Source of the DNA: Bacteroidota bacterium | GTDB lineage: Bacteria; Bacteroidota; Bacteroidia; Bacteroidales; Prolixibacteraceae | Assembly: GCA_024278975.1 (NCBI GenBank) | Contig: JAJRSD010000108.1 | Coordinates: 1 to 60,281, forward strand | Length of the DNA: 60,281 nt | Reading direction: 5' to 3' | The notes under the pieces: model-generated | Told to the model about the DNA's origin: nothing | Database searches by the model: none | The model's input: only the letters and a program-made list of their open reading frames with translations | Shown: in pieces, positions 1 through 60,281 of the stretch | Position numbering within the stretch: position 1 is the stretch's first letter | Layout of the letters: every line of letters starts with the position of its first letter | Position numbers and translations under genes: made by a program

Positions 1-2304
1 GGCATCAAAACTTTCCGATTTAAATTCGCGGTCGCCAGTTTTAACAGCATCTTCGTACGCTTTTTGTGCTGCCGAAAGTTGGGCGAGCAAGTTTCCTATT
101 TCATCAATTCTTTGTTGCGGATAAGTTTCGTCGGGTTTTATTGTTAACGCGGTGCGATATTCATTGCGTGAGTTGTCGTAATCTTTTGTGTCGAAAAGAT
201 TGTCGGCTTTTGCAATTGCATCGCTGTAATTTTTATCCCTTTCGGCTTGAAGTGCTGCTAATCTTGCAGCTTCGGCAGCGGCAACCTCTGCCAGTCTAAC
301 TTTTTCAGCTTCGGCTTCGGCAGCCAAACGAACTTTCTCTGCTGCTTGTTGTTCAGCTAAAATACGTGCTTGCTCCTCAATCAAACCATCAATCTTAACA
401 ATCATCTCCGGCGGATAAGTTTCATCCGGTTTTATATTACCTGCAACAGCAAACGCAGTTTTAGCTTGGGAGAAATCTTTTTGTTGGAATAATCCATCGG
501 CTTTTGCAATTGCCTGCTGATATTTTTTATCGGTTTGGGCTATCTGTTGCATAATTGAATTAATTTCGGAAATCTTATCCTTTGGATATTTCTCCTTCGA
601 TTTTACTCCCAACGCAGCGGTATATTTACCTTTTGCATTCTCGTAACTCTTTTCAGCAAAAAGATTATCGGCTTCGGTAATAAGTGTATTGTATTTTCCA
701 TCGACACTTTGAGTAGCTAAAATACCATCAATTTCGCGAATCCGGTTCAACGAATGTTTATCGCTATTTTGGATTTGCAAAGCTTGCGTATAAAGCGATT
801 TTGATGCTTCGTAATTTTCTGAAATGAACTGATTATCGGCTTTATAAACCAAATCGGCAAAACTCTGCTCCAGATCTAAAATCTTATTAATTTCATCGAT
901 TCTGGTTTTGGGATGTGGTTCGTCTGGAAATAGTGCAAATGCCTCTTTATAATCATTTAACGCTTCGGGATATAACTTTTTCTTATACGATTTATCGGCT
1001 GTTTTTATAAACTTATCGTATTGAATTCTATTGACAATCTCGTGCATTATCTCACGAATCTCGCTAATTCGTTGTGTTGCAACCGGGTCGTCGGGTTTAT
1101 ATTGTAAAGCATTTTCGTACGATGCCAGCGACTTTTCATAAAATTGTTTTTCAAACAGACTCTCGGCCTGAAACATTGCTTCGTCATAGTTTGCCTGCTT
1201 TTTAAGGTTGTTTGCCTGTTCGCCCAAAATCCCATTTATCTCCTCAATTTTACTTTTCGGATAACTTTCGTTGGGCTTTATTTTTAGTGCACTTTCGTAT
1301 TTTCCAATCGCCTCATTATATAAAATCTCACGAAACGAATTATCTCCCTGAACTATCAACTCCTGATATTGAGTTTCGGCCTGCTGCTTATTAAGTATAT
1401 CGTTTATTTTTTTAACCTGTTGCAACGCATAACTATCGGTTGGTTTAATCGACAATGCTCTGTTATACGAGTTCTTTGCATCGGAATAGTTTTTTTGACT
1501 GAACAATAAATCGGCCTCTTTTATCAAAGTTACAAATCGTTCGGCAAGAGCTTTATCCAGTTCCGATGCCGCCATTATCAGCCCCAGTAAATCGTTAATT
1601 TCCAAAATCCTGTCTTTGGGAAACTGCTCGTTGGGAAATATTTTGCTTGCCGCTTTAAACCCGTCAAGAGCAGCCAAAAATTTCTCATTTCCATATTCTT
1701 CACCGGCTTGTTCCAGCAATTCGTTATACTCTTTTCGTAGCTCCGCAATTTCTGCTCTTGTTAATTTCGACAAATAATCAGCCTCTTTTCCAATCATTTT
1801 AGACTGCAAAATTGCCTGGTCAATCAACTTTTTTATTTGAGCATCGTTATAATACAGTTCAGAAATAAAATTATCGACATTGGGGTTATAATATATTTTA
1901 AGTACAGTTTTCTGCGAAAACGACTTGTCAATTCCCGGAATCTCAGCAAACAAATTAATATCAATCGGGAAAGGTGGAAATTTAGGGTCTGACTCTAAAA
2001 TAGCGCGTGGGACTGCTGTTTCAACCACAATTTTTTGTGAAAAATTATCCTCTCTTTCAAAAATTAATTCAAATTTATGGTTGTAATTTAACTCTACTTT
2101 ATATCGACCATCGGCACTTACTCCATAATTATCTAACCGGCGACCATCCTGATACATCTGAATAATTGCACCTTCAGCACTTCCCTCCTGCACACTAATT
2201 TTACCTTCAACAGCCAAGCCATTACTACGCTGTGCCTTCGATAGGAAAGTACCAAAACTCAAGAAAAATACAATTAAAATAAATTTTAGATATAATATCT
2301 TCAT
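1..2304 (-). CDS. Secreted TPR-type repeat protein, 3' end beyond window
   Basis: The frame is open from an ATG at 2302-2304 to the window edge (768 codons, no stop), so the C-terminus is missing. Residues 1-25 are a signal peptide (MKILYLKFILIVFFLSFGTF, then a cleavage region LSKAQ). About 170 residues follow with an Ig/carboxypeptidase-regulatory-like start (EGKISVQEGSAEGAIIQMY). After that come nine complete copies of a roughly 60-75 residue unit of the form LF-x-x-K-x-Y-x-x-A-x-x-x-Y-x-x-A-L-x-IKP-x-E-x-YP-x-x-R-I-x-EI-x-x-I-L, and the start of a tenth. This is a TPR-like helical repeat. An Ala/Glu-rich coiled-coil segment lies between units 8 and 9. TPR proteins are usually protein-interaction scaffolds, and a periplasmic or envelope role is inferred. 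The specific function is unknown. Confidence 0.85.
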   Translation of the reverse strand, partial: MKILYLKFILIVFFLSFGTFLSKAQRSNGLAVEGKISVQEGSAEGAIIQMYQDGRRLDNYGVSADGRYKVELNYNHKFELIFEREDNFSQKIVVETAVPRAILESDPKFPPFPIDINLFAEIPGIDKSFSQKTVLKIYYNPNVDNFISELYYNDAQIKKLIDQAILQSKMIGKEADYLSKLTRAEIAELRKEYNELLEQAGEEYGNEKFLAALDGFKAASKIFPNEQFPKDRILEINDLLGLIMAASELDKALAERFVTLIKEADLLFSQKNYSDAKNSYNRALSIKPTDSYALQQVKKINDILNKQQAETQYQELIVQGDNSFREILYNEAIGKYESALKIKPNESYPKSKIEEINGILGEQANNLKKQANYDEAMFQAESLFEKQFYEKSLASYENALQYKPDDPVATQRISEIREIMHEIVNRIQYDKFIKTADKSYKKKLYPEALNDYKEAFALFPDEPHPKTRIDEINKILDLEQSFADLVYKADNQFISENYEASKSLYTQALQIQNSDKHSLNRIREIDGILATQSVDGKYNTLITEADNLFAEKSYENAKGKYTAALGVKSKEKYPKDKISEINSIMQQIAQTDKKYQQAIAKADGLFQQKDFSQAKTAFAVAGNIKPDETYPPEMIVKIDGLIEEQARILAEQQAAEKVRLAAEAEAEKVRLAEVAAAEAARLAALQAERDKNYSDAIAKADNLFDTKDYDNSRNEYRTALTIKPDETYPQQRIDEIGNLLAQLSAAQKAYEDAVKTGDREFKSESFDA

Positions 2305-2725
2305 ACAATACACATTCAATCTTATTCAATTAAAGGGAACGAAGATATAAACAATAAATTATTACATATCAAACGAAAAACATTTTGACCGTTTTTCAAT
2401 AAAATATTTCAGATTTAAACCAAATTAAATATAAAATTGTTAGTTTGGCTTTTGTTTTAATTTTGAAAGAATAATACTGATTTATGAGTCCTCTCCGAAA
2501 AGTAAAAAACAGATATTTAGTCATATTCATCTGATGAATCTGTAACCAACTGATTGCTATATTTGAATTTCATGTGCTTTTTGCTAAATCATTCATCTGA
2601 TGACTTTTTAGATATGCGGAAATTTAATTTCAGACTTCCGGTAGGGAAAAGTTGGGGAAAGTACTAAATAGTTAATATTTTATTAAGTACGAGAAACGGA
2701 TAAATTGGATATTGAAAGACTAACA
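2305..2725. other. Divergent intergenic region with a repeated quasi-palindrome
   Basis: These 420 AT-rich bases separate two divergent genes and should hold both promoters, but no clear TTTG/TAnnTTTG pair was identified. The 13-mer ATTCATCTGATGA occurs twice in the same orientation (2525-2537 and 2591-2603). The first copy extends to the near-perfect palindrome ATTCATCTGATGAAT. Nothing else is recognisable. Confidence 0.4.
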
Positions 2726-3457
2726 ATGGAAATTTGGAAATATATTGGCGAAAATAACAATATCATTCTGTGGATAATTATTTGTATAGTTCTCCTTGTT
2801 GGTTTCATTTCATTGTTTAGAAAAATTCGAGATGTAAGATTGCTTAAAACTGTCACATCCTTAAGCAGGGGAACAAAAACAGAAAGAGATTTAGTTTTAA
2901 AACTACTGAAACATGGAATACCTGCACAAACTATATTTCATGACTTATTTATTGAAACAAACAATGGAGAGTTTTCACAGATTGACGTAGTAGTTGCTAC
3001 AACGGAAGGGATAATTGTATTTGAAGTAAAAGATTACAGTGGATGGATTTTTGGTAATGGTAATTATTCTCATTGGACCAAAGTTCTAGCGTATGGCAAA
3101 AGAAAGTATAGATTCTACAACCCCATTAAACAGAACATAAATCATATTAAAAATTTAAGAAAACAACTTAAACAATTTGAAAATATTCCGTTTTATTCAA
3201 TAATCGCTTTTTATGGTGATTGTGAATTGAAAGAAATTAATTACGTTCCCAAAGGAACATTACTCGTAAAACCTTCTCGGATATTTGAGGTTCTTAAATT
3301 TATCAGGAAAAACAACAAAGCAGCTCCATATACGGATAAGAAAGAAATCGTAAGAATATTAAATCAAGCTGTGAAAAACGGAGAAAATATAAGTAACCAA
3401 GAAATGCACATTGAAAATATTAATGATATGTTAGGTAAGGATAGAATATATGATTAA
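2726..3457 (+). CDS. Membrane-anchored NERD (nuclease-related) domain protein
   Basis: I chose the ATG at 2726 (243 aa) over an in-frame TTG at 2705. Residues about 10-30 form one transmembrane helix (IILWIIICIVLLVGFISLF). The NERD domain follows, with its usual landmarks: a Glu after TKTE, FSQIDVVV, the catalytic-type GIIVFEVKDYSG (E and K of a PDExK-like core), a downstream Trp, and NPIKQNINHIKNL. NERD proteins are assumed to be nucleases or nucleic-acid processing factors, but substrates are poorly defined. The next gene, an ATPase, starts 62 bases after the stop codon in the same direction, so the two may be co-transcribed. The role here is unknown. Confidence 0.8.
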   Translation: MEIWKYIGENNNIILWIIICIVLLVGFISLFRKIRDVRLLKTVTSLSRGTKTERDLVLKLLKHGIPAQTIFHDLFIETNNGEFSQIDVVVATTEGIIVFEVKDYSGWIFGNGNYSHWTKVLAYGKRKYRFYNPIKQNINHIKNLRKQLKQFENIPFYSIIAFYGDCELKEINYVPKGTLLVKPSRIFEVLKFIRKNNKAAPYTDKKEIVRILNQAVKNGENISNQEMHIENINDMLGKDRIYD

Positions 3458-3519
3458 ATAAATAATATTTGATGATTTGACAAAATTAATATAAATTGCG
3501 TCAGTTAAATGACGGTATT

Positions 3520-4656
3520 ATGAATTATTTAGTCAGGGACATAACAGAAAACATAATAAAAAAACTGCAACCTAATAAAGTTGTAATTGTATTTGGTGCA
3601 AGACGGGTTGGGAAAACTATTCTTGTAAAAGAGATTCTAAGTAAAGTTGATGAGCCAGTTCTTACTCTAAACGGAGAAGATATAAATGTACACGATAAGC
3701 TTGCAATTAGGAGTATCGAGAATTACAAACAGATTTTAGGCTCGTATAAATTACTCTATATCGATGAGGCTCAGAAAATTCCGGAAATTGGATTAAAGCT
3801 GAAACTTATGATCGATGAAATTGAAGGATTAAGAATAATCATTTCAGGTTCATCTTCTTTTGATATTCATAAAGATACTGGCGAGCCTTTAACCGGGAGA
3901 AAATATTCTTTTAATTTATTCGCACTATCAGAAAACGAATATTGTCAGGTTGAAAACAATATTGCTAAAATTGATAAGATTCGGGAAAGGCTGATTTTTG
4001 GTAATTACCCTGAATTACTCCACATACCGGATAGAGAGGATAAAATTGACTACCTAAATGAAATGGTGAGTTCTTATTTATTAAAAGATATTTTGGTTTA
4101 TGAGAATATAAAAAATTCGCAAAAAATATTCAACTTGTTGCGCTTAATTGCATTTCAAATTGGTGGAGAAGTTTCGCTTCAAGAGTTAGGAAAACAACTG
4201 GGAATAAGTAAGAATACTGTTGAGAAATATCTCGACTTATTGAGCAAGGTTTTTATACTTCATAAAGTAGAAGGATTCAGTAGAAATTTGCGCAAAGAGA
4301 TTACGAAAAATTCAAGATGGTATTTTCTTGATAACGGAATACGAAATTCTGTAATTGCCAATTTCAATCCCATTGAATCGAGAAATGATATTGGAGCTTT
4401 ATGGGAGAACTATATGATAAGCGAGCGACTTAAATATCAGGAGTACAGGAGACTATCTTCGAATAACTACTTTTGGAGAACTTACGACCAACAAGAAATA
4501 GATTGGGTAGAAGAACGAGATGGCTCACTATTCGCTTATGAATTTAAATGGAAAGAATTAAAAGTAAAAATACCTACTCAATGGAAAAATGCGTATCCTG
4601 ATTCTGCATTTAAAGTAATAAACAAAGATAACTTTGAAAACTGGTTAACTAAATAA
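3520..4656 (+). CDS. AAA ATPase with C-terminal DUF4143 domain
   Basis: 378 aa from the ATG at 3520. An upstream in-frame TTG at 3496 would add eight residues and looks less likely. Walker A is GARRVGKT near residues 26-33, Walker B is LLYIDEAQ near 87-94, and a sensor-like IIISGSSSFD follows. The C-terminal half fits the DUF4143 fold: a winged-helix-like stretch (LGKQLGISKNTVEKYLDLLSK), then a degenerate PD-(D/E)xK-like end (QEIDWVEERDGSLFAYEFKW). Proteins of this type are common in Bacteroidota and archaea. Nucleic-acid or partner-protein handling has been suggested, but no definite role is known. The gene ends 3 bases before the nhaC start, so translational coupling is possible. Confidence 0.85.
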   Translation: MNYLVRDITENIIKKLQPNKVVIVFGARRVGKTILVKEILSKVDEPVLTLNGEDINVHDKLAIRSIENYKQILGSYKLLYIDEAQKIPEIGLKLKLMIDEIEGLRIIISGSSSFDIHKDTGEPLTGRKYSFNLFALSENEYCQVENNIAKIDKIRERLIFGNYPELLHIPDREDKIDYLNEMVSSYLLKDILVYENIKNSQKIFNLLRLIAFQIGGEVSLQELGKQLGISKNTVEKYLDLLSKVFILHKVEGFSRNLRKEITKNSRWYFLDNGIRNSVIANFNPIESRNDIGALWENYMISERLKYQEYRRLSSNNYFWRTYDQQEIDWVEERDGSLFAYEFKWKELKVKIPTQWKNAYPDSAFKVINKDNFENWLTK

Positions 4657-4659
4657 TAT

Positions 4660-6105
4660 ATGAAACATAAATCATCACTACTTTTAGCACTCTCTCCTAT
4701 TCTGATTTTAATTGGCATGTTAACGCTGAATGTTCTTCTTTTTGAAGATACACTGGCAGGCTCAAATCAAATTGCACTCTTAGTTGCAGCTTCAATTGCG
4801 GGCGTTATAACCTATCGTCTTGGATATAGCTGGGATGACATCAGAGAGAGAGTTGTTTCGACAATTAGCTCTGCAATGCCATCCATTTTAATTCTGCTGT
4901 TAATTGGGTCGCTGGCAGGCACATGGATGATTAGCGGAGTTGTACCTGCAATGATATATTACGGAATCGACCTGATTAGTCCTAAACTATTTTTGTTTAC
5001 CGCCGTGGTTGTGAGTGCAATTATTAGTGTTGCTACCGGGAGTTCGTGGTCGACCATTGCAACAATTGGAGTTGCACTTTTGGGAATTGGACATGCAATT
5101 GGCATTAACGACGCGGTTGTTGCCGGCGCAATTATTAGCGGCGCATATTTTGGCGATAAAATGAGTCCGCTAAGCGACACAACAAACCTTGCTCCGGCAA
5201 TGGCAGGCACCGACCTGTTTACACATATAAAATACATGACAATTACAACTGTTCCGTCGATGACAATTACGTTAATTATCTTTTTGGTTATCGGTTTTAA
5301 CTACAATTTTTCGGGAACTGCAATAAATGTCGAGAATGTAAAAACTGCAATCGACGGAACATTTAATACCAACCCGCTACTTTTTCTGGTTCCTGTAATT
5401 CTTTGAACCATAATAATTTTGAAAGTCCCTCCCCTGCCAGCTCTCTTTGCCGGCACTTTATTGGGTGGATTATTTGCAATTATTTTTCAACCTGAAATAA
5501 TTACGCAATTATCCGGGATAACTGAAAATTATGCAAAAGCATCATATTTTTCGGTAATGAAATCGATGTTTGGCGATGTAAGTTTAACAACACCCAATGC
5601 CGCTGTAAATGAACTACTCAGCACTTCGGGAATGCGCGGAATGTTAGATACTGTTTGGCTGATTCTTTCGGCAATGGTTTTTGGTGGAATGATGGAAGCT
5701 GGCGGACTGTTGAAACGAATTACCCAGCCAATTATTAAATATGCAAATAGTACCGGCAGCCTCGTGGCATCGACAGTTGCAACGTGTGTATTTTTTAATA
5801 CCACAGCATCAGACCAGTACATTGCTATAGTTGTTCCGGGTAGAATGTTTCGAAAAACCTACGAAGAAAAAGGTTATAAACCAGAGCTTTTAAGTCGTAC
5901 TTTGGAAGACAGCGGAACAATGACATCGGTACTAATTCCATGGAATACCTGCGGTGCAACACAATCGCGGATACTTGGTGTTGATACTTGGTCGTACGCA
6001 CCATACGCATTTTTCAATATTATTAGTCCGTTGATGACAATTCTGTTTGCTTATCTGAATATTAAAATCAGAAGATTTACTAAAAAGGAAAACCTGAAAG
6101 AGTAG
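4660..6105 (+). pseudogene. nhaC: NhaC-family Na+/H+ antiporter, interrupted by in-frame TGA
   Basis: Two open segments, 4660-5406 and 5407-6105, lie in the same reading frame and are separated only by TGA at 5404-5406. Joined, they give about 481 residues, the normal NhaC length, with continuous homology across the stop (LLFLVPVIL-stop-TIIILKVPPLPALFAG). The first half carries the conserved SGAYFGDKMSPLSDTTNLAPA segment, the second FFNTTASDQYIAIVVPGRMF and LEDSGTMTSVLIPWNTCGA. The product would exchange Na+ for H+ across the inner membrane through about 12 helices. The TGA could be a nonsense mutation (TGG or CGA to TGA), a base-call error, or a site of readthrough. TGA is a normal stop elsewhere in the window (for example 11107-11109). 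Family call is firm; whether the gene functions is not. Confidence 0.8.
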
Positions 6106-6142
6106 ATTTTAAAGTATATAATTCAACAAAAAAAAACAGATT

Positions 6143-7210
6143 ATGGGAAGAATAATTTTAACAATTGCTTTAGCTTTTTTTATTGGCATCGGATCGCAAA
6201 CAGCACACAACAGTTTAAATAATAGAACAGCACAAAACCTGATAAAAAAGCATGAACCTTTAAAAGTAATTTTCGATACCGATATGGATTCTGACGTTGA
6301 TGATGTTGGTGCTCTCGCAATACTTCATGCAATGATGGATAACGGTGATGTTGAAATTCTGGCAGTAATGATTTCGTCCACCGCTCCTAAAGCTGCAGCG
6401 TGTGCCGATGCAATTAACACATATTATGGAAGACCTGATTTACCAATTGGTGCAAAAAAGGGTGACGGTGTTAATAGAAATAACGGATATGTGGACAGAG
6501 TGGCATCAAAGTTTCCTCAAGATATTGGTTCAGGAGAAAATGCGCACGATGCTGTTAAACTTTATAGAAAAATACTTGCCGAAAATGATGATAATAACGT
6601 AGTAATTATTTCTGTTGGATATTTGACAAATCTGGAAGATCTTTTAAAATCTCAAAAAGATGACATCAGCGAACTTTGTGGTAGCGATTTAGTTAAGAAA
6701 AAAGTAAAAGATTTTGTTTGCATTGGGGGCAAGTGGCCGGAGGATATGACGGAAGGTGGAGGTGGAAATTTTGAAACAGATGGACAAGCTATAAAATATG
6801 TAAACAAACATTGGCCTGGAATGATATCTTATTGTGTCGAAGACCGGTATATGTGGGATATAAAAACAGGAAGATTTTACTTAAATGAAGACGTGAATAT
6901 TAATCCGGTTGCTTATGCGTATCAGGAATTTTTTAAAAGATGTGATTGGTGTGAGAATAAGCCGGATCATCACAGTGCCGATCTTATTGGTGTTTATGTA
7001 GGAGTTTATGGTATTGATAACCAATACACAAAATATGAGACTAATGGTTATTATAAAATATACGATAATGGTTTTTGTCAATGGAAATACGACTCGAATA
7101 AGCCTTTACGCAGAGCTACTTATGGTTTAAAAGAACCTTACCGGGAGTCTGTTAAAAGTTTAACAAACGAAATTGGGGTATTAATATTACAAAAACCCAG
7201 GGCATTCTAA
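6143..7210 (+). CDS. Exported nucleoside hydrolase-like protein
   Basis: 355 aa from the ATG at 6143. An N-terminal signal peptide (IILTIALAFFIGIGS) suggests periplasmic or outer-surface location. The hydrolase core begins with VIFDTDMDSDVDDVGAL (residues about 42-58), which matches the calcium-binding Asp cluster of inosine-uridine nucleoside N-ribohydrolases. Later landmarks are VIISVGYLTNLEDLL and the GGNFETDGQA region, which resembles the ExNxxxD active-site strand. The family splits the N-glycosidic bond of ribonucleosides. The extended C-terminus and export are typical of Bacteroidota paralogues of unknown specificity. It follows nhaC by 37 bases and precedes the hemolysin-III gene by 15, so it may sit in one transcript. 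Confidence 0.8.
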   Translation: MGRIILTIALAFFIGIGSQTAHNSLNNRTAQNLIKKHEPLKVIFDTDMDSDVDDVGALAILHAMMDNGDVEILAVMISSTAPKAAACADAINTYYGRPDLPIGAKKGDGVNRNNGYVDRVASKFPQDIGSGENAHDAVKLYRKILAENDDNNVVIISVGYLTNLEDLLKSQKDDISELCGSDLVKKKVKDFVCIGGKWPEDMTEGGGGNFETDGQAIKYVNKHWPGMISYCVEDRYMWDIKTGRFYLNEDVNINPVAYAYQEFFKRCDWCENKPDHHSADLIGVYVGVYGIDNQYTKYETNGYYKIYDNGFCQWKYDSNKPLRRATYGLKEPYRESVKSLTNEIGVLILQKPRAF

Positions 7211-7225
7211 GAGATTTAAAATTGT

Positions 7226-7885
7226 ATGAATACAGAACTACGTTTTTCGAAACCAGAAGAGTTAGCAAATGCAATTTCGCATGGAGTTGGTTTGTTTTTA
7301 ACAATTGTAGCAACAGTTATATTAGTTGTATTTGCGGTTTCTAATGGTGATATCCGGATAATTATCAGCAGCGCAATTTTTGGCACAACACTCATTCTAC
7401 TTTACTTCTCTTCTACAATGAACCACTCGCTTGCGGCTGGTAAAACCAAAGACTTTTTTCATAATTTCGACCAGATTGGAATTTATCTTTTAATTGCCGG
7501 AACTTATACTCCGCTGGCACTTTCGGTTGTCGGAGGCAGTTTTGGTTGGGTGATGTTTGGAATAGAATGGGGACTTGCAATTTCGGGACTTATCGTAAAG
7601 GTTTTTATTCCCAATAAATTCGAAAAAGGTGTAAATGCTTTCATAATAATATCGTATGTTATTATGGGTTGGCTACTACTGTTTTTTATAGTTCCACTTT
7701 ATAATAATCTATCAACTGCAAGTTTGATTTTACTACTGGCAGGTGGGTTTTTCTACACTTTTGGAATCGTTTTTTTTAAGATGAAAAATTTGAAATTCTC
7801 TCACCTAATTTGGCATTTAATGGTAATTGGCGGTAGTGTTTGCCATTGGCTTACCATTTTTTTATTTGTTTTGAATGGAAAATAA
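7226..7885 (+). CDS. trhA: Hemolysin III / TrhA family (PAQR-like) membrane protein
   Basis: 219 aa with seven predicted transmembrane helices. Conserved family marks are EELANAISHGVG at residues 11-22, the S-x3-H motif STMNH, FDQIGIYLLIAGTYTP, and the C-terminal H-x3-H in HLIWHLMVIGGSVCHW. These His/Ser/Asp residues form the metal site of PAQR-fold proteins. Bacterial members have been tied to membrane-fluidity homeostasis, and the hemolysin name is historical. The gene starts 15 bases after the nucleoside hydrolase, and the GC-rich repeat at 7905 follows its stop. Confidence 0.88.
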   Translation: MNTELRFSKPEELANAISHGVGLFLTIVATVILVVFAVSNGDIRIIISSAIFGTTLILLYFSSTMNHSLAAGKTKDFFHNFDQIGIYLLIAGTYTPLALSVVGGSFGWVMFGIEWGLAISGLIVKVFIPNKFEKGVNAFIIISYVIMGWLLLFFIVPLYNNLSTASLILLLAGGFFYTFGIVFFKMKNLKFSHLIWHLMVIGGSVCHWLTIFLFVLNGK

Positions 7886-7904
7886 AAAGGTGATAACCCG
7901 GCTA

Positions 7905-8070
7905 ATTAGCACCGCCCTTCTGGCAGGGATTGCAGTGGTAGCTTGCTGTTGTAAACGGGTGTGACGGCTGGTTTGCAGGGGCTGCCGGAGAAAGCCCCCT
8001 GCAAACTTTGCCGGAACAGTTGTTTACAGCAGCAACTACAAACGGAAAGCCCGGCTGCCAGCCAAAAAAC
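7905..8070. repeat. GC-rich nested palindrome (dispersed-repeat-like)
   Basis: This segment is clearly more GC-rich than its surroundings and folds into nested stems. The inner arm GTTTGCAGGGGCT (7971-7983) pairs with AGCCCCCTGCAAAC (7993-8006). The outer arm GCTTGCTGTTGTAAAC (7941-7956) pairs with GTTTACAGCAGCAACTAC (8022-8039), with one mismatch and one bulge in the core. It lies in the 248-base gap before the PEP-synthase-like gene. I infer a dispersed palindromic element or a structured transcript leader. No transposase is present. Confidence 0.65.
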
Positions 8071-8133
8071 TGAATGTAGTGTAGTAGCTTTTTTTATAAT
8101 TTTTAATAACTTCATCATCTTAATAATTTTTAT

Positions 8134-11109
8134 ATGGATATCGATAAAATTTCTCTCGCCAAAATTTATAAAAGGAAAAAAACTGACCGTGATATTTTTC
8201 AGGAATTAATGCCTGTAAAAGTTAAAGAGGTGCTTTTGGTAGCAACACTTTACGACTCGTATTCTATTGTTCGTAAAGGGCAGTTCAGCGATAAAATATT
8301 TGGTGAATATCTTCAGCTTAATTTGTATGCTGCGCCACGTTTTACAAGTGTGCACACAATGGAAGATGTTGCGCAAACATTGAAGCACAGAGATTTTGAT
8401 ATGATTATTGTGATGGCGGGCATGGACAAAGATACGCCGGTTGAAATTGCGCGCGAAATACGAAATATGCGCCCTAAAATACCGCTTTTGTTACTGGTAA
8501 ATAATAATGGCGATTTAAAGTATTTTCAAACGGAGGGTAAAAAGCTCAGTTTTATCGACCGCATTTTTGTGTGGAATGGAAACTCAATTGTTTTTCTGGC
8601 GATGATAAAATATATAGAGGATAAAAAGAATGTGGCGCGCGACACTCAAAACGGAAATGTTCGGATTATTCTTTTGGTTGAAGACAGTATTCGGTATTAC
8701 TCGCGGTATTTGCCAATGCTGTATTCGACGGTAATGACACAGACACAGATGTTGGTAAAAGAGGATGCCAAAGATGAGCTAGATAAAATTTTGCGGATGC
8801 GGGCGCGCCCGAAAGTTCTTTTGGTTAGCACCTACGAAGATGCGGTGAGAATTTTAAACAGCTACAAAAAATATATTCTTTGTGTGATATCTGATGTTAA
8901 TTTTGAAAAGGGGGGAGTTGACGACGAGAATGCTGGGATTGAGCTTTTAAAATATGTTCAGAAAACGATGAAATACCCAATTCCGTTGTTGATGCAATCG
9001 ACCGATATTGCTAATGCAGCGCGGGCAAAAAGTGTTAATGCCGATTTTATTAATAAGAATTCGGAGAGCTTATCGATGGATATTTTGAACTTTTTATACC
9101 GTCGGTTAGGTTTCGGAAATTTTGTTTTTAAGGGGCAGGACGGAAAACCTTTGGGCGAGGCTGAAAATATTCAAAAGTTTGAGAAAATGTATAAAGAGAT
9201 GCCGGCAGATGTTTTGCTTTATCATGGTCCCAGAAATTCATTTTCCACTTGGTTAATGGCGCGTGGCGAGATTAATATGGCTGAAATGTTGCTCCCGGTA
9301 AAGAACGAAGATTTTAATACGTCGGAAGAGTTACGAGATTATTGTTTGGCTGTTTTTAAAAAAGTAAGATTTGAACGGCGGAAAGGTACAATTGTAAATT
9401 TCGACCCGGCATTTGTTAATACTAACCGTTTTATTTTGCGTTTGGCAAAAGGTTCGCTGGGCGGAAAAGGACGTGGAATTGCTTTTATATGTAACTTTAT
9501 AGAGAATATAAATTTCAAAAAACTTATTCCCGGTTTAAATATTCGGATACCGGCAACTGCAATTCTTGGGGCGTACGAATTCGATAAATTTATTGAGATA
9601 AATAATTTGTACGACGATATTTATTCATTGAACGATTACAAATCAATCCGCCAGCATTTTATGGAGTCGGAGTTTGAAGAGAAATTAAAAAACAGGTTGA
9701 TGGAATATTTGGGCGAAATGAAGCAGCCGCTTGCAGTTCGCTCTTCGGGTTTGTTCGAAGACTCTTTGTTGCAACCATTTTCAGGTGTTTATGCAACTTA
9801 TATAATTCCCAACAATCATGCTGATATTGACATTCGTTATCAGCAACTCGAAACAGCAATAAAGTTGGTTTATGCCAGTATTTTTACCGATTCGGCACAA
9901 GCATATTTCGATGCTGTTAAATATAAAATTGAAGAGGAGAAAATGGCAGTTGTAATTCAGGAGGTAATTGGGCACGATTATAATGGGAAATATTACCCCA
10001 GTGTTTCGGGAGTTGCCCAGTCGTATAATTACTACCCAATTTCGTATATGGAGCCTGAAGATGGATTTTCGGTTGCTGCAGTTGGTTTGGGAATGTATGT
10101 GGTGGGTGGCGAAAATTCATTCAGGTTTTGCCCTAATTATCCACAAATAAATCCAACATCGATAAAAGACCAGGTTCGCGATTCGCAGAAACAGTTTTAT
10201 GCACTCGATATTTCTAAAACCGAATTCGATTTGGTTACCGATGGTGAGGATGCTGCAATTAAAAAGTACAGGATAAAAGATGCCGAACAGGATGGTACGC
10301 TAGAACATTCAGTATCTACATACAGTATCGAGAATGACGATTTAATTCCCGGTATTCAGCATAAAGGACCGCGTGTTGTTGACTTTGCAAACATATTAAA
10401 ATATAACTATTTACCTCTTGCAGAAACGCTACAAATTCTACTGAAACTATTTAAAGAGGCAATGGGCTCGCCGGTTGAAATTGAATATGCAATTGATTTG
10501 GACAAAACCGAAAATGGGTTGCCTACTTTTTATCTTTTACAGATAAAACCTTTAATACGTATCGAAGAGCAAGTTGAAGTTGACATTGAGAATGTTGATG
10601 AGGACAAAATTTTTATGTATGCCGAGCATGGAATGGGGAATGGTAAAATTACTGATATTCGTGATGTGGTTTATGTTGACCCGGATAAATTCGACAAAAT
10701 GAAAACCAAACAGATGGCACGCGAAATTAGGGAGATGAACAAAGAGTTTGAGGCTAAAGGAAAAGAGTATATTTTGATTGGTCCGGGCAGGTGGGGCTCG
10801 CGCGACCAATATACCGGAATCCCGGTTTTATGGGCACACATTTCGAAAGCGCATATTATTATTGAGATGGGACTGCACGATTTTCCTCTGGATGGTTCGT
10901 TGGGCTCACACTTTTTTCATAATGTAACTTCTATGAATGTTGGGTATTTTTCGATACCGCACAATTCACGAACTTCAAAATTAAAAATGGATACCCTGAA
11001 AAAGCAAAAAGTAATTAAAGAGACTGAGTTTATTAAACATGTTGAATTTGATAGACCACTTTCGATTTTAATGAACGGGAAAGAGCGAAAAGCATTGATT
11101 CATTGTTGA
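8134..11109 (+). CDS. Two-receiver, PEP/pyruvate-binding domain protein
   Basis: 991 aa. Residues about 28-160 and 175-325 resemble two response-regulator receiver folds (VLLVATLYDSYSIV; IILLVEDSIRYYSRYL with CVISDVNFEKG as the phospho-acceptor strand). From about 390 onward there is a PPDK/PEP-synthase N-terminal ATP-grasp region, with GSLGGKGRGIAF near 441 and PLAVRSSGLFEDSLLQPFSG near 531. A conserved tail contains IGPGRWGSRDQ near 883. The swivelling phosphohistidine domain and the PEP-utilising TIM barrel of true PEP synthase are absent, so the complete PEP-pyruvate reaction is unlikely. A nucleotide-dependent signalling or phosphotransfer role is inferred. It stands alone downstream of the GC-rich palindrome and ends with TGA. 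Confidence 0.75.
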   Translation: MDIDKISLAKIYKRKKTDRDIFQELMPVKVKEVLLVATLYDSYSIVRKGQFSDKIFGEYLQLNLYAAPRFTSVHTMEDVAQTLKHRDFDMIIVMAGMDKDTPVEIAREIRNMRPKIPLLLLVNNNGDLKYFQTEGKKLSFIDRIFVWNGNSIVFLAMIKYIEDKKNVARDTQNGNVRIILLVEDSIRYYSRYLPMLYSTVMTQTQMLVKEDAKDELDKILRMRARPKVLLVSTYEDAVRILNSYKKYILCVISDVNFEKGGVDDENAGIELLKYVQKTMKYPIPLLMQSTDIANAARAKSVNADFINKNSESLSMDILNFLYRRLGFGNFVFKGQDGKPLGEAENIQKFEKMYKEMPADVLLYHGPRNSFSTWLMARGEINMAEMLLPVKNEDFNTSEELRDYCLAVFKKVRFERRKGTIVNFDPAFVNTNRFILRLAKGSLGGKGRGIAFICNFIENINFKKLIPGLNIRIPATAILGAYEFDKFIEINNLYDDIYSLNDYKSIRQHFMESEFEEKLKNRLMEYLGEMKQPLAVRSSGLFEDSLLQPFSGVYATYIIPNNHADIDIRYQQLETAIKLVYASIFTDSAQAYFDAVKYKIEEEKMAVVIQEVIGHDYNGKYYPSVSGVAQSYNYYPISYMEPEDGFSVAAVGLGMYVVGGENSFRFCPNYPQINPTSIKDQVRDSQKQFYALDISKTEFDLVTDGEDAAIKKYRIKDAEQDGTLEHSVSTYSIENDDLIPGIQHKGPRVVDFANILKYNYLPLAETLQILLKLFKEAMGSPVEIEYAIDLDKTENGLPTFYLLQIKPLIRIEEQVEVDIENVDEDKIFMYAEHGMGNGKITDIRDVVYVDPDKFDKMKTKQMAREIREMNKEFEAKGKEYILIGPGRWGSRDQYTGIPVLWAHISKAHIIIEMGLHDFPLDGSLGSHFFHNVTSMNVGYFSIPHNSRTSKLKMDTLKKQKVIKETEFIKHVEFDRPLSILMNGKERKALIHC

Positions 11110-11420
11110 AAAAAATTGGTCGACCAACTCTCTTTCTTTTTTTCTGCCAACTGCCAACTGCGACTCTCTTTCTTCAATACCTGCGACTTTTAAAAAAATA
11201 CAATTCAAATTCAAAATCCGCATATTTGTAACTATGTGTGTTAATTTATTTTCAATCTGTTGCTAAATAGGTTATACAACATATCGCAATTCATTATAAA
11301 ATATATCTTTGCTTTCCGATATTTTTCAACCAAGGTTAAAAAATTATTTGAGAGTAAAATCAAAATACATTAACATTTATAATCTAAATCGTAACAATAG
11401 TTACATAAAATTATTATCGT
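11110..11420. other. Intergenic region upstream of hppA
   Basis: 311 bases. Just after the preceding stop is a 12-bp perfect palindrome TTGGTCGACCAA (11116-11127) followed by a pyrimidine-rich CTCTCTTTCTTTTTTT tract, possibly a weak transcript end. The word ACTCTCTTTCTT recurs about 36 bases later. No open frame of interest is present. Confidence 0.4.
11304..11311 (+). promoter_or_regulatory. Candidate Bacteroidota -7 box for hppA
   Basis: TATCTTTG matches the TAnnTTTG consensus of the Bacteroidota housekeeping sigma factor, 109 bases before the hppA ATG. No convincing TTTG -33 element was found at the usual spacing, so this is tentative. The long leader would be AT-rich. Confidence 0.35.
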
Positions 11421-13751
11421 ATGAGTAACATTTTTTTATTAGTACCATTTGCCTCAATTTTGGCATTGGTATTCGCCTGGTTTTTCTTCAAATCGCTGAT
11501 GAAAAATTCTGAAGGAACAGACCGAATGAAAGAGATTGCCCAGTATGTTCGCGAAGGTGCAATGGCATATCTTAAACGTCAGTACAAAGTGGTTGGATTA
11601 GTTTTTGCTGTACTATTTGTCCTGCTTACAATAATGGCATATTTTGGAGTTCAGAACCCGTTTGTTCCAATTGCATTTTTAACCGGTGGTTTCTTTTCAG
11701 GTCTTTGTGGATTTTTGGGAATGAAAACAGCAACATTTGCTTCGGCACGTACTGCACACGGAGCATCTCAGTCGTTAAACAAAGGTTTACAGATTGCTTT
11801 CAGAAGTGGTGCTGTAATGGGATTAATTGTAGTCGGATTTGCATTGTTAGACATTGCTGCCTGGTACTGGTTTTTAAGCGAAGTTATTTTTACACCTGAA
11901 CATATGGCAAATGGTGCACATTTTTTAGGACTTGAATTTGTTCACGGAAGTGCTGATTATGTAGCAAATGGTATTATTACTGAAGCCGGACAAAAAGTAA
12001 AATTAATTGAAATTACAGTTACAATGTTAACATTCGGAATGGGTGCTTCAACACAAGCTCTTTTTGCACGTGTTGGTGGAGGTATTTTTACAAAAGCAGC
12101 CGATGTGGGTGCTGACCTTGTTGGTAAAATTGAAGCTGGTATTCCAGAAGATGACCCACGTAACCCTGCAACTATTGCTGATAATGTTGGTGATAATGTA
12201 GGTGACGTTGCTGGTATGGGAGCCGACCTTTACGAAAGTTATGCAGGTTCTATTTTAGCAACTGCCGCACTGGGAGCTGCACTTCCTGCAATCGCTTTAT
12301 CTGATTCTGGTATCGACCCTGTGAAAGCTGTTACAGCTCCAATGATTGTTGCTGCAATTGGTATTATTCTTTCTATTGTTGGTATCTTTATGGTTCGTAC
12401 AAAAGAATCTGCAACTCAGAAAAACTTGTTAACTGCGCTTTTAATTGGTACTGGTGGTAGTTCGGTATTAATACTACTTGCAATGGTTGGATTGGCTATG
12501 TTAGGCTGGGTAACCTGGGGTGTTTTCTGGGCTGTTGTTATTGGTTTGTCGGCCGGTGTTATTATTGGGCAGGCTACCGAATATTATACATCCGACGAAT
12601 ATAAACCAACAAAAGGTATTGCAAAACAAACTTTACAAGGGCATGCTACTGTAATTATCGAAGGTATCGCAGTTGGTATGTATTCTACCCTGATTCCGGT
12701 TGTTACAATTGTATTGGCAATCATGGGAGCTTTCTGGGCATCGGGTGGTGCAACGCATTTTGCAATGGGAGTTTACGGAATTGGTTTTGCCGCAGTTGGA
12801 ATGCTTTCTACATTAGGGATTACATTGGCTACCGATGCTTTTGGTCCAATTGCTGATAACGCTGGAGGAAATGCCGAAATGGCTAAACTTCCGAAAGAGG
12901 TTCGCGAACGTACTGATGCTTTAGATATGCTTGGAAATACAACTGCTGCAACAGGTAAAGGATTTGCAATTGGTTCGGCAGCTCTTACTGCAATGGCACT
13001 AATTTCGGCTTACATGGAAGAGGTAAGATTGTGGTTTGGCAAAATTGCAAAAGCAGGTGAGGGTTTTGTTGAAAAAGGAGATTATATTTTTTATAATGAT
13101 ATTATGCCTGCCGTTCACGATGGAATGAAAGCAGTTCAGATTTCTACAGCTTCGGTAAAAGATTTCTCTGCAGCTTACGATATTACGCTTTTTAATCCCC
13201 TGTTTTTAGGAGGTCTTTTCCTTGGCTCGATGATGGCATTTGTATTTAGTGCAATGACAATGAAAGCTGTTGGACGTGCTGCTGCTGCAATGGTTGAAGA
13301 GGTTCGTCGCCAGTTCCGCGAAATAAAAGGTATTCTGGAAGGCACTGCTACTCCTGAGTATGCAAAATGTGTTGAAATATCGACAAAAGGTGCACAAAAA
13401 GAGATGTTAGTTCCTTCGTTATTCGCGATTATTGTACCAATTATTGTGGGTGCTTTAATGGGAGTTGCCGGTGTTATTGGTCTTTTAGCAGGTGGTTTAA
13501 CTGCCGGATTTACTCTTGCAGTTTATATGAATAACTCGGGCGGTGCCTGGGACAATGCTAAAAAATTCATTGAGAAAGGAAACTATGGCGGCAAAGGAAG
13601 CGATGCTCATGCGGCTGCCGTAACAGGCGATACTGTTGGAGATCCTTTTAAAGATACTTCAGGTCCATCGTTAAATATCCTTATCAAACTTATGACAATG
13701 GTTTCGGTTGTTATGGCTGGTCTAACCGTAACTTTAAGTTTATTGTGGTAA
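11421..13751 (+). CDS. hppA: K+-dependent ion-pumping membrane pyrophosphatase
   Basis: 776 aa integral membrane pump coupling PPi hydrolysis to Na+ and/or H+ export. The pyrophosphate-binding loop [13 protein letters not shown] (228-240) and the following [19 protein letters not shown] are intact, as is the C-terminal [19 protein letters not shown]. The diagnostic segment [10 protein letters not shown] (505-514) has Ala and Gly where K+-independent enzymes have Lys and Thr (GNTTKATTKG), so this is the K+-dependent class, most members of which pump Na+. T88, F92 and D144 sit at the spacing I recall for dual Na+,H+-pumping Bacteroides enzymes (T90, F94, D146). The fourth signature residue was not confirmed. 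The gene is monocistronic with its own terminator. Confidence 0.95.
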
Positions 13752-13782
13752 TATTCTGAAAATTATTTCAAATTGAAATTAT

Positions 13783-13819
13783 AAAAAAACCATTCGTCTT
13801 TCGGCGAGTGGTTTTTTTT
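13783..13819 (+). terminator. Rho-independent terminator of hppA
   Basis: A stem formed by CCATTCGTC and GGCGAGTGG (with G-T wobbles) around a TTTC loop is flanked by A7 on the left and T8 on the right, 31 bases after the hppA stop. This is a classical bidirectional-looking terminator. Confidence 0.85.
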
Positions 13820-13863
13820 GTTTTGTTTAATGGTAGTGTTAAGTCAATCGTGCAACTTCAGGA

Positions 13864-13951
13864 CGTCATGCTGTCCAAAGAACACCCATGGAGAACTCGT
13901 TTCAGCATCTCCATTTCAAACAGCAGATTCCGAAATGAATTCGGAATGACG
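13864..13951. repeat. Two 27-nt-family hairpins, one interrupted
   Basis: The copy at 13925-13951 begins AGATTCCGAA and ends TTCGGAATGACG, a 27-nt hairpin. At 13864-13910 the complementary orientation is present (CGTCATGCTG ... TTTCAGCATCT), but about 20 bases, itself containing CCATGG, separate the arms. That looks like a copy with an insertion in or near its loop. Related copies occur at 42101-42127 and 42158-42184. The rest of the 365-base gap between hppA and the DHOD-like gene shows nothing further. Confidence 0.65.
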
Positions 13952-14116
13952 AACCCGAAACTCGAGACTTGACTTAACAGTAGTTATCATACCCCTCACC
14001 TCTTTCTTTTGGCAGGATGACTTTCTTTTCATTTTTTAATTGAATATTGAACAAAACATTTCTAATTTGGTTATTTTTATAAACGACAATAAAAATCGAT
14101 TAAAAATTTAAATATT

Positions 14117-15130
14117 ATGGCAGATTTATCAACAACTTACATGGGTGTAAAACTAAAAAACCCACTTATTCTTGGAGCAAGCAACCTGGTTACAAAACCC
14201 GATGTTATTAAACAAATTGAAGATGCAGGTATCGGAGCAATCGTTTACCGCTCGCTTTTCGAAGAGCAGATTCAATTAGAAAACCTTCAAATGGATGAGG
14301 ATTTATCTGAATATGAAAACAGAAATGCTGAAATGACAAATCTGTTTCCGGGGTTGGAACACGCTGGTCCAAAAGAACATCTGTACAATGTCGAGAAATT
14401 TGTAAAAAGTGTTAATGTTCCGGTGTTTGCAAGTTTAAATGCTATTTACGAACCAACCTGGACAGAGTACGCAATAGAGTTGGAGAAAACCGGAATTGCA
14501 GGATTAGAATTAAATTTATATGCAGTGCCCGGTTATTTTGAGATAACAGGTGAATCGATTGAAGATAAGCAAGTACAAATTGTAAAAGCAGTTAAACAAG
14601 CAGTCAATATTCCGGTAAGTGTAAAAATTAGTCTGTTCTATACAAATCCACTCAATTTCATAAAAAAGATTGACGAAGCCGGTGCCGATGCATATGTTTT
14701 ATTTAATCGCTTTTTTCAGCCCGAAATAGATATTGATAATGAAGAGTACAGTTATCCATGGGAGTTAAGTAATCCGAAAGACCACATGATGGGATTGCGT
14801 TTTGCAGGTTTATTATACGGAAATCTTGATGGCAGTGTTTGTGCCAGTCGTGGTATATACGACGGAAACGATGTAATTAAAATGATTCTTGCAGGTGCCG
14901 ATGTGGTACAAATTGTTAGTACAATTTATAGAAACCAACCAAATATTGTTGCCGATATTTTAGTCGATTTAAATAACTGGATGGATGACAAAGGTTACAA
15001 GTCTCTCGATGATTTCAGAGGCAAACTTTCACGTAAAAATCTTAAAGATCCATTTGCATATCAACGTGCGCAGTATGTCGATATTTTAATGAAAGCAGAT
15101 GTAATATTTAAGAAGTATCCGATGGTTTAA
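14117..15130 (+). CDS. Dihydroorotate dehydrogenase-like flavoprotein
   Basis: 337 aa TIM-barrel protein of the DHOD-like family. It opens with LSTTYMGVKLKNPLILGASN, the usual start of DHOD/dihydropyrimidine dehydrogenase barrels. It continues with FASLNA, LELNLYAVPGYF and VSVKIS, and ends with GADVVQIVSTIYRNQP near the FMN phosphate site. Authentic PyrD has a catalytic Cys or Ser loop and a strict NxSxPN motif. Here the corresponding stretch is LNLYAVP, so orotate synthesis is not assured. Bacteroidota usually carry this paralogue in addition to a true pyrD. It is flanked by terminator-like sequences and so probably transcribed alone. Confidence 0.8.
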   Translation: MADLSTTYMGVKLKNPLILGASNLVTKPDVIKQIEDAGIGAIVYRSLFEEQIQLENLQMDEDLSEYENRNAEMTNLFPGLEHAGPKEHLYNVEKFVKSVNVPVFASLNAIYEPTWTEYAIELEKTGIAGLELNLYAVPGYFEITGESIEDKQVQIVKAVKQAVNIPVSVKISLFYTNPLNFIKKIDEAGADAYVLFNRFFQPEIDIDNEEYSYPWELSNPKDHMMGLRFAGLLYGNLDGSVCASRGIYDGNDVIKMILAGADVVQIVSTIYRNQPNIVADILVDLNNWMDDKGYKSLDDFRGKLSRKNLKDPFAYQRAQYVDILMKADVIFKKYPMV

Positions 15131-15158
15131 AAAATTACCAATCAAACATAAAACAGAT

Positions 15159-15191
15159 AAAAAGCAGGGGTCGGTTGATTCCTGTTTTTTT
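15159..15191 (+). terminator. Probable terminator after the DHOD-like gene
   Basis: AAAAAGCAGG and CCTGTTTTTTT form a short GC stem continued by A-T pairs around a 12-base loop, 29 bases after the stop codon. The GC core is only four pairs, so confidence is moderate. Confidence 0.5.
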
Positions 15192-15350
15192 ATGGTTCTT
15201 CATTGTATAGTTAAACATTAAAAGACCTTCCATCATTATGTATTATCTGCACAACTATACCTTTGTCGTAAAAAACAGGATGCGAGATAGACCGTTAGAA
15301 ACTATTTCAAAAGTGATTCAATTATTATTATACCTATTTGTTTTTTGAAT

Positions 15351-15814
15351 ATGAAAATTTGTTTTTTGTTAATTGCACTGCTACTTCTGTCTTTCAATAT
15401 AATCAGCGCACAAAATCAGGAGGATTCTGAAATATGCAAATTCAATGCAAATGTAGAGTTGGGATTTGGAACTTTTTCATTGGTATCTGCCAATTTTGAA
15501 GCTCATTTTGCTAACTCTAATGCGGGGAAAGTTAATTGGTACGGAAAAGTTGGATTTGGTTTTGCAGAGGAGTTCATGGGTGAGTCCGGACTCGGGGGAC
15601 TTGGTGCTGTAACAATGCTTACTGGAAAAGGAAACATCATTTTGAGGCGAGTGGTGGAGCCTTTATTGGTTCTGGAAGCCACGTAGATCTGTTGATTTTA
15701 CCTCTTTTAGACTTGGGTTATCGATATCAAAAGCCGGGAGGTGGATTTATATTTAGAGGTAAAGTAGGTGTTTTTAATCTGGGGGTCGGGATTGGAATTG
15801 GCTATGCATTCTAA
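15351..15814 (+). pseudogene. Small outer-membrane beta-barrel-like protein, frameshifted
   Basis: Start taken at the ATG 15351, giving a signal peptide (MKICFLLIALLLLSFNIISA, then QNQ). The first frame runs to 15686 and ends in an unrelated tail. Near 15630 homology-like sequence moves to the next frame (KHHFEASGGAFIGSG, LLDLGYRYQKPGGGFIFRGK) and ends properly with GYAF and TAA at 15812-15814. Gly/aromatic alternation and a terminal Phe are typical of outer-membrane barrels. One missing base near GGAAAAGGAAAC explains the break, giving about 154 residues if restored. It may be a true pseudogene or a homopolymer base-call error. No specific function is recognised. Confidence 0.65.
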
Positions 15815-15890
15815 TTTCGACCGCTTATTGGAGTAGCTACATTTTGCAATTTCATTTGAAATAGCCTATTTTCAATAATCATCAATAAAT

Positions 15891-16718
15891 TTAAAAATAA
15901 AATAACTGAATCCAACCCTGTATTATTTCTCCTGTTTCGGGATCAAGTTGCGAACCAAACATACTGTGAGGAATAGAATAGACAACAAGCATTATAATTG
16001 AAGCTATGATTGTGTAAATAGGTTTATCCTTTTTTCTGTTAACTAAAAAAGCAATCATCCAAAAAATAAATGCAACCAGTGTTTTATTATCGGTCAAATC
16101 CCATGCAAAAGGTACACCTGCCCATGCCTCTCCAAACGCAAACCATTGCACCCATGGTCCTAAAATCAATCCGCCAACTAATAATGCTATAACTGTAATG
16201 TTAGTAAAAAACTTGTATCTGCGATATTTAAAAACAGCCATAATGCCGGCAAGGTTTCCAAGTAACATGGCAAAAAACATAAAGAAAATGTGTGGTATTA
16301 ATACATATCCCGGAACAGCTCCTTTATATCTGATTACTATAGAATTCCCATCATTTAATGGGTATTCTTTACCATTTTTTAGTAACGTAATTTTATATTC
16401 GTATTTTCCGGCAGGAGGAAGATGAGGTAGAATCCCGGTTAGATTATCTGCATCGCGATTCATCTCCAATTTTGTCCAGCTATCTTTTGACGGGAATTTT
16501 TTATATTCTAAAACTCCGTAAATATTTTTGTCGGTAACTTTTAATTCAATCGCGCAGTCATCCTCACCTCCATGACTTCTCACCAATTTAAAGTTATACT
16601 CCTCGTTTTCAATATTTACTTTAACTTTTTTATCGTAAGTAGGGCCCGTTTTACGTTGGTAAATTACTGCGCCTAACGTAATTAGAATTGCTAAAGTCCA
16701 ATATAAGATAGTTTTCAT
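15891..16718 (-). CDS. Conserved multi-pass membrane protein, unknown function
   Basis: 275 aa. One N-terminal helix (ILYWTLAILITLGAVIY) is followed by a soluble, probably periplasmic domain of about 110 residues. It contains a beta-rich stretch (NFKLVRSHGGEDDCAIELKV ... PAGKYEYKITLLKNGKEYPL) resembling an Ig-like fold. At least four more helices follow from residue 140. A Trp-rich motif (GPWVQWFAFGEAWAGVPFAW) leads into DLTDNKTLVAFIFW. I do not recognise a named family. The architecture suggests an envelope or respiratory accessory protein, but that is only inference. It is divergent from the SpmA/SpmB-like gene. Confidence 0.65.
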   Translation of the reverse strand: MKTILYWTLAILITLGAVIYQRKTGPTYDKKVKVNIENEEYNFKLVRSHGGEDDCAIELKVTDKNIYGVLEYKKFPSKDSWTKLEMNRDADNLTGILPHLPPAGKYEYKITLLKNGKEYPLNDGNSIVIRYKGAVPGYVLIPHIFFMFFAMLLGNLAGIMAVFKYRRYKFFTNITVIALLVGGLILGPWVQWFAFGEAWAGVPFAWDLTDNKTLVAFIFWMIAFLVNRKKDKPIYTIIASIIMLVVYSIPHSMFGSQLDPETGEIIQGWIQLFYF

Positions 16719-16734
16719 TTATTTATTTTTTGAG

Positions 16735-16758
16735 TTATACAATTATACAATTATACAA
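16735..16758. repeat. Three tandem TTATACAA octamers
   Basis: TTATACAA occurs three times head to tail (16735-16742, 16743-16750, 16751-16758), directly 5' of the minus-strand membrane gene and in the shared divergent intergenic region. This could be an operator or simple slippage. Confidence 0.6.
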
Positions 16759-16940
16759 AGTTTTTTATTAAAAACAGTTCAAAAAAATAAAACTATTTTA
16801 AAGGTTTTTAATTTCACTCGAAAATAAATATGATAACTAAAAAACTATAAGTTATCAACTAATTATATAAAATGAGTAAATGTGTTCTCAATTTTTCCTA
16901 TACTTACTACCCAATACAAATTACTATTTCAATAAAACAA

Positions 16941-18173
16941 ATGGCACTAAATTATATCTGGATATTCTTCTTCCTTTCGGCGTTTGTAATCGGGCTGGTT
17001 CGACTTATATTTTTTGGCGATGTAGAGGTCTTCCCACAAATGATAAATGCCACTTTCGACATGGCAAAAACAGGTTTCGAAATTTCGCTCGGATTAACAG
17101 GTGTTTTAACCCTCTGGATGGGAATTATGAAAATAGGAGAAAAGGGTGGAATAGTAAAGATTTTCTCAAAACTTATAGGTCCGTTTTTTAATAAACTATT
17201 TCCCGAACTTGGAAAAAATCATCCGGCACACGGTTCAATTTTAATGAATATTGCAGCAAACATGTTAAACCTCGATAACGCAGCAACGCCGATGGGACTT
17301 AAGGCCATGAAAGAGATGCAGGAGACAAATCCCGATAAAAGCACGGCATCAAATGCGCAAATTATGTTTCTGGTTTTAAATACTTCCGGATTAACTTTAC
17401 TGCCAATCAGCATTATGGTTTATCGCGCACAACTTGGCGCAGTAAATCCTTCCGACATATTTATTCCAATTTTGCTGGCTACATATTTCTCAACAATTGC
17501 CGGTTTGATTTCGGTGGCTATTTACCAAAAGATAAATCTACTCGACAAAACCATTCTTGCCTATCTCGGCGGATTAACAGTATTCATAGTCGCCATTATT
17601 TTGTACTTCTCAACCCTCGAAAAAGAGGCAATCACACAGGTATCTAAAGTAGCGAGCAACTTTATCCTTTTTACCGTAATAGTTGCGTTTATACTCATGG
17701 CGGTTTGGCGGAAAGTGAATGTTTACGAGGCGTTTATCGAGGGTGCGAAAGATGGCTTTAAAACAGCCGTAAAAATAATTCCTTACCTCGTGGCAATTTT
17801 GGTTGCCATTGGCGTTTTTCGCGCTTCCGGTGGCATGGACTGGTTTGTTTCCGGTATCTCGTGGGGTTTCGAAAAAATGGGTGTAAATACCGATTTTACT
17901 GCTGCGCTGCCCACCGCGCTTATGAAACCTCTCAGCGGAAGCGGAGCCCGCGGAATGATGGTTGATGTTATGACAACCCACGGAGCAGATTCGTTTGTAG
18001 GCCGCGTGGCAAGCACCGTACAGGGCGCCACCGACACAACTTTTTATATCCTTGCCGTTTACTTTGGCGCGGTCGGAATAAAAAATACGCGCTACGCAGT
18101 TGTTTGCGGTTTAATCGCCGATTTTGTCGGAATCATCGCCGCAATTCTGATGGCATATCTTTTCTTTTATTAA
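16941..18173 (+). CDS. SpmA/SpmB fusion (nucleoside-recognition Gate domain) membrane protein
   Basis: 410 aa from MALNYIW at 16941. An in-frame ATG at 16872 would add 23 atypical residues. Two Gate domains lie in tandem. The SpmA-like half has GEKGGIVKIFSKLIGPFFNKLFP and MNIAANMLNLDNAATPMGLKAM. The SpmB-like half has AVKIIPYLVAILVAIGVFRASG, MKPLSGSGARGMM and STVQGATDTTFYILAVYFG. About ten transmembrane helices are predicted. SpmA/SpmB are named from Bacillus spore maturation, but Bacteroidota do not sporulate. Here the protein is presumably a transporter of unknown substrate. It is transcribed away from the 275-aa membrane protein. Confidence 0.88.
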   Translation: MALNYIWIFFFLSAFVIGLVRLIFFGDVEVFPQMINATFDMAKTGFEISLGLTGVLTLWMGIMKIGEKGGIVKIFSKLIGPFFNKLFPELGKNHPAHGSILMNIAANMLNLDNAATPMGLKAMKEMQETNPDKSTASNAQIMFLVLNTSGLTLLPISIMVYRAQLGAVNPSDIFIPILLATYFSTIAGLISVAIYQKINLLDKTILAYLGGLTVFIVAIILYFSTLEKEAITQVSKVASNFILFTVIVAFILMAVWRKVNVYEAFIEGAKDGFKTAVKIIPYLVAILVAIGVFRASGGMDWFVSGISWGFEKMGVNTDFTAALPTALMKPLSGSGARGMMVDVMTTHGADSFVGRVASTVQGATDTTFYILAVYFGAVGIKNTRYAVVCGLIADFVGIIAAILMAYLFFY

Positions 18174-18301
18174 AGTTTTTTGTAATAGTTGACAAACTTT
18201 CTTTTCAAACAACTTCTTTTATGAAAATTGCAAAAAAAGAAAAGTATAGGAAAAGTTCTGATAATATTTTTAGAATGTTAAAAACAATAACTCCTAATTT
18301 A

Positions 18302-18309
18302 TATCTTTG
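18302..18309 (+). promoter_or_regulatory. Candidate -7 box upstream of the DUF1015 gene
   Basis: TATCTTTG fits the Bacteroidota TAnnTTTG -7 consensus, 35 bases before the ATG at 18345. The -33 position has no clear TTTG. Confidence 0.45.
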
Positions 18310-18344
18310 CTTAATTGAAATTATAATAATTTAAAATCTATAAC

Positions 18345-19595
18345 ATGGCAATAATAAAACCGTTTAAAGGGCTGCGTCCGCCGCAGCAAATTGTTGAAGA
18401 TTTGGCTTGTCTGCCTTACGATGTAATGAATTCGGAAGAAGCGGCAAAAATGGCAGAAGGGAAACCCGAGTCGCTGCTTCGGATTACGAAAGCCGAAATT
18501 GAATGTGAAGGCGTGGAAGATATTCACTCCGAAATTGTTTATAACAAAGCTGTTGAAAATTTCAGGACATTTCAGCGAAATGGCTGGCTGGTTCAAGACG
18601 AGCAACCCAAATATTATATCTATGCACAAACAATGAATGGGCAAACGCAGTACGGAATTGTGGGTGCTGCTGCTTGTGCCGACTACGAAAACGGCATTAT
18701 AAAAAAACACGAGTTAACGCGCCCCGAAAAAGAGGAAGACCGAATGGTTTTAACTCGTTATCTGAATGCCAATATCGAGCCGGTATTTTTTGCCTACAAA
18801 GCAGTTTCCGAAATTGATGAAATTGTGGCGACAATTGTAAAAGAGAATATAGCCGATTACAATTTTACTGCCGAAGATGGTTTTGGTCACCATTTTTGGG
18901 TAATTAACGATGCTGAGATTAATAACAGAATCGAGCAACTTTTTACCGATAAAGTACCGTTTACTTATGTAGCCGACGGACACCACCGAACTGCTGCTGC
19001 TGCAAGAATTGGTGCTGAAAAAACCGGTCAGAATCCGAATCACACCGGCAACGAAGAGTATAACTTTTTTATGGCAGTTCATTTCCCTGATAACCAGTTG
19101 CAGATTATCGATTATAACAGGACTGTAACCGATTTGAACGGTTTGTCGGATATTGATTTTTTGGCTGAACTGTCGAATAATTTCGATGTTGAAAATATGG
19201 GGACAGATATTTGCAAGCCTTCTAAATTGCACGAATTCAGTTTGTATCTTTCGGGAAACTGGTATAAACTGACAGCTAAAAACGGAACTTACGACGACTC
19301 GAACCCCATCGGAGTTTTGGATGTAACCATTTTATCGAAACATATTTTAGAGCCAGTATTAGATATTAAAAATCTGCGCACATCAAAACGAATCGATTTT
19401 ATTGGCGGAATCCGTGGTTTGGGCGAGCTGAAAAAACGAGTTGATTCGGGCACGATGAAAGCTGCATTTGCTTTGTTTCCCGTGTCGATGCAGCAGTTAA
19501 TAAACATTGCCGACAGTGGAAATATTATGCCACCAAAAACCACATGGTTCGAGCCTAAACTCCGCTCGGGGCTTGTTATTCATAAATTAGATTAA
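18345..19595 (+). CDS. DUF1015 family protein
   Basis: 416 aa, full family length. The N-terminus IKPFKGLRPP and the following LPYDVMNSEEA, with the central VADGHHRTAAAARI (His pair near residues 211-212), are the characteristic DUF1015 signatures. Members are conserved cytosolic proteins with a ParB/Srx-like fold, usually near serine or 3-phosphoglycerate metabolism genes in Bacteroidota, but no such neighbour is visible here. The biochemical role is unknown. It is convergent with dciA, 21 bases apart. Confidence 0.88.
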   Translation: MAIIKPFKGLRPPQQIVEDLACLPYDVMNSEEAAKMAEGKPESLLRITKAEIECEGVEDIHSEIVYNKAVENFRTFQRNGWLVQDEQPKYYIYAQTMNGQTQYGIVGAAACADYENGIIKKHELTRPEKEEDRMVLTRYLNANIEPVFFAYKAVSEIDEIVATIVKENIADYNFTAEDGFGHHFWVINDAEINNRIEQLFTDKVPFTYVADGHHRTAAAARIGAEKTGQNPNHTGNEEYNFFMAVHFPDNQLQIIDYNRTVTDLNGLSDIDFLAELSNNFDVENMGTDICKPSKLHEFSLYLSGNWYKLTAKNGTYDDSNPIGVLDVTILSKHILEPVLDIKNLRTSKRIDFIGGIRGLGELKKRVDSGTMKAAFALFPVSMQQLINIADSGNIMPPKTTWFEPKLRSGLVIHKLD

Positions 19596-19616
19596 TCTGG
19601 ATTTGCAGATTACTTT

Positions 19617-19907
19617 TTATTTGAAAATAATTGTTCTTACAATCTCCTCTCCCTCTTTTTCGTTGATTTTGCGTTTTATCTCATCACGCATCATAAACAG
19701 TTCGTTTTTAACCACCGACGAACTAATTTCAACAAACAGGATTTTTTTACGGATATAAATATTACGTGTGTAGTGTGCAATGGTTTTTCCCAGCAAATTT
19801 TCCCACGATTGAACCACGTCAACTTCTTTTAATTTTCGTTCAATCCGGGTCTCTTTAATGTACTCCCTCATTACCTCGCCCAACGACTGTGTATTACTTC
19901 TTCTCAT
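19617..19907 (-). CDS. dciA: DciA-like DUF721 protein
   Basis: 96 aa, the usual size of short Bacteroidota DUF721 proteins. Marks include SLGEVMREYIKE at the N-terminus, VVQSWENLLGKTIAHYTR and ILFVEISSSVVKNELFMMRDEIKRKINE. DciA proteins assist replicative helicase loading, and the KH-like fold spans the second half. It begins 4 bases inside the end of recF (ATGA-type overlap), so the two are translationally coupled. The family call is firm; helicase loading is inferred from homologues. Confidence 0.8.
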   Translation of the reverse strand: MRRSNTQSLGEVMREYIKETRIERKLKEVDVVQSWENLLGKTIAHYTRNIYIRKKILFVEISSSVVKNELFMMRDEIKRKINEKEGEEIVRTIIFK

Positions 19908-21010
19908 TTTGCTAATTCTACTTTTCCTGCTTCAACATTAAAAATACGAAAATTGATATTCATTTTCTTTATAATCGAGTCTAAATGCTCGCGATTAGTG
20001 TCGGTTAAAAATATCTGCCCAAACTGTTCGCCCGCTACCACCTTGATAATTTGCTCAACCCGGTGCTGGTCTAACTTATCAAACACATCGTCTAATAAAA
20101 GTATTGGTTTTAGTCCCGAAATCTCTTTTACAAAGTCGAATTGTGCTAATTTTAATGCAACGAGATATGTTTTTTTCTGTCCCTGCGAGCCCATCTTTTT
20201 TATTGCAAAATTGCCAATATAATATACCAAATCATCTTTATGAATTCCCTGAGTTGTATATTGTACAGCCCTGTCTTTTTGGAGCGACTCTTTTAACAAC
20301 TCCTCAAAACTTTTTTCATATAAAGCAGATTGATGTATTAAACTTACCTTTTCGTTATCCTGCGAAATAAAAGAGTAATAATATTGAAAAACAGGAACTA
20401 ATTTCTCAACAAATTTCATGCGTTGTTCATGTATTCGGGTTCCATAATCAATTAACTGCATATCCCAAACAGCAAGTAATTCAGCATCGAAATTACGCTC
20501 GGCGGCAAAATGTTTTAATAAGTTATTTCGTTGAAGCAGTGCACGATTATACTTCAGCAAATCAGCAAGATAATTCTGATTGTACTGCGAAATTACGCCA
20601 TCCATAAATTTCCGTCGTTCGTCGCTGCCTCCTAAAATAAGGTTAACATCCGACGGAGTAATCATTACCAGCGGTAACAACCCAATATGTTCGGCAAGTT
20701 TTTTATATATTTTTGAGTTTCGTTTAAACTGCTTTTTCTGCCCTTTTTTTAATCCAACCGAAATCGTTTCATCAGAATCTAACCTTTTATATTTCCCATT
20801 CAGCATAAAAAAAGCCTCATCGTGGTTAATATTTAGCTGGTCGATGGAATTAAAAAAACTTTTACAAAACGATAAATAATAAACTGCATCGAGCATATTT
20901 GTTTTGCCTGCTCCGTTTCTACCAATAAAACAGTTTAATTTTGGCGAAAAACCAACACTTACTTCGCCGATATTCTTATAATTTATAATCGAAATATTCT
21001 CGATATGCAT
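19904..21010 (-). CDS. recF: DNA replication and repair protein RecF
   Basis: 368 aa from MHIENISIINYKNI at 21010. The longer open frame reaching 21223 runs through low-complexity sequence and is not supported. SMC-like ABC ATPase: Walker A GRNGAGKT (30-37), signature region MGSQGQKKTYLVALKLAQF, Walker B PILLLDDVFDKLD near the C-terminus. RecF loads RecA at gapped DNA with RecO and RecR. It is co-transcribed with dciA and divergent from the TPR gene at 21203, a gene order commonly found in Bacteroidota. Confidence 0.95.
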   Translation of the reverse strand: MHIENISIINYKNIGEVSVGFSPKLNCFIGRNGAGKTNMLDAVYYLSFCKSFFNSIDQLNINHDEAFFMLNGKYKRLDSDETISVGLKKGQKKQFKRNSKIYKKLAEHIGLLPLVMITPSDVNLILGGSDERRKFMDGVISQYNQNYLADLLKYNRALLQRNNLLKHFAAERNFDAELLAVWDMQLIDYGTRIHEQRMKFVEKLVPVFQYYYSFISQDNEKVSLIHQSALYEKSFEELLKESLQKDRAVQYTTQGIHKDDLVYYIGNFAIKKMGSQGQKKTYLVALKLAQFDFVKEISGLKPILLLDDVFDKLDQHRVEQIIKVVAGEQFGQIFLTDTNREHLDSIIKKMNINFRIFNVEAGKVELAK

Positions 21011-21168
21011 AATTATTCTCGTTGTATTTTGAAAAACAAAACTAATTAAAAACTGCAGACAATGTAAATTCAAATGCCATCTGTTAACAAAAACCTTTAA
21101 TAACATACTAATGTTGATTATTATTAAAAAATATAGCAACTTATTTATTAGTGTTCTGAAAAAAAAAC

Positions 21169-21176
21169 TATTTTTG
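21169..21176 (+). promoter_or_regulatory. Candidate -7 box for the TPR gene
   Basis: TATTTTTG matches TAnnTTTG exactly, 27 bases before the ATG at 21203 and in the divergent recF/TPR gap. A good -33 TTTG is not apparent. Confidence 0.5.
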
Positions 21177-21202
21177 CGGCACAATTTTGAATACAATATA
21201 AA

Positions 21203-21889
21203 ATGGCAAAAAAGAAATCTCAACAGGAAGATAATTTACAGGAGCTGGAAAGTGTATTAACACAAACGGAACAGTTTATAGAGGACAACCAAAATTTAAT
21301 TACCTACATAGTTGGTGGTGTAATTATAGCGGTAGTTGCATACCTGGGTTTTAGTAAGTTTTATTTACAGCCAAAAGAGGACGAGGCACTCTCTCAAATG
21401 TTTATGGCTGAGAATTATTTTGAAAAAGATTCATTCAATCTGGCAATTAACGGCGACGGAAACTATTTAGGTTTTTTAGATATAATTGACGATTACGGGA
21501 TTACAAAATCTGCAAATAGGGCAAAATATTATACAGGGATTGCATATTTACATTTAGGACAATATGAAGAGGCGTTGGATTATTTAAAAGATTTCGATAC
21601 CGATGATTTGTTACTTGCTCCCATTGCAGAAGGTGCGCAAGGCGACGCTTTATTGGAATTGGGTGAAACTGATGATGCTTTAAAGCATTACCAAAAAGCT
21701 TATTCGATTACAGACAACGAATTAACAACTCCGATTTATATGATGAAAGCAGCCGGTTTGCTGGAGTCGATGGACGAATTGGAAGATGCACTTTCGTTGT
21801 ACGAACAGATTAAGGAGAAATATCCAACTTCGACAGAAGGCACAAATATCGATAAATTTATAGCTCGTATAAAAATAAAACTGAGCTAA
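21203..21889 (+). CDS. Membrane-anchored TPR protein (YfgM-like)
   Basis: 228 aa. A charged Lys/Gln-rich N-terminus is followed by a single helix (LITYIVGGVIIAVVAYLGF, residues 32-50). The rest is a periplasmic TPR solenoid (ANRAKYYTGIAYLHLGQYEE, GDALLELGETDDALKHYQKA, MMKAAGLLESMDELEDALSL). The topology matches YfgM-type proteins that associate with the Sec translocon and periplasmic chaperones, but that function is transferred by fold only. It is preceded by a promoter-like box and followed by a strong terminator. In related genomes this gene is normally followed by housekeeping genes; here the accessory island begins directly after it. Confidence 0.8.
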   Translation: MAKKKSQQEDNLQELESVLTQTEQFIEDNQNLITYIVGGVIIAVVAYLGFSKFYLQPKEDEALSQMFMAENYFEKDSFNLAINGDGNYLGFLDIIDDYGITKSANRAKYYTGIAYLHLGQYEEALDYLKDFDTDDLLLAPIAEGAQGDALLELGETDDALKHYQKAYSITDNELTTPIYMMKAAGLLESMDELEDALSLYEQIKEKYPTSTEGTNIDKFIARIKIKLS

Positions 21890-21912
21890 TAATTATAATA
21901 TTTTTTATTTTG

Positions 21913-21938
21913 AAACCCCTCTTTTAGAGGGGTTTTTT
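21913..21938 (+). terminator. Strong rho-independent terminator
   Basis: AAACCCCTC, loop TTTTA and GAGGGGTTTTTT form a 6-bp GC-rich stem with flanking A-T pairs and a T-run, 23 bases after the TPR stop. It marks the left edge of the accessory island. Confidence 0.92.
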
Positions 21939-22019
21939 GTTTAATACCCATTTTTCAGTATTCCCCCAATCTTCCGGATATATTAATAAAAGCAACAAGT
22001 CTTTCTGCGTATTTTACTT

Positions 22020-23215
22020 TCATTTCTTTTTCTTCTTTTCGCTAAAAATTGGTGAAGTGTATTCGTTATACAAATCGAATAAAAATTCAATACGTGCATT
22101 TTCTGTTGTAAACGCCTGCGGGCGATAACATAAATCTACTGCTTTATCTAATTCCTGATGTGCTTTTACCAATTTTGGTGGCATTGTTATTGGGTCGTAT
22201 AAATCTGCTAAACTGCTATCCGTAAATTCTGCTCTTACATCTAAAAAAAGTGGTTTTATAAGTTTTAAAATATTTTTTTCTGATGTATAATGTGCACCAA
22301 GATTTCTGCGTTGTACAGGGTTCATTACCGATTGAAATAGCGAACCAAATATTGCTGGCGATATTTTACCCCAATCTAAAGCCGATGCTTCTATTAAAAT
22401 TGCACGCATTTTAGAATTAAACGCTGCAATTGGGAGCATTTCTTTAAACAATCCACCGTTTACATAAGGAAATTGATTTAAATGTTCGTCAAGGTTTTTA
22501 AGTCGTTTTTCGGGCATTGTATTTAAAACTTGAAAGAACTGAGCTATCAAAGCTCCTAAATCACTACCATCTTCGTTGGTCTTTTGCTCAATAAATTCTT
22601 TAAAAATATCTTTTTCAAATATTCCTGTATCATCGGCGAATAAAACAAATAACAGACGAACAAGATAAACTTCTAACGGATGTCCTTCGTAACCAAATTC
22701 TTTTAATTGGTCGTGAAGTTTCCCCATTAATTCAGCAGCTTTTATATTTACAGGGTCTTCCTCTTTGAATGTTCTTTTTTGGTAACCTGCAATAAAACCG
22801 AATAGTTTAACATTTTTATAAAATTCAGAAATATGAAATTCGTGTTCGGTTCTTTCATCAAGGTCGAAAAGTTTAATTCTTTCGAAGTCAGAAACAAGAA
22901 TGTATTTTGGAAGTTCGTGTTCTTTTAGTCCGGGAAATAATCAGTTGCTTACTCAAATGCTTTGTCAAGATTTTTTCCTTTCGATTTATGTTCTATAAGC
23001 AAAGTCCCTTTCCAAAACAAGTCGATAAACCCCTGATTTCCACCTAACTTTTTTACAGGTTTTTCAAATGTCGCTACTCGTCGGCGTGATATTCCGAAAA
23101 CTTCAAAAAAGTCATTCCAGAAACTATCTTTTTCAGCTCGTTCTCTTGTTTCGTCTGCCCACTCATTCGAGAATTTTAATGCTCTGTCATTTATTTCGTT
23201 CCAGCTTAATGCCAT
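22020..23215 (-). pseudogene. Remnant of an MmeI-like (type IIL) restriction-methyltransferase
   Basis: Reading leftward from 23215, the N-terminal nuclease-type domain is recognisable (WNEINDRALKFSNEW; LLIEHKSKGKNLDKAFE). A TAA at 22949-22951 replaces the expected Gln codon, and near 22935 the frame shifts by one base (continuing as FPGLKEHELPKYILVSDFER). The helical spacer follows (AAELMGKLHDQLKEFGYEG, LFADDTGIFE, YVNGGLFKEMLP, RRNLGAHYTSEKNILKLIKP). It then jumps to the extreme C-terminal motif (SLADLYDPITMPPKLVKAHQ) and ends in poly-Lys. The whole methyltransferase core (FxGxG-type and NPPF-type motifs) and the target-recognition domain are deleted, probably more than 400 residues. A dead gene with a nonsense codon, a frameshift and an internal deletion. 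Confidence 0.82.
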
Positions 23216-23262
23216 TCAATTTTTCCTTTATTTTGTTTTATGCAGTATCGTTCTTTGCCTTG

Positions 23263-23393
23263 CCCCTAACGGTTTGGCTATGCGTAGTTTGGCATTTCGA
23301 AACGATAAACTTTCAATTTACCACTAATTTTATTTAATGCTAAAAACTTAAATATTAGGATATTGCCCAAATTACGTATAGCCTTTGTTGCCC
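23263..23393 (-). repeat. attC-like palindromic element A
   Basis: 131-bp imperfect palindrome between the MmeI remnant and hsdR. Read on the minus strand it opens GGGCAACAAAGGCTATACG and closes GCATAGCCAAACCGTTAGGG. The arms pair over about 25 bases with a 2-base asymmetry near the outer end. The internal word TTGAAAGTTTATC is shared with elements at 31387 and 32510. The terminal GTTAGGG is one base off the integron core GTTRRRY. Confidence 0.6.
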
Positions 23394-23457
23394 ACTGGCA
23401 TTTTCTATTTTCAGTCATTTTATCTTTCAAATTTGCTACAAGTTTCATTTTCTCCGT

Positions 23458-23518
23458 GCGTTGGCAAGACATACTCTTCCCGATTTTTTACCGGGATGTG
23501 TATGGCTTACGGGTTGGC
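23458..23518 (-). repeat. Short palindrome C overlapping the hsdR stop
   Basis: On the plus strand the arm GCGTTGGCAAGACATACTC (continuing TTCCCG) lies at 23458-23482, and CCGGGATGTGTATGGCTTAC (continuing GGGTTGGC) at 23491-23518, with an 8-base AT loop. The inner 17 bases of the arms pair with about four mismatches. The hsdR stop codon TAA (23507-23509) is part of this palindrome. It could serve as a transcript end for the restriction operon. Confidence 0.65.
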
Positions 23519-26500
23519 ATTTAATCCCGTTTTCAATATCTCTTTTACAACTCCAAACATCATTGCAGAAAAGTCTTCTTTAAATTCTTTATTGTCCGAA
23601 TACAGTTTGTACAAATCAAAGTTTGTAGTTATGTGTTTCAACAATTCATCGCCTACAACTTTATCACTTGTAATTCTTGCGTTCTGTTCGTCTGAAAATT
23701 TAATTGAGTTTATTAGTTCTTCATTCTTTGCGACATCTTGGGCTATGTTTTCTGCCATTTGTCTAACCTTATCTGCATCTTCAAATTCTGTCCCGTATTT
23801 ATCATTAAATGTTTGCAGAATGTTTGAAAGCCTGTCTATTTCTGGGTCGTTTACTCCACCTCGCATATCTGTTGGAATGGGTTGCAAATCCTCGCCTTGT
23901 TCCATTAAAATATCTGTTGTTGATTCTAACTGCAAACGGTAACTGTCCATATTAATATTTTCCAAAATATCAATAGGCATTTCTATTTCGCCACTACCTA
24001 ATTTGTTCTGCAAATGGTTTAAGAAGATGTAAAGTCGCTCTAAATAAGCATTTTCAAAAGGTACAATTTGAGATAAGAAAATGTATAGACGAACATAGGT
24101 TTTTACTTTTGCTCTAAAATCTGCTTGTTGTTCTTCGTCTAAATCATTTTTGAAAACTTCACTTGCTTCGTCTAAAATGGCGTGTAATTGGTCAACTGGC
24201 ACATTTTCCAATATTTTATCCGAAAATTCTTCTACTTGCTCACAAGAATAAACTTGATAATTGTCTAAAGCATCTTGTAAATCAAATAATTTATTCGGAT
24301 CGGTTGCTTCGCCTAAAATGGTGCTTTCAAAATAAGGTTTAAAAGCTTTTTCAATATCTTCTGAAGTGTTGGCAAAATCCAAAACAAAAGTATCTTGTTT
24401 TAGTGGATGACTTCTGTTTAATCGAGATAAAGTCTGAACAGCATTTACACCACCCAATTTTTTATCTACATACATTGTATGTAACAACGGTTGGTCAAAA
24501 CCTGTTTGATATTTATTTGCTACTAATAAAAATTTGTACTCGTCTTTTTCAAATTCTTCGGGAATATTACCGCTTGGAAAATGATTTAAACTACTTTCTG
24601 TTTCTCCATCTATCTCGCCCGAAAAGGCAACAATTGCTTTGTAAGGACTATTTATTGAACTCAAATATTTATTGAAAGCGTGTTTGTATTGAACGGCTTT
24701 TTTACGACTGCTCGTTACCATCATCGCTTTTGCCTTTCCGCCAATTTTTCTTTTCTGCACTACATTTTCCATAAAATGGTCAATCATTAATTTAGATTTC
24801 TTTTTTATGGCGTGGTCATGTCCTTCTACAAAGGCTTTTAATTTCTTTTGTGCTTTTTTCTTTTCGTAATCAGGGTCGTTTTCTATCTTTTTAAGCAAAG
24901 CATAAAAACTTTGGTAGGTGGTATAATTAAGCAATACATCTTTAATAAACCCTTCTTCAATGGCTTGTTTCATTGAATACAGGTGAAATGCTCTGTATTT
25001 GGTTTTTCCGTCTTGTTCAAATGGAACTCCAAACAACTCTAATGTTTTATTCTTAGGTGTGGCAGTAAAAGCAAAATAACTAGCATTAGGTAAAAGTTTA
25101 CGAGATTTTACAATTGCACGTATTAAATCTTCGCCCGTTACTTCGTCATTTTCGTTTTCATTGTAATTTTCTAAATCGCTTTGTAATTCTTCTTCATCAG
25201 ATACTTTCGATAAAGTTTCGTTCAATTTACGAGCCATTTGACCGCTCAAACTGCTGTGCGCCTCATCTATTATTATTCCAAAATTTGCACCCGGCAAATC
25301 GCCAATTTCTTCAACAATGTGCGGGAACTTCTGAATGGTGGTAATAATAATTTTCTTGCCTTCTTCTAATGCAGATTTCAGTTGCTTACTGCCTTCGGTA
25401 ATGGCTTGAACAACACCTTTTACTTGTTGGTACTGTTTTATATTTTCTCGTATTTGCTTATCTAAAACTCTACGGTCTGTAATTACAATTACTGTATCAA
25501 AAATAGTTTTCGTTCCTGATTTATCGTGCAAACCAACCAATTGATGAGCCAACCAAGAAATGGAATTACTTTTACCCGAACCTGCCGAATGCTGAATTAA
25601 ATATTTTTGACCTGCTCCGTTTTCTTGTGCATCGGCTAATATTTTACGAACAGATGAAAGTTGATGATAGCGTGGAAAAATGAGTTTTTTCTCTTTCTTA
25701 GTTCGCTTTTTCCCTTTACTGTCTCTGTACTCTTTTTCTTCTGTTATGAGTTGAGAATAGTTTTGCAGAATATTCGTTAAACTATCTTTTGTTAAAATTT
25801 CTTTCCATAAATAATCTGTTTTAATACCATTATTTGGCGGATTTCCTGCACCATTGTTATTGCCTTTGTTGAATGGTAAGAAAAACGATTTCTCTCCTTT
25901 GAGATGTGTACACATCCAAACTTCTTCGGTATCTACGGCAAAGTTTACTAATAATCTACCTAAACGGAAAAGTTCTTCGTTGGGGTCTCGGTCTTTTTTG
26001 TATTGTTTTATGGCGTGACTTACATTCTGTTTGGTGAGTTCGTTTTTAAGTTCAAAACTTATTATTGGCAAACCATTGATAAAACTTACAACATCTAAAG
26101 AGTTTTTATTTTTAGTAGAGTAATAAACCTGACGCATTACCGAAAATATATTGGCTGCATAAAGTTCGTTGTTTTTGATGTTGTAATGAGAAACGGGCTT
26201 ATCGTAAAACAAACGCAATTTGGTATCGGTAAAACCATCGGTAAAACCTTTTCGCAAAACTTCAATAATACCTTTTTGCTTTATTTGGTCGTTTATGCGT
26301 TTTATTATTTTCTGCTTGTATAAGTCTTTATGATAGCGTTTTAGTTTTTCTACGGCTTTAGCTTGCGTATTTTCTAAAAACTGAAACAGCAAATCTGCAT
26401 CTACACAATTTACATTGTCGTAATCCTGTGAAGTACGCAATACATAGGCATTTGCAGAAACTAAATAATCTGTTATATGTTGCTCTAAACCGCTCTCTTT

Positions 26501-26521
26501 TGTATTGGTAGTTTTTTTCAT
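23507..26521 (-). CDS. hsdR: Type I restriction enzyme HsdR subunit
   Basis: 1004 aa, full length. The N-terminal nuclease has the PD-(D/E)xK pieces DVVSFINGLPIISFELKN (residues about 143-160). The SF2 translocase follows: Walker A SAGSGKS near 314, IVITDRRVLD, a DEAH box (IIIDEAHSS near 419), FAFTATPKNKT, and motif VI region QTLSRLNRSHP. A C-terminal helical domain binds HsdM. The subunit cleaves DNA after ATP-driven translocation when the HsdS target is unmethylated. It lies last in the operon, 60 bases after the GxxExxY gene, and its last codons run into palindrome C. All motifs seen are intact. Confidence 0.95.
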   Translation of the reverse strand: MKKTTNTKESGLEQHITDYLVSANAYVLRTSQDYDNVNCVDADLLFQFLENTQAKAVEKLKRYHKDLYKQKIIKRINDQIKQKGIIEVLRKGFTDGFTDTKLRLFYDKPVSHYNIKNNELYAANIFSVMRQVYYSTKNKNSLDVVSFINGLPIISFELKNELTKQNVSHAIKQYKKDRDPNEELFRLGRLLVNFAVDTEEVWMCTHLKGEKSFFLPFNKGNNNGAGNPPNNGIKTDYLWKEILTKDSLTNILQNYSQLITEEKEYRDSKGKKRTKKEKKLIFPRYHQLSSVRKILADAQENGAGQKYLIQHSAGSGKSNSISWLAHQLVGLHDKSGTKTIFDTVIVITDRRVLDKQIRENIKQYQQVKGVVQAITEGSKQLKSALEEGKKIIITTIQKFPHIVEEIGDLPGANFGIIIDEAHSSLSGQMARKLNETLSKVSDEEELQSDLENYNENENDEVTGEDLIRAIVKSRKLLPNASYFAFTATPKNKTLELFGVPFEQDGKTKYRAFHLYSMKQAIEEGFIKDVLLNYTTYQSFYALLKKIENDPDYEKKKAQKKLKAFVEGHDHAIKKKSKLMIDHFMENVVQKRKIGGKAKAMMVTSSRKKAVQYKHAFNKYLSSINSPYKAIVAFSGEIDGETESSLNHFPSGNIPEEFEKDEYKFLLVANKYQTGFDQPLLHTMYVDKKLGGVNAVQTLSRLNRSHPLKQDTFVLDFANTSEDIEKAFKPYFESTILGEATDPNKLFDLQDALDNYQVYSCEQVEEFSDKILENVPVDQLHAILDEASEVFKNDLDEEQQADFRAKVKTYVRLYIFLSQIVPFENAYLERLYIFLNHLQNKLGSGEIEMPIDILENINMDSYRLQLESTTDILMEQGEDLQPIPTDMRGGVNDPEIDRLSNILQTFNDKYGTEFEDADKVRQMAENIAQDVAKNEELINSIKFSDEQNARITSDKVVGDELLKHITTNFDLYKLYSDNKEFKEDFSAMMFGVVKEILKTGLNANP

Positions 26522-26581
26522 TGCTAATTCTCTTTATTATAATTTATGGCTTCTTCTGCCACCATTGTCTGAACCTTTGAT

Positions 26582-27001
26582 TTATTTGATTTTTGGATTA
26601 CCTTGATTTTTCTGCATAAACTTTTTATTGATTAAGCGTTTGAATTGAAGACTTTTTGCTCCAAAATTTATTAATAATCCTATCTCTAAATCATAAGCCT
26701 CTAAATAATTTATCGCTTGAGCTAAATGCACATCTTCTAATTTAGTAAGAGCTTTCAATTCTACAGAAACAGCATCTTCAATTAAAAAATCTACTCTACG
26801 AGTTCCAATATGCTGCTGTTTGTAATATATTGGCATTTCGTGTTCCCTGCTAAAAGATAAGTTTTCGTCTGCCATTTCTATGGCTAATGCTCTTTGATAA
26901 ATAACTTCTTGAAATCCATTTCCCAATGCACTATGAACTTTCATTGCACAACCGATAATTTTACCGGTAATATCACTGTATTTATATTTATTATTAATCA
27001 T
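26582..27001 (-). CDS. GxxExxY family protein
   Basis: 139 aa. The defining motif appears as GNGFQEVIYQRALAIEM (residues 27-43), followed by FSREHEMPIYYK, VDFLIEDAVSVELKAL and QAINYLEAYDLEIGLLINFGAKSLQFKR. This is a PD-(D/E)xK-like fold with D, E and K of VDFLIEDAVSVELK. Members are frequent in Bacteroidota and occur with restriction, retron or polysaccharide loci; the activity is unproven. It sits 10 bases after hsdS in the operon, so co-expression with the type I system is likely. Confidence 0.88.
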   Translation of the reverse strand: MINNKYKYSDITGKIIGCAMKVHSALGNGFQEVIYQRALAIEMADENLSFSREHEMPIYYKQQHIGTRRVDFLIEDAVSVELKALTKLEDVHLAQAINYLEAYDLEIGLLINFGAKSLQFKRLINKKFMQKNQGNPKIK

Positions 27002-27011
27002 AGTACATCAT

Positions 27012-28385
27012 TTAATCATTTTCAATCAAAGGTTCAGACCATTTTCTCACATCAATCTTACCCGTTACCGCTTCGGCTATTAAGGCAGTTTTGTACTCTT
27101 CTACTAAGGCTATCTCTTTTTCTATGGTAGATATTATTTTTTCTATTTTGGTGGTTTCGGTTTCTATGTAGTTTACGATTTGTTGTTGTTTTGTTATATT
27201 AGGAATGACTACTTTTATATTCATAATTTCATCTACTAATAAATATGCTTGATTCACAATATATAGTGAAATGCTATCAAAAGAAGCCCTCATATACTTT
27301 GACATTAAGAAGTACCTTGCAAAATCTTCATTTATTGCATTTTTTATAGGTCTAATACACATTGTGTTTTGATTCAAATATGATTTATTTAAATAGTCAT
27401 CAATGATACCAATTTGACCAACTGCTGAATTTAACATTTCAGGTTTACTCCCAACCGTACTAATTATAATATCTCCACGATATAGTCTAACTGATTCAAA
27501 TTCGTCTCTTTGATTATCAAAAGCAATATAAGTTGTCAACTTTTTTATCACACCATTTTTAATATTACTAACCTTAATAATGGGAATTCCATTATCAGAG
27601 AAATCTTCCGATTTAAAGGCAAACCCTTTGAAGTAAACCATTAAGTATTTCAACTTCCGAACCTCCCAATGTTCAGGAATATCACCCAACCACTCAATAC
27701 CGCTTGGTTTCATTTGGGCATTTGGGTTTAAGCCCTTAGTAACGGCTTGGTTTAATATGGCTGCTTTTTGCTCGTCTAATAGTTCTATTAATTGCTTTTT
27801 CTTGCTTATAAATCGGTCTATCTTTTCGAGTTTGTAGTCCAGAAAATTGGCTATGGCGGTTTGTTCTTTAATAGTTGGAATAGTGGTGTAGATAGTTTTC
27901 AAATCATTTCTGTTGAATCTATAAACTTTTACCCCTTTTCCATATTTTTGAAGTTCTTTTGAGAATACTTTTGAAGAGTAGTATAAATACTTTTCATTGA
28001 CTGTATTCTTATTTGGTTTTAATAACATTTGTTCGCCACCTAATAAACCTAAATCATTTCTACGATAAAAAGCGGAATGACCTAAATCTTCAATAGTTTC
28101 TGATGTTGAAATAAAAATAATATCCCCATAATTTACAATTTGAGAATCTTTATAAAATTCATCATTAACATAAAATTTATATTCTTCATCAACTTCATCA
28201 ATTTTGTATGTCTTCCCATATTGTAAAGCAACATATGTACCATTACTTAGTAGTTCATCTTTTTTAAAACTTGAATTACCTCTTACAAATCTACATACAC
28301 CAGTAAGTTTGATAATCGCCCACTCATCAGGAATTTCCCCCAGCCAAGGAATGCCGGAATTTTTATATTTTGGATATTTTTTCAT
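27012..28385 (-). CDS. hsdS: Type I specificity subunit HsdS
   Basis: 457 aa with two target-recognition domains. Each half begins with the same motif (SGIPWLGEIPDEW at about residues 10-22; SGIEWLGDIPEHW at about 228-240) and each ends with a coiled-coil spacer (LDYKLEKIDRFISKKKQLIE; IETETTKIEKIISTIEKEIA). The protein determines the bipartite DNA site read by HsdM and HsdR. The start overlaps the preceding DUF1016 gene by one base (TAATG). No second hsdS or recombinase is nearby, so phase-variable shuffling is not indicated. Confidence 0.95.
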   Translation of the reverse strand: MKKYPKYKNSGIPWLGEIPDEWAIIKLTGVCRFVRGNSSFKKDELLSNGTYVALQYGKTYKIDEVDEEYKFYVNDEFYKDSQIVNYGDIIFISTSETIEDLGHSAFYRRNDLGLLGGEQMLLKPNKNTVNEKYLYYSSKVFSKELQKYGKGVKVYRFNRNDLKTIYTTIPTIKEQTAIANFLDYKLEKIDRFISKKKQLIELLDEQKAAILNQAVTKGLNPNAQMKPSGIEWLGDIPEHWEVRKLKYLMVYFKGFAFKSEDFSDNGIPIIKVSNIKNGVIKKLTTYIAFDNQRDEFESVRLYRGDIIISTVGSKPEMLNSAVGQIGIIDDYLNKSYLNQNTMCIRPIKNAINEDFARYFLMSKYMRASFDSISLYIVNQAYLLVDEIMNIKVVIPNITKQQQIVNYIETETTKIEKIISTIEKEIALVEEYKTALIAEAVTGKIDVRKWSEPLIEND

Positions 28386-29371
28386 TAGTCTTGTTCAAAC
28401 AGATTTAAAATTTCTTGCCATTTTTGTTTTAATAAATTTTTGTCGGGCATTTTTGTTTCATAATCGGCAACTAAGGTTGGCGAAAGATTACGGTTTAGTG
28501 CATATTCAACTACGGTATCGTCTTTGCCTTTGCAAAGTAAAATTCCTATGCTTGGGTTTTCATTTGGTTTGCGTATATCGCGGTCAAGTGCTTCCAAATA
28601 AAAGTTAAGTTGCCCCAAATGTGCAGGTTTAAAAGCTTCAATTTTAAGTTCAATGGCTACCATACAATTAAGACTTCGGTTGTAAAACAGCAAATCAATT
28701 GCAAAATCTTGATTTCCTACTTGCAGGGGATATTCTTCGCCCATAAAAGCAAAATCTCTTCCAAATTCAAGCAAAAATTTTGTTATATTTTGTGCTATTG
28801 CTTTTCTTAGTTCTTTTTCGTGATGTTGCTCGGGCAAGTGCAACAACTCTAATACGTAAGTATCTTTAAATGTATTTGTTATATTTTGTGGCAAAACTCT
28901 CGACAGTGTTGAGAGTTTTTTATTGCTAAGCATTACCCGTTCAAATGTGCTTGCATTTATTTGCCTTTGAAGTTCTCTAAAAGAATATCGCTCTTTAATT
29001 GACATCCTTATATAAAATTCTTTTTCTTCCTCCGACTTTGCTTTTGAAAATATCTCAACATTATGCGACCAAGATAATTCTCGCACCAGAGGGGAGAGTT
29101 TTTCAAAATCTTTATATGTTTCGTAAAATTGCTTCATTCGCCAAATATTTTGAGATGAAAACCCTTTGATATTCGGCTCTGATTTTTGTATAAATGCCGA
29201 CAGTTCTTTTACCACCGACTTACCCCACGCATTGCTTTCTACTTGTTTACTAACATATTCGCCAATATTCCAATAAAGCGATACCAATTCGTGGTTTACA
29301 GCTTTGTATGCTTGTTCTTTGGCTTGTGCAATAAGCTGCGAAATATATGTAAATTGTTTTTTAAGTTCCAT
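28385..29371 (-). CDS. DUF1016 / YhcG-family PDDEXK nuclease-like protein
   Basis: 328 aa. An N-terminal DUF1016 helical domain (LVSLYWNIGEYVSKQ, GFSSQNIWRMKQFYETY, LSWSHNVEIFSKAK) precedes a C-terminal nuclease fold (FAFMGEEYPLQVGNQDFAIDLLFYNRSL, then CMVAIELK), where D and ExK are the predicted catalytic residues. The family is regularly found inside type I restriction operons and defence islands, but its contribution is not established. One-base overlaps at both ends (with hsdM and hsdS) show tight translational coupling. Confidence 0.9.
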   Translation of the reverse strand: MELKKQFTYISQLIAQAKEQAYKAVNHELVSLYWNIGEYVSKQVESNAWGKSVVKELSAFIQKSEPNIKGFSSQNIWRMKQFYETYKDFEKLSPLVRELSWSHNVEIFSKAKSEEEKEFYIRMSIKERYSFRELQRQINASTFERVMLSNKKLSTLSRVLPQNITNTFKDTYVLELLHLPEQHHEKELRKAIAQNITKFLLEFGRDFAFMGEEYPLQVGNQDFAIDLLFYNRSLNCMVAIELKIEAFKPAHLGQLNFYLEALDRDIRKPNENPSIGILLCKGKDDTVVEYALNRNLSPTLVADYETKMPDKNLLKQKWQEILNLFEQD

Positions 29372-31200
29372 TACTCTACAATCTCTTTTAGCAGGTTTTC
29401 AGTTTCGTTTTGCAATGTCAGAATATCATTAGCAATCTCACTCAAGGGTCTTAATGCTTCGTATTTATAAAAATATTTGTTGAAAGGAATTTCATAACCG
29501 ATTTTCATTTTCTTTTTATCGTACCAAGCATCAGGTGCAAAAGGCAATACTTCACGAGCAAAATATTCGTCAATATCTTCTTTCATTGGCACATTTTCGG
29601 TATCCTTTAAATTTTTATCCGATTTTGGGTTGCCTTTTTTGTCGGTAATTATTTTGCCGTTTTCGTCTCTTTCGGGTTGGTGTGTAGTTATTTGGTAAAA
29701 TCCAAAATCTTCGTTATCAAATATTTTAGAGTATTCGTTTCCTGCCTTGCCGTCAGGCAGGTCTTCAAAATAGAAATATAAATCCTGTACTTTTAAAATA
29801 TGCTCTGTATTTAATTGTAATCTTTTACTTCCCAGTGCTTTACGCATTTTAGTATAAAAAGCATCAGAAGAAGCATTTATCAACTGCACTTTTCCTTTTC
29901 GTTTTTCTTCTTTGTTGTTGCTTAATATCCAAACATAAGTAGCAATGCCTGTATTGTAAAACATATCGTTGGGCAGTTGTATGATGCACTCCAATAAATC
30001 GTTTTCTAAAATATATTGTCTTATTCCACTTTCGCCACTTCCTGCATCGCCAGTAAAAAGAGCAGAACCATTTTGCACAGAAGCAATACGGCTACCTCCA
30101 TCTTTGGGGTCTTTCATTTTAGAGAGCATATGCAACATAAACATCAACTGCCCATCGTTGCTACGAGAAGTTAAACAGGCTTTCTCTTTATCGCCTTTAA
30201 AATTTTTAATCTCCAAGTTAAAACGGCTGTCGTTTATTTCAATCTTTTTGGCAGTACCTACATTCAACTCTTTTTGGTCTTCTTTCCAACTTGTGCCATA
30301 AGGTGGGTTGGTAAGCATAAAGTTAAATTTTAGGTCGGGGTCAAAGCCGTATTTACTCAGTGTTGAGCCAAACTGTATTTTGTCGGGGTCTTCGCCTTTT
30401 AGCAGCATATCCGATTTACAAACCGCATACATTTCACCGGTATTTTCTTGTCCGTATAAATGAAATGTTGCTTTCGATTTTATTTCGCCATCAGGGTCGG
30501 TTGCAAATTTTTTAGATTGGGTAAGCATTGCTCCCGAACCTGCACAAGGGTCGTAAACCAAATATGTTCCCTGTTGTATTTTCTCTTTTACAGGAAGATA
30601 AACTAAATGAGTCATTAGTTCAATAATTTCTCTTGGCGTAAAGTGTCGCCCTGCTGCTGCATTTGTTTTCTCGTTAAATCTGCGGAGTAAATCTTCAAAC
30701 ATATAACCCATTGCCATTGGCGATATTTTCTCTGGGCTAAGTTCTACTTTAGGGCTACAAAATTTTTCAATCAACGAAAAAGTAATGCCTGTTTCTTCAA
30801 ACACATCTAACTGGTTACGGAACTTAAATTTTTGAATAATGTCCTGTACATTCTCCGAAAATCCATTGAGATAATCTAAAAAGTTACTATCAATGTTTTT
30901 AGGATCGTCCAACAACTTTTTCATTGTGTATGGCGAAGTGTTGTAAAACTCAAGACCCGAACCGTGTTGCTCACTTGTAAGCATTCCCGAAAGATTATCG
31001 AGTTTGCTTTTAAACTGTTCGTGGGTTTTTAAAACCTTGTCTTTACTTTTTTCTAAAGCCAAGTCCAATCTTCTCAAAACAGTCATTGGTAAAATCACAT
31101 CTTGATATTGATTTTCAAGGTATTTGTTAATCAGCACATCATCGGCTACTGTCCAGATGAAGTTGATAATCGGTTGTAAACTTTGTGTATCTATACTCAT
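29371..31200 (-). CDS. hsdM: Type I methyltransferase subunit HsdM
   Basis: 609 aa. N-terminal helical domain (DVLINKYLENQYQDVILPMT), then RHFTPREIIELMTHLVYLP, the SAM-binding YDPCAGSGAMLTQ near residue 220, and the catalytic NPPYGTSW near 298, the mark of N6-adenine methylation. The C-terminal region contacts HsdS. It modifies the adenine in the HsdS-defined site and protects host DNA. First gene of the operon; the only upstream sequence is palindrome D and element B, so the promoter must lie in or between these repeats. Confidence 0.95.
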   Translation of the reverse strand: MSIDTQSLQPIINFIWTVADDVLINKYLENQYQDVILPMTVLRRLDLALEKSKDKVLKTHEQFKSKLDNLSGMLTSEQHGSGLEFYNTSPYTMKKLLDDPKNIDSNFLDYLNGFSENVQDIIQKFKFRNQLDVFEETGITFSLIEKFCSPKVELSPEKISPMAMGYMFEDLLRRFNEKTNAAAGRHFTPREIIELMTHLVYLPVKEKIQQGTYLVYDPCAGSGAMLTQSKKFATDPDGEIKSKATFHLYGQENTGEMYAVCKSDMLLKGEDPDKIQFGSTLSKYGFDPDLKFNFMLTNPPYGTSWKEDQKELNVGTAKKIEINDSRFNLEIKNFKGDKEKACLTSRSNDGQLMFMLHMLSKMKDPKDGGSRIASVQNGSALFTGDAGSGESGIRQYILENDLLECIIQLPNDMFYNTGIATYVWILSNNKEEKRKGKVQLINASSDAFYTKMRKALGSKRLQLNTEHILKVQDLYFYFEDLPDGKAGNEYSKIFDNEDFGFYQITTHQPERDENGKIITDKKGNPKSDKNLKDTENVPMKEDIDEYFAREVLPFAPDAWYDKKKMKIGYEIPFNKYFYKYEALRPLSEIANDILTLQNETENLLKEIVE

Positions 31201-31241
31201 TTAATTTCTCTATTCCCTATTCAGTTTATTATTCTGTGAGA

Positions 31242-31324
31242 GCGTTGGCAAAAAATTGCTCTTTTGGTTTTTTTGTGTTTGCCTGTGTGTCGCCAAAAAC
31301 CAAATGTGCTATTTGTGCGTTGGC
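31242..31324. repeat. Palindrome D upstream of hsdM
   Basis: The arm GCAAAAAATTGCTCTTTTGG (plus T7G) lies at about 31248-31275 and pairs with CCAAAAACCAAATGTGCTAT (plus TTGTGC) at about 31293-31318. The octamer GCGTTGGC flanks it in direct orientation (31242-31249 and 31317-31324) and also occurs at the start of palindrome C at 23458. It lies in the 5' region of the restriction operon. Confidence 0.6.
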
Positions 31325-31386
31325 TTTCTATTTCTTTATTTTCTTGTAGCAAATTTATCATTCTTTCTCGTTTCTCCTGCTTGTGG

Positions 31387-31573
31387 CTAACGGTTTGTGT
31401 ATGTGGAGTGCGGGATTAAAAGAGATGAACTTTCAAGCTCGCACGGAGCCAATTCGTTTATTCAGTATTTCAAATTTACCGTCAATCGTCAAAGACGAAT
31501 TGGCGGTGTTGCAACGAAGAGCCGCAGTACAAAAAACCGCTGAAACCCGCATTACATATGACACTTTGTTAGC
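31387..31573 (-). repeat. attC-like palindromic element B
   Basis: 187-bp element. The minus-strand start is CGCTAACAAAGTGTCATATG and the end is CACATACACAAACCGTTAGC. The outer arms share a GCGGG-ended stem of about 28 bases, and a second perfect inner stem pairs GCCAATTCGT (31448-31457) with ACGAATTGGC (31495-31504). The word CTTGAAAGTTCATC is shared with elements A and E. The stop codon of the cyclase-like gene (TAA at 31569-31571) lies inside the first arm, as cassette ORFs often end inside attC sites. Confidence 0.6.
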
Positions 31574-32474
31574 GGCTGGATTTGTTTCTATTTCTATAAA
31601 ACTTATCGGTGTACGAGTAATGAATATTTTGTCCCGATATATTTTCATTTAACTCATAAATTTTTGGTTTATTTTTTTCGTCGATATATAAAGATTCATA
31701 CTCCTTTTTAAGCCATAAATATTTTTCGAAAACACGTGGAGTTTCAAAACTAGAATCGAGTCCCTTAATAATTGTGTTTTTAATTTTAGTAAGGCTTTGA
31801 ATTAATTTCTTTTCACTCATTTCTTCCCAAGTTTCAAGAACTTCGAAATATATCATTTGGTGAAAACCGACACTACCATCAGAAAAGCGTTTTAAATATT
31901 GATGATATGGATAACTATGTTTTTCTGATTCTAGCGGATAATTCAACTTTTTAATTAGATTATCCGATAACAATACTCTTGGATAACAAGCAGAATTTGA
32001 TTCCAATTGGTACGCATCTATCAATCCTTGTCCAAATATAATTCCATCAGGTGTATGAATAACATTGCCAATTGTAAGACCTCCCCTAAATAGAATTCCT
32101 TTCATCATTAAAGTAGCACCAACATATGATAGGTTAGAGATTAAAGTAGAAAAACTTTCATTTATATTATTTTCATCACATTCAACAGATACAGCAATTG
32201 AATCAGAAAAAGAAGTACAATTAGTCCTTTCTGAAATATTAAATCCTAGCATATTTCTTTTTTGTGCATCTTCTTCAATTTCTACAAACTGTAAATCCCA
32301 ATTTGATGATGTTTCACGCCCTTTCAAAAACTTTAGTGAATCATAAATTAGATTTATACTTCCAGAACTTCTTTCAGATTTGCGAACAATTTCTTTAAAA
32401 CCTAAAATATCAATAAACGCAACAAGCCTTTCTTGATATTCTTTTTTTTGAATTATTCTTCTCGTTCTAACCAT
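31569..32474 (-). CDS. Nucleotidyl-cyclase-fold protein of unknown function
   Basis: 301 aa, soluble, no signal peptide. Four blocks align with the class III nucleotidyl cyclase fold: LVAFIDILGFKEI (first metal Asp, D22), TSFSDSIAVSVE (second Asp, D91), MKGILFRGGLTIGNVIH and GIIFGQGLIDAYQLES. The pattern resembles (F/I)DIxGF, xxD, RxGxxxG and YGxxxNxAxxLE of true cyclases. Catalytic activity and product nucleotide cannot be told, and residues that set purine choice are not obvious. No effector gene of a cyclic-nucleotide defence system is adjacent. It occupies its own segment between elements B and E in the island. Confidence 0.6.
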   Translation of the reverse strand: MVRTRRIIQKKEYQERLVAFIDILGFKEIVRKSERSSGSINLIYDSLKFLKGRETSSNWDLQFVEIEEDAQKRNMLGFNISERTNCTSFSDSIAVSVECDENNINESFSTLISNLSYVGATLMMKGILFRGGLTIGNVIHTPDGIIFGQGLIDAYQLESNSACYPRVLLSDNLIKKLNYPLESEKHSYPYHQYLKRFSDGSVGFHQMIYFEVLETWEEMSEKKLIQSLTKIKNTIIKGLDSSFETPRVFEKYLWLKKEYESLYIDEKNKPKIYELNENISGQNIHYSYTDKFYRNRNKSSR

Positions 32475-32509
32475 AAGATAATTAATTTATTATGTGCAAC
32501 TTATCTTGC

Positions 32510-32640
32510 ACCTAACGATTGGTATATGGTTTTGTGGCGGTTTTGAAACACAAATCTTTCAACTTACACCGATGTTTATATGTTGTTAAATCGCTCATAA
32601 TTAGCACTTAACCCGCCATAAACTATATACATTGTTGGGC
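32510..32640 (-). repeat. attC-like palindromic element E
   Basis: 131 bp. Read on the minus strand it starts GCCCAAC (exact RYYYAAC) and ends GTTAGGT (exact GTTRRRY), the two outer core sites of integron attC. The arms GCCCAACAATGTATATAG and CATATACCAATCGTTAGGT pair with a 2-base asymmetry, then continue through a GGCGG/CCGCC stem. The inner word GTTGAAAGATTTGTG is shared with A and B. Confidence 0.65.
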
Positions 32641-32783
32641 AACGTTGTTTATTCATTTTTTTTCAATTCGGAGAAGTCAATTTCAGTCTGTACAAATATT
32701 TGTTAATTTGAAATTAGTTCTCAATCAACATTGATTTTTAGTCAATTCAGTTTTTTTCAACTCGTTTTCTGCTTGACAAACTG

Positions 32784-33125
32784 CTATTCTTTTTGGCCAG
32801 TCTTTTTATTTTCTACATTATCTGTTTCTTTTACTATTACTCCTTCTTTATTAATCGCTTTGTCAATCGCCGCTCTCAATTGAAGTAATTCTGTTAAGTT
32901 GAATGAATTCGTTGTTTTCCATTCTTTTCCTTTTTTATAGACTTTTTCAATTTTAAAATCTTTTGCTATAAATTTCCCAAATTCTCCTTGTTTTTCATTT
33001 TCCCAAACAGTCACTTTTGATTTCCCAACTATGTAAGTTGCTTTTGGTTTATCTTGAGAATAACTTGTTAATACGAAGCAAAGAATCGCTACGCTGATTC
33101 CGATAAATCTCATAAATGTTCTCAT
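32784..33125 (-). CDS. Small exported protein with PC4-like motif
   Basis: 113 aa. An N-terminal signal peptide (MRFIGISVAILCFVLTSYSQ) suggests export; the start may be M1 or M5. The mature part has VGKSKVTVWENEKQGEFGKF, then FKIEKVYKKGKEWKTTNSFN and LTELLQLRAAIDKAI. This order (Trp-Glu-Asn strand, Lys-rich turn, then a helix with LRAAID) recalls the PC4/p15 single-strand nucleic-acid binding fold, but an exported PC4 is unexpected, so this is a weak comparison. It is flanked by inverted GTTGGGC-type ends (32634 and 33331). Function unknown. Confidence 0.6.
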   Translation of the reverse strand: MRTFMRFIGISVAILCFVLTSYSQDKPKATYIVGKSKVTVWENEKQGEFGKFIAKDFKIEKVYKKGKEWKTTNSFNLTELLQLRAAIDKAINKEGVIVKETDNVENKKTGQKE

Positions 33126-33322
33126 AATTTTTAATTTTTAGTTTAAGATTTTATTTTTCTTTTTTTTCGTTAAAAAATTAATAAATCCGTGTTTGTTGAG
33201 TCGAATGAAAAGTCTGGATGTGTCATTTTGTTCTTCTTATTTTTCAATATTCGTCCATGTTTTATTTCTCGACTAATTCTAAATTTAAAATCAATGTTTA
33301 TGGTTGTTTAAATCCTTTTTCC

Positions 33323-33352
33323 AATGTTGCCCAACGGTAATATATATGTAAT
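33323..33352 (-). repeat. Isolated attC-like end at the right border of the island
   Basis: On the minus strand this reads CATATATATTACCGTTGGGC followed by AACATTG. GTTGGGC fits GTTRRRY and the preceding CC matches the ends of A and B. No complete partner arm is present, so it resembles a half site or an insertion boundary. The galM stop lies 11 bases away. It is an inverted near-copy of the outer end of element E. Confidence 0.5.
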
Positions 33353-33362
33353 ACCCCAAAAC

Positions 33363-34484
33363 CTATTTAGCCGAAAACTTATAAATAGTAGTAGAATGAA
33401 GTGTTTCGCCGGGGTTTAATAGTGTTGATGGGAAATTGGGTTGATTTGGACTGTCAGGATAATGTTGAGTCTCTAAACAAAAACCTGTTCGTTTTGTATA
33501 TGCTTTTCCCGACTTCCCAATTTCAGTTCCTTTTAAATGATTTCCGGTGTAAAATTGTATGCCCGGCTCGGTTGTAAAAACTTCCATATAACGCCCGCTC
33601 TCGGGTTCGTAGGCACTTGCACAAAAAGCCAGTTCATCGGCATTTTTATTAATTACATAGTTAAAATCGTACCCAACTCCGTAAACCAACATTTGGTTAT
33701 CAGAATCAATACGTTCGCCAATAGTATGCGGAGTTGTAAAATCTAAATCTGTTCCCCTGATATCTACAATCTCTCCGGTTGGAATCATCTCAGAATTTAC
33801 CGGAGTAGATTTATCAGCGTTTATCACCAAAACATGGTCGAGAATATCACCATTTCCTTCGCCATGCAAATTAAAATAACTATGGTTAGTAATGTTTATG
33901 TGACAGGGTTTGTCGGTTGTAATTTCGTAATCAATTTTCAGCTCATTATCATCGGTTAAAGTGTAAGTTACTTTTGCCGTTTTATTACCCGGAAAACCAA
34001 ATTCGCCATCAGCACTTTTCAATGTAAACACAGTTACATTCCCACTTTTTTCGTAATCCCAAACTTTTCGGTACCAACTGTCGGGACCTGAATGCAAACA
34101 AGCTTTACTATTATTTACAGGAAAATTATAAGTTTCGTTACCAATGGTAAAACTGGCATTGGCAATACGGTTTGCAAACGGACCAACCACTGCACCGTGG
34201 CTTGCTCCATTTTTCTGATAATCGGCAATAGATTTAAATCCCAACATAACATCAGCAAATTCACCCTTTTTATCGGCTACATAAATCGAAACAATTTTAG
34301 CACCATAATTTGTTAGTGTTACAATCATACCATTTTTATTTTCCATGGTAAACATACGGGTTGTTTTTCCGTCGATTACGCTTTCGAAATCAGCTTTTGA
34401 ATAAGGCATATTAATCTCTTTTTTATTTGTTGATGTGCAGGCAGCAAGAACTGCGATTAGTAAAATAAGGCTTAGATTTTTCAT
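33363..34484 (-). CDS. galM: Aldose 1-epimerase lipoprotein
   Basis: 373 aa from MKNLSLILLIAVLAACTS at 34484. The lipobox LAAC (Cys about 16) indicates a lipoprotein, placing the enzyme in the envelope; an upstream ATG at 34541 would spoil the signal. The GalM barrel is marked by TLTNYGAKIVSIYV, PFANRIANASF, the catalytic His in INITNHSYFNLHG, and the C-terminal catalytic Glu in TGFCLETQHYPDSPNQPNFP. It interconverts alpha and beta anomers of sugars released by periplasmic glycoside hydrolases. First conserved gene right of the accessory island. Confidence 0.93.
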   Translation of the reverse strand: MKNLSLILLIAVLAACTSTNKKEINMPYSKADFESVIDGKTTRMFTMENKNGMIVTLTNYGAKIVSIYVADKKGEFADVMLGFKSIADYQKNGASHGAVVGPFANRIANASFTIGNETYNFPVNNSKACLHSGPDSWYRKVWDYEKSGNVTVFTLKSADGEFGFPGNKTAKVTYTLTDDNELKIDYEITTDKPCHINITNHSYFNLHGEGNGDILDHVLVINADKSTPVNSEMIPTGEIVDIRGTDLDFTTPHTIGERIDSDNQMLVYGVGYDFNYVINKNADELAFCASAYEPESGRYMEVFTTEPGIQFYTGNHLKGTEIGKSGKAYTKRTGFCLETQHYPDSPNQPNFPSTLLNPGETLHSTTIYKFSAK

Positions 34485-34691
34485 TTCTTTAAGATTAGAT
34501 TTAAGATAAATAGTATCAAGACACAAGTCTGAAAAAAACATTCTGTTGTATCAAATTTTTATATTTTCAAAGGTAGTAAATCAATATTCAAAAATATAAT
34601 GAATACACTTCTTATAACTATTTCGAAACTAATTTCTATTTGTCGTTGATATTCTACAAATTGCGCCTGTATTTATATAACTACGTAAATT

Positions 34692-35897
34692 ATGGAGTCG
34701 ATAAAAGAGATATATAAAATTGGTCATGGTCCGTCGAGTAGCCATACAATGGGACCGAAAAAGGCGGCAGAACGTTTTCTCGCAAAAAACAAAAAAGCAA
34801 ATCGTTTTGAGGTTATTTTATATGGAAGTCTGGCTGCCACCGGGAAAGGTCATTTAACCGACCGCGCCATTGAACAGACACTCGAAAAATACGAATTGGA
34901 GATAATCTGGAAACCTGATATTTTTTTACCAAAACATCCGAACGCACTGAATCTTAAAGCTTTCGACAAGCAAAACAATTTACTCGACGACTGGACCGCA
35001 TACAGCGTTGGCGGCGGTTCTGTTATCGATGATTCTTCAAAATCGGAAACTAAAAATATTTATCCTCACCAACATCTTACTGAAATTTTAGAGTGGTGCA
35101 ACCAAAATGGAACACAACTTTGGGAGTATGTTGAAGAGTTTGAGGGAAAGGAAATATGGAACTTTTTAGAGGAGATATTGGAAGTAATGTTTGCAAGCAT
35201 AAAAAGAGGATTAGATGGCGATGGCGTTTTACCCGGCGGATTAAAACTTCCCCGCAAAGCACAATCTTTCTTTCTGAAAGGGAAAAGTTATGCCACACCA
35301 TTTAAACGGCGGTCGCAGCTTTTTGCTTATGCACTGGCAGTTTCGGAAGAAAATGCATCGGGCGGGAAAATAGTAACTGCGCCAACCTGCGGAGCAAGCG
35401 GAGTTCTGCCGGCGATACTGTTATATGCAAAAAAGATATTCAAATCTGATAAAAAGTCAATTATAAGAGCACTTGCAACTGCCGGATTAATAGGAAATAT
35501 TGTAAAAACAAATGCCTCTATTTCGGGTGCCGAAGTTGGTTGTCAGGGCGAAGTAGGAACTGCGTGTGCTATGGCATCAGGCGCGGCAACACAAATTATG
35601 GGCGGCACAATTTACCAGATTGAATATTCTGCCGAAATGGGGATAGAACACCACCTCGGATTAACTTGCGACCCCGTTGCAGGACTGGTACAAATTCCTT
35701 GTATAGAGCGAAATGCCTTTGCCGCAGAACGCGCAGTGGCACACAATAATTATGCACTTCTAACTGACGGCAGACACCGTATTAGTTTCGACGAAGTGAT
35801 TGCAACAATGTATAAAACCGGAATAGATTTACAGAGTCAGTACCGGGAAACGTCGCTTGGTGGTCTGGCAAAATTCGATGCTTTACCAAAATGTTAG
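34692..35897 (+). CDS. sdaA: Iron-sulfur L-serine dehydratase, single chain
   Basis: 401 aa. The beta part opens with GHGPSSSHTMGP, which binds substrate. The alpha part holds the cluster cysteines: TAPTCGASG, VGCQGEVGTACAMASG, and HHLGLTCDPVAGLVQIPC with CIERNA. The enzyme converts L-serine to pyruvate and ammonia with an oxygen-labile [4Fe-4S] centre, in keeping with an anaerobic life style. The chain is complete, and it may be co-transcribed with the DUF2891 gene that follows. Confidence 0.93.
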   Translation: MESIKEIYKIGHGPSSSHTMGPKKAAERFLAKNKKANRFEVILYGSLAATGKGHLTDRAIEQTLEKYELEIIWKPDIFLPKHPNALNLKAFDKQNNLLDDWTAYSVGGGSVIDDSSKSETKNIYPHQHLTEILEWCNQNGTQLWEYVEEFEGKEIWNFLEEILEVMFASIKRGLDGDGVLPGGLKLPRKAQSFFLKGKSYATPFKRRSQLFAYALAVSEENASGGKIVTAPTCGASGVLPAILLYAKKIFKSDKKSIIRALATAGLIGNIVKTNASISGAEVGCQGEVGTACAMASGAATQIMGGTIYQIEYSAEMGIEHHLGLTCDPVAGLVQIPCIERNAFAAERAVAHNNYALLTDGRHRISFDEVIATMYKTGIDLQSQYRETSLGGLAKFDALPKC

Positions 35898-35941
35898 AGA
35901 TAGAGAAATCACAGATTTTTATTATTTTTAAACAGCAATCT

Positions 35942-37027
35942 ATGAATATTAAAATAACACTCTTTTTAGCGCTGATATTTATCTGTTTTTTGGGGAATAC
36001 GCAGGAAAATATAAATTCAGTTTCGTTGGAATTCGATTTAAAAAAAGCAGAATACCTTTACCATTTTGCCTATGAATGTATTGACCAGGAGTACCCCAAT
36101 AAATTAAATCAGGTTTTGGGTAACGATAGTTACCTCGCTCCTCCCCGAGAATTACATCCCGCTTTTTATGGCTGTTTCGACTGGCATTCGTCTGTTCACG
36201 GACATTGGACTTTGGTTACAATTTTAAATGAGTTCCCTAATTTTAAGTACAAAAATGAAATTATTGAAAAACTTAAAAAGAATATCACTAAAGAAAACAT
36301 CAGGAAGGAAATTGAATATTTTGATGATAAACATAACAAAAACTACGAGCGAACTTATGGATGGGCGTGGCTGTTAAAATTAGACGAAGCATTACGTGAG
36401 TTGAATTCTACCGAATCTCACAATCTACACAAAAATCTGGAACCTTTGGTTTATATAATTTCAGAAAAGTTTAGTGATTTTTTAGATAAACTTATCTATC
36501 CAATCAGAATTGGAGAGCACAATAATATTGCTTTTGCGCTGTCGTTTGCCTACGATTATGCAGTAAAATACGACTCTGCTTTAGCAATTAAAATAGAGGA
36601 TAAAGCAAAAGAGTATTTTTCGGATGATTGTAATTGCCCGCTAACATGGGAGCCCGGCGGATTTGATTTTCTTTCGCCTTGTTTGCAGGAAGCCACGTTA
36701 ATGCAAAAGATTTTAACTAAAAAAGAATTCGAAAAATGGTTAAAAAAATTTCTGCCAAAGTTTGAAAAGAATCCGGCCAAATTTATCAAAGTTGCTGTTG
36801 TTACAGACCGCAGCGACGGCAAACTTGCACATTTAGACGGGCTGAATTTTAGTCGTTCCTGGTGTTTGTTTGAAATGGGAAAAACATTGGAAAATCAAAA
36901 AATGATAGATTTGGCAAATGAGCATTTTAATTATAGTTACAGCAAAATGGATTCGGGAGAATATGCCGGTTCACACTGGCTGGCTTCGTTTGCTATTTAT
37001 GCACTAAAGGCCTCTGAAATTAAATGA
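35942..37027 (+). CDS. DUF2891 family exported protein
   Basis: 361 aa from the ATG at 35942, which yields a signal peptide (MNIKITLFLALIFICFLGNT). An upstream in-frame ATG at 35891 would overlap sdaA and lose it. DUF2891 is recognised by ELHPAFYGCFDWHSSVHGHW, the repeated His/Asp-rich motifs ERTYGWAWLLKLDEAL and DFLSPCLQEA, and the end HLDGLNFSRSW ... GSHWLASFAIYAL. It resembles an alpha/alpha-toroid enzyme fold, possibly a glycan-active enzyme. Activity not known. Followed 58 bases later by the M1 peptidase. Confidence 0.82.
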   Translation: MNIKITLFLALIFICFLGNTQENINSVSLEFDLKKAEYLYHFAYECIDQEYPNKLNQVLGNDSYLAPPRELHPAFYGCFDWHSSVHGHWTLVTILNEFPNFKYKNEIIEKLKKNITKENIRKEIEYFDDKHNKNYERTYGWAWLLKLDEALRELNSTESHNLHKNLEPLVYIISEKFSDFLDKLIYPIRIGEHNNIAFALSFAYDYAVKYDSALAIKIEDKAKEYFSDDCNCPLTWEPGGFDFLSPCLQEATLMQKILTKKEFEKWLKKFLPKFEKNPAKFIKVAVVTDRSDGKLAHLDGLNFSRSWCLFEMGKTLENQKMIDLANEHFNYSYSKMDSGEYAGSHWLASFAIYALKASEIK

Positions 37028-37085
37028 ATTAAAAAATTATTTTGTTCTCCTTTGGCGGATTTATGGGGTCAAAAAACAGAAATAA

Positions 37086-38720
37086 ATGAAAGAAAAATTA
37101 TTACCAAAACAAATCATTTCATCAATTATCCTCGTACTGTTCATTTTTTCTGCAACAGCACAAAATCACCAGGCTCGTTTCGAAAGTATCGATATTCTGC
37201 ACTACTCCTTCGAAATTCATCTAAACGATTCTACAAACAGAATTGAAGGGAAAGCAACTATTTCGTTGAATTTTATAAAACCTGTTAAGCAAATTACATT
37301 AGATTTAATTGAGCCGAACGACTCAACACAAACGGGAATGACAGTATCTTCGGTTACTGAAAACGGTAGTTCCCTAACATTTAAGCAACAAAATAATCAA
37401 CTTAAAATTCAATTATCAGAAAAGTCGATAACCGATAAAAGTGCAACTATTCAAATTGAATACACCGGAATTCCTGCCGATGGTTTAATCATCTCGAAAA
37501 ACAAATTTGGCGACCGCACTTTTTTTGGCGATAACTGGCCAAACCGCGCCCGTTACTGGCTGCCAACTGTTGACCATCCTTCTGACAAAGCAACACTTGA
37601 ATTTCTGGTTTATGCTCCCGAACATTATCAGGTGGTTTCAAACGGTGTTTTGTTCGAAACCACAAATTTGCCAAACGAAATAAAATTTACCCATTGGAAA
37701 GAGAGTGTTCCGCTTTCAACAAAACTTATGGTTATTGGTGTTGCCCGTTTTGCAGTTCGAAATAATGGCAGTTATAAAAACATTCCGGTTAGTAGTTGGG
37801 TTTATCCTCAAAATCGCGAGAATGGGTTTAAAGATTATGCAATCGGGAGAAAAGCTTTGCAATATTTCTCCGAAAAAATTGGGTTTTATTCGTACGAAAA
37901 ACTGGCACATGTTCAGTCTAAAACACGTTATGGCGGAATGGAAAATGCGAGTTGCATATTTTATTCGGAGCGAACAGTAAATGGTAAAAACGGACAGGAG
38001 AGTTTGTTTGCTCACGAAACTGCACACCAGTGGTTTGGCAATTCGGTAACGGAACAAAACTGGCACCACATTTGGCTTAGCGAAGGATTTGCAACTTATT
38101 TAACACACGTTTACAACCAACATTTTCATGGCGAAAAGTATTTCAGAAACAGGCTAAAAAGAGACAGGGAACGTGTAATTGCATATTCAAAAAGAAGATT
38201 GGCTCCGATTATCGACACAACAATTACAAATTATAACCGGTTGCTAAGTACAAACTCGTACCAAAAAGCGAGCTGGTTTTTGCACATGCTACGTATTAAA
38301 ACCGGCGATTCAATTTTCTTTGCCGGACTACAAAAGTATTATCACAACTACCAAAATTCAACCGCTTTAACCACAGATTTTAAAAATGTTATGGAAAGTG
38401 TTTCGGGACTCGAACTCGACTCATTTTTCCACCAGTGGCTGTGGCAGCCCGGGCATCCAAATCTTAAAGTTGAATGGGAAAATATATCGAATAAAAAACT
38501 CATAATTATAGTTGAACAAACTCAACCCGATTATATGTTTTCGTTCCCTTTGGAGTTTGAAATTCGATATATAAACGGAGATGTTGATTATAAAACAATT
38601 CAAATTAATGACAGTAAAAAAGAGGTCTCTTTCTCCATAAAAAATGAAGTTAAGAATATTATTATTGACCCTAGTGTGAGATTGCTTTTAGAAAAAACTA
38701 ATTTAAGCAATGTGAATTAA
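37086..38720 (+). CDS. Exported M1 family zinc metallopeptidase
   Basis: 544 aa. The N-terminal signal peptide (IISSIILVLFIFSATAQ) indicates export. An M1 N-terminal beta domain precedes the substrate-anchoring GGMENASC (GAMEN variant) and the zinc site HETAHQWFG with the third ligand in WLSEGFATYL (HExxHx18E, residues about 310-332). It removes N-terminal residues from peptides. It lacks the long C-terminal helical domain of aminopeptidase N, as expected for this short subgroup, and ends with a beta-rich tail. The hairpin array follows at 38796. Confidence 0.92.
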   Translation: MKEKLLPKQIISSIILVLFIFSATAQNHQARFESIDILHYSFEIHLNDSTNRIEGKATISLNFIKPVKQITLDLIEPNDSTQTGMTVSSVTENGSSLTFKQQNNQLKIQLSEKSITDKSATIQIEYTGIPADGLIISKNKFGDRTFFGDNWPNRARYWLPTVDHPSDKATLEFLVYAPEHYQVVSNGVLFETTNLPNEIKFTHWKESVPLSTKLMVIGVARFAVRNNGSYKNIPVSSWVYPQNRENGFKDYAIGRKALQYFSEKIGFYSYEKLAHVQSKTRYGGMENASCIFYSERTVNGKNGQESLFAHETAHQWFGNSVTEQNWHHIWLSEGFATYLTHVYNQHFHGEKYFRNRLKRDRERVIAYSKRRLAPIIDTTITNYNRLLSTNSYQKASWFLHMLRIKTGDSIFFAGLQKYYHNYQNSTALTTDFKNVMESVSGLELDSFFHQWLWQPGHPNLKVEWENISNKKLIIIVEQTQPDYMFSFPLEFEIRYINGDVDYKTIQINDSKKEVSFSIKNEVKNIIIDPSVRLLLEKTNLSNVN

Positions 38721-38795
38721 GAGAACTTCTAAAAATTAATTTCTTGATACGAAGTAATTAGTAGAAATCCCCTTGAGAATTGATGTTTTCTTTTA

Positions 38796-38972
38796 AGGCT
38801 GAAAGCCTAATTTAATTCAGCCCAATGCAACGCATTGGGTAAAAAAACAGATATAAAATAGCGTCCTGTCAGGACAATTTAATTAATCTGCCTTTTCAAG
38901 GCGAATATTTATTTTTTATTATTTAGTCCCAATGTGTTGCATTGGGCTAAAATAAACCGCACTTTCAGTGCG
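38796..38972. repeat. Array of six small hairpins
   Basis: Six self-complementary words lie within 177 bases between the convergent M1 peptidase and dnaE2 genes: AGGCTGAAAGCCT (38796-38808), CCCAATGCAACGCATTGGG (38821-38839), GTCCTGTCAGGAC (38863-38875), GCCTTTTCAAGGC (38890-38902), CCCAATGTGTTGCATTGGG (38928-38946), CGCACTTTCAGTGCG (38958-38972). Four have 3-base loops of GAA, GTC or TTC. Stems differ, so these are not simple duplicates. The rest of the 303-base gap shows nothing more. Confidence 0.75.
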
Positions 38973-39023
38973 TTACTGGAAACAAAATCATATTTCTGTC
39001 CTTGATTTACATAATTGAAAATT

Positions 39024-41969
39024 TCAACTCAAATCATCCAAACTCCTGTATTTCAATCTTTTCATCCAGTTAATTTCAATACTGAAAAACCCATACTCTT
39101 CAACAACTTTTCCGCAAAGCAGATAGCAACCCGGACCGGTAAACGGATTTGGAAATCGTGAATTCGGAAAATGAACTGTGTCTAACCACTCACCATCCAA
39201 ATCGAGCCAGGTACCAAAATACATTATTTCGCCTTTAACGGTTCGCGTGGGTTTCCGGTGAACCAAATAACCGACAATCTCGATATTTTTACCAACAAGT
39301 GCTGGCAATTGGGCAGCTTTCAGATTCGATGTAATCTCCTTCTCGAGCAGACTAATCGGCGACCCTATTGGAAATCCCAGCAACTCAATTTCGTCAAATC
39401 TATTTTCCAGTTTATGTTTCCACAGTTCGGGGAGTCTGAATTCGCGCGGAGCAGTTTCGAAAAGTGTATTTTCGGGAGCCGATTTTTTAGTGTGCCCCAG
39501 TAAATAATGTGCATCCCAAAGCAACTCTTTTTTACTTTTTCCGGTAAAACGCAAACCTCCCGCACGAATCAATATTATCAACTGTTCCAACGAAATCTTC
39601 ACTCTCGAAACAAAGTCGGTTAAACTCTTAAACTTTCCGTTTTTTTCGCGCTCATTCAACATATTTTCTGCCACTTCGCGAACTATTTCGTGCAGTATAT
39701 AAAAGCCAATATAAATGGTTCTGTTTCTGATAGAATTTAGCCACTCGCTTCTGTTTACACACGGAGTTTCAATTTTTGCTCCCTGCATTTTTGCCTCATG
39801 AAAATATAGTTCGGGAGAGTAAAAACCACCACCATTATTTAGCGTGGCAACCATATATTCGCGCGGGAAGTAGGCTTTTAGATAGAGTGCCTGAAAACTT
39901 TCGACTGCATAACTTGCCGAGTGCCCTTTTGAAAATGCGTAATTGGCAAAACTTTCAATCTGAAGCCAGATATTCGATATTGTATTTTCAGCATCTCCTT
40001 TTGCTTTACAATTCACAAAAAACTTCTCTTTTATTTTATTGAAATCGTTGCGCTCCCTGAATTTCCACGACATTCCGCGCCGTAAAACATCGGCCTCGCT
40101 TAAAGTAAGCCCGGCAAAATAGTGAGCCACTTTCAACACATCTTCCTGATAAACCATCACGCCAAATGTCTCCTCTAAAATCTCGTACAGTTCAGGCAAC
40201 TCCTTTCGCGCTTTTTCGCGCCGCTTCTCATCCTGAAAACGCAGAATATATTCGCGCATCATTCCGCTTTTCGCCACACCCGGCCGAATTATCGAACTTG
40301 CCGCAACCAGCCGTTTATAATCTTCGGCTTTCAATTTTGTAAGCAACATCCGCATTGCCGGCGACTCAACATAAAAACAGGCAATCGTTTTCCCCGCTTT
40401 TAGCAACTGTTTTACACGCGGGTCGTTTTTAAACAGGGTTATATTATTGATGTCGATAATTATATTGCGGTTCTTTTTAACTATCGCCAGCGTATCTTTT
40501 ATTTTCCCCAGTCCGCGCTGACTTAAAATATCGAATTTGTACAAACCAATATCTTCAGCAACGTGCATATCGAAATGAGTTGTGGGAAATCCTTTGGGCA
40601 AAATATGTGTTGTGGTATAGCAATTTACGGGCTTCTCCGAAATCAAAATCCCGCTGGCATGAATACTCAAATGGCTGGGCATTCCAGAAATTAGCTTGCT
40701 GTACCTAACAACCCATTCGCCATAATTATCGTTTTTTTGCGGAACAGGATTTCTTTGCAACAGGGTAATTTCATCGGCAGGCAAACCAAATACTTTTCCA
40801 ATTTCGCGGAAAGCCGATTTTTTATTGAAAGTAATATAAGTACCCAGCAGCGCAGTTTTATCCCAACCATATTTATTAAAAATATAGCTGGTAATATCAT
40901 CGCGGTCGGTCCACGAAAAATCAATATCGAAATCGGGCGGGTTTGTTCTGAAAGGATTTATAAACCGCTCAAAATAGAGGTCGAGTTCAATGGGGTCAAC
41001 ATTTGTAATTCGCAACAGATAGGCAACCATACTATTTGCACCACTCCCCCGCCCTACATACGGAAACCCTTTGCTGCGCGCATATTTTACAATATCCCAG
41101 TTGATTAAAAAATATGAAGTGTATCCCAAATCAGTAATCATTTTCAGCTCTTTTTCCATCCGCTCAACAACCTCTTTCGCAGGTTTCCCAAAACGATATT
41201 TCAACCCTTTATTACACTCTTCGCGCAACAATTTGTAATCATTTTCTTTTGAATTGGTAAATAGCTGTTTATTTTTATTTGTTTTGAAATCGAATTCGAC
41301 CGAACACCCGGCAAGTATATTTTCTGTATTCCGAATAATTTCGGGATAACTCTCAAAAGCCTTTGTTAAATCAGCTTTTGAAATAATCATTTCGTCGGGC
41401 GAAGTCTGTTCTAAAAGTGGCAACTGGCTCAACAACGTGTTATTATCGATGGCACGCAGCAACCTGTGAATATTGTAATCACGTTTATTCCGAAAAGAAA
41501 TTGGTTGCAAAATCACCAGTTTATTAAGATGAAAACGCCACTCAGAAAAAGGTAATTTTACCAATTCCGAAGATTTTATTCCCACAAATTCATTCTCTTT
41601 TAATTTGCTGAATTTTGTTCTCTTAAAAGGATAAATAATAAATGTATCATCAATCTCGGGAGCTTTATCGTTAAACTTTTTTTTCTCGTAAAGTTGCCTT
41701 GTAAGAAACTGATTTAATTGATAAAAACCGTTGTTGTTTTTTGCCAGAGCAACAAATTTCTGGTCGATACCATCTCTAAAATCAATCCCCAAAACAGGTT
41801 TAATATCGAATCTATTAGCCAAACGAATAAAGTCGAGGCTTGCCGATGTGTTATTAATATCGGTAAGTGCAAAACTTGTAAAACCCTTTTCTGATAACTC
41901 CTTTAACAACTCCTCCGGCGGAATTGCCCCGTATTTCAGACTAAAATATGTATGACAATTGAGTAGCAT
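39024..41969 (-). CDS. dnaE2: DnaE2-like (second, error-prone type) DNA polymerase III alpha
   Basis: 981 aa, shorter than replicative DnaE (about 1150 or more). The PHP domain begins LNCHTYFSLKYGAIPPEELL, with Asn in place of the first His of the HxH pair, so metal binding there may be weakened. The polymerase core has YVGRGSGANSMVAYLLRI, the catalytic PDFDIDFSW near residue 345, and KGHSASYAVESFQALYLKAYFP. An OB fold ends the chain (IEIVGYLVHRKPTRTVKGE ... FGTWLDLDG). The clamp- and tau-binding C-terminal extension is missing. Together with the Y-family polymerase upstream it suggests a translesion pair; a third component such as ImuA is not in the window. Confidence 0.82.
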   Translation of the reverse strand: MLLNCHTYFSLKYGAIPPEELLKELSEKGFTSFALTDINNTSASLDFIRLANRFDIKPVLGIDFRDGIDQKFVALAKNNNGFYQLNQFLTRQLYEKKKFNDKAPEIDDTFIIYPFKRTKFSKLKENEFVGIKSSELVKLPFSEWRFHLNKLVILQPISFRNKRDYNIHRLLRAIDNNTLLSQLPLLEQTSPDEMIISKADLTKAFESYPEIIRNTENILAGCSVEFDFKTNKNKQLFTNSKENDYKLLREECNKGLKYRFGKPAKEVVERMEKELKMITDLGYTSYFLINWDIVKYARSKGFPYVGRGSGANSMVAYLLRITNVDPIELDLYFERFINPFRTNPPDFDIDFSWTDRDDITSYIFNKYGWDKTALLGTYITFNKKSAFREIGKVFGLPADEITLLQRNPVPQKNDNYGEWVVRYSKLISGMPSHLSIHASGILISEKPVNCYTTTHILPKGFPTTHFDMHVAEDIGLYKFDILSQRGLGKIKDTLAIVKKNRNIIIDINNITLFKNDPRVKQLLKAGKTIACFYVESPAMRMLLTKLKAEDYKRLVAASSIIRPGVAKSGMMREYILRFQDEKRREKARKELPELYEILEETFGVMVYQEDVLKVAHYFAGLTLSEADVLRRGMSWKFRERNDFNKIKEKFFVNCKAKGDAENTISNIWLQIESFANYAFSKGHSASYAVESFQALYLKAYFPREYMVATLNNGGGFYSPELYFHEAKMQGAKIETPCVNRSEWLNSIRNRTIYIGFYILHEIVREVAENMLNEREKNGKFKSLTDFVSRVKISLEQLIILIRAGGLRFTGKSKKELLWDAHYLLGHTKKSAPENTLFETAPREFRLPELWKHKLENRFDEIELLGFPIGSPISLLEKEITSNLKAAQLPALVGKNIEIVGYLVHRKPTRTVKGEIMYFGTWLDLDGEWLDTVHFPNSRFPNPFTGPGCYLLCGKVVEEYGFFSIEINWMKRLKYRSLDDLS

Positions 41970-42435
41970 AACAAAAGCCTCTCCTAACCTCTCCTAAGGA
42001 GAGGAAAAAAAAGGTTGTTTTTAATTTTAAGTGAACGGTTTTTTATATCATTTCGAGAGTTTACCCAAAATATTTTAGGTAAAATGAGTTGATGACAGAG
42101 AGATGCTGAATCAAGTTCAGCATGACGGGACTTATTAACCTCAATATTAATTTAGAACGTCACCCTGAACTTGATTCAGGGTCTAACCAAAATAAGTCAT
42201 TGGCACGACCCAAAGCCTGTCCCAATTTCTCACTACGTTCGAAATGACAGCAACATTTTGGTCAAAAATTAATTTTTTGGCTACTACTCAGCAGTACAAG
42301 TAAAATTTAAATCGTTTATTACCACCTTGTTTTGTCATAATTTTTGTTCAAGAAAAACAAAAATATCGCCAAAACCACTGACTCTCACAACATTTACCCC
42401 CAAGCTAAAGCATGGGGTTATTGATAATCAAAACT
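41970..42435. repeat. Repeat-rich gap with three small palindromes
   Basis: 466 bases between dnaE2 and dinB. CCTCTCCTAAGGAGAGG-type sequence is near 41985. Two 27-nt hairpins of one family lie in opposite orientation: 42101-42127 (AGATGCTGAA ... TTCAGCATGACG) and 42158-42184 (CGTCACCCTGAA ... TTCAGGGTCT). A weaker relative ATTTCTCACTACGTTCGAAA is at 42225-42244. Similar words sit at 13864-13951. No coding sequence seen; any promoter of dnaE2 must lie here. Confidence 0.65.
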
Positions 42436-43653
42436 TTAAATCTGCTGAGTAATAACATTTTTTGGTGGCGAATTACCGCTGAAGGTATTAAAGTTACCGC
42501 CGATATGTTTTACACCCATTGTAACAGCCCGCTTAACAGCTTTTTTCCCATATCTGTCTCTTATTATATCCATCGACTGATAAAGTTTTATTAGTTTTTC
42601 AGAATCTTCGAAAAGCCGGATTTGGTAGCTGCCGCCAATTAAATGGCTAAAACGAACACCAATTAACCTTATTAAAACCCGGCGTTGATAAAGTGCTTCA
42701 AAAAGTTCGAGAGTGATTTTTATTAAAGTATGGTCGAGCGAAGTGTAAGAAATACGGCGCTGTTTGCTATAAGTTTGAAAATCAGAGTACCTTATTTTTA
42801 TCGAAACGCAAGCCGTTAATTTATTCTCTTTCCTAAGTTGGTACGCCAGATTTTCTGCCATTCCAATTAAAATACTTTTCATTTTATATACGTCGGTCGA
42901 GTCGCGCTCAAAAGTTTGTTCTGAGGAAATAGATTTTCGTTCGCGCCAGGCAACAACAGGCGAATTATCGATTCCCTGCGCTTTTTTCCACAACGAAATT
43001 CCGTTTTTGCCCAAAACACTTTCCATAAGCTGAACCGGCATTTCTTGCACAGTCCTCACTTTTTCAACTCCCATACTTCGTAACAAATGGTAAGTTTTTG
43101 TTCCTACCATCGGAATTTTTTTTACCGAAAGCGGAGCTAAAAAAGACTTCTCGAAACCATCTGGAATATTAATTCCATTGTTTGGTTTTGCTTCGCCGGT
43201 TCCAACTTTCGACACGGTTTTATTTACCGAAAGTCCGAAAGAAATGGGGAGCATGGTTTCCCTTATAATTTTTTCGCGCAGCTCTTTTGCCCATTTATAT
43301 GTGCCAAAAAATTTATCCATTCCTGTTACATCAACATAAAATTCGTCGATTGACGATTTCTCGAAAAGCGGAGATTGCTCCCTCACAATTTCGGTAACCA
43401 TTTCGGAGAATCTGGTGTAAACACTGCTATCTCCACGAATAATAGTTGCTTCGGGACATAAAATACGTGCCATTTTCATGGGCATTCCCGAATGGACTCC
43501 AAACTGCCGGGTTTCGTAACTGCACGCCGCAACCACTCCCCTGTTACTGGTGCCGCCAATCAGTACCGGAATATTATTTAACTTCCTGTCCATTAATCGT
43601 TCGCACGAAACAAAAAAGGTATCTAAATCTAAATGTACAATGTGCTTATTCAT
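42436..43653 (-). CDS. dinB: Y-family DNA polymerase IV
   Basis: 405 aa. Catalytic residues: D9 in HLDLDTFFVS and D103/E104 in SSIDEFYVD, which bind the two metal ions. Fingers and palm motifs CSYETRQFGVHSGMPM and FGLSVNKTVSKVGTGEAKP (thumb start), then helix-hairpin-helix IPMVGTKTYHLLRSMG and a little-finger domain. The tail NTFSGNSPPKNVITQQI resembles the C-terminus typical of Bacteroidota DinB. It copies past lesions with low fidelity. It probably forms a lesion-bypass unit with the dnaE2 gene transcribed in the same direction downstream. Confidence 0.95.
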   Translation of the reverse strand: MNKHIVHLDLDTFFVSCERLMDRKLNNIPVLIGGTSNRGVVAACSYETRQFGVHSGMPMKMARILCPEATIIRGDSSVYTRFSEMVTEIVREQSPLFEKSSIDEFYVDVTGMDKFFGTYKWAKELREKIIRETMLPISFGLSVNKTVSKVGTGEAKPNNGINIPDGFEKSFLAPLSVKKIPMVGTKTYHLLRSMGVEKVRTVQEMPVQLMESVLGKNGISLWKKAQGIDNSPVVAWRERKSISSEQTFERDSTDVYKMKSILIGMAENLAYQLRKENKLTACVSIKIRYSDFQTYSKQRRISYTSLDHTLIKITLELFEALYQRRVLIRLIGVRFSHLIGGSYQIRLFEDSEKLIKLYQSMDIIRDRYGKKAVKRAVTMGVKHIGGNFNTFSGNSPPKNVITQQI

Positions 43654-43842
43654 AAATGACTATTATTTCGTCAGTTTTTTGTTGATAATATAGTCAATAA
43701 TATTTGTATTTGTATAAGAAAAATTGGGTATTAGAAAATAGAAGTCAAAAAAGTACAATTAAAATATTTGCAAAACATTAGATTATTGATTGCTGTTTAC
43801 TTCAATTTTAATAATTTTGTCAACTTCAAAAAAATAAAAAAA

Positions 43843-45450
43843 ATGCATAAGAACTTACTTTTAGGAGTTGAGGCCATCGGACAGGGAGCAATAGACGGTG
43901 GAATTTCCGGAGTTTACGCGTACCCCGGAACTCCATCAACCGAAATAACAGAATATATTCAGGCAAACGAAATTACCAAAGAGAAAGGTATTCGTAGTAA
44001 ATGGTCGGCGAACGAAAAAACCGCCTACGAAGCAGCTTTGGGGATGTCGTACGCCGGGAAGCGTACCATGGTTTGCATGAAACACGTTGGTTTAAACGTG
44101 GCCGCCGACGCGTTTATGAATTCGGCAATTACAGGAATAAATGGAGGAATGGTTGTAACAGTTGCCGACGACCCATCGATGCATTCGTCGCAAAATGAGC
44201 AGGACTCAAGGTTTTATGCAAAATTTGCAATGATACCGGTTTTGGAGCCAACCAATCAGCAGGAGGCCTACGAAATGACACGCGAAGGATTTCAGCTTTC
44301 AGAAGATTTAGGAGTACCGGTTATGGTTCGTATAACAACGCGTCTGGCACATTCTCGTGCAGGTATTAAACGCAAAGAGGTAATTGCGGAGAATGATTTA
44401 ATTCTACCATCAAATCCAAGTCAGTTTGTTTTACTGCCCGCAATTGCCCGTAAACAGTACAAGGGATTACTCGATAAACAGTATCTTTTCGAACAGGCTT
44501 CTGAAGACTCAAAATACAACTCGTTTACAAAAGGAACTGACAAAAGTTTAGGAATAATTGCATGTGGAATTACCCACAACTATTTGGCTGAAAACTATAA
44601 AGATGATGAATGTCCTTATTCAATATTAAAACTTTCTCAATATCCGATTCCGGGAAAATTACTTGCTAAGTTTGAAGATTGTTGCGAAGAAGTTTTAGTA
44701 CTCGAAGATGGGTATCCTATTGTTGAAGAGGCGGTAAAAGGCATTTTCAAAAAAGATATGAAAGTTAGTGGCAGGCTAACCGGAGCACTTCCTCGCGATG
44801 GTGAATTAAATGCCGATTTAGTTGCGCTGTCGCTTGGTAAAGAGGTTGAAAAGACGGTGAGTATTCCTGAAATTGTTACAAATCGGCCTCCGGCTTTGTG
44901 TCAGGGATGCGGTCATATGGATATGTACGATGCTTTAAACGAGGCGGTAAATGTATATTCGAAAGGACGTGTTTTTTCCGATATTGGCTGCTACACTTTA
45001 GGCGCGCTGCCACCCTACAAAAGTATCTATTCGTGTGTTGATATGGGAGCATCGATTACAATGGCAAAAGGAGCTTCCGATGCAGGTTTAATTCCTGCAA
45101 TTGCTGTTATTGGCGATTCAACATTTACACATTCCGGAATTACAGGATTGTTAGATGCTATTAACGATAAAGCGAATGTGGTAATTGTTATCTCCGATAA
45201 CGAAGCTGTTTCTATGACCGGAGGACAAGAGTCTTCGGCTGTTGGGAAAATTGAATCTATTTGTGAAGGTGTTGGCGTTGACCCTGCGCATATTAGGGTT
45301 GAAACCCCGATGCGAAAAAACCACGATAAAATGGTTCAGATATTTAATGAAGAAATTGCTTACGATGGAGTTTCGGTAATAATTTTCCGCCGCGACTGTA
45401 TTCAGGTTTTGGCAAAAAGAAAAAAAATCAAACCAGTTTCACTTAAATAA
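43843..45450 (+). CDS. iorA: Indolepyruvate ferredoxin oxidoreductase, alpha subunit
   Basis: 535 aa from MHKNLLLGVEAIGQGAID at 43843; an ATG at 43768 adds 25 residues that do not look conserved. Pyr domain: YAYPGTPSTEI and GMSYAGKRTMVCMKHVGLNV. TPP domain: LCQGCGHMDMYDALNE near residue 350 and GDSTFTHSGITGLLDAINDK near 424. The enzyme oxidatively decarboxylates aryl-pyruvates from aromatic amino acids to acyl-CoA, reducing ferredoxin. The C-terminal 2x[4Fe-4S] ferredoxin domain found in archaeal IorA is absent (the chain ends CIQVLAKRKKIKPVSLK), so an external electron acceptor path is implied. Paired with iorB, 7 bases away. Confidence 0.9.
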   Translation: MHKNLLLGVEAIGQGAIDGGISGVYAYPGTPSTEITEYIQANEITKEKGIRSKWSANEKTAYEAALGMSYAGKRTMVCMKHVGLNVAADAFMNSAITGINGGMVVTVADDPSMHSSQNEQDSRFYAKFAMIPVLEPTNQQEAYEMTREGFQLSEDLGVPVMVRITTRLAHSRAGIKRKEVIAENDLILPSNPSQFVLLPAIARKQYKGLLDKQYLFEQASEDSKYNSFTKGTDKSLGIIACGITHNYLAENYKDDECPYSILKLSQYPIPGKLLAKFEDCCEEVLVLEDGYPIVEEAVKGIFKKDMKVSGRLTGALPRDGELNADLVALSLGKEVEKTVSIPEIVTNRPPALCQGCGHMDMYDALNEAVNVYSKGRVFSDIGCYTLGALPPYKSIYSCVDMGASITMAKGASDAGLIPAIAVIGDSTFTHSGITGLLDAINDKANVVIVISDNEAVSMTGGQESSAVGKIESICEGVGVDPAHIRVETPMRKNHDKMVQIFNEEIAYDGVSVIIFRRDCIQVLAKRKKIKPVSLK

Positions 45451-45457
45451 AATTAAT

Positions 45458-46039
45458 ATGAAAGTAGATATTATATTAGCAGGTGTTGGCGGACAAGGAA
45501 TTTTGTCGATTGCCTCGATTATAGGAGATGCAGTTTTAAGTGAAAACCTTTTTCTCAAACAAGCCGAAACTCATGGAATGAGCCAGCGGGGAGGAGCTGT
45601 AGTTTCGCATTTGCGTATTTCGGATAGTGAAATTGCATCTGATTTAATTCCAACAGGGTCGGCAGATTTAATTATTTCGGTTGAGCCGATGGAATCTCTC
45701 AGGTATTTACCTTTTCTTTCGTCAAACGGATATTTGGTTACCAATACAACACCTTTCGAAAATATTGTAAACTACCCTGATATAAACGATATTATTGCTG
45801 AAGTTAAAAAGCAGCCACATTTTGTTGCTATCGATGCTGATAAAATTGCAGCAGATCTTGGAAATAAAAGGGTATCGAATGTTGTTATTTTGGGCGCGGC
45901 AACGCCTTTTATTAAAATTACGCCCGAAAAAATTGAAGCAGGAATAAAACGCATATTTGGTAGAAAGGGAGATAAAATTGTTGAATTAAACCTTAAAGCA
46001 TTTAAAGCAGGATTGGAATTTGCGTTGAAAAATAGTTAG
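45458..46039 (+). CDS. iorB: Indolepyruvate oxidoreductase, beta (gamma-domain) subunit
   Basis: 193 aa. GVGGQGILSIASIIG (residues 8-22), AETHGMSQRGGAVVSHLRIS and SVEPMESLRYLPF are the conserved features of the catalytic gamma domain of 2-oxoacid:ferredoxin oxidoreductases. It forms the heterodimer with IorA. The stop TAG (46037-46039) overlaps the stop codon of the convergent amidase gene. Confidence 0.93.
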   Translation: MKVDIILAGVGGQGILSIASIIGDAVLSENLFLKQAETHGMSQRGGAVVSHLRISDSEIASDLIPTGSADLIISVEPMESLRYLPFLSSNGYLVTNTTPFENIVNYPDINDIIAEVKKQPHFVAIDADKIAADLGNKRVSNVVILGAATPFIKITPEKIEAGIKRIFGRKGDKIVELNLKAFKAGLEFALKNS

Positions 46040-46821
46040 CTTTCTACTCGAAACTCATCACAATCATTTAAAAGCGGAAAGCTTTTTCTGAAATTGTGTA
46101 GTTCTGAATAGGAAATCTCAAATGTTTGTACTTCCTCTTTTTCACCCAAAAAAGTGTCAAATCCTTTTGGTGAAATCATTGCCGAATCGCCTGAATATTT
46201 TAAACCGGCTCCGTCAGTTCCAACCCGGTTTACACCAAAACAGTACGATTGGTTTTCTATCGCTCGGGCAATCAACAGGTTTTTCCAAACATGATGGCGT
46301 GCCGATGGCCAGTTAGCAACAAAAATAAGTACATCGTAGTTTTCGCTATTTCTACTCCAAACCGGAAATCGGAGGTCGTAACAAATAAGCGGGCAAAAGC
46401 GCCAGCCTTTATATTCTACAATCAATTTTTCTTTTCCGCCAGAATAATGGAGATGCTCCTGCCCCATCGTAAACAGATGACGTTTATTGTAATACTCAAT
46501 TTTACCATCGGGGAAAACCCAAAATGCACGGTTATAAATCTGATTATTCTCCTCAATTATCAAACTGCCAACTACCGCAGCATCTTTTTTAGCGGCCATT
46601 TTTTTCATCCACTCAACCGAGCTGCCATTTACAGGTTCTTTTAAATTTTCAGGACTCATTGAAAAACCAGTTGTAAACATCTCAGGTAAAATAATTACGT
46701 CAGTATCGTCAAGGTTTTCAATCCATTCGGAATATTTATTGATATTGGCTTTTGGATTTTCCCAAATTATATTGGGTTGAAATACTGTTACTTTTAAATT
46801 TTCAGTTGAATTTGACGACAT
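46036..46821 (-). CDS. Nitrilase-family amidohydrolase (omega-amidase/YafV type)
   Basis: 261 aa. The catalytic triad is complete: E47 in VIILPEMFTTGFSM, K113 in YYNKRHLFTMG, C147 in FCPLICYDLRFPVWSR. The sequence matches YafV/Nit2-type omega-amidases, which hydrolyse alpha-keto-glutaramate or -succinamate produced by glutamine transamination. That links loosely with the adjacent 2-oxoacid oxidoreductase, since aromatic transamination makes its substrate and omega-amidase removes the co-product (inference). Cytosolic. Confidence 0.88.
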   Translation of the reverse strand: MSSNSTENLKVTVFQPNIIWENPKANINKYSEWIENLDDTDVIILPEMFTTGFSMSPENLKEPVNGSSVEWMKKMAAKKDAAVVGSLIIEENNQIYNRAFWVFPDGKIEYYNKRHLFTMGQEHLHYSGGKEKLIVEYKGWRFCPLICYDLRFPVWSRNSENYDVLIFVANWPSARHHVWKNLLIARAIENQSYCFGVNRVGTDGAGLKYSGDSAMISPKGFDTFLGEKEEVQTFEISYSELHNFRKSFPLLNDCDEFRVES

Positions 46822-46863
46822 AAAATATATTTATATACTCAAATATAGATATAATTTAGATAA

Positions 46864-47538
46864 TTATTCGGAAGAACCGGAGAATGAAACAAGTTGATTT
46901 TTAAATGCATAAATAACCAGATTAACGGTATTAAAAGTTTGTGTTTTTTGAAATAGGTTGCTTTTATGTTTTTCAATAGTTTTCGGACTTAGAAAAAGCA
47001 ATTCTGCAATTTGCTCATTATTCAAACCTTCACAAACCAGATCAAGTATCTCTATTTCTCGCGAAGTTAATTGAGGTAATTTCAGATCTCTAACTCTTCG
47101 GTTTTTATTTTTATTCAAATTACGTGTAATAACTTTAATAATTTCTTCCGAAAAATAATTCCCCCCTTCGTGTACCCTAATTATTGCTTTTTCAAAATCG
47201 TCAATATCCGAACGTTTTAACATATATCCTTCCACTCCTGCTTCAAACATTTGCTCTATATAGTCGTCTTCCAAAAATGTTGTTAAAGCAATTATTTTCA
47301 ACTCCGGGTATTTTTCGAGGGCAATTTTAGTAGCTTCAATACCGTTCATTCTTGGCATATTTATATCCATCAAAACAATATCAGGAATTTTAGTCTCAAG
47401 CATTTCTAAAAATTCTTCTCCATTTGAGGCTTGACCAACTACATTAACAAAATTGAAATTATTTAACAGAAGAAGTAAACCATTACGAAATATTTTATGA
47501 TCGTCAACAATTATTACTGATGTTTTTTTCGCGCTCAT
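46864..47538 (-). CDS. NarL/LuxR-type response regulator
   Basis: 224 aa from MSAKKTSVIIVDDHKIFR at 47538, leaving a 10-base gap from the kinase stop; an ATG at 47556 is also in frame. Receiver: D12/D13, phospho-acceptor D58 in IVLMDINMPRMNG, the conserved Thr in IIALTTF, Lys in GYMLKRSD. Output: LuxR helix-turn-helix (LTSREIEILDLVCEGLNNEQ, then LFLSPKTIEKHKSNL). The target genes are not evident. It forms a two-component pair with the gene upstream. Confidence 0.93.
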   Translation of the reverse strand: MSAKKTSVIIVDDHKIFRNGLLLLLNNFNFVNVVGQASNGEEFLEMLETKIPDIVLMDINMPRMNGIEATKIALEKYPELKIIALTTFLEDDYIEQMFEAGVEGYMLKRSDIDDFEKAIIRVHEGGNYFSEEIIKVITRNLNKNKNRRVRDLKLPQLTSREIEILDLVCEGLNNEQIAELLFLSPKTIEKHKSNLFQKTQTFNTVNLVIYAFKNQLVSFSGSSE

Positions 47539-47548
47539 TTTTAAATTC

Positions 47549-48817
47549 TTAACCAATATTAAACTGAATAGTTATTTTAACTCCATTTCCATACCCGCTA
47601 ATTATCGAATACGTACCTTCCAGTGTTTCCACCCTATTAATTATATTAATTAATCCGGTTTTTTCACCTTCGTCAGAGTAATCAAACGAAGGATCGAAAC
47701 CAATTCCATTATCAGAATAATGAAGAAATACCTTTTTCTTTTTATTATTGAATTCAATTTTTGCTTCGCTTGCTCCCGAATGTTTAAGCGTATTGTTTAT
47801 TAATTCACTACTGATTCTGTAAAGATTTAGTTCAGTATTTTTTGATATTTTGATATTAAAATTTTTCGATTCAACATAAAAAAATATATTCCCGATATCG
47901 TTCATTTTATTACATACAATTTCCAGTGATTTTATTAAACCATATTTATTTAAAATAGTTGGGTTTAAATTATTTATTGCATTTTCAACACTTTCCAAAC
48001 CCATATCGAAAAGATGTTTTAATTGTATTAATTTTTCTTTTACCTTTTCATTCTCATGAACTTCCTTTTCCAAAAGATTAATATACAACCCAATACTCGA
48101 AAGTATCGACCCGAGTCCATCGTGCAGATCGGCAGCAATTCGCTTACGTTCTCTGTACTCTATATCAATCGTTTTTTCAACATATTGCGTTTCAACAGAA
48201 TGGTATGTATTTATTAATCGGATTATAAGTACCAGGCTAAAAATTAGAAATCCGAAAATTGAAATTAATAATATAAATATTTTACCCTTAAAATTTGAAT
48301 TACTATTAGCAATATAATTATGAAGACCTTTTTCATATTCAATAAATGCTTTCTGAAAACCTCCATACTCCAGAATAATTGCCGAATCTATTGTCTCTTT
48401 ATCTTCATTATCTTCATGGAATGCAATTGAGATTAATACCTGGAGCCTCTCGATATGAGCTTCTATTTCGGAAAGAACAACAACAAAATTCCGAACTATT
48501 TTTTTATTGCTTTTATTAATATTTTTTCCATTGATCGAATTCAGTGATAATACCAAATTTTTTGCTTTTTCCAAACCTTCCAATATTTCAATATTTGCCG
48601 AAGTATCGTTAATTAGAAAATAATCGTCTAATTTAATTCTGCTGTGAGAAACTTCAATTTCTATATTTTTCGAAAGTTCGACAAGCGCAAAATGTCTGCG
48701 ATCTAATATAAAACTTTTAAAAACCGTAAAAATTATTCCGCTAAACGAAAGAATACAAAAGGCAAGTACTACTATTACAACTTTACCTTTGAGGAATTTT
48801 ATGGTCTTAAAATTCAT
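47549..48817 (-). CDS. HisKA_3-type sensor histidine kinase
   Basis: 422 aa. One helix near residues 13-35, a periplasmic sensor of about 145 residues, and a second helix (IFILLISIFGFLIFSLVLII). The dimerisation and phospho-acceptor region is RIAADLHDGLGSILSSIGLY with H232; the HATPase has ELINNTLKHSG (N box) and YSDNGIGFDPS (G1). No known ligand domain is recognised in the sensor. It partners the NarL-type regulator downstream. Confidence 0.93.
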   Translation of the reverse strand: MNFKTIKFLKGKVVIVVLAFCILSFSGIIFTVFKSFILDRRHFALVELSKNIEIEVSHSRIKLDDYFLINDTSANIEILEGLEKAKNLVLSLNSINGKNINKSNKKIVRNFVVVLSEIEAHIERLQVLISIAFHEDNEDKETIDSAIILEYGGFQKAFIEYEKGLHNYIANSNSNFKGKIFILLISIFGFLIFSLVLIIRLINTYHSVETQYVEKTIDIEYRERKRIAADLHDGLGSILSSIGLYINLLEKEVHENEKVKEKLIQLKHLFDMGLESVENAINNLNPTILNKYGLIKSLEIVCNKMNDIGNIFFYVESKNFNIKISKNTELNLYRISSELINNTLKHSGASEAKIEFNNKKKKVFLHYSDNGIGFDPSFDYSDEGEKTGLINIINRVETLEGTYSIISGYGNGVKITIQFNIG

Positions 48818-48927
48818 ATTCAGAAACAGTTAATATTGAATCTGTAATTTAAGCTAAATTTTTAAAGTGGCTTAATGTTAAATGTATTTTTTAATAATAA
48901 AGGATTACGCTCAGTAATAAAACATAG

Positions 48928-48967
48928 TTTTTATTGTATCCGGCCAATTTGTCGGACACAATAAAAA
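48928..48967 (-). terminator. Stem-loop after the V-ATPase operon
   Basis: TTTTTATTGTATCCG (48928-48942) pairs with CGGACACAATAAAAA (48953-48967), 14 of 15 positions, around a 10-base loop. It lies 100 bases beyond the ntpK stop in the 250-base gap before the kinase gene, and probably ends the ATPase transcript. The stem is A/T-rich rather than followed by a long T-run. Confidence 0.55.
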
Positions 48968-49067
48968 CTTACTGAAATCATTTGAAGTAAATCAAAAACC
49001 TCAGAATACCAAATGATTATAAATTTTAACCTGAAATAAATTTAATACATATTTTTCAAGCCATTTT

Positions 49068-49547
<480 letters not shown>

Positions 49548-49574
49548 TTAATAGTTAATAATTTATTTATTCTT

Positions 49575-51371
49575 TTATTTTTGTTTCGAAAACGGTTTAT
49601 ATTCCTGCCCTCCACCCGCAAATCCTGCATTTTTATAAAACTCTACAAATGTTAAACGCATTGGGTGTACAAATGAGCCAAGTGATGAAATAAGAATATT
49701 TAAAGTATGACCAATTAATAGAAATATGACAAAGAAAATGGGACCAATAATTTTGGAAGCACCAAGTATTTGCATGGCAATATCGTTAATAACAAAACCA
49801 AGTATTGCGCTGGAAAGTCCCAATGCAAAAAGCCGTATGTAAGATAAAAGGTCACCAAATATTCCGCTAACTGTCGAGTAAATATCCCAAACACCTTTAC
49901 CTATTCTTGAAAGAATACTTACCGCAGGATCGCTAAAAAATATTATAAGAAAAAGTCCTGCCGAAAGAACTAAATATAAAATAATTTTGTTTTGAGGAAT
50001 AACCTCAGATTTAGTAAGAATGGTATAAAGAACGGTGCCGAGGATAATAATAAGCCAGCCGAATGTTGCCAGAGAATAACTAAATCCGTACTGTTTTATC
50101 TGGTTTGCAGCTTTTATAAACAGGCCGAAAACTATCTGCAGGGCTCCCAGCAAAAGTGCCAGATTAAACATTTTACCCGGATCTAAAAAGAGAGATTTAT
50201 AATCGGCAATCAAAGGAATTTCAGCTTCAATTAAATTAATGCCAAAAAAGGTTCCCGATATAGCTCCAAAAACAACAGTTGCAAGCCCTAAAAACTGGAC
50301 CAGCGAGAGTATTGGTTTAATATTCTCTTTTGCTTTTAATTTATACAGTCCACCACCAATAATAAATATTAATCCATAGCCTGCATCTCCCAGACAGAAT
50401 CCGAAAAACATCATAAAAAATGGTGCAAAAAATATTGTTAAATCCAACTCTGAATATGATGGTAACGAGAACATATTACCAATGGGTTCGAACAATTTAC
50501 TAAAACGATTATTCTTTAATAAAACGGGGACTTTATCTTTCGGTGTTGCTTTACCCGAAATAAAAAGCACACTGTTTTCTTGTAAAAATTCGTCAATTTT
50601 ATTTTTTGTTGTTGCCGGAATCCAGCCTTCCAAAACCATTATATTTTTATCAGCTTCTTCGGTAGTTCTAAGAATTGTTTCTTCAAAATCCAACAAATCT
50701 ATTATTTCGGCTTTGCATTTTGCTAAAAATTGAATTGAGTTTCCGGCATACACGTCCAAATCTTCATTAATCTGTATAATTTCTCTTTCAATTCCTTCTA
50801 TTTTTTTTCTCGTCTCGTTTGCAGAAAGTTCGGGTAACTCCACTTCGTCAGTTCCAACGGGCAGTGCTACATCACTAGTTTGAAACAAGACTGCACGAAC
50901 CAAATCTCCTCTTTCCGAAATTATATCAACAGAATATCCAGCATCATTCAATTCAAGATATCTATTTTTTGTAGTGGTAAAAAGCCTGAGATAGATATTT
51001 TCATCTTTTAATTTCTGTATTAAACCGGGAGAAAAGTCTCCCCAAATTGAGGATTTATGAAACTTCTTTTTCATCTTGTCCAGCTTCTGATCAAGTGTTT
51101 CCAGTCGATTTCGTTTTACAGAAATATCATCTAATATTGTTGCTCCCTCGGTATAAGTTATCTCATTACTTTGTTCAACTTCTCGTTTTTCCAGAAACTT
51201 AATTGTTTTTTCAAATTTACTTATTTGAATGTATTTTTGCTTGATTTCATCGGTTGATGTTTTGCTCTTTTCAATTACATGTAACAAACCAAGTTGCTGT
51301 AATTTTTCAAGGAAATCTCTATATTCCTTATGAAAAATCAAAAAAGTATATTTGTGCATCGGAACTATCAT
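49575..51371 (-). CDS. ntpI: V/A-type ATPase stator subunit I
   Basis: 598 aa. The N-terminal half is a soluble coiled-coil domain that binds peripheral stalks (LEKLQQLGLLHVIEKSK; KRNRLETLDQKLDKMKKKFH). From about residue 310 there are some seven to eight helices (FFGFCLGDAGYGLIF, IFGDLLSYIRLFALGLS), where the Arg in LSYIRLFA is the half-channel arginine facing the K ring. The start overlaps the ntpD stop by 4 bases. Complete and typical in length for bacterial I subunits. Confidence 0.93.
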   Translation of the reverse strand: MIVPMHKYTFLIFHKEYRDFLEKLQQLGLLHVIEKSKTSTDEIKQKYIQISKFEKTIKFLEKREVEQSNEITYTEGATILDDISVKRNRLETLDQKLDKMKKKFHKSSIWGDFSPGLIQKLKDENIYLRLFTTTKNRYLELNDAGYSVDIISERGDLVRAVLFQTSDVALPVGTDEVELPELSANETRKKIEGIEREIIQINEDLDVYAGNSIQFLAKCKAEIIDLLDFEETILRTTEEADKNIMVLEGWIPATTKNKIDEFLQENSVLFISGKATPKDKVPVLLKNNRFSKLFEPIGNMFSLPSYSELDLTIFFAPFFMMFFGFCLGDAGYGLIFIIGGGLYKLKAKENIKPILSLVQFLGLATVVFGAISGTFFGINLIEAEIPLIADYKSLFLDPGKMFNLALLLGALQIVFGLFIKAANQIKQYGFSYSLATFGWLIIILGTVLYTILTKSEVIPQNKIILYLVLSAGLFLIIFFSDPAVSILSRIGKGVWDIYSTVSGIFGDLLSYIRLFALGLSSAILGFVINDIAMQILGASKIIGPIFFVIFLLIGHTLNILISSLGSFVHPMRLTFVEFYKNAGFAGGGQEYKPFSKQK

Positions 51372-51973
51372 ACCATCTCCTCCATTTTCTTTTGTTGGCG
51401 TTTTTTAACAATTTTCTGTGCCGATTTCGACAGGTTTTCTTCATCTTCCAGAAACCGTTTTATCTTTAAAATTGCATCCTGATAACCGGGAATCTGTACC
51501 TTTTCGTATAAGTTTACTTTTTGTGTAGTTTTACGTCTGGCATAATCAAGCAGTATCATTTTTCTGGTAAAGAACTCTTTTTCGGTAACTATTTCTGCCA
51601 GCTCCTTTATTGTCGAAATTCCTTTGGAAAACCATTTTGGTTTGTCGAAAAGACTAAATTCTTTTTCGTTAAAAATTACCCTTGCGAGAATTGGTATTTT
51701 CACTCCGGCAATTTTGTGTGTTTTTATTTCAACATTGCTGATAGCGATTAAACCAGGAATAAATTCATTCCACAACCCCGAATTAATAGCACGAGATTCC
51801 AACTTTGCTACTAGCTTTTGCTCTAATTCAAGTGTTTTGCCTTTTGCTTTTTTAACTTCCAGACGCAAAGCTGCTTCCTTATTTTTTATTGTCGGAAGAG
51901 CTTTTATTCGCATATTAAGCTGCTTGTTAAGACTTTGTAATGCTGTTTTATTATATTGAAATTTTATTGCCAC
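51368..51973 (-). CDS. ntpD: V/A-type ATPase central stalk subunit D
   Basis: 201 aa, long antiparallel coiled-coil: FQYNKTALQSLNKQLNMRIK at the start and SAQKIVKKRQQKKMEEMV at the end, with the NVEIKTHKIAGVKIP core. It forms the rotor shaft in the A3B3 ring. No separate F subunit gene is visible. It is placed 29 bases after the embedded stress-protein gene. Confidence 0.9.
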   Translation of the reverse strand: MAIKFQYNKTALQSLNKQLNMRIKALPTIKNKEAALRLEVKKAKGKTLELEQKLVAKLESRAINSGLWNEFIPGLIAISNVEIKTHKIAGVKIPILARVIFNEKEFSLFDKPKWFSKGISTIKELAEIVTEKEFFTRKMILLDYARRKTTQKVNLYEKVQIPGYQDAILKIKRFLEDEENLSKSAQKIVKKRQQKKMEEMV

Positions 51974-52002
51974 TTTTTTCTATTATTATTTAGCCTTAGT
52001 AA

Positions 52003-53124
52003 TTACACGGGAAATATTAGTACTGGAATTTCAGCTCCACCCGAAATCAGCTTTTGGAGTAAACTCTGATGAAACATCTTATAAAATGCTGATCGTTTCA
52101 TTTTCGAGAACGAGATAATATCAATACTGTTTTTAACTACAAAATCGTTAAATCCTTTATTAATATTTTCACTCTCGAGAAGCTCACACTGAATATTGTG
52201 TTCGCCATAGTCCTTTGCCATAAGTTCATTTAATTCAACTTCTTTCTCTTTGTAGTGTGGATTTTTGTGTAAACTGACATGAACACAATGAATCTCTTTT
52301 TCGAAAGGTTGTAATATATAGAGTAACTTATTTAGCGATGAATTGTCTGCTTCATAGAAATTGGTTGCATACATTACATTTATCTTGTTTTTAACTTTAA
52401 GAGTTGTTAAACCCGGAACCGCTAAAACCGGACAATTTGATTGTTCAATAACTTTAACGATTGTTTTTTCCAGAAACCCACCACTCCTTTTTATATTTTC
52501 CAGCACTCCCATTAAAATAATGTCTGGTTTGTACCGTTCGCTGGCATCGGAAATAACATTTTGAGGAGTTCCTTTTAACATGCGGTAATGTATCTTTACA
52601 GACTCAAATAATGTTTTAGGAATTTGTTTTTTTAATTCGTCACTAAATTCTACCAGCTTTAATTGTGCATTTTCATGCGCCTCCTGCAACTCCATCTTTA
52701 AATGTTTTTGCCACGAGACTCTATGTTTTTCATGTTCATTAATAATCGGATTAGGGTAAACGTACAAAAGTTTTACTTCGGCATTTATTTTTTGTGCCAG
52801 TAACATGGCGTATTTACAAATTTCGACACAGTTATCTATTAGTTTTACAGGAATCATAATCTTCTTCAAATCTTTTATAATTATGTCCTCCCTAATTTTA
52901 TCAAGATCATAATCTTTCTGAATTTGCAATAAAATCTTCACCGCTTTTTCAGATTGATCAATTTTTACCTTTAAAAGTACTTCATCAGGATTGTATGCGT
53001 TTCCAAGAGTTAATCCCTCGTTGGTAAAAAAACATTCAACGCCCTCTGCCTCAAATTTATTTTTCACAAAACTACCGAGTTGTGGCTTTACAATTCTCAA
53101 CATGGTAACCAATTGATTCTCCAT
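52003..53124 (-). CDS. DUF2007-like plus universal-stress-protein fusion, inside ATPase operon
   Basis: 373 aa. Residues 1-75 resemble DUF2007 signalling domains (VKPQLGSFVKNKFEAEGVEC, DEVLLKVKIDQSEKAVKILL). Two UspA-type halves follow: the first KKIMIPVKLIDNCVEICKYA to DIILMGVLENIKRSGGFLEK and NCPVLAVPG, the second KINVMYATNFYEADNSSL to GGAEIPVLIFPV. The ATP-binding Gly pattern is imperfect. It lies 18 bases after ntpB and 29 before ntpD, so it is made with the ATPase. A regulatory role is inferred only from location. Confidence 0.8.
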   Translation of the reverse strand: MENQLVTMLRIVKPQLGSFVKNKFEAEGVECFFTNEGLTLGNAYNPDEVLLKVKIDQSEKAVKILLQIQKDYDLDKIREDIIIKDLKKIMIPVKLIDNCVEICKYAMLLAQKINAEVKLLYVYPNPIINEHEKHRVSWQKHLKMELQEAHENAQLKLVEFSDELKKQIPKTLFESVKIHYRMLKGTPQNVISDASERYKPDIILMGVLENIKRSGGFLEKTIVKVIEQSNCPVLAVPGLTTLKVKNKINVMYATNFYEADNSSLNKLLYILQPFEKEIHCVHVSLHKNPHYKEKEVELNELMAKDYGEHNIQCELLESENINKGFNDFVVKNSIDIISFSKMKRSAFYKMFHQSLLQKLISGGAEIPVLIFPV

Positions 53125-53142
53125 GGCTTACATTTTAAATTG

Positions 53143-54468
53143 TTAATTATTTTTCTGTTTCCCGTATTTTTCGACTAACTCTGATTTAATACCTATTTCA
53201 GTAACCGAAAAATATTTATTGAATAAATCCCAACCGGTATCAATCATTAATTCAATTTCAATATTAATATCGATTGCAAGTAGTTTTTCGGAATACTCTT
53301 TAGCAAAACTCATTGTTCTTTTATCGTAATCAGTCAGGTCGAAACCATTTTCAATTTTTGTTTTTGCGTTGGCAGCATCGGCATAAAGACGGATTGCCGT
53401 ATTCATAACCTGCGGATGATCTTCCCGCGTTTTCTTTCCAATAACCAATTGCTTTAATCGCGATAAACTGCGAAATGGGTCAATAATAACTTTACCAATA
53501 TCAGTATCCTTTCTAAGGAATAATTGTCCTTCAGTTATGTATCCGGTATTGTCGGGAATGGCATGTGTAATATCTCCTCCCGACAAGGTTGTAACAGCAA
53601 TAATTGTGATTGATCCGCCATCAGGAAATTGCACAGCCTTTTCGTATAATTTGGCAAGATCGCTGTAAAGCGAACCTGGCATACTATCTTTTGAGGGAAT
53701 CTGATCCATACGGTTCGAAACGATACTCAGTGCATCGGCATAAAGAGTCATATCGGTTAAAAGAACGAGTACATTTTGATTTTTCCCGGCAAAATACTCA
53801 GCAGCAGTTAATGCCATATCGGGTACTAATAAACGCTCAACCGGCGGATCTTCTGTGGTATTTACAAAAGAAATAATCCGATCGAGTGCCCCTGCATTTT
53901 CAAAAGTGTTTTTAAAAAACAGGTAATCATCGTTGGTAATTCCCATTCCGCCTAAAATAATTTTATCGGCTTTTGCGCGTAAAGCAACCATCGCCATCAC
54001 CTCGTTATATGGTTGGTCAGGGTCGGCAAAAAACGGTATTTTTTGTCCGGTTACCAGCGTATTATTAAGGTCTATTCCGGCAATTCCGGTTGCAATTAAC
54101 TCCGATGGCTGTTTGCGGCGAACCGGATTTACCGACGGACCACCAATTTCAATTAACTGCCCGTCTATTTCCGAACCGCCATCAATGGGGTCGCCATAAG
54201 CATTAAAAAACCTGCCGCTTAACTCTTCGCCAACCCGAAGTTGTGGTGCATGCCCTTTGAAAATAACTTCGGCATTTGTTGGAATTCCTTCTGTTCCTGA
54301 AAATATTTGAAGGGTAACCAAATCGCCATTAATTTTCACCACTTGTGCCAGCCGGTTATTTACCGTTGCCATCTCTTCGTTTCCAACGCCGGTAGCACGC
54401 AACGTACAAGTTGCTTTTGTAATTTGGTCTATTTTAGTATGTATTTTTTGAAATGCTGTAGTTTCCAT
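53143..54468 (-). CDS. ntpB: V/A-type ATPase subunit B
   Basis: 441 aa. AFQKIHTKIDQITKATCTLR, then ELIATGIAGIDLNNTLVTGQ, IPFFADPDQPYNE (non-catalytic P-loop equivalent), MTLYADALSIVSNRMDQIPS, PGSLYSDLAKLYEKA, PDNTGYITEGQLFLRKD and PFRSLSRLKQLVIGKKTRED are the usual B-subunit blocks. Non-catalytic, alternates with A in the hexamer. 35 bases after ntpA. Confidence 0.95.
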   Translation of the reverse strand: METTAFQKIHTKIDQITKATCTLRATGVGNEEMATVNNRLAQVVKINGDLVTLQIFSGTEGIPTNAEVIFKGHAPQLRVGEELSGRFFNAYGDPIDGGSEIDGQLIEIGGPSVNPVRRKQPSELIATGIAGIDLNNTLVTGQKIPFFADPDQPYNEVMAMVALRAKADKIILGGMGITNDDYLFFKNTFENAGALDRIISFVNTTEDPPVERLLVPDMALTAAEYFAGKNQNVLVLLTDMTLYADALSIVSNRMDQIPSKDSMPGSLYSDLAKLYEKAVQFPDGGSITIIAVTTLSGGDITHAIPDNTGYITEGQLFLRKDTDIGKVIIDPFRSLSRLKQLVIGKKTREDHPQVMNTAIRLYADAANAKTKIENGFDLTDYDKRTMSFAKEYSEKLLAIDINIEIELMIDTGWDLFNKYFSVTEIGIKSELVEKYGKQKNN

Positions 54469-54503
54469 TATTTGTTTTATTTTGTAAATATTGACACTTA
54501 CAT

Positions 54504-56261
54504 TTATACAACCACTTTCTCTTCTATAACTGTTTGTAACTCTTTTTCAAATTGTTTGAATTTGTCTGAATGAAATTCAGAGTAATTCATCTGTTTGAAA
54601 ACATTTATTAATTTTTTGTAGTAGGGATTTACCTCTTCAAAAGAGTCGAATTTGAATTGTGTGTTACAAATTTCCAAGACTTTATTCATCATATAATCTT
54701 GTCTTTTTATGGAAGTAGAAGCATCTACTTTGTCGAACGCATCTTGCTGAAGAATAACGAAATCTATAACTTCCGACTTCCATAAAACCTGATGATAATC
54801 TATTGGTACTCCATCATCTCCGAGAATATTTATTTGCTCATAAGCTTCTCGCCCACGAGTTAGAATATTTTTTGCCAGTAGAATATTGTTAACCCAATTT
54901 GGCGAAATATTATCTTTCATGTACTCAATAAATTCGGGATATTCGATATATTTTGAATAACTGTCAACAGCTTCAATTGCCGGATAACGTTTGCTGTCGG
55001 CACGGTTTTGAGATAGCGCATAAAAGCAACGGGCTGCTTTTTTAGTTGATTCAGTAACCGGCTCCTTCAAATTCCCCCCTGCTGGCGAAACTGTACCGAT
55101 AAAAGTAACCGAGCCCGTTTCGCTATTATTTAAAATTACATAACCTGCGCGCGCATAGAAATTAGAAATTATTGCCGGCAAATCCATGGGGAACGCATCG
55201 GGTCCGGGCAACTCTTCCATGCGGTTCGACATTTCGCGCAACGCTTGTGCCCAGCGCGAAGTAGAATCGGCTAAAAGCAGAATTTTCAATCCCATAGAAC
55301 GGTAATATTCTGCAATTGTCATTGCAGTGTAAACCGATGCTGCGCGTGCTGCCACCGGCATATTCGATGTATTTGCAATAATTGTTGTGCGCTCCATCAA
55401 TTTCCTTCCGGTGCGCGGGTCAACAATTTCAGGGAACTCAGCAAAAATCTCAACTACTTCGTTTGCACGTTCGCCACAAGCTGCTACTATAATCATATCG
55501 GCTTCTGCCTGTTTCGAAAGTGCATGTTGTAAAACGGTTTTGCCTGTTCCAAATGGACCGGGAATAAAACCAGTCCCTCCTTCAACAATCGGATTTAAAC
55601 TGTCGATAACCCTGATTCCCGTTTCCATAAAACGAAATGGCCGAGGCTTTTCTTTAAACGATTTTATGGGAATTTTAACCGGCCATTTCTGAACCATACT
55701 TACATTAAATTCTTTGTTTTCGTTGTTAGTAACAACACAAATTGTATCGTTTATTTTGTATTCACCCTTCGCGCTAATTTCCTTTACTGTAAAAGCACCT
55801 TCGAAACTAAACGGAACCATAATTTTATGTGGAATCCAATTCTCGATAACTTCGCCCAACCACGAACCGGAAATAACTTTATCGCCCGGTTTTGCCAGAG
55901 GTGTAAATCCCCAAAGTTTGTCGTCTTCAAGTGCAGGAGTGTAATCGCCTTTTTTCAGAAAAACTCCTTCCATTTTGTCCAAATCGTGCTGTAACCCATC
56001 GAAGTTTTTCGAAAGAATACCAGGGCCTAAAGTAGCTTCCAGCATGTGCCCGGTAAACTCCACTTCGGTACCAATTTTTAAACCACGCGTACTTTCAAAC
56101 ACCTGTACATAAGCGTTGTTATCACCAATTCTAATTATTTCTGCCATCAGTTTAACATCGCTCATATTAATGAAACAAATCTCATTTTGCATAACTGGTC
56201 CGTCAACTGCAACTGTTACCAGATTCGAAATTATTCCAACAACTTTTCCCTTTGTACTCAT
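54504..56261 (-). CDS. ntpA: V/A-type ATPase catalytic subunit A
   Basis: 585 aa. Beta-barrel start GKVVGIISNLVTVAVDGPVM; catalytic P-loop GPFGTGKTVLQHAL near residues 235-248; ERANEVVEIFAEFPE with the catalytic Glu; LADSTSRWAQALREMSNRME; SPAGGNLKEPVTESTKKAAR. A-type-specific insertion (bulge) is included. Complete. Hydrolyses or makes ATP while rotating the central stalk. Confidence 0.96.
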   Translation of the reverse strand: MSTKGKVVGIISNLVTVAVDGPVMQNEICFINMSDVKLMAEIIRIGDNNAYVQVFESTRGLKIGTEVEFTGHMLEATLGPGILSKNFDGLQHDLDKMEGVFLKKGDYTPALEDDKLWGFTPLAKPGDKVISGSWLGEVIENWIPHKIMVPFSFEGAFTVKEISAKGEYKINDTICVVTNNENKEFNVSMVQKWPVKIPIKSFKEKPRPFRFMETGIRVIDSLNPIVEGGTGFIPGPFGTGKTVLQHALSKQAEADMIIVAACGERANEVVEIFAEFPEIVDPRTGRKLMERTTIIANTSNMPVAARAASVYTAMTIAEYYRSMGLKILLLADSTSRWAQALREMSNRMEELPGPDAFPMDLPAIISNFYARAGYVILNNSETGSVTFIGTVSPAGGNLKEPVTESTKKAARCFYALSQNRADSKRYPAIEAVDSYSKYIEYPEFIEYMKDNISPNWVNNILLAKNILTRGREAYEQINILGDDGVPIDYHQVLWKSEVIDFVILQQDAFDKVDASTSIKRQDYMMNKVLEICNTQFKFDSFEEVNPYYKKLINVFKQMNYSEFHSDKFKQFEKELQTVIEEKVVV

Positions 56262-56346
56262 TTTTTTGTCTGTTTTTTCTACTTATTTCAAATAAATCAC
56301 GCTTAATTAATAGATTTTATCTCCCTCTCTGTCAGTTAAAAAAAAA

Positions 56347-57201
56347 TTAGGAGAAACCTTTTACAGTGCTAAATTCCTCGGGGAATTTGTAGCTACCTTT
56401 TAATTCATCAACCAGTTTTTTCAACATCGCTTTTCCTGTTTCTATATCTAATTTCATCCACCGCTCAATAATTGTAAGTTTTAGTATATAACTCAGTATT
56501 TTTTCGATGGTGAAATAGTGGAAAAAAGTCTGCTCATCGAGGTAATCCCACTTTATTTTATCTATTGTTTTCTCTTGTTCTTCAGGGCTGGCATCCGATT
56601 CTGCAATTCTAAAAATTTGGTCGGCAAAAGGAAGCTCTTCTTCAAAAAACTCATATTTCAGGCGGTTACTCATTAGTAACGAACACACCGTATTCTCTTC
56701 GCCAACATTAATAAGATGCTTTTCTAAAGGATAGTTAAACTGTACGCAGTTAAAGGCTGTCAAAACATTTTTAATGTTCAGCTCGAATGTAAACCACTCT
56801 TTTAAAAAATTATTTTTGGTTGATGTTGCATATTCAAAATAGAGGCTGTGTAACTTATTTTCAATTTCAACATTCAATTCCTGCGCCTCCATGTTTTTTA
56901 CCCATTTCAAAAAACGCATCATATATTCTGGTAAATCACCAGGTTGTGAAATCTGTTTCTCCAGAAAATCCTGATTGTAATTACCCGTTAAATTAAATGG
57001 TTCGTTTAGCTGAAAAAGAAGGTTAAGTATATTTCTATTGTCAATTTGCAGCAAAAGGAGTTTCACAAGTTCATAGTCAGCACTATTTAACTGAAATTTT
57101 AGTTCACCAATAAAGTCAAGAGTGCTAAAACCTACTTTGCTTTCGTTAAAAAACAAATCGGGGAAACCGGCTACCAAACAGTAATACTCTCTTTTTAACA
57201 T
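56347..57201 (-). CDS. DUF2764 V-ATPase-operon protein (possible C-like subunit)
   Basis: 284 aa, helical. YYCLVAGFPDLFFNESKVGF at the N-terminus and KIKWDYLDEQTFFHYFTIEK with LSYILKLTIIERWMKLD near the C-terminus are typical of DUF2764, which in Bacteroidota and spirochaetes lies between ATPase subunit genes E and A. No ordinary C (NtpC) gene is present in the operon, and this protein sits where it would be expected, so a C-like collar role is reasonable but not shown. Confidence 0.82.
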   Translation of the reverse strand: MLKREYYCLVAGFPDLFFNESKVGFSTLDFIGELKFQLNSADYELVKLLLLQIDNRNILNLLFQLNEPFNLTGNYNQDFLEKQISQPGDLPEYMMRFLKWVKNMEAQELNVEIENKLHSLYFEYATSTKNNFLKEWFTFELNIKNVLTAFNCVQFNYPLEKHLINVGEENTVCSLLMSNRLKYEFFEEELPFADQIFRIAESDASPEEQEKTIDKIKWDYLDEQTFFHYFTIEKILSYILKLTIIERWMKLDIETGKAMLKKLVDELKGSYKFPEEFSTVKGFS

Positions 57202-57272
57202 CTTACTTTTTTAGTTTATGAATACCATAATTATTCAATGCAATACAGTAATGTTTTCTACTATTTAATTTC

Positions 57273-57905
57273 TTAATTGGAATTTGAATCAGGACTTTCA
57301 AACAACAACTTTTTTGTTTTATCTTTTAAATATCCTTTAAAATAATTTTCGAAACCGGCACTTGAGAAACTAATAATATAGCTACCATCTTTTGGTCCAA
57401 TTTTAAATCCGTCATTTACATTTTCATCAAATTGAATTTCAATTCCCTGATTTAAAATATTAGTTGCACTGTTTTCAAAAAACTCATAAAACTCCTTTTC
57501 ATCTTTTTTAGGAAGAAGAACATTTAACTTAAACTCTTCAGGTTTCTGCGGATTCCAGTTTTTGATTAAAGTGAAAATTATATTTTTTATAAACTCATTG
57601 TCGCTAAAAGCCTTTTTAACTGGAGGTTCAATTTGTGCAACTGTTACAACATTTGTGATTTGCTGTTTTAACATGCTTAAAAATTGGCGGGCAGCAAGTT
57701 GAACCTCAGAGTTGGTATTTTTTTTAAACTCGGCTGCTTCTATTTTTGCCTGCTCTACAATTTCTAACTCCTGTTTTCTGGCCAACTCAATTATTCTGTC
57801 GGATTCTTGTTTTGCTTCAACAATTATTTTGTCTGCTTCAACCTTTGCTTTTACTACTCCTTCGTTGTAAATTTTTTCTGTTAGTTCATGTATTTTATTT
57901 GTCAT
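57273..57905 (-). CDS. ntpE: V/A-type ATPase peripheral stalk subunit E
   Basis: 210 aa. A long N-terminal coiled coil (IHELTEKIYNEGVVKAKVEA, KIIVEAKQESDRIIELARKQ) and a C-terminal globular part (DGFKIGPKDGSYIISFSSAG). The companion stalk subunit (G/H type) is not evident in the operon. Second gene of the operon, 71 bases before the DUF2764 gene. Confidence 0.87.
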   Translation of the reverse strand: MTNKIHELTEKIYNEGVVKAKVEADKIIVEAKQESDRIIELARKQELEIVEQAKIEAAEFKKNTNSEVQLAARQFLSMLKQQITNVVTVAQIEPPVKKAFSDNEFIKNIIFTLIKNWNPQKPEEFKLNVLLPKKDEKEFYEFFENSATNILNQGIEIQFDENVNDGFKIGPKDGSYIISFSSAGFENYFKGYLKDKTKKLLFESPDSNSN

Positions 57906-57937
57906 TTTACTACAATTAATGGTTCATATAAAATTTT

Positions 57938-58804
57938 TTAATAAAGCTGTGCAAGTGGTTTTTTCGAATAGTTAACAGTAAACACCGGCATTTTACAGCC
58001 GTGTACAATTTTCGAAACAAATTTGCCGATACTGGTTTCTGCAAAAATCGATTCCTGATGTGTGCGAATAATTACCAATTCCGGTTTTTCATAATTTATA
58101 TACTTCAAAATTGCCTCATGTTTTCTCTGACTCTGCACTTTAAGTATTTTCACATCGCATTCAACTCCTCTGCCCCAAAGCAGGTGTTTAATTTTTACAG
58201 CATTTTTATAGGCAAGACTTTTGGTTTCGCTAATATTTACATTCAGTGCAGAAACAATCTGTATTTTTGCATTAAACTTTTTTGCAAACAGTGTAGCCCA
58301 CAAAAGTCGTTTTTTTGTGTTTTGGGATATATCAATCGGAATTATTATTTTTTTTATCTCACGTATCGGAAAGTCTTTGTTTATGGTTAAAACCGGGCAT
58401 CCCGATTTACTTACAAATTTGTCGAATTTGCGCCAGTGCCATGCACCAACAAAACTATTCTTGCTTTTATCGACAATAATAAAATCGTAGCCTCCTCTTT
58501 TCGACTCATGAATTAAATTAGAAACGATATCTCCTGTTTTAATTTGTAAAATGATATTTTTTGGAATTTCTTTTTTAAGGATATTTCTCACAAAATCAGA
58601 CAGCTCTTGCTGAACTTTAACTCTTATGGCTTCAATTTGTTCTGTTTTAAAAATCTTCGAGAAAAGGGATGGAGTTTTTATCACATTCAAAATAAATATT
58701 CTCATTTCAAATATTTGCTGAAAATACAGAGCTTCCTTTAAAACCAATTCTCCGCCTCTGTTTTGAGGGATAAATGCTAAAATGCTATTTTTGTTCCCAT
58801 TCAT
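57938..58804 (-). CDS. Tandem universal stress protein, first gene of ATPase operon
   Basis: 288 aa, two UspA halves: NSILAFIPQNRGGELVLKEA to FDFIIVDKSKN-like strand and GCPVLTIN, then IKKIIIPIDISQNTKKRLLW to ELVIIRTHQES and GCKMPVFTVNY. It begins the likely operon, 32 bases before ntpE, with 194 bases of non-coding upstream sequence. Regulation of ATPase assembly or use under stress is only a guess. Confidence 0.82.
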   Translation of the reverse strand: MNGNKNSILAFIPQNRGGELVLKEALYFQQIFEMRIFILNVIKTPSLFSKIFKTEQIEAIRVKVQQELSDFVRNILKKEIPKNIILQIKTGDIVSNLIHESKRGGYDFIIVDKSKNSFVGAWHWRKFDKFVSKSGCPVLTINKDFPIREIKKIIIPIDISQNTKKRLLWATLFAKKFNAKIQIVSALNVNISETKSLAYKNAVKIKHLLWGRGVECDVKILKVQSQRKHEAILKYINYEKPELVIIRTHQESIFAETSIGKFVSKIVHGCKMPVFTVNYSKKPLAQLY

Positions 58805-58998
58805 GTTTCAGTTATTTATAATTGCATCCTGCTTATTTCCTATATTCACACGCATAAACATTGCTATTTTATTGACCCTAAAAGTAGTTTTAATGAATGT
58901 GTAATGATACAGGCAACAGCCTATTTCGAAGTAGGGGAAATCCTACAATTTAATTGAAGAAAGAATATTGACAAGGAGTATGAATTGAGTGTATTTTA

Positions 58999-59652
58999 CT
59001 ATATCTTCTCTCCCAATTTAAAACACTCTGTAAGAATTTGTTGATTTTTTTGAAAATCGCCTTCTACAAGGTTTTGCGACAATCCTAATTTTGGGTACAA
59101 AGCAACGAGTTCATCCTCCGTTTTAATTACCTGTTTTGTAACTCCCAAACGTGTTGCTGTAATAACATGCAACCGATTTTTGGAACCCAAAATCTCAACC
59201 ATATATTTAAACAATTCAATAACCGGCTGTGCATCTTCGTTGCTCGAAGATCCCAGACTCAGCAATAAAACAAAATCTTTGTCCCACTCAACATGCGGTG
59301 TGTGCTTTAATCCCGACTCGGTAATTTGAACATGAACAAAAGAGCGAAAGCGGTCTATAATTTTTTTTAACTGACCCGAAACATGATGAAAATAGATGGG
59401 CGTAGCAAATACCAAAACATCAGATTCTAAAATTTTCAGACTCAAATCGTTCCACTCGTCACCACGAATAGAACAACGTTTAATAAGGTTACACCTCAAA
59501 CAGCCATTGCAATAATCGAGATTAATTTTGTGTGCATCAATTTTATCAAAATCGGCTCCCGATTTTTCAGCCCCTTCTAAAAATGAATTTAGCAGAAATT
59601 GTGTGTTCCCATTTTTTCTGGCACTTCCGTTAAAAGCTACTATTTTCTTCAT
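58999..59652 (-). CDS. NADPH-dependent FMN reductase-like iron-sulfur flavoprotein
   Basis: 217 aa. Flavodoxin-type FMN loop GSARKNGNTQFLL (9-21). Cysteine set C48, C51, C54 and C60 in DYCNGCLRCNLIKRC resembles the compact [4Fe-4S] site of Isf-type flavoproteins. FATPIYFHHVSGQLKKIIDR binds the isoalloxazine ring. A redox role in the cytosol, partner unknown. It starts 3 bases after the NTF2-like gene stop, so the two form an operon. Confidence 0.86.
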   Translation of the reverse strand: MKKIVAFNGSARKNGNTQFLLNSFLEGAEKSGADFDKIDAHKINLDYCNGCLRCNLIKRCSIRGDEWNDLSLKILESDVLVFATPIYFHHVSGQLKKIIDRFRSFVHVQITESGLKHTPHVEWDKDFVLLLSLGSSSNEDAQPVIELFKYMVEILGSKNRLHVITATRLGVTKQVIKTEDELVALYPKLGLSQNLVEGDFQKNQQILTECFKLGEKI

Positions 59653-59655
59653 ATG

Positions 59656-60033
59656 TTAATCTTCTGTGAATGAGGTGTTTTTAAAGTAATCGCTGATAAC
59701 TGAAATCATTCCATCTTTAAAATGAAAAAGAGTTATTCCACTATTGGAGTACTCCTCGCCCTCAGTATTTTTGCCACTGTTTGTCCAAACGGCAACAGCT
59801 TTCTCCCCTTCAACAATAATTTCAGAGATATCGAATTCCAAAACCGGAAATTTACGGAGCAGCATTTTCATAAAGAACAGTGCTTTGCGTGCTCCTAAAA
59901 TATCTCCTGTTCCCGGGAAATTAAATACAATATCATCTGCAACAAATGGTTCAACTTTTGAGAAATCGCGGGTATTAAAACAGTCGAATACCAGTTGTGC
60001 AAGTTTTCGTTTTTGCTCTTTTTCGATTATCAT
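59656..60033 (-). CDS. NTF2-like / SnoaL-type protein
   Basis: 125 aa cone fold: LVFDCFNTRDFSKVEPFVAD, NFPGTGDILGARKALFFMKM, KAVAVWTNSGKNTEGEEYSN, GITLFHFKDGMISVISDYF. This is typical of SnoaL-like ketosteroid-isomerase family members, whose substrates vary. It is linked to the flavoprotein gene. Confidence 0.8.
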   Translation of the reverse strand: MIIEKEQKRKLAQLVFDCFNTRDFSKVEPFVADDIVFNFPGTGDILGARKALFFMKMLLRKFPVLEFDISEIIVEGEKAVAVWTNSGKNTEGEEYSNSGITLFHFKDGMISVISDYFKNTSFTED

Positions 60034-60070
60034 TTTTTTTATTTTTTATAAAAATATAAAAATGGGTTGA

Positions 60071-60114
60071 AACAGAAGAGCCGTTCCCCTTATTAAAAGA
60101 ACGGTTCTTCTGTT
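60071..60114. repeat. Long perfect-type stem-loop
   Basis: AACAGAAGAGCCGTTC (60071-60086) pairs with GAACGGTTCTTCTGTT (60099-60114), 15 of 16 bases, with a 12-base loop. It lies 37 bases upstream of the NTF2-like gene. No T-run follows on the plus strand. It may be a terminator of a gene beyond the window or part of a dispersed repeat. Confidence 0.7.
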
Positions 60115-60281
60115 ACCAAAATATTTTAGGGATTATGAAAAAATAACCTAACCGTTTTGACTTGTTCTTTTGCACGCTAACTTCGTTAAAAAGCCTCGCC
60201 GTATCTATGCTATGCCTGCGTTTTTTGCCTTGTTATCGCACAAAATAACTTCGTCAATTCCAGTCATATTATTTCTTCATA
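60115..60281. other. Window-edge noncoding stretch, repeat-like
   Basis: No credible gene. AT-rich with ACCAAAATATTTTAGG (60114-60129), nearly the same as a word at 42063-42078, and a mixed-composition run (GCTAACTTCGTTAAAAAGCC ... TAACTTCGTC) that looks like dispersed repeat DNA. I cannot assign it. Confidence 0.35.

Follow-up and report, generated by a model that had tools for sequence, protein, structure and literature searches.

An array of restriction-gene cassettes in a Bacteroidota genome and a probable integron-like system associated with an Xer-like recombinase

The window, a 60,281-nucleotide stretch of Bacteroidota DNA (contig JAJRSD010000108.1), contains minus-strand genes interspersed with three attC-like sites, A, B and E, each listed here with its 5' arm (R'') and its R' arm.

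33363..34541, minus strand: flanking chromosomal gene, outside the array, conserved in the genus
33326..33335, minus strand: start of cassette 1, a lone R' arm GTTGGGCAAC about 27 bases past the end of gene 33363-34541
32784..33125, minus strand: 113-aa ORF of cassette 1 (ORF call; no family)
32507..32643, minus strand: site E, attC-like hairpin (palindrome 32510-32640); R'' GTTGCCCAAC at 32643-32634, R' GTTAGGTGCA from 32516
31569..32474, minus strand: 301-aa ORF of cassette 2 (no family)
31382..31577, minus strand: site B, attC-like, long type (palindrome 31387-31573); R'' AGCCGCTAAC at 31577-31568, R' GTTAGCCACA from 31391
23507..31200, minus strand: cargo between B and A, type I operon region (this and the next five lines from NCBIfam, Pfam and PADLOC)
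29371-31200, minus strand: HsdM
28385-29371, minus strand: DUF1016/YhcG nuclease
27012-28385, minus strand: HsdS
26582-27001, minus strand: GxxExxY PD-(D/E)XK protein
23507-26521, minus strand: HsdR
23261..23396, minus strand: site A, attC-like hairpin (palindrome 23263-23393); R'' AGTGGGCAAC, R' GTTAGGGGCA from 23270
22020..23215, minus strand: MmeI-type (type IIG) restriction-methylase remnant in two open frames, 22949-23215 and 22020-22727 (MmeI_N, MmeI_hel, MmeI_C)

Read from these boundaries, the array consists of four same-strand units (33334-32516, 32515-31391, 31390-23270 and a truncated last one) directly behind the conserved gene. That gene is matched at E ≤ 1e-100 in 34 of the 37 genomes of the genus, a count that takes in paralogues, and its neighbour, gene 34692-35897, lies beside it in 14 of 19 relatives' loci. 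None of the array-side window genes was found at the 19 loci compared, which yielded no clean empty site. Two models of the sites were used: R1, built from A, E and a shortened B, and R2, which also includes E. R2 finds no site in flanks of ~1.5 kb at the homologue of 33363-34541 in 18 relatives (L236-L246 left out).

The recognisable cargo, by family matches, is restriction genes; several NCBIfam scores for the genes between B and A fall below curated cut-offs. The MmeI-type remnant lacks matches to the middle domains when its pieces are scanned separately, and the R1 scan of the window places no site 3' of it. For the 113-aa ORF, neither NCBIfam nor Pfam gives a family, the top Pfam hit with relaxed thresholds having E 0.39, and the 301-aa ORF matches none in NCBIfam, Pfam or PADLOC. 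The units described in the first-pass annotation, from the small, putatively exported protein and the 301-aa ORF to the type I operon and the broken MmeI-like gene, are all present. Its "cyclase-fold" label for 31569-32474 finds no backing in relaxed-threshold Pfam or PDB sequence searches, the latter returning two pentatricopeptide chains only, over short stretches of which none passes singly.

The predicted DNA folds are only mildly unusual (energy z of -1.0 for A, -2.0 for E and -1.5 for B), and hairpin energy by itself would not establish A, B and E as sites. What lifts them above chance is the number of matches elsewhere in the genome, covariation in their stems and an exact complement to the lone arm; on this evidence, they are real, homologous sites on the minus strand, as had been proposed. 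An R1 scan of the genome yields 15 matches at E < 1e-4, including the model's own three sites, and 12 of the 15 are grouped by two or three per contig. Single copies also occur apart from arrays. Site A scores 141.8 bits with R1, a model that has A among its sites, and site E scores 129.8 bits with R1 and E 7.1e-22 with R2, both built with E included. Aligned with each other, A and E are identical in 82 of 136 columns, as taken from the list of invariant columns. An Rfam scan of the window gives no match at gathering thresholds.

Covariation was assessed on 12 of the 15 sites (B, the second C44 site and the C83 site left out). Compensatory changes appear in 12 of 15 inner-stem pairs; 82.2% of structure cells pair, vs 31-39% with partners slid by 1-3 columns, and the covariation score is 0.600 vs 0.076-0.130 for slid partners. 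Cells changed on both sides number 67 vs a shuffled mean of 29.3, and 0 of 500 shuffles reach 67. Simply counting the pairs that show any double change gives a weaker contrast (17 vs 14.3; reached in 17 of 500 shuffles). RNAalifold recovers the same inner stem unprompted, and in site E this covarying stem lies between R'' and R'. As in attC, the hairpin is imperfect, with unpaired bases on one arm: two mismatched stem columns (25 and 30) fall on the 5' arm, with A in the rows read.

Over all 10 bases, the lone arm GTTGGGCAAC at 33335 is exactly complementary to GTTGCCCAAC, the R'' of E; with nine GTTs in the 722 bases concerned, the chance of such a match is ~9/4^7, or ~0.0005. The GTTGGGC end reported there is present, starting at 33335 on the minus strand rather than at 33331. 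The openings reported as (C/G)AACAA do not extend to B, which opens TAACAA. Cassette 1 is the sole case in the window in which R'' matches the start of its own cassette perfectly (10/10). The R'' of B and the R'' of A each match the preceding R' at 7/10, and that of B fits the R' of A better (8). These imperfect matches suggest that the inner units have been rearranged, have decayed or have lost sites; in further site clusters of the same genome, arm complementarity is imperfect too.

The array had been described as integrase-less. The window's 60-kb contig indeed has no PF00589 match, but a dedicated recombinase lies elsewhere in the genome. Contig C78 encodes a 354-aa tyrosine recombinase with an attI-like GTT 97 bp past its stop codon, and the site that follows has a 5' arm exactly complementary to the start of the first cassette. 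Contig C78 ends within a B-like site that lies 3' of the integrase. At the position of the IntI-specific insert, near patch III, the C78 enzyme has 30 residues vs 73 in IntI4 (2A3V). Box spacing is 91-92 in 30 of 30 genus and family members and in 73 of 80 GTDB members, vs 98 in Xer and 133 in 23 of 30 canonical IntIs (boxes unreadable in the other seven of each of the latter two sets, GTDB and IntI). By sequence, the C78-type recombinase lacks the IntI-specific insert, a feature of classical integrons.

The search of the genome for IntI proposed at first pass yields no match above the TIGR02249 cut-off, which none of six C78-type members tested reaches. With NF040815, "site-specific tyrosine recombinase/integron integrase", C78 scores 233.8 bits (cut-off 220) and four of the six pass. 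The nearest enzymes of known structure by sequence are of the archaeal XerA and XerC/D kind (4a8e, archaeal Xer-like, 145 bits), followed by IntI4 (2a3v, 137.6 bits). In the tree, Xer sequences form a separate clade; where the C78-type family falls with respect to IntI is uncertain, as the tree was built by a quick method and has long branches (SH-aLRT 88). An N-terminal extension is present in many members. A HARP-like reading of this extension has no support from Pfam, and the best E in a PDB profile search is 0.1.

The sites are strongly linked to this family. Eighty GTDB loci were picked by recombinase alone and scanned with R2. At E ≤ 0.01, all 86 sites found are on the recombinase strand, 85 downstream (309 kb scanned) and one upstream (668 kb); when the threshold is relaxed to E ≤ 1, 98 sites are found, of which 96 are downstream. 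Eleven loci with at least 2 kb downstream have no R2 site; six of them are gut loci with compact sites (see below), and the other five, L090, L097, L101, L138 and L145, are exceptions. All 97 sites from 11 genomes are likewise on the recombinase's strand, in 20 stretches of 12 relatives mostly chosen for a prior sign of sites near the recombinase. At 20 further loci (distant relatives and Xer), 17 of 21 sites are downstream on the recombinase strand, with three on the opposite strand in L197 (genome G114) and one in L200; genome G064 has one site upstream of the recombinase. As controls, 30 canonical IntI loci and two other recombinases of the same genome, with only ~1.5 kb of flank each, have no site, and neither do three Xer loci (L211-L213, 30 kb).

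An insertion point beside the integrase gene, the attI feature, is found at 14 of 16 loci, with the attI-like junction, identified through its 9-base complement further on, at +86 to +105 past the recombinase stop. Alignments of the integrase region end at the attI-like GTT in several genome pairs and run on in others.

Palindromes that lie 3' of genes and occur as single copies away from arrays might be dispersed repeats (REP- or MITE-like) or terminators. This explanation deserves hardly any weight, as such elements would have no 5' arm whose complement lies one gene upstream, an 85-to-1 downstream bias at one recombinase family is not expected of them, and the stem sequence varies while pairing is kept. 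A transposase had been named as another possible source of the ends; none was found among the nine window ORFs scanned with Pfam.

Xer recombinases resolve chromosome dimers at dif, which has a core of 28 bp. It is very unlikely that the units are Xer-dif-like modules moved by housekeeping XerC/XerD, with the linked recombinase incidental. The family is Xer-like, its best PDB match is archaeal Xer-like and C78 passes the cut-off of NCBI's XerA model, yet the linkage is to the C78-type family, the three Xer loci are devoid of sites, and Xer differs in box spacing and clade. Moreover, the hairpin sites, ~130-200 nt long and with stems that covary, differ from the dif core, and the attI-like junction lies behind the C78-type gene.

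The arrays of 11 relatives indicate how cassettes may be joined. R'' matches the start of its own cassette at 6-7 of 7 positions in 53 of 86 pairs, and the adjacent R' in 0 of 86. Own-start complementarity averages 4.77 vs a permutation mean of 2.42 (sd 0.145), a statistic in which duplicated cassettes make some pairs non-independent. Such a pattern in the arms (the circle signature) is what cassettes would leave if they went through a circular form and were joined at G^TT. On the question of unit exchange raised at first pass, near-identical cassettes occur in relatives beside different neighbours and, in the cleanest cases, end at the GTT cores; in three pairs (G037 52555/8981, G037 41157/21362 and G041 19193/13925), each end lies no more than 8 bases from a called R' core. 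Among 17 duplicated stretches (G036 left out), 11 end and seven start at GTT (chance 0.165 per end); with G036 included, 48 of 54 duplicate pairs end and 26 start there. Some remaining duplicates look like insertion sequences, and others begin inside the preceding site. Because these boundary counts are noisy, the clean examples alone are cited as support, and the counts are entered as evidence against. The longest ORF is on the site's strand in 66 of 69 genus-array cassettes; two repeat copies were dropped from the 112 cassette proteins.

In their overall design, these loci resemble integrons, sedentary chromosomal integrons and CALINs: a tyrosine recombinase gene adjoins an attI-like insertion point, co-oriented cassettes are each closed by an attC-like foldable site, the deduced crossover is at G^TT with R'' complementary to the cassette's own start, and clusters occur away from the integrase. 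They differ in the shorter box spacing of the enzyme and the frequent N-terminal extension, in an R' that reads GTTRNNN, in arms of 9-10 bp, where integrons have GTTRRRY, and in an integrase gene co-oriented with the array; the central part of the site is long and partly conserved. AAC and GTT are present in all 97 sites, as placed by model alignment, whereas the canonical cores are rare (RYYYAAC in 5 of 97, GTTRRRY in 7 of 97). Site E fits both, as first noted.

Extracts of PMC9668308 define a CALIN as at least two attC sites < 4 kb apart with no neighbouring integrase. In the window, 1.1 kb separates E from B and 8.1 kb separates B from A, and the sites depart from canonical attC; the type I unit of ~8 kb far exceeds the median site spacing of 1.6 kb, taken over 69 spacings < 4 kb only. 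The first-pass annotation read the array as a CALIN, which holds for an integron-design cassette array with no neighbouring integrase and fails for a canonical one, given the IntI cut-off, the cores and the dedicated recombinase on C78. It is most unlikely that a classical IntI, since lost, laid down the array. The identical overall array, attI and attC design, the cores of E and the frequency of IntI in other classes of the phylum (above cut-off in 107 of 392 sampled genomes) are consistent with such an origin. However, the genome has no IntI above cut-off, in the window's own class only G176, among the genomes listed, has a canonical-level best match, R2 finds nothing in the short flanks of canonical IntI loci, and the sites, with their few GTTRRRY cores, sit behind another enzyme. 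The alternative offered at first pass, a Bacteroidota element that converged on the integron design, fits best.

The sequence itself shows sites that are homologous and covary, their linkage to the recombinase, arms complementary to cassette starts, duplicated units that end at the cores, the attI-like junction and the missing IntI insert. With high probability, the window holds an outlying cassette array of a Bacteroidota integron-like system. In the proposed mechanism, the C78-type recombinase, the putative catalyst, would capture circular cassettes at the attI-like G^TT ~86-105 bp past its own stop. The same enzyme could cut cassettes out, or put them in, at the attC-like hairpin with which each one closes. 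A cassette in circular form would have its R'' complementary to its own start, and cleavage would fall between G and TT. By analogy with integrons, the enzyme may act on single strands; since the sequence of the inner stem varies while its pairing is kept, recognition probably depends on the shape of the stem as folded from one strand. The window array would be the work of the C78 enzyme or of a relative and has probably since decayed in part. The system is thus integron-like in its apparent working but departs from the classical family in two respects, insert and cores.

Similar arrays occur in gut Bacteroides. At six loci (L084, L085, L087, L095, L100 and L117), with a compact version of the site, a tyrosine recombinase is followed by short genes in one orientation and of low GC content (below 41% in 44 of 45 ORFs), several of which encode immunity proteins; repeated intergenic motifs are present in three. 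A text pattern with a stem filter gives 47 candidate sites, a few probably by chance. R'' matches its own cassette start at 6 of 6 in 23 of 41 cases, against 1 of 41 in the comparison, and the longest ORF is on the site's strand in 39 of 46 cassettes. Extracts of PMC12247911 describe recombinase-associated acquired interbacterial defence (rAID) arrays of gut Bacteroidales, with a recombinase and repeated intergenic motifs, and call the mechanism of their biogenesis not yet clear. The six loci match that description in recombinase, co-oriented short low-GC immunity genes and intergenic motifs; the window, with restriction cargo and no adjacent recombinase, does not. Here, the intergenic motifs appear to act as attC-like sites of a compact type and bear the circle signature, and elsewhere in Bacteroidota the C78-type family is found with other cargo and with longer sites. 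The integron-like system thus probably also underlies these gut immunity-gene arrays.

A broader reading, which is favoured with less assurance, is that a second integron lineage exists in Bacteroidota, with an Xer-like enzyme that lacks the IntI domain and often has a private N-terminal domain, with structured cassette sites and attI, and that it is the engine of gut rAID arrays. It would be present in over one quarter of the phylum's sampled genomes (enzyme at E ≤ 1e-80 in 112 of 392) and may have escaped notice because the search for integrons depends on the IntI insert and on cores of the canonical type. In the extracts seen, PMC9668308 and PMC8138268 describe the IntI-specific domain as necessary for integron recombination, and the survey in PMC9024848 gives just one complete integron for Bacteroidetes proper. 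PMC8138268 also states, in the same extracts, that the insert is not fully conserved in an integron-like subgroup, so insert-less IntI relatives have been noticed before; this statement and the opposite-strand sites in L197 and L200 weaken the second-lineage reading. Among the matches listed from the openly licensed PMC literature, in extracts, no report of insert-less Bacteroidota integrons appears, which supports their absence from print weakly.

If the second-lineage reading is correct, the role of the IntI-specific domain and the origin of integrons from Xer-like recombinases become directly testable, cassette capture is extended within Bacteroidota, and the gain and duplication of immunity genes in gut rAID arrays acquire a mechanism. 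The occurrence of the enzyme across the sampled genomes suggests a large reservoir of unread cassettes.

Four co-oriented units make up the array in the window, running from 33334 downward. The positions and orientation that the first-pass annotation gave for three palindromes hold: sites A, B and E lie on the minus strand, behind minus-strand genes.

Minus strand, unit 1: 113-aa open reading frame (ORF), then site E (32510-32640)
Minus strand, unit 2: 301-aa ORF, then site B (31387-31573)
Minus strand, unit 3: type I restriction operon, YhcG-type nuclease and GxxExxY protein included, then site A (23263-23393)
Minus strand, unit 4: only remains of an MmeI-type gene, read as broken at first pass, with no site behind

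All three sites follow one order: a 5' arm ending AAC, a short unpaired spacer, one half of an inner stem, a long middle, the other stem half, a spacer, and a 3' arm starting GTT. The inner TTGAAAG-type word noted earlier is indeed common to A, B and E and falls within the long middle; A and E are identical at 82 of 136 columns in pairwise alignment. By folding energy alone the sites are unremarkable, and they were therefore tested by comparison. A covariance model trained on A and E together with B in shortened form finds further sites in the 4.65-Mb genome, with 17 matches at E <= 1 and 15 at < 1e-4, three of the latter being its sources. Twelve of these 15 strong sites are grouped (three in the window, three on contig C81, two each on C98, C44 and C105) and the other three are single; spacing is 0.7-1.1 kb on C81, C98 and C44 and 9 kb on C105. 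At E <= 0.001, a second model, made from 12 own-genome sites, has matches in 34 of 37 genus genomes. A conserved gene ends about 27 bases before the array starts; in 18 relatives, short flanks of this gene contain no second-model site.

Covariation was scored on 12 of the 15 strong sites, leaving out B, the second C44 site and the one on C83. The inner stem pairs in 90.6% of cells, 12 of its 15 pairs show pair-keeping changes on both sides, and shifting the partners by 1-3 columns makes the score collapse; RNAalifold recovered the same stem unprompted. Columns 25 and 30 of the 5' arm hold an A opposite a non-pairing base. attC sites have extrahelical bases, of which these columns are reminiscent. 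The outer arm pairs with its neighbouring arm in only 66.7% of cells, which fits a 5' arm that instead complements the start of its own cassette.

Such complementarity is what passage of cassettes through circles joined at G^TT would predict, since each cassette would then start with the 3' arm of the site before it. As placed by the model alignment, all 97 sites found in relatives have a 5' arm ending AAC and a 3' arm starting GTT. Over seven variable positions, the 5' arm matches its own cassette start at a mean of 4.77 (six or seven in 53 of 86 consecutive pairs), against 2.44 for the adjacent 3' arm (six or seven in 0/86) and 2.42 (sd 0.145) for permuted cassette starts. Some non-matching pairs span large gaps, where a missed site is possible; others do not. 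In the window, complementarity is 10/10 for cassette 1 and only 7/10 for sites B and A, which indicates that part of the array has probably been rearranged or has decayed. Inside the B-A unit, short palindromic stretches seen by eye on either side of the type I operon (23450-23520 and 31237-31330) carry repeated GTGCGTTGGC / GCGTTGGC motifs and may be the relic of a site or a boundary of their own.

Single arrays also contain pairs of near-identical cassettes whose neighbours differ; in the cleanest pairs (two in genome G037, one in G041), each end is at most 8 bases from a called core. Duplicated stretches overall are noisier: without G036 there are 17, of which 11 have a GTT at their end and 7 at their start. 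Genomes G068 and G067 have in common a stretch 98.5% identical, while their integrase regions are 87.8% identical, suggesting recent transfer. Of 69 genus-array cassettes, 66 have their longest ORF on the strand of the site (one opposite, two without an ORF). In G036, one locus has many nested near-identical repeats, and a block of cassettes stands there three times in a row, its three equal-scoring sites spaced at exactly 2477 bp. G037 (L149-L152) has a 1.33-kb repeat, probably an insertion sequence, whose ends are of the TGTAAGCTTCCC type; it seems to have split one cassette, and the same array contains an intact copy of that cassette elsewhere.

The array had been described as integrase-less. 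Its contig does lack any PF00589 recombinase, and of the genome's three PF00589 matches, one lies on the 4.9-kb contig C78 beside an attI-like site. There, GTTATAGCAC stands 97 bp past the recombinase stop, and the contig end falls inside a B-like site, downstream on the same strand, whose 5' arm GTGCTATAAC is its exact 10-base complement. This layout reads as an integrase, attI, first cassette arrangement, and the C78 enzyme is the natural candidate to act in trans on the window array. Similarly, in 14 of 16 loci a GTT lies at +86 to +105 past the integrase stop, with a 9-base complement 0.5-3.2 kb further on. Alignment of integrase regions stops at this GTT in several genome pairs and continues beyond it in others.

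Sites and recombinase are linked. Among the best 80 of 560 confirmed GTDB recombinase stretches, 86 sites at E <= 0.01 are all on the recombinase's strand, 85 downstream in 309 kb versus one upstream in 668 kb. Of these 80 loci, 29 have sites; 49 offer 1 kb or more of sequence downstream, and all 29 are among them. In 24 of the 80 cases the contig stops within 500 bp of the gene. The 97 relatives' sites (E <= 0.1; 11 genomes) are likewise all on the recombinase's strand, in 20 stretches from 12 relatives mostly chosen for sites already seen near a recombinase. Scans of 30 canonical IntI loci and of the genome's other two recombinases (each with ~1.5 kb of flank) gave no second-model sites, nor did scans of three Xer loci, 10 kb each; at the other loci in the set with the Xer loci, 17 of 21 sites are downstream on the recombinase's strand. 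Exceptions to the strand rule are one site in L200 and three in L197 (G114 C1), where the recombinase is a distant relative of 294 aa. At G064 C3 1483349-1491139, a second-model site is upstream of the recombinase, not downstream. Contig G114 C1 carries twelve near-identical copies of the 294-aa relative, some ~2.5 kb apart. A second cluster in G062, an outlying array comparable to the window's with at least seven one-strand sites, occupies C1 187691-221602, far from the integrase at 2552801.

Classical IntI had been suggested as a search target; the C78 enzyme aligns to the integron-integrase model in two segments that skip its middle and stays below cut-off. It has 30 residues where IntI4 has 73: the IntI-specific insert, present in classical IntI, is absent from this family. 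A published tyrosine recombinase classification already describes the insert as not fully conserved within its integron-like subgroup (PMC8138268). Two catalytic boxes stand 91-92 residues apart in 30/30 and 73/80 family members, with the boxes unreadable in the other seven; the spacing is 98 in Xer and 133 in 23/30 canonical IntIs (seven unreadable). Twelve canonical IntIs group into a single clade of their own, outside the family; the branch uniting the family has an SH-aLRT of 88, and the deeper order is unsure. Classical cores are rare, with GTTRRRY in only 7 and RYYYAAC in 5 of the 97 sites. Many members have an N-terminal extension with no clear match in Pfam or PDB. The NCBI model NF040815 ("site-specific tyrosine recombinase/integron integrase") accepts C78 above cut-off and four of six tested members. 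The integron-like part of the first-pass reading stands, in that the system is predicted from sequence to work like an integron, but by insert and cores it falls outside the classical family.

Six gut loci without second-model sites (L084, L085, L087, L095, L100 and L117; arrays at ~11100-20800), from Bacteroides, Phocaeicola, Parabacteroides and Mediterranea, carry a compact attC-like site of roughly 45 nt ending CCATT(A/G), with ATTR as the 3' arm where other arrays have GTTR. Among 47 candidates found by text pattern, the 5' arm matches the cassette start 6/6 in 23 of 41 consecutive pairs and the adjacent arm in one of 41 (mean 4.71 versus 2.83 permuted, sd 0.17). The longest ORF is on the site's strand in 39 of 46 cassettes, opposite in five and absent in two. 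Immunity proteins are part of the cargo (across 45 proteins, 20 Pfam families), and 44 of 45 ORFs are below 41% GC. In this immunity cargo and low GC the loci resemble rAID arrays, and their features agree with the published description (PMC12247911); rAID is likely the gut branch of the integron-like system.

Of 392 genomes sampled from the phylum, 112 match the recombinase profile at E <= 1e-80 and 107 have canonical IntI above its cut-off; among genome rows of the window's class, canonical-level IntI occurs only in G176. Some of the 110 cassette proteins of genus arrays (ORFs of at least 80 aa encoded on the strand of the site, after removal of two repeat copies) match PADLOC models, 107 families in all at 1e-5, a count of families rather than of matching proteins, with SduA, AbiLi and type II methyltransferases among the matches listed. 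Pfam gives 85 families of mixed cargo, including transposases among the matches listed. Recombinase relatives also occur in records titled as other phyla, namely MAGs of Rhodobacteraceae (L142), Nitrospirae (L138) and Fermentibacterota (L068), through either transfer or mis-binning; L142 and L068 have sites downstream of the recombinase relative.
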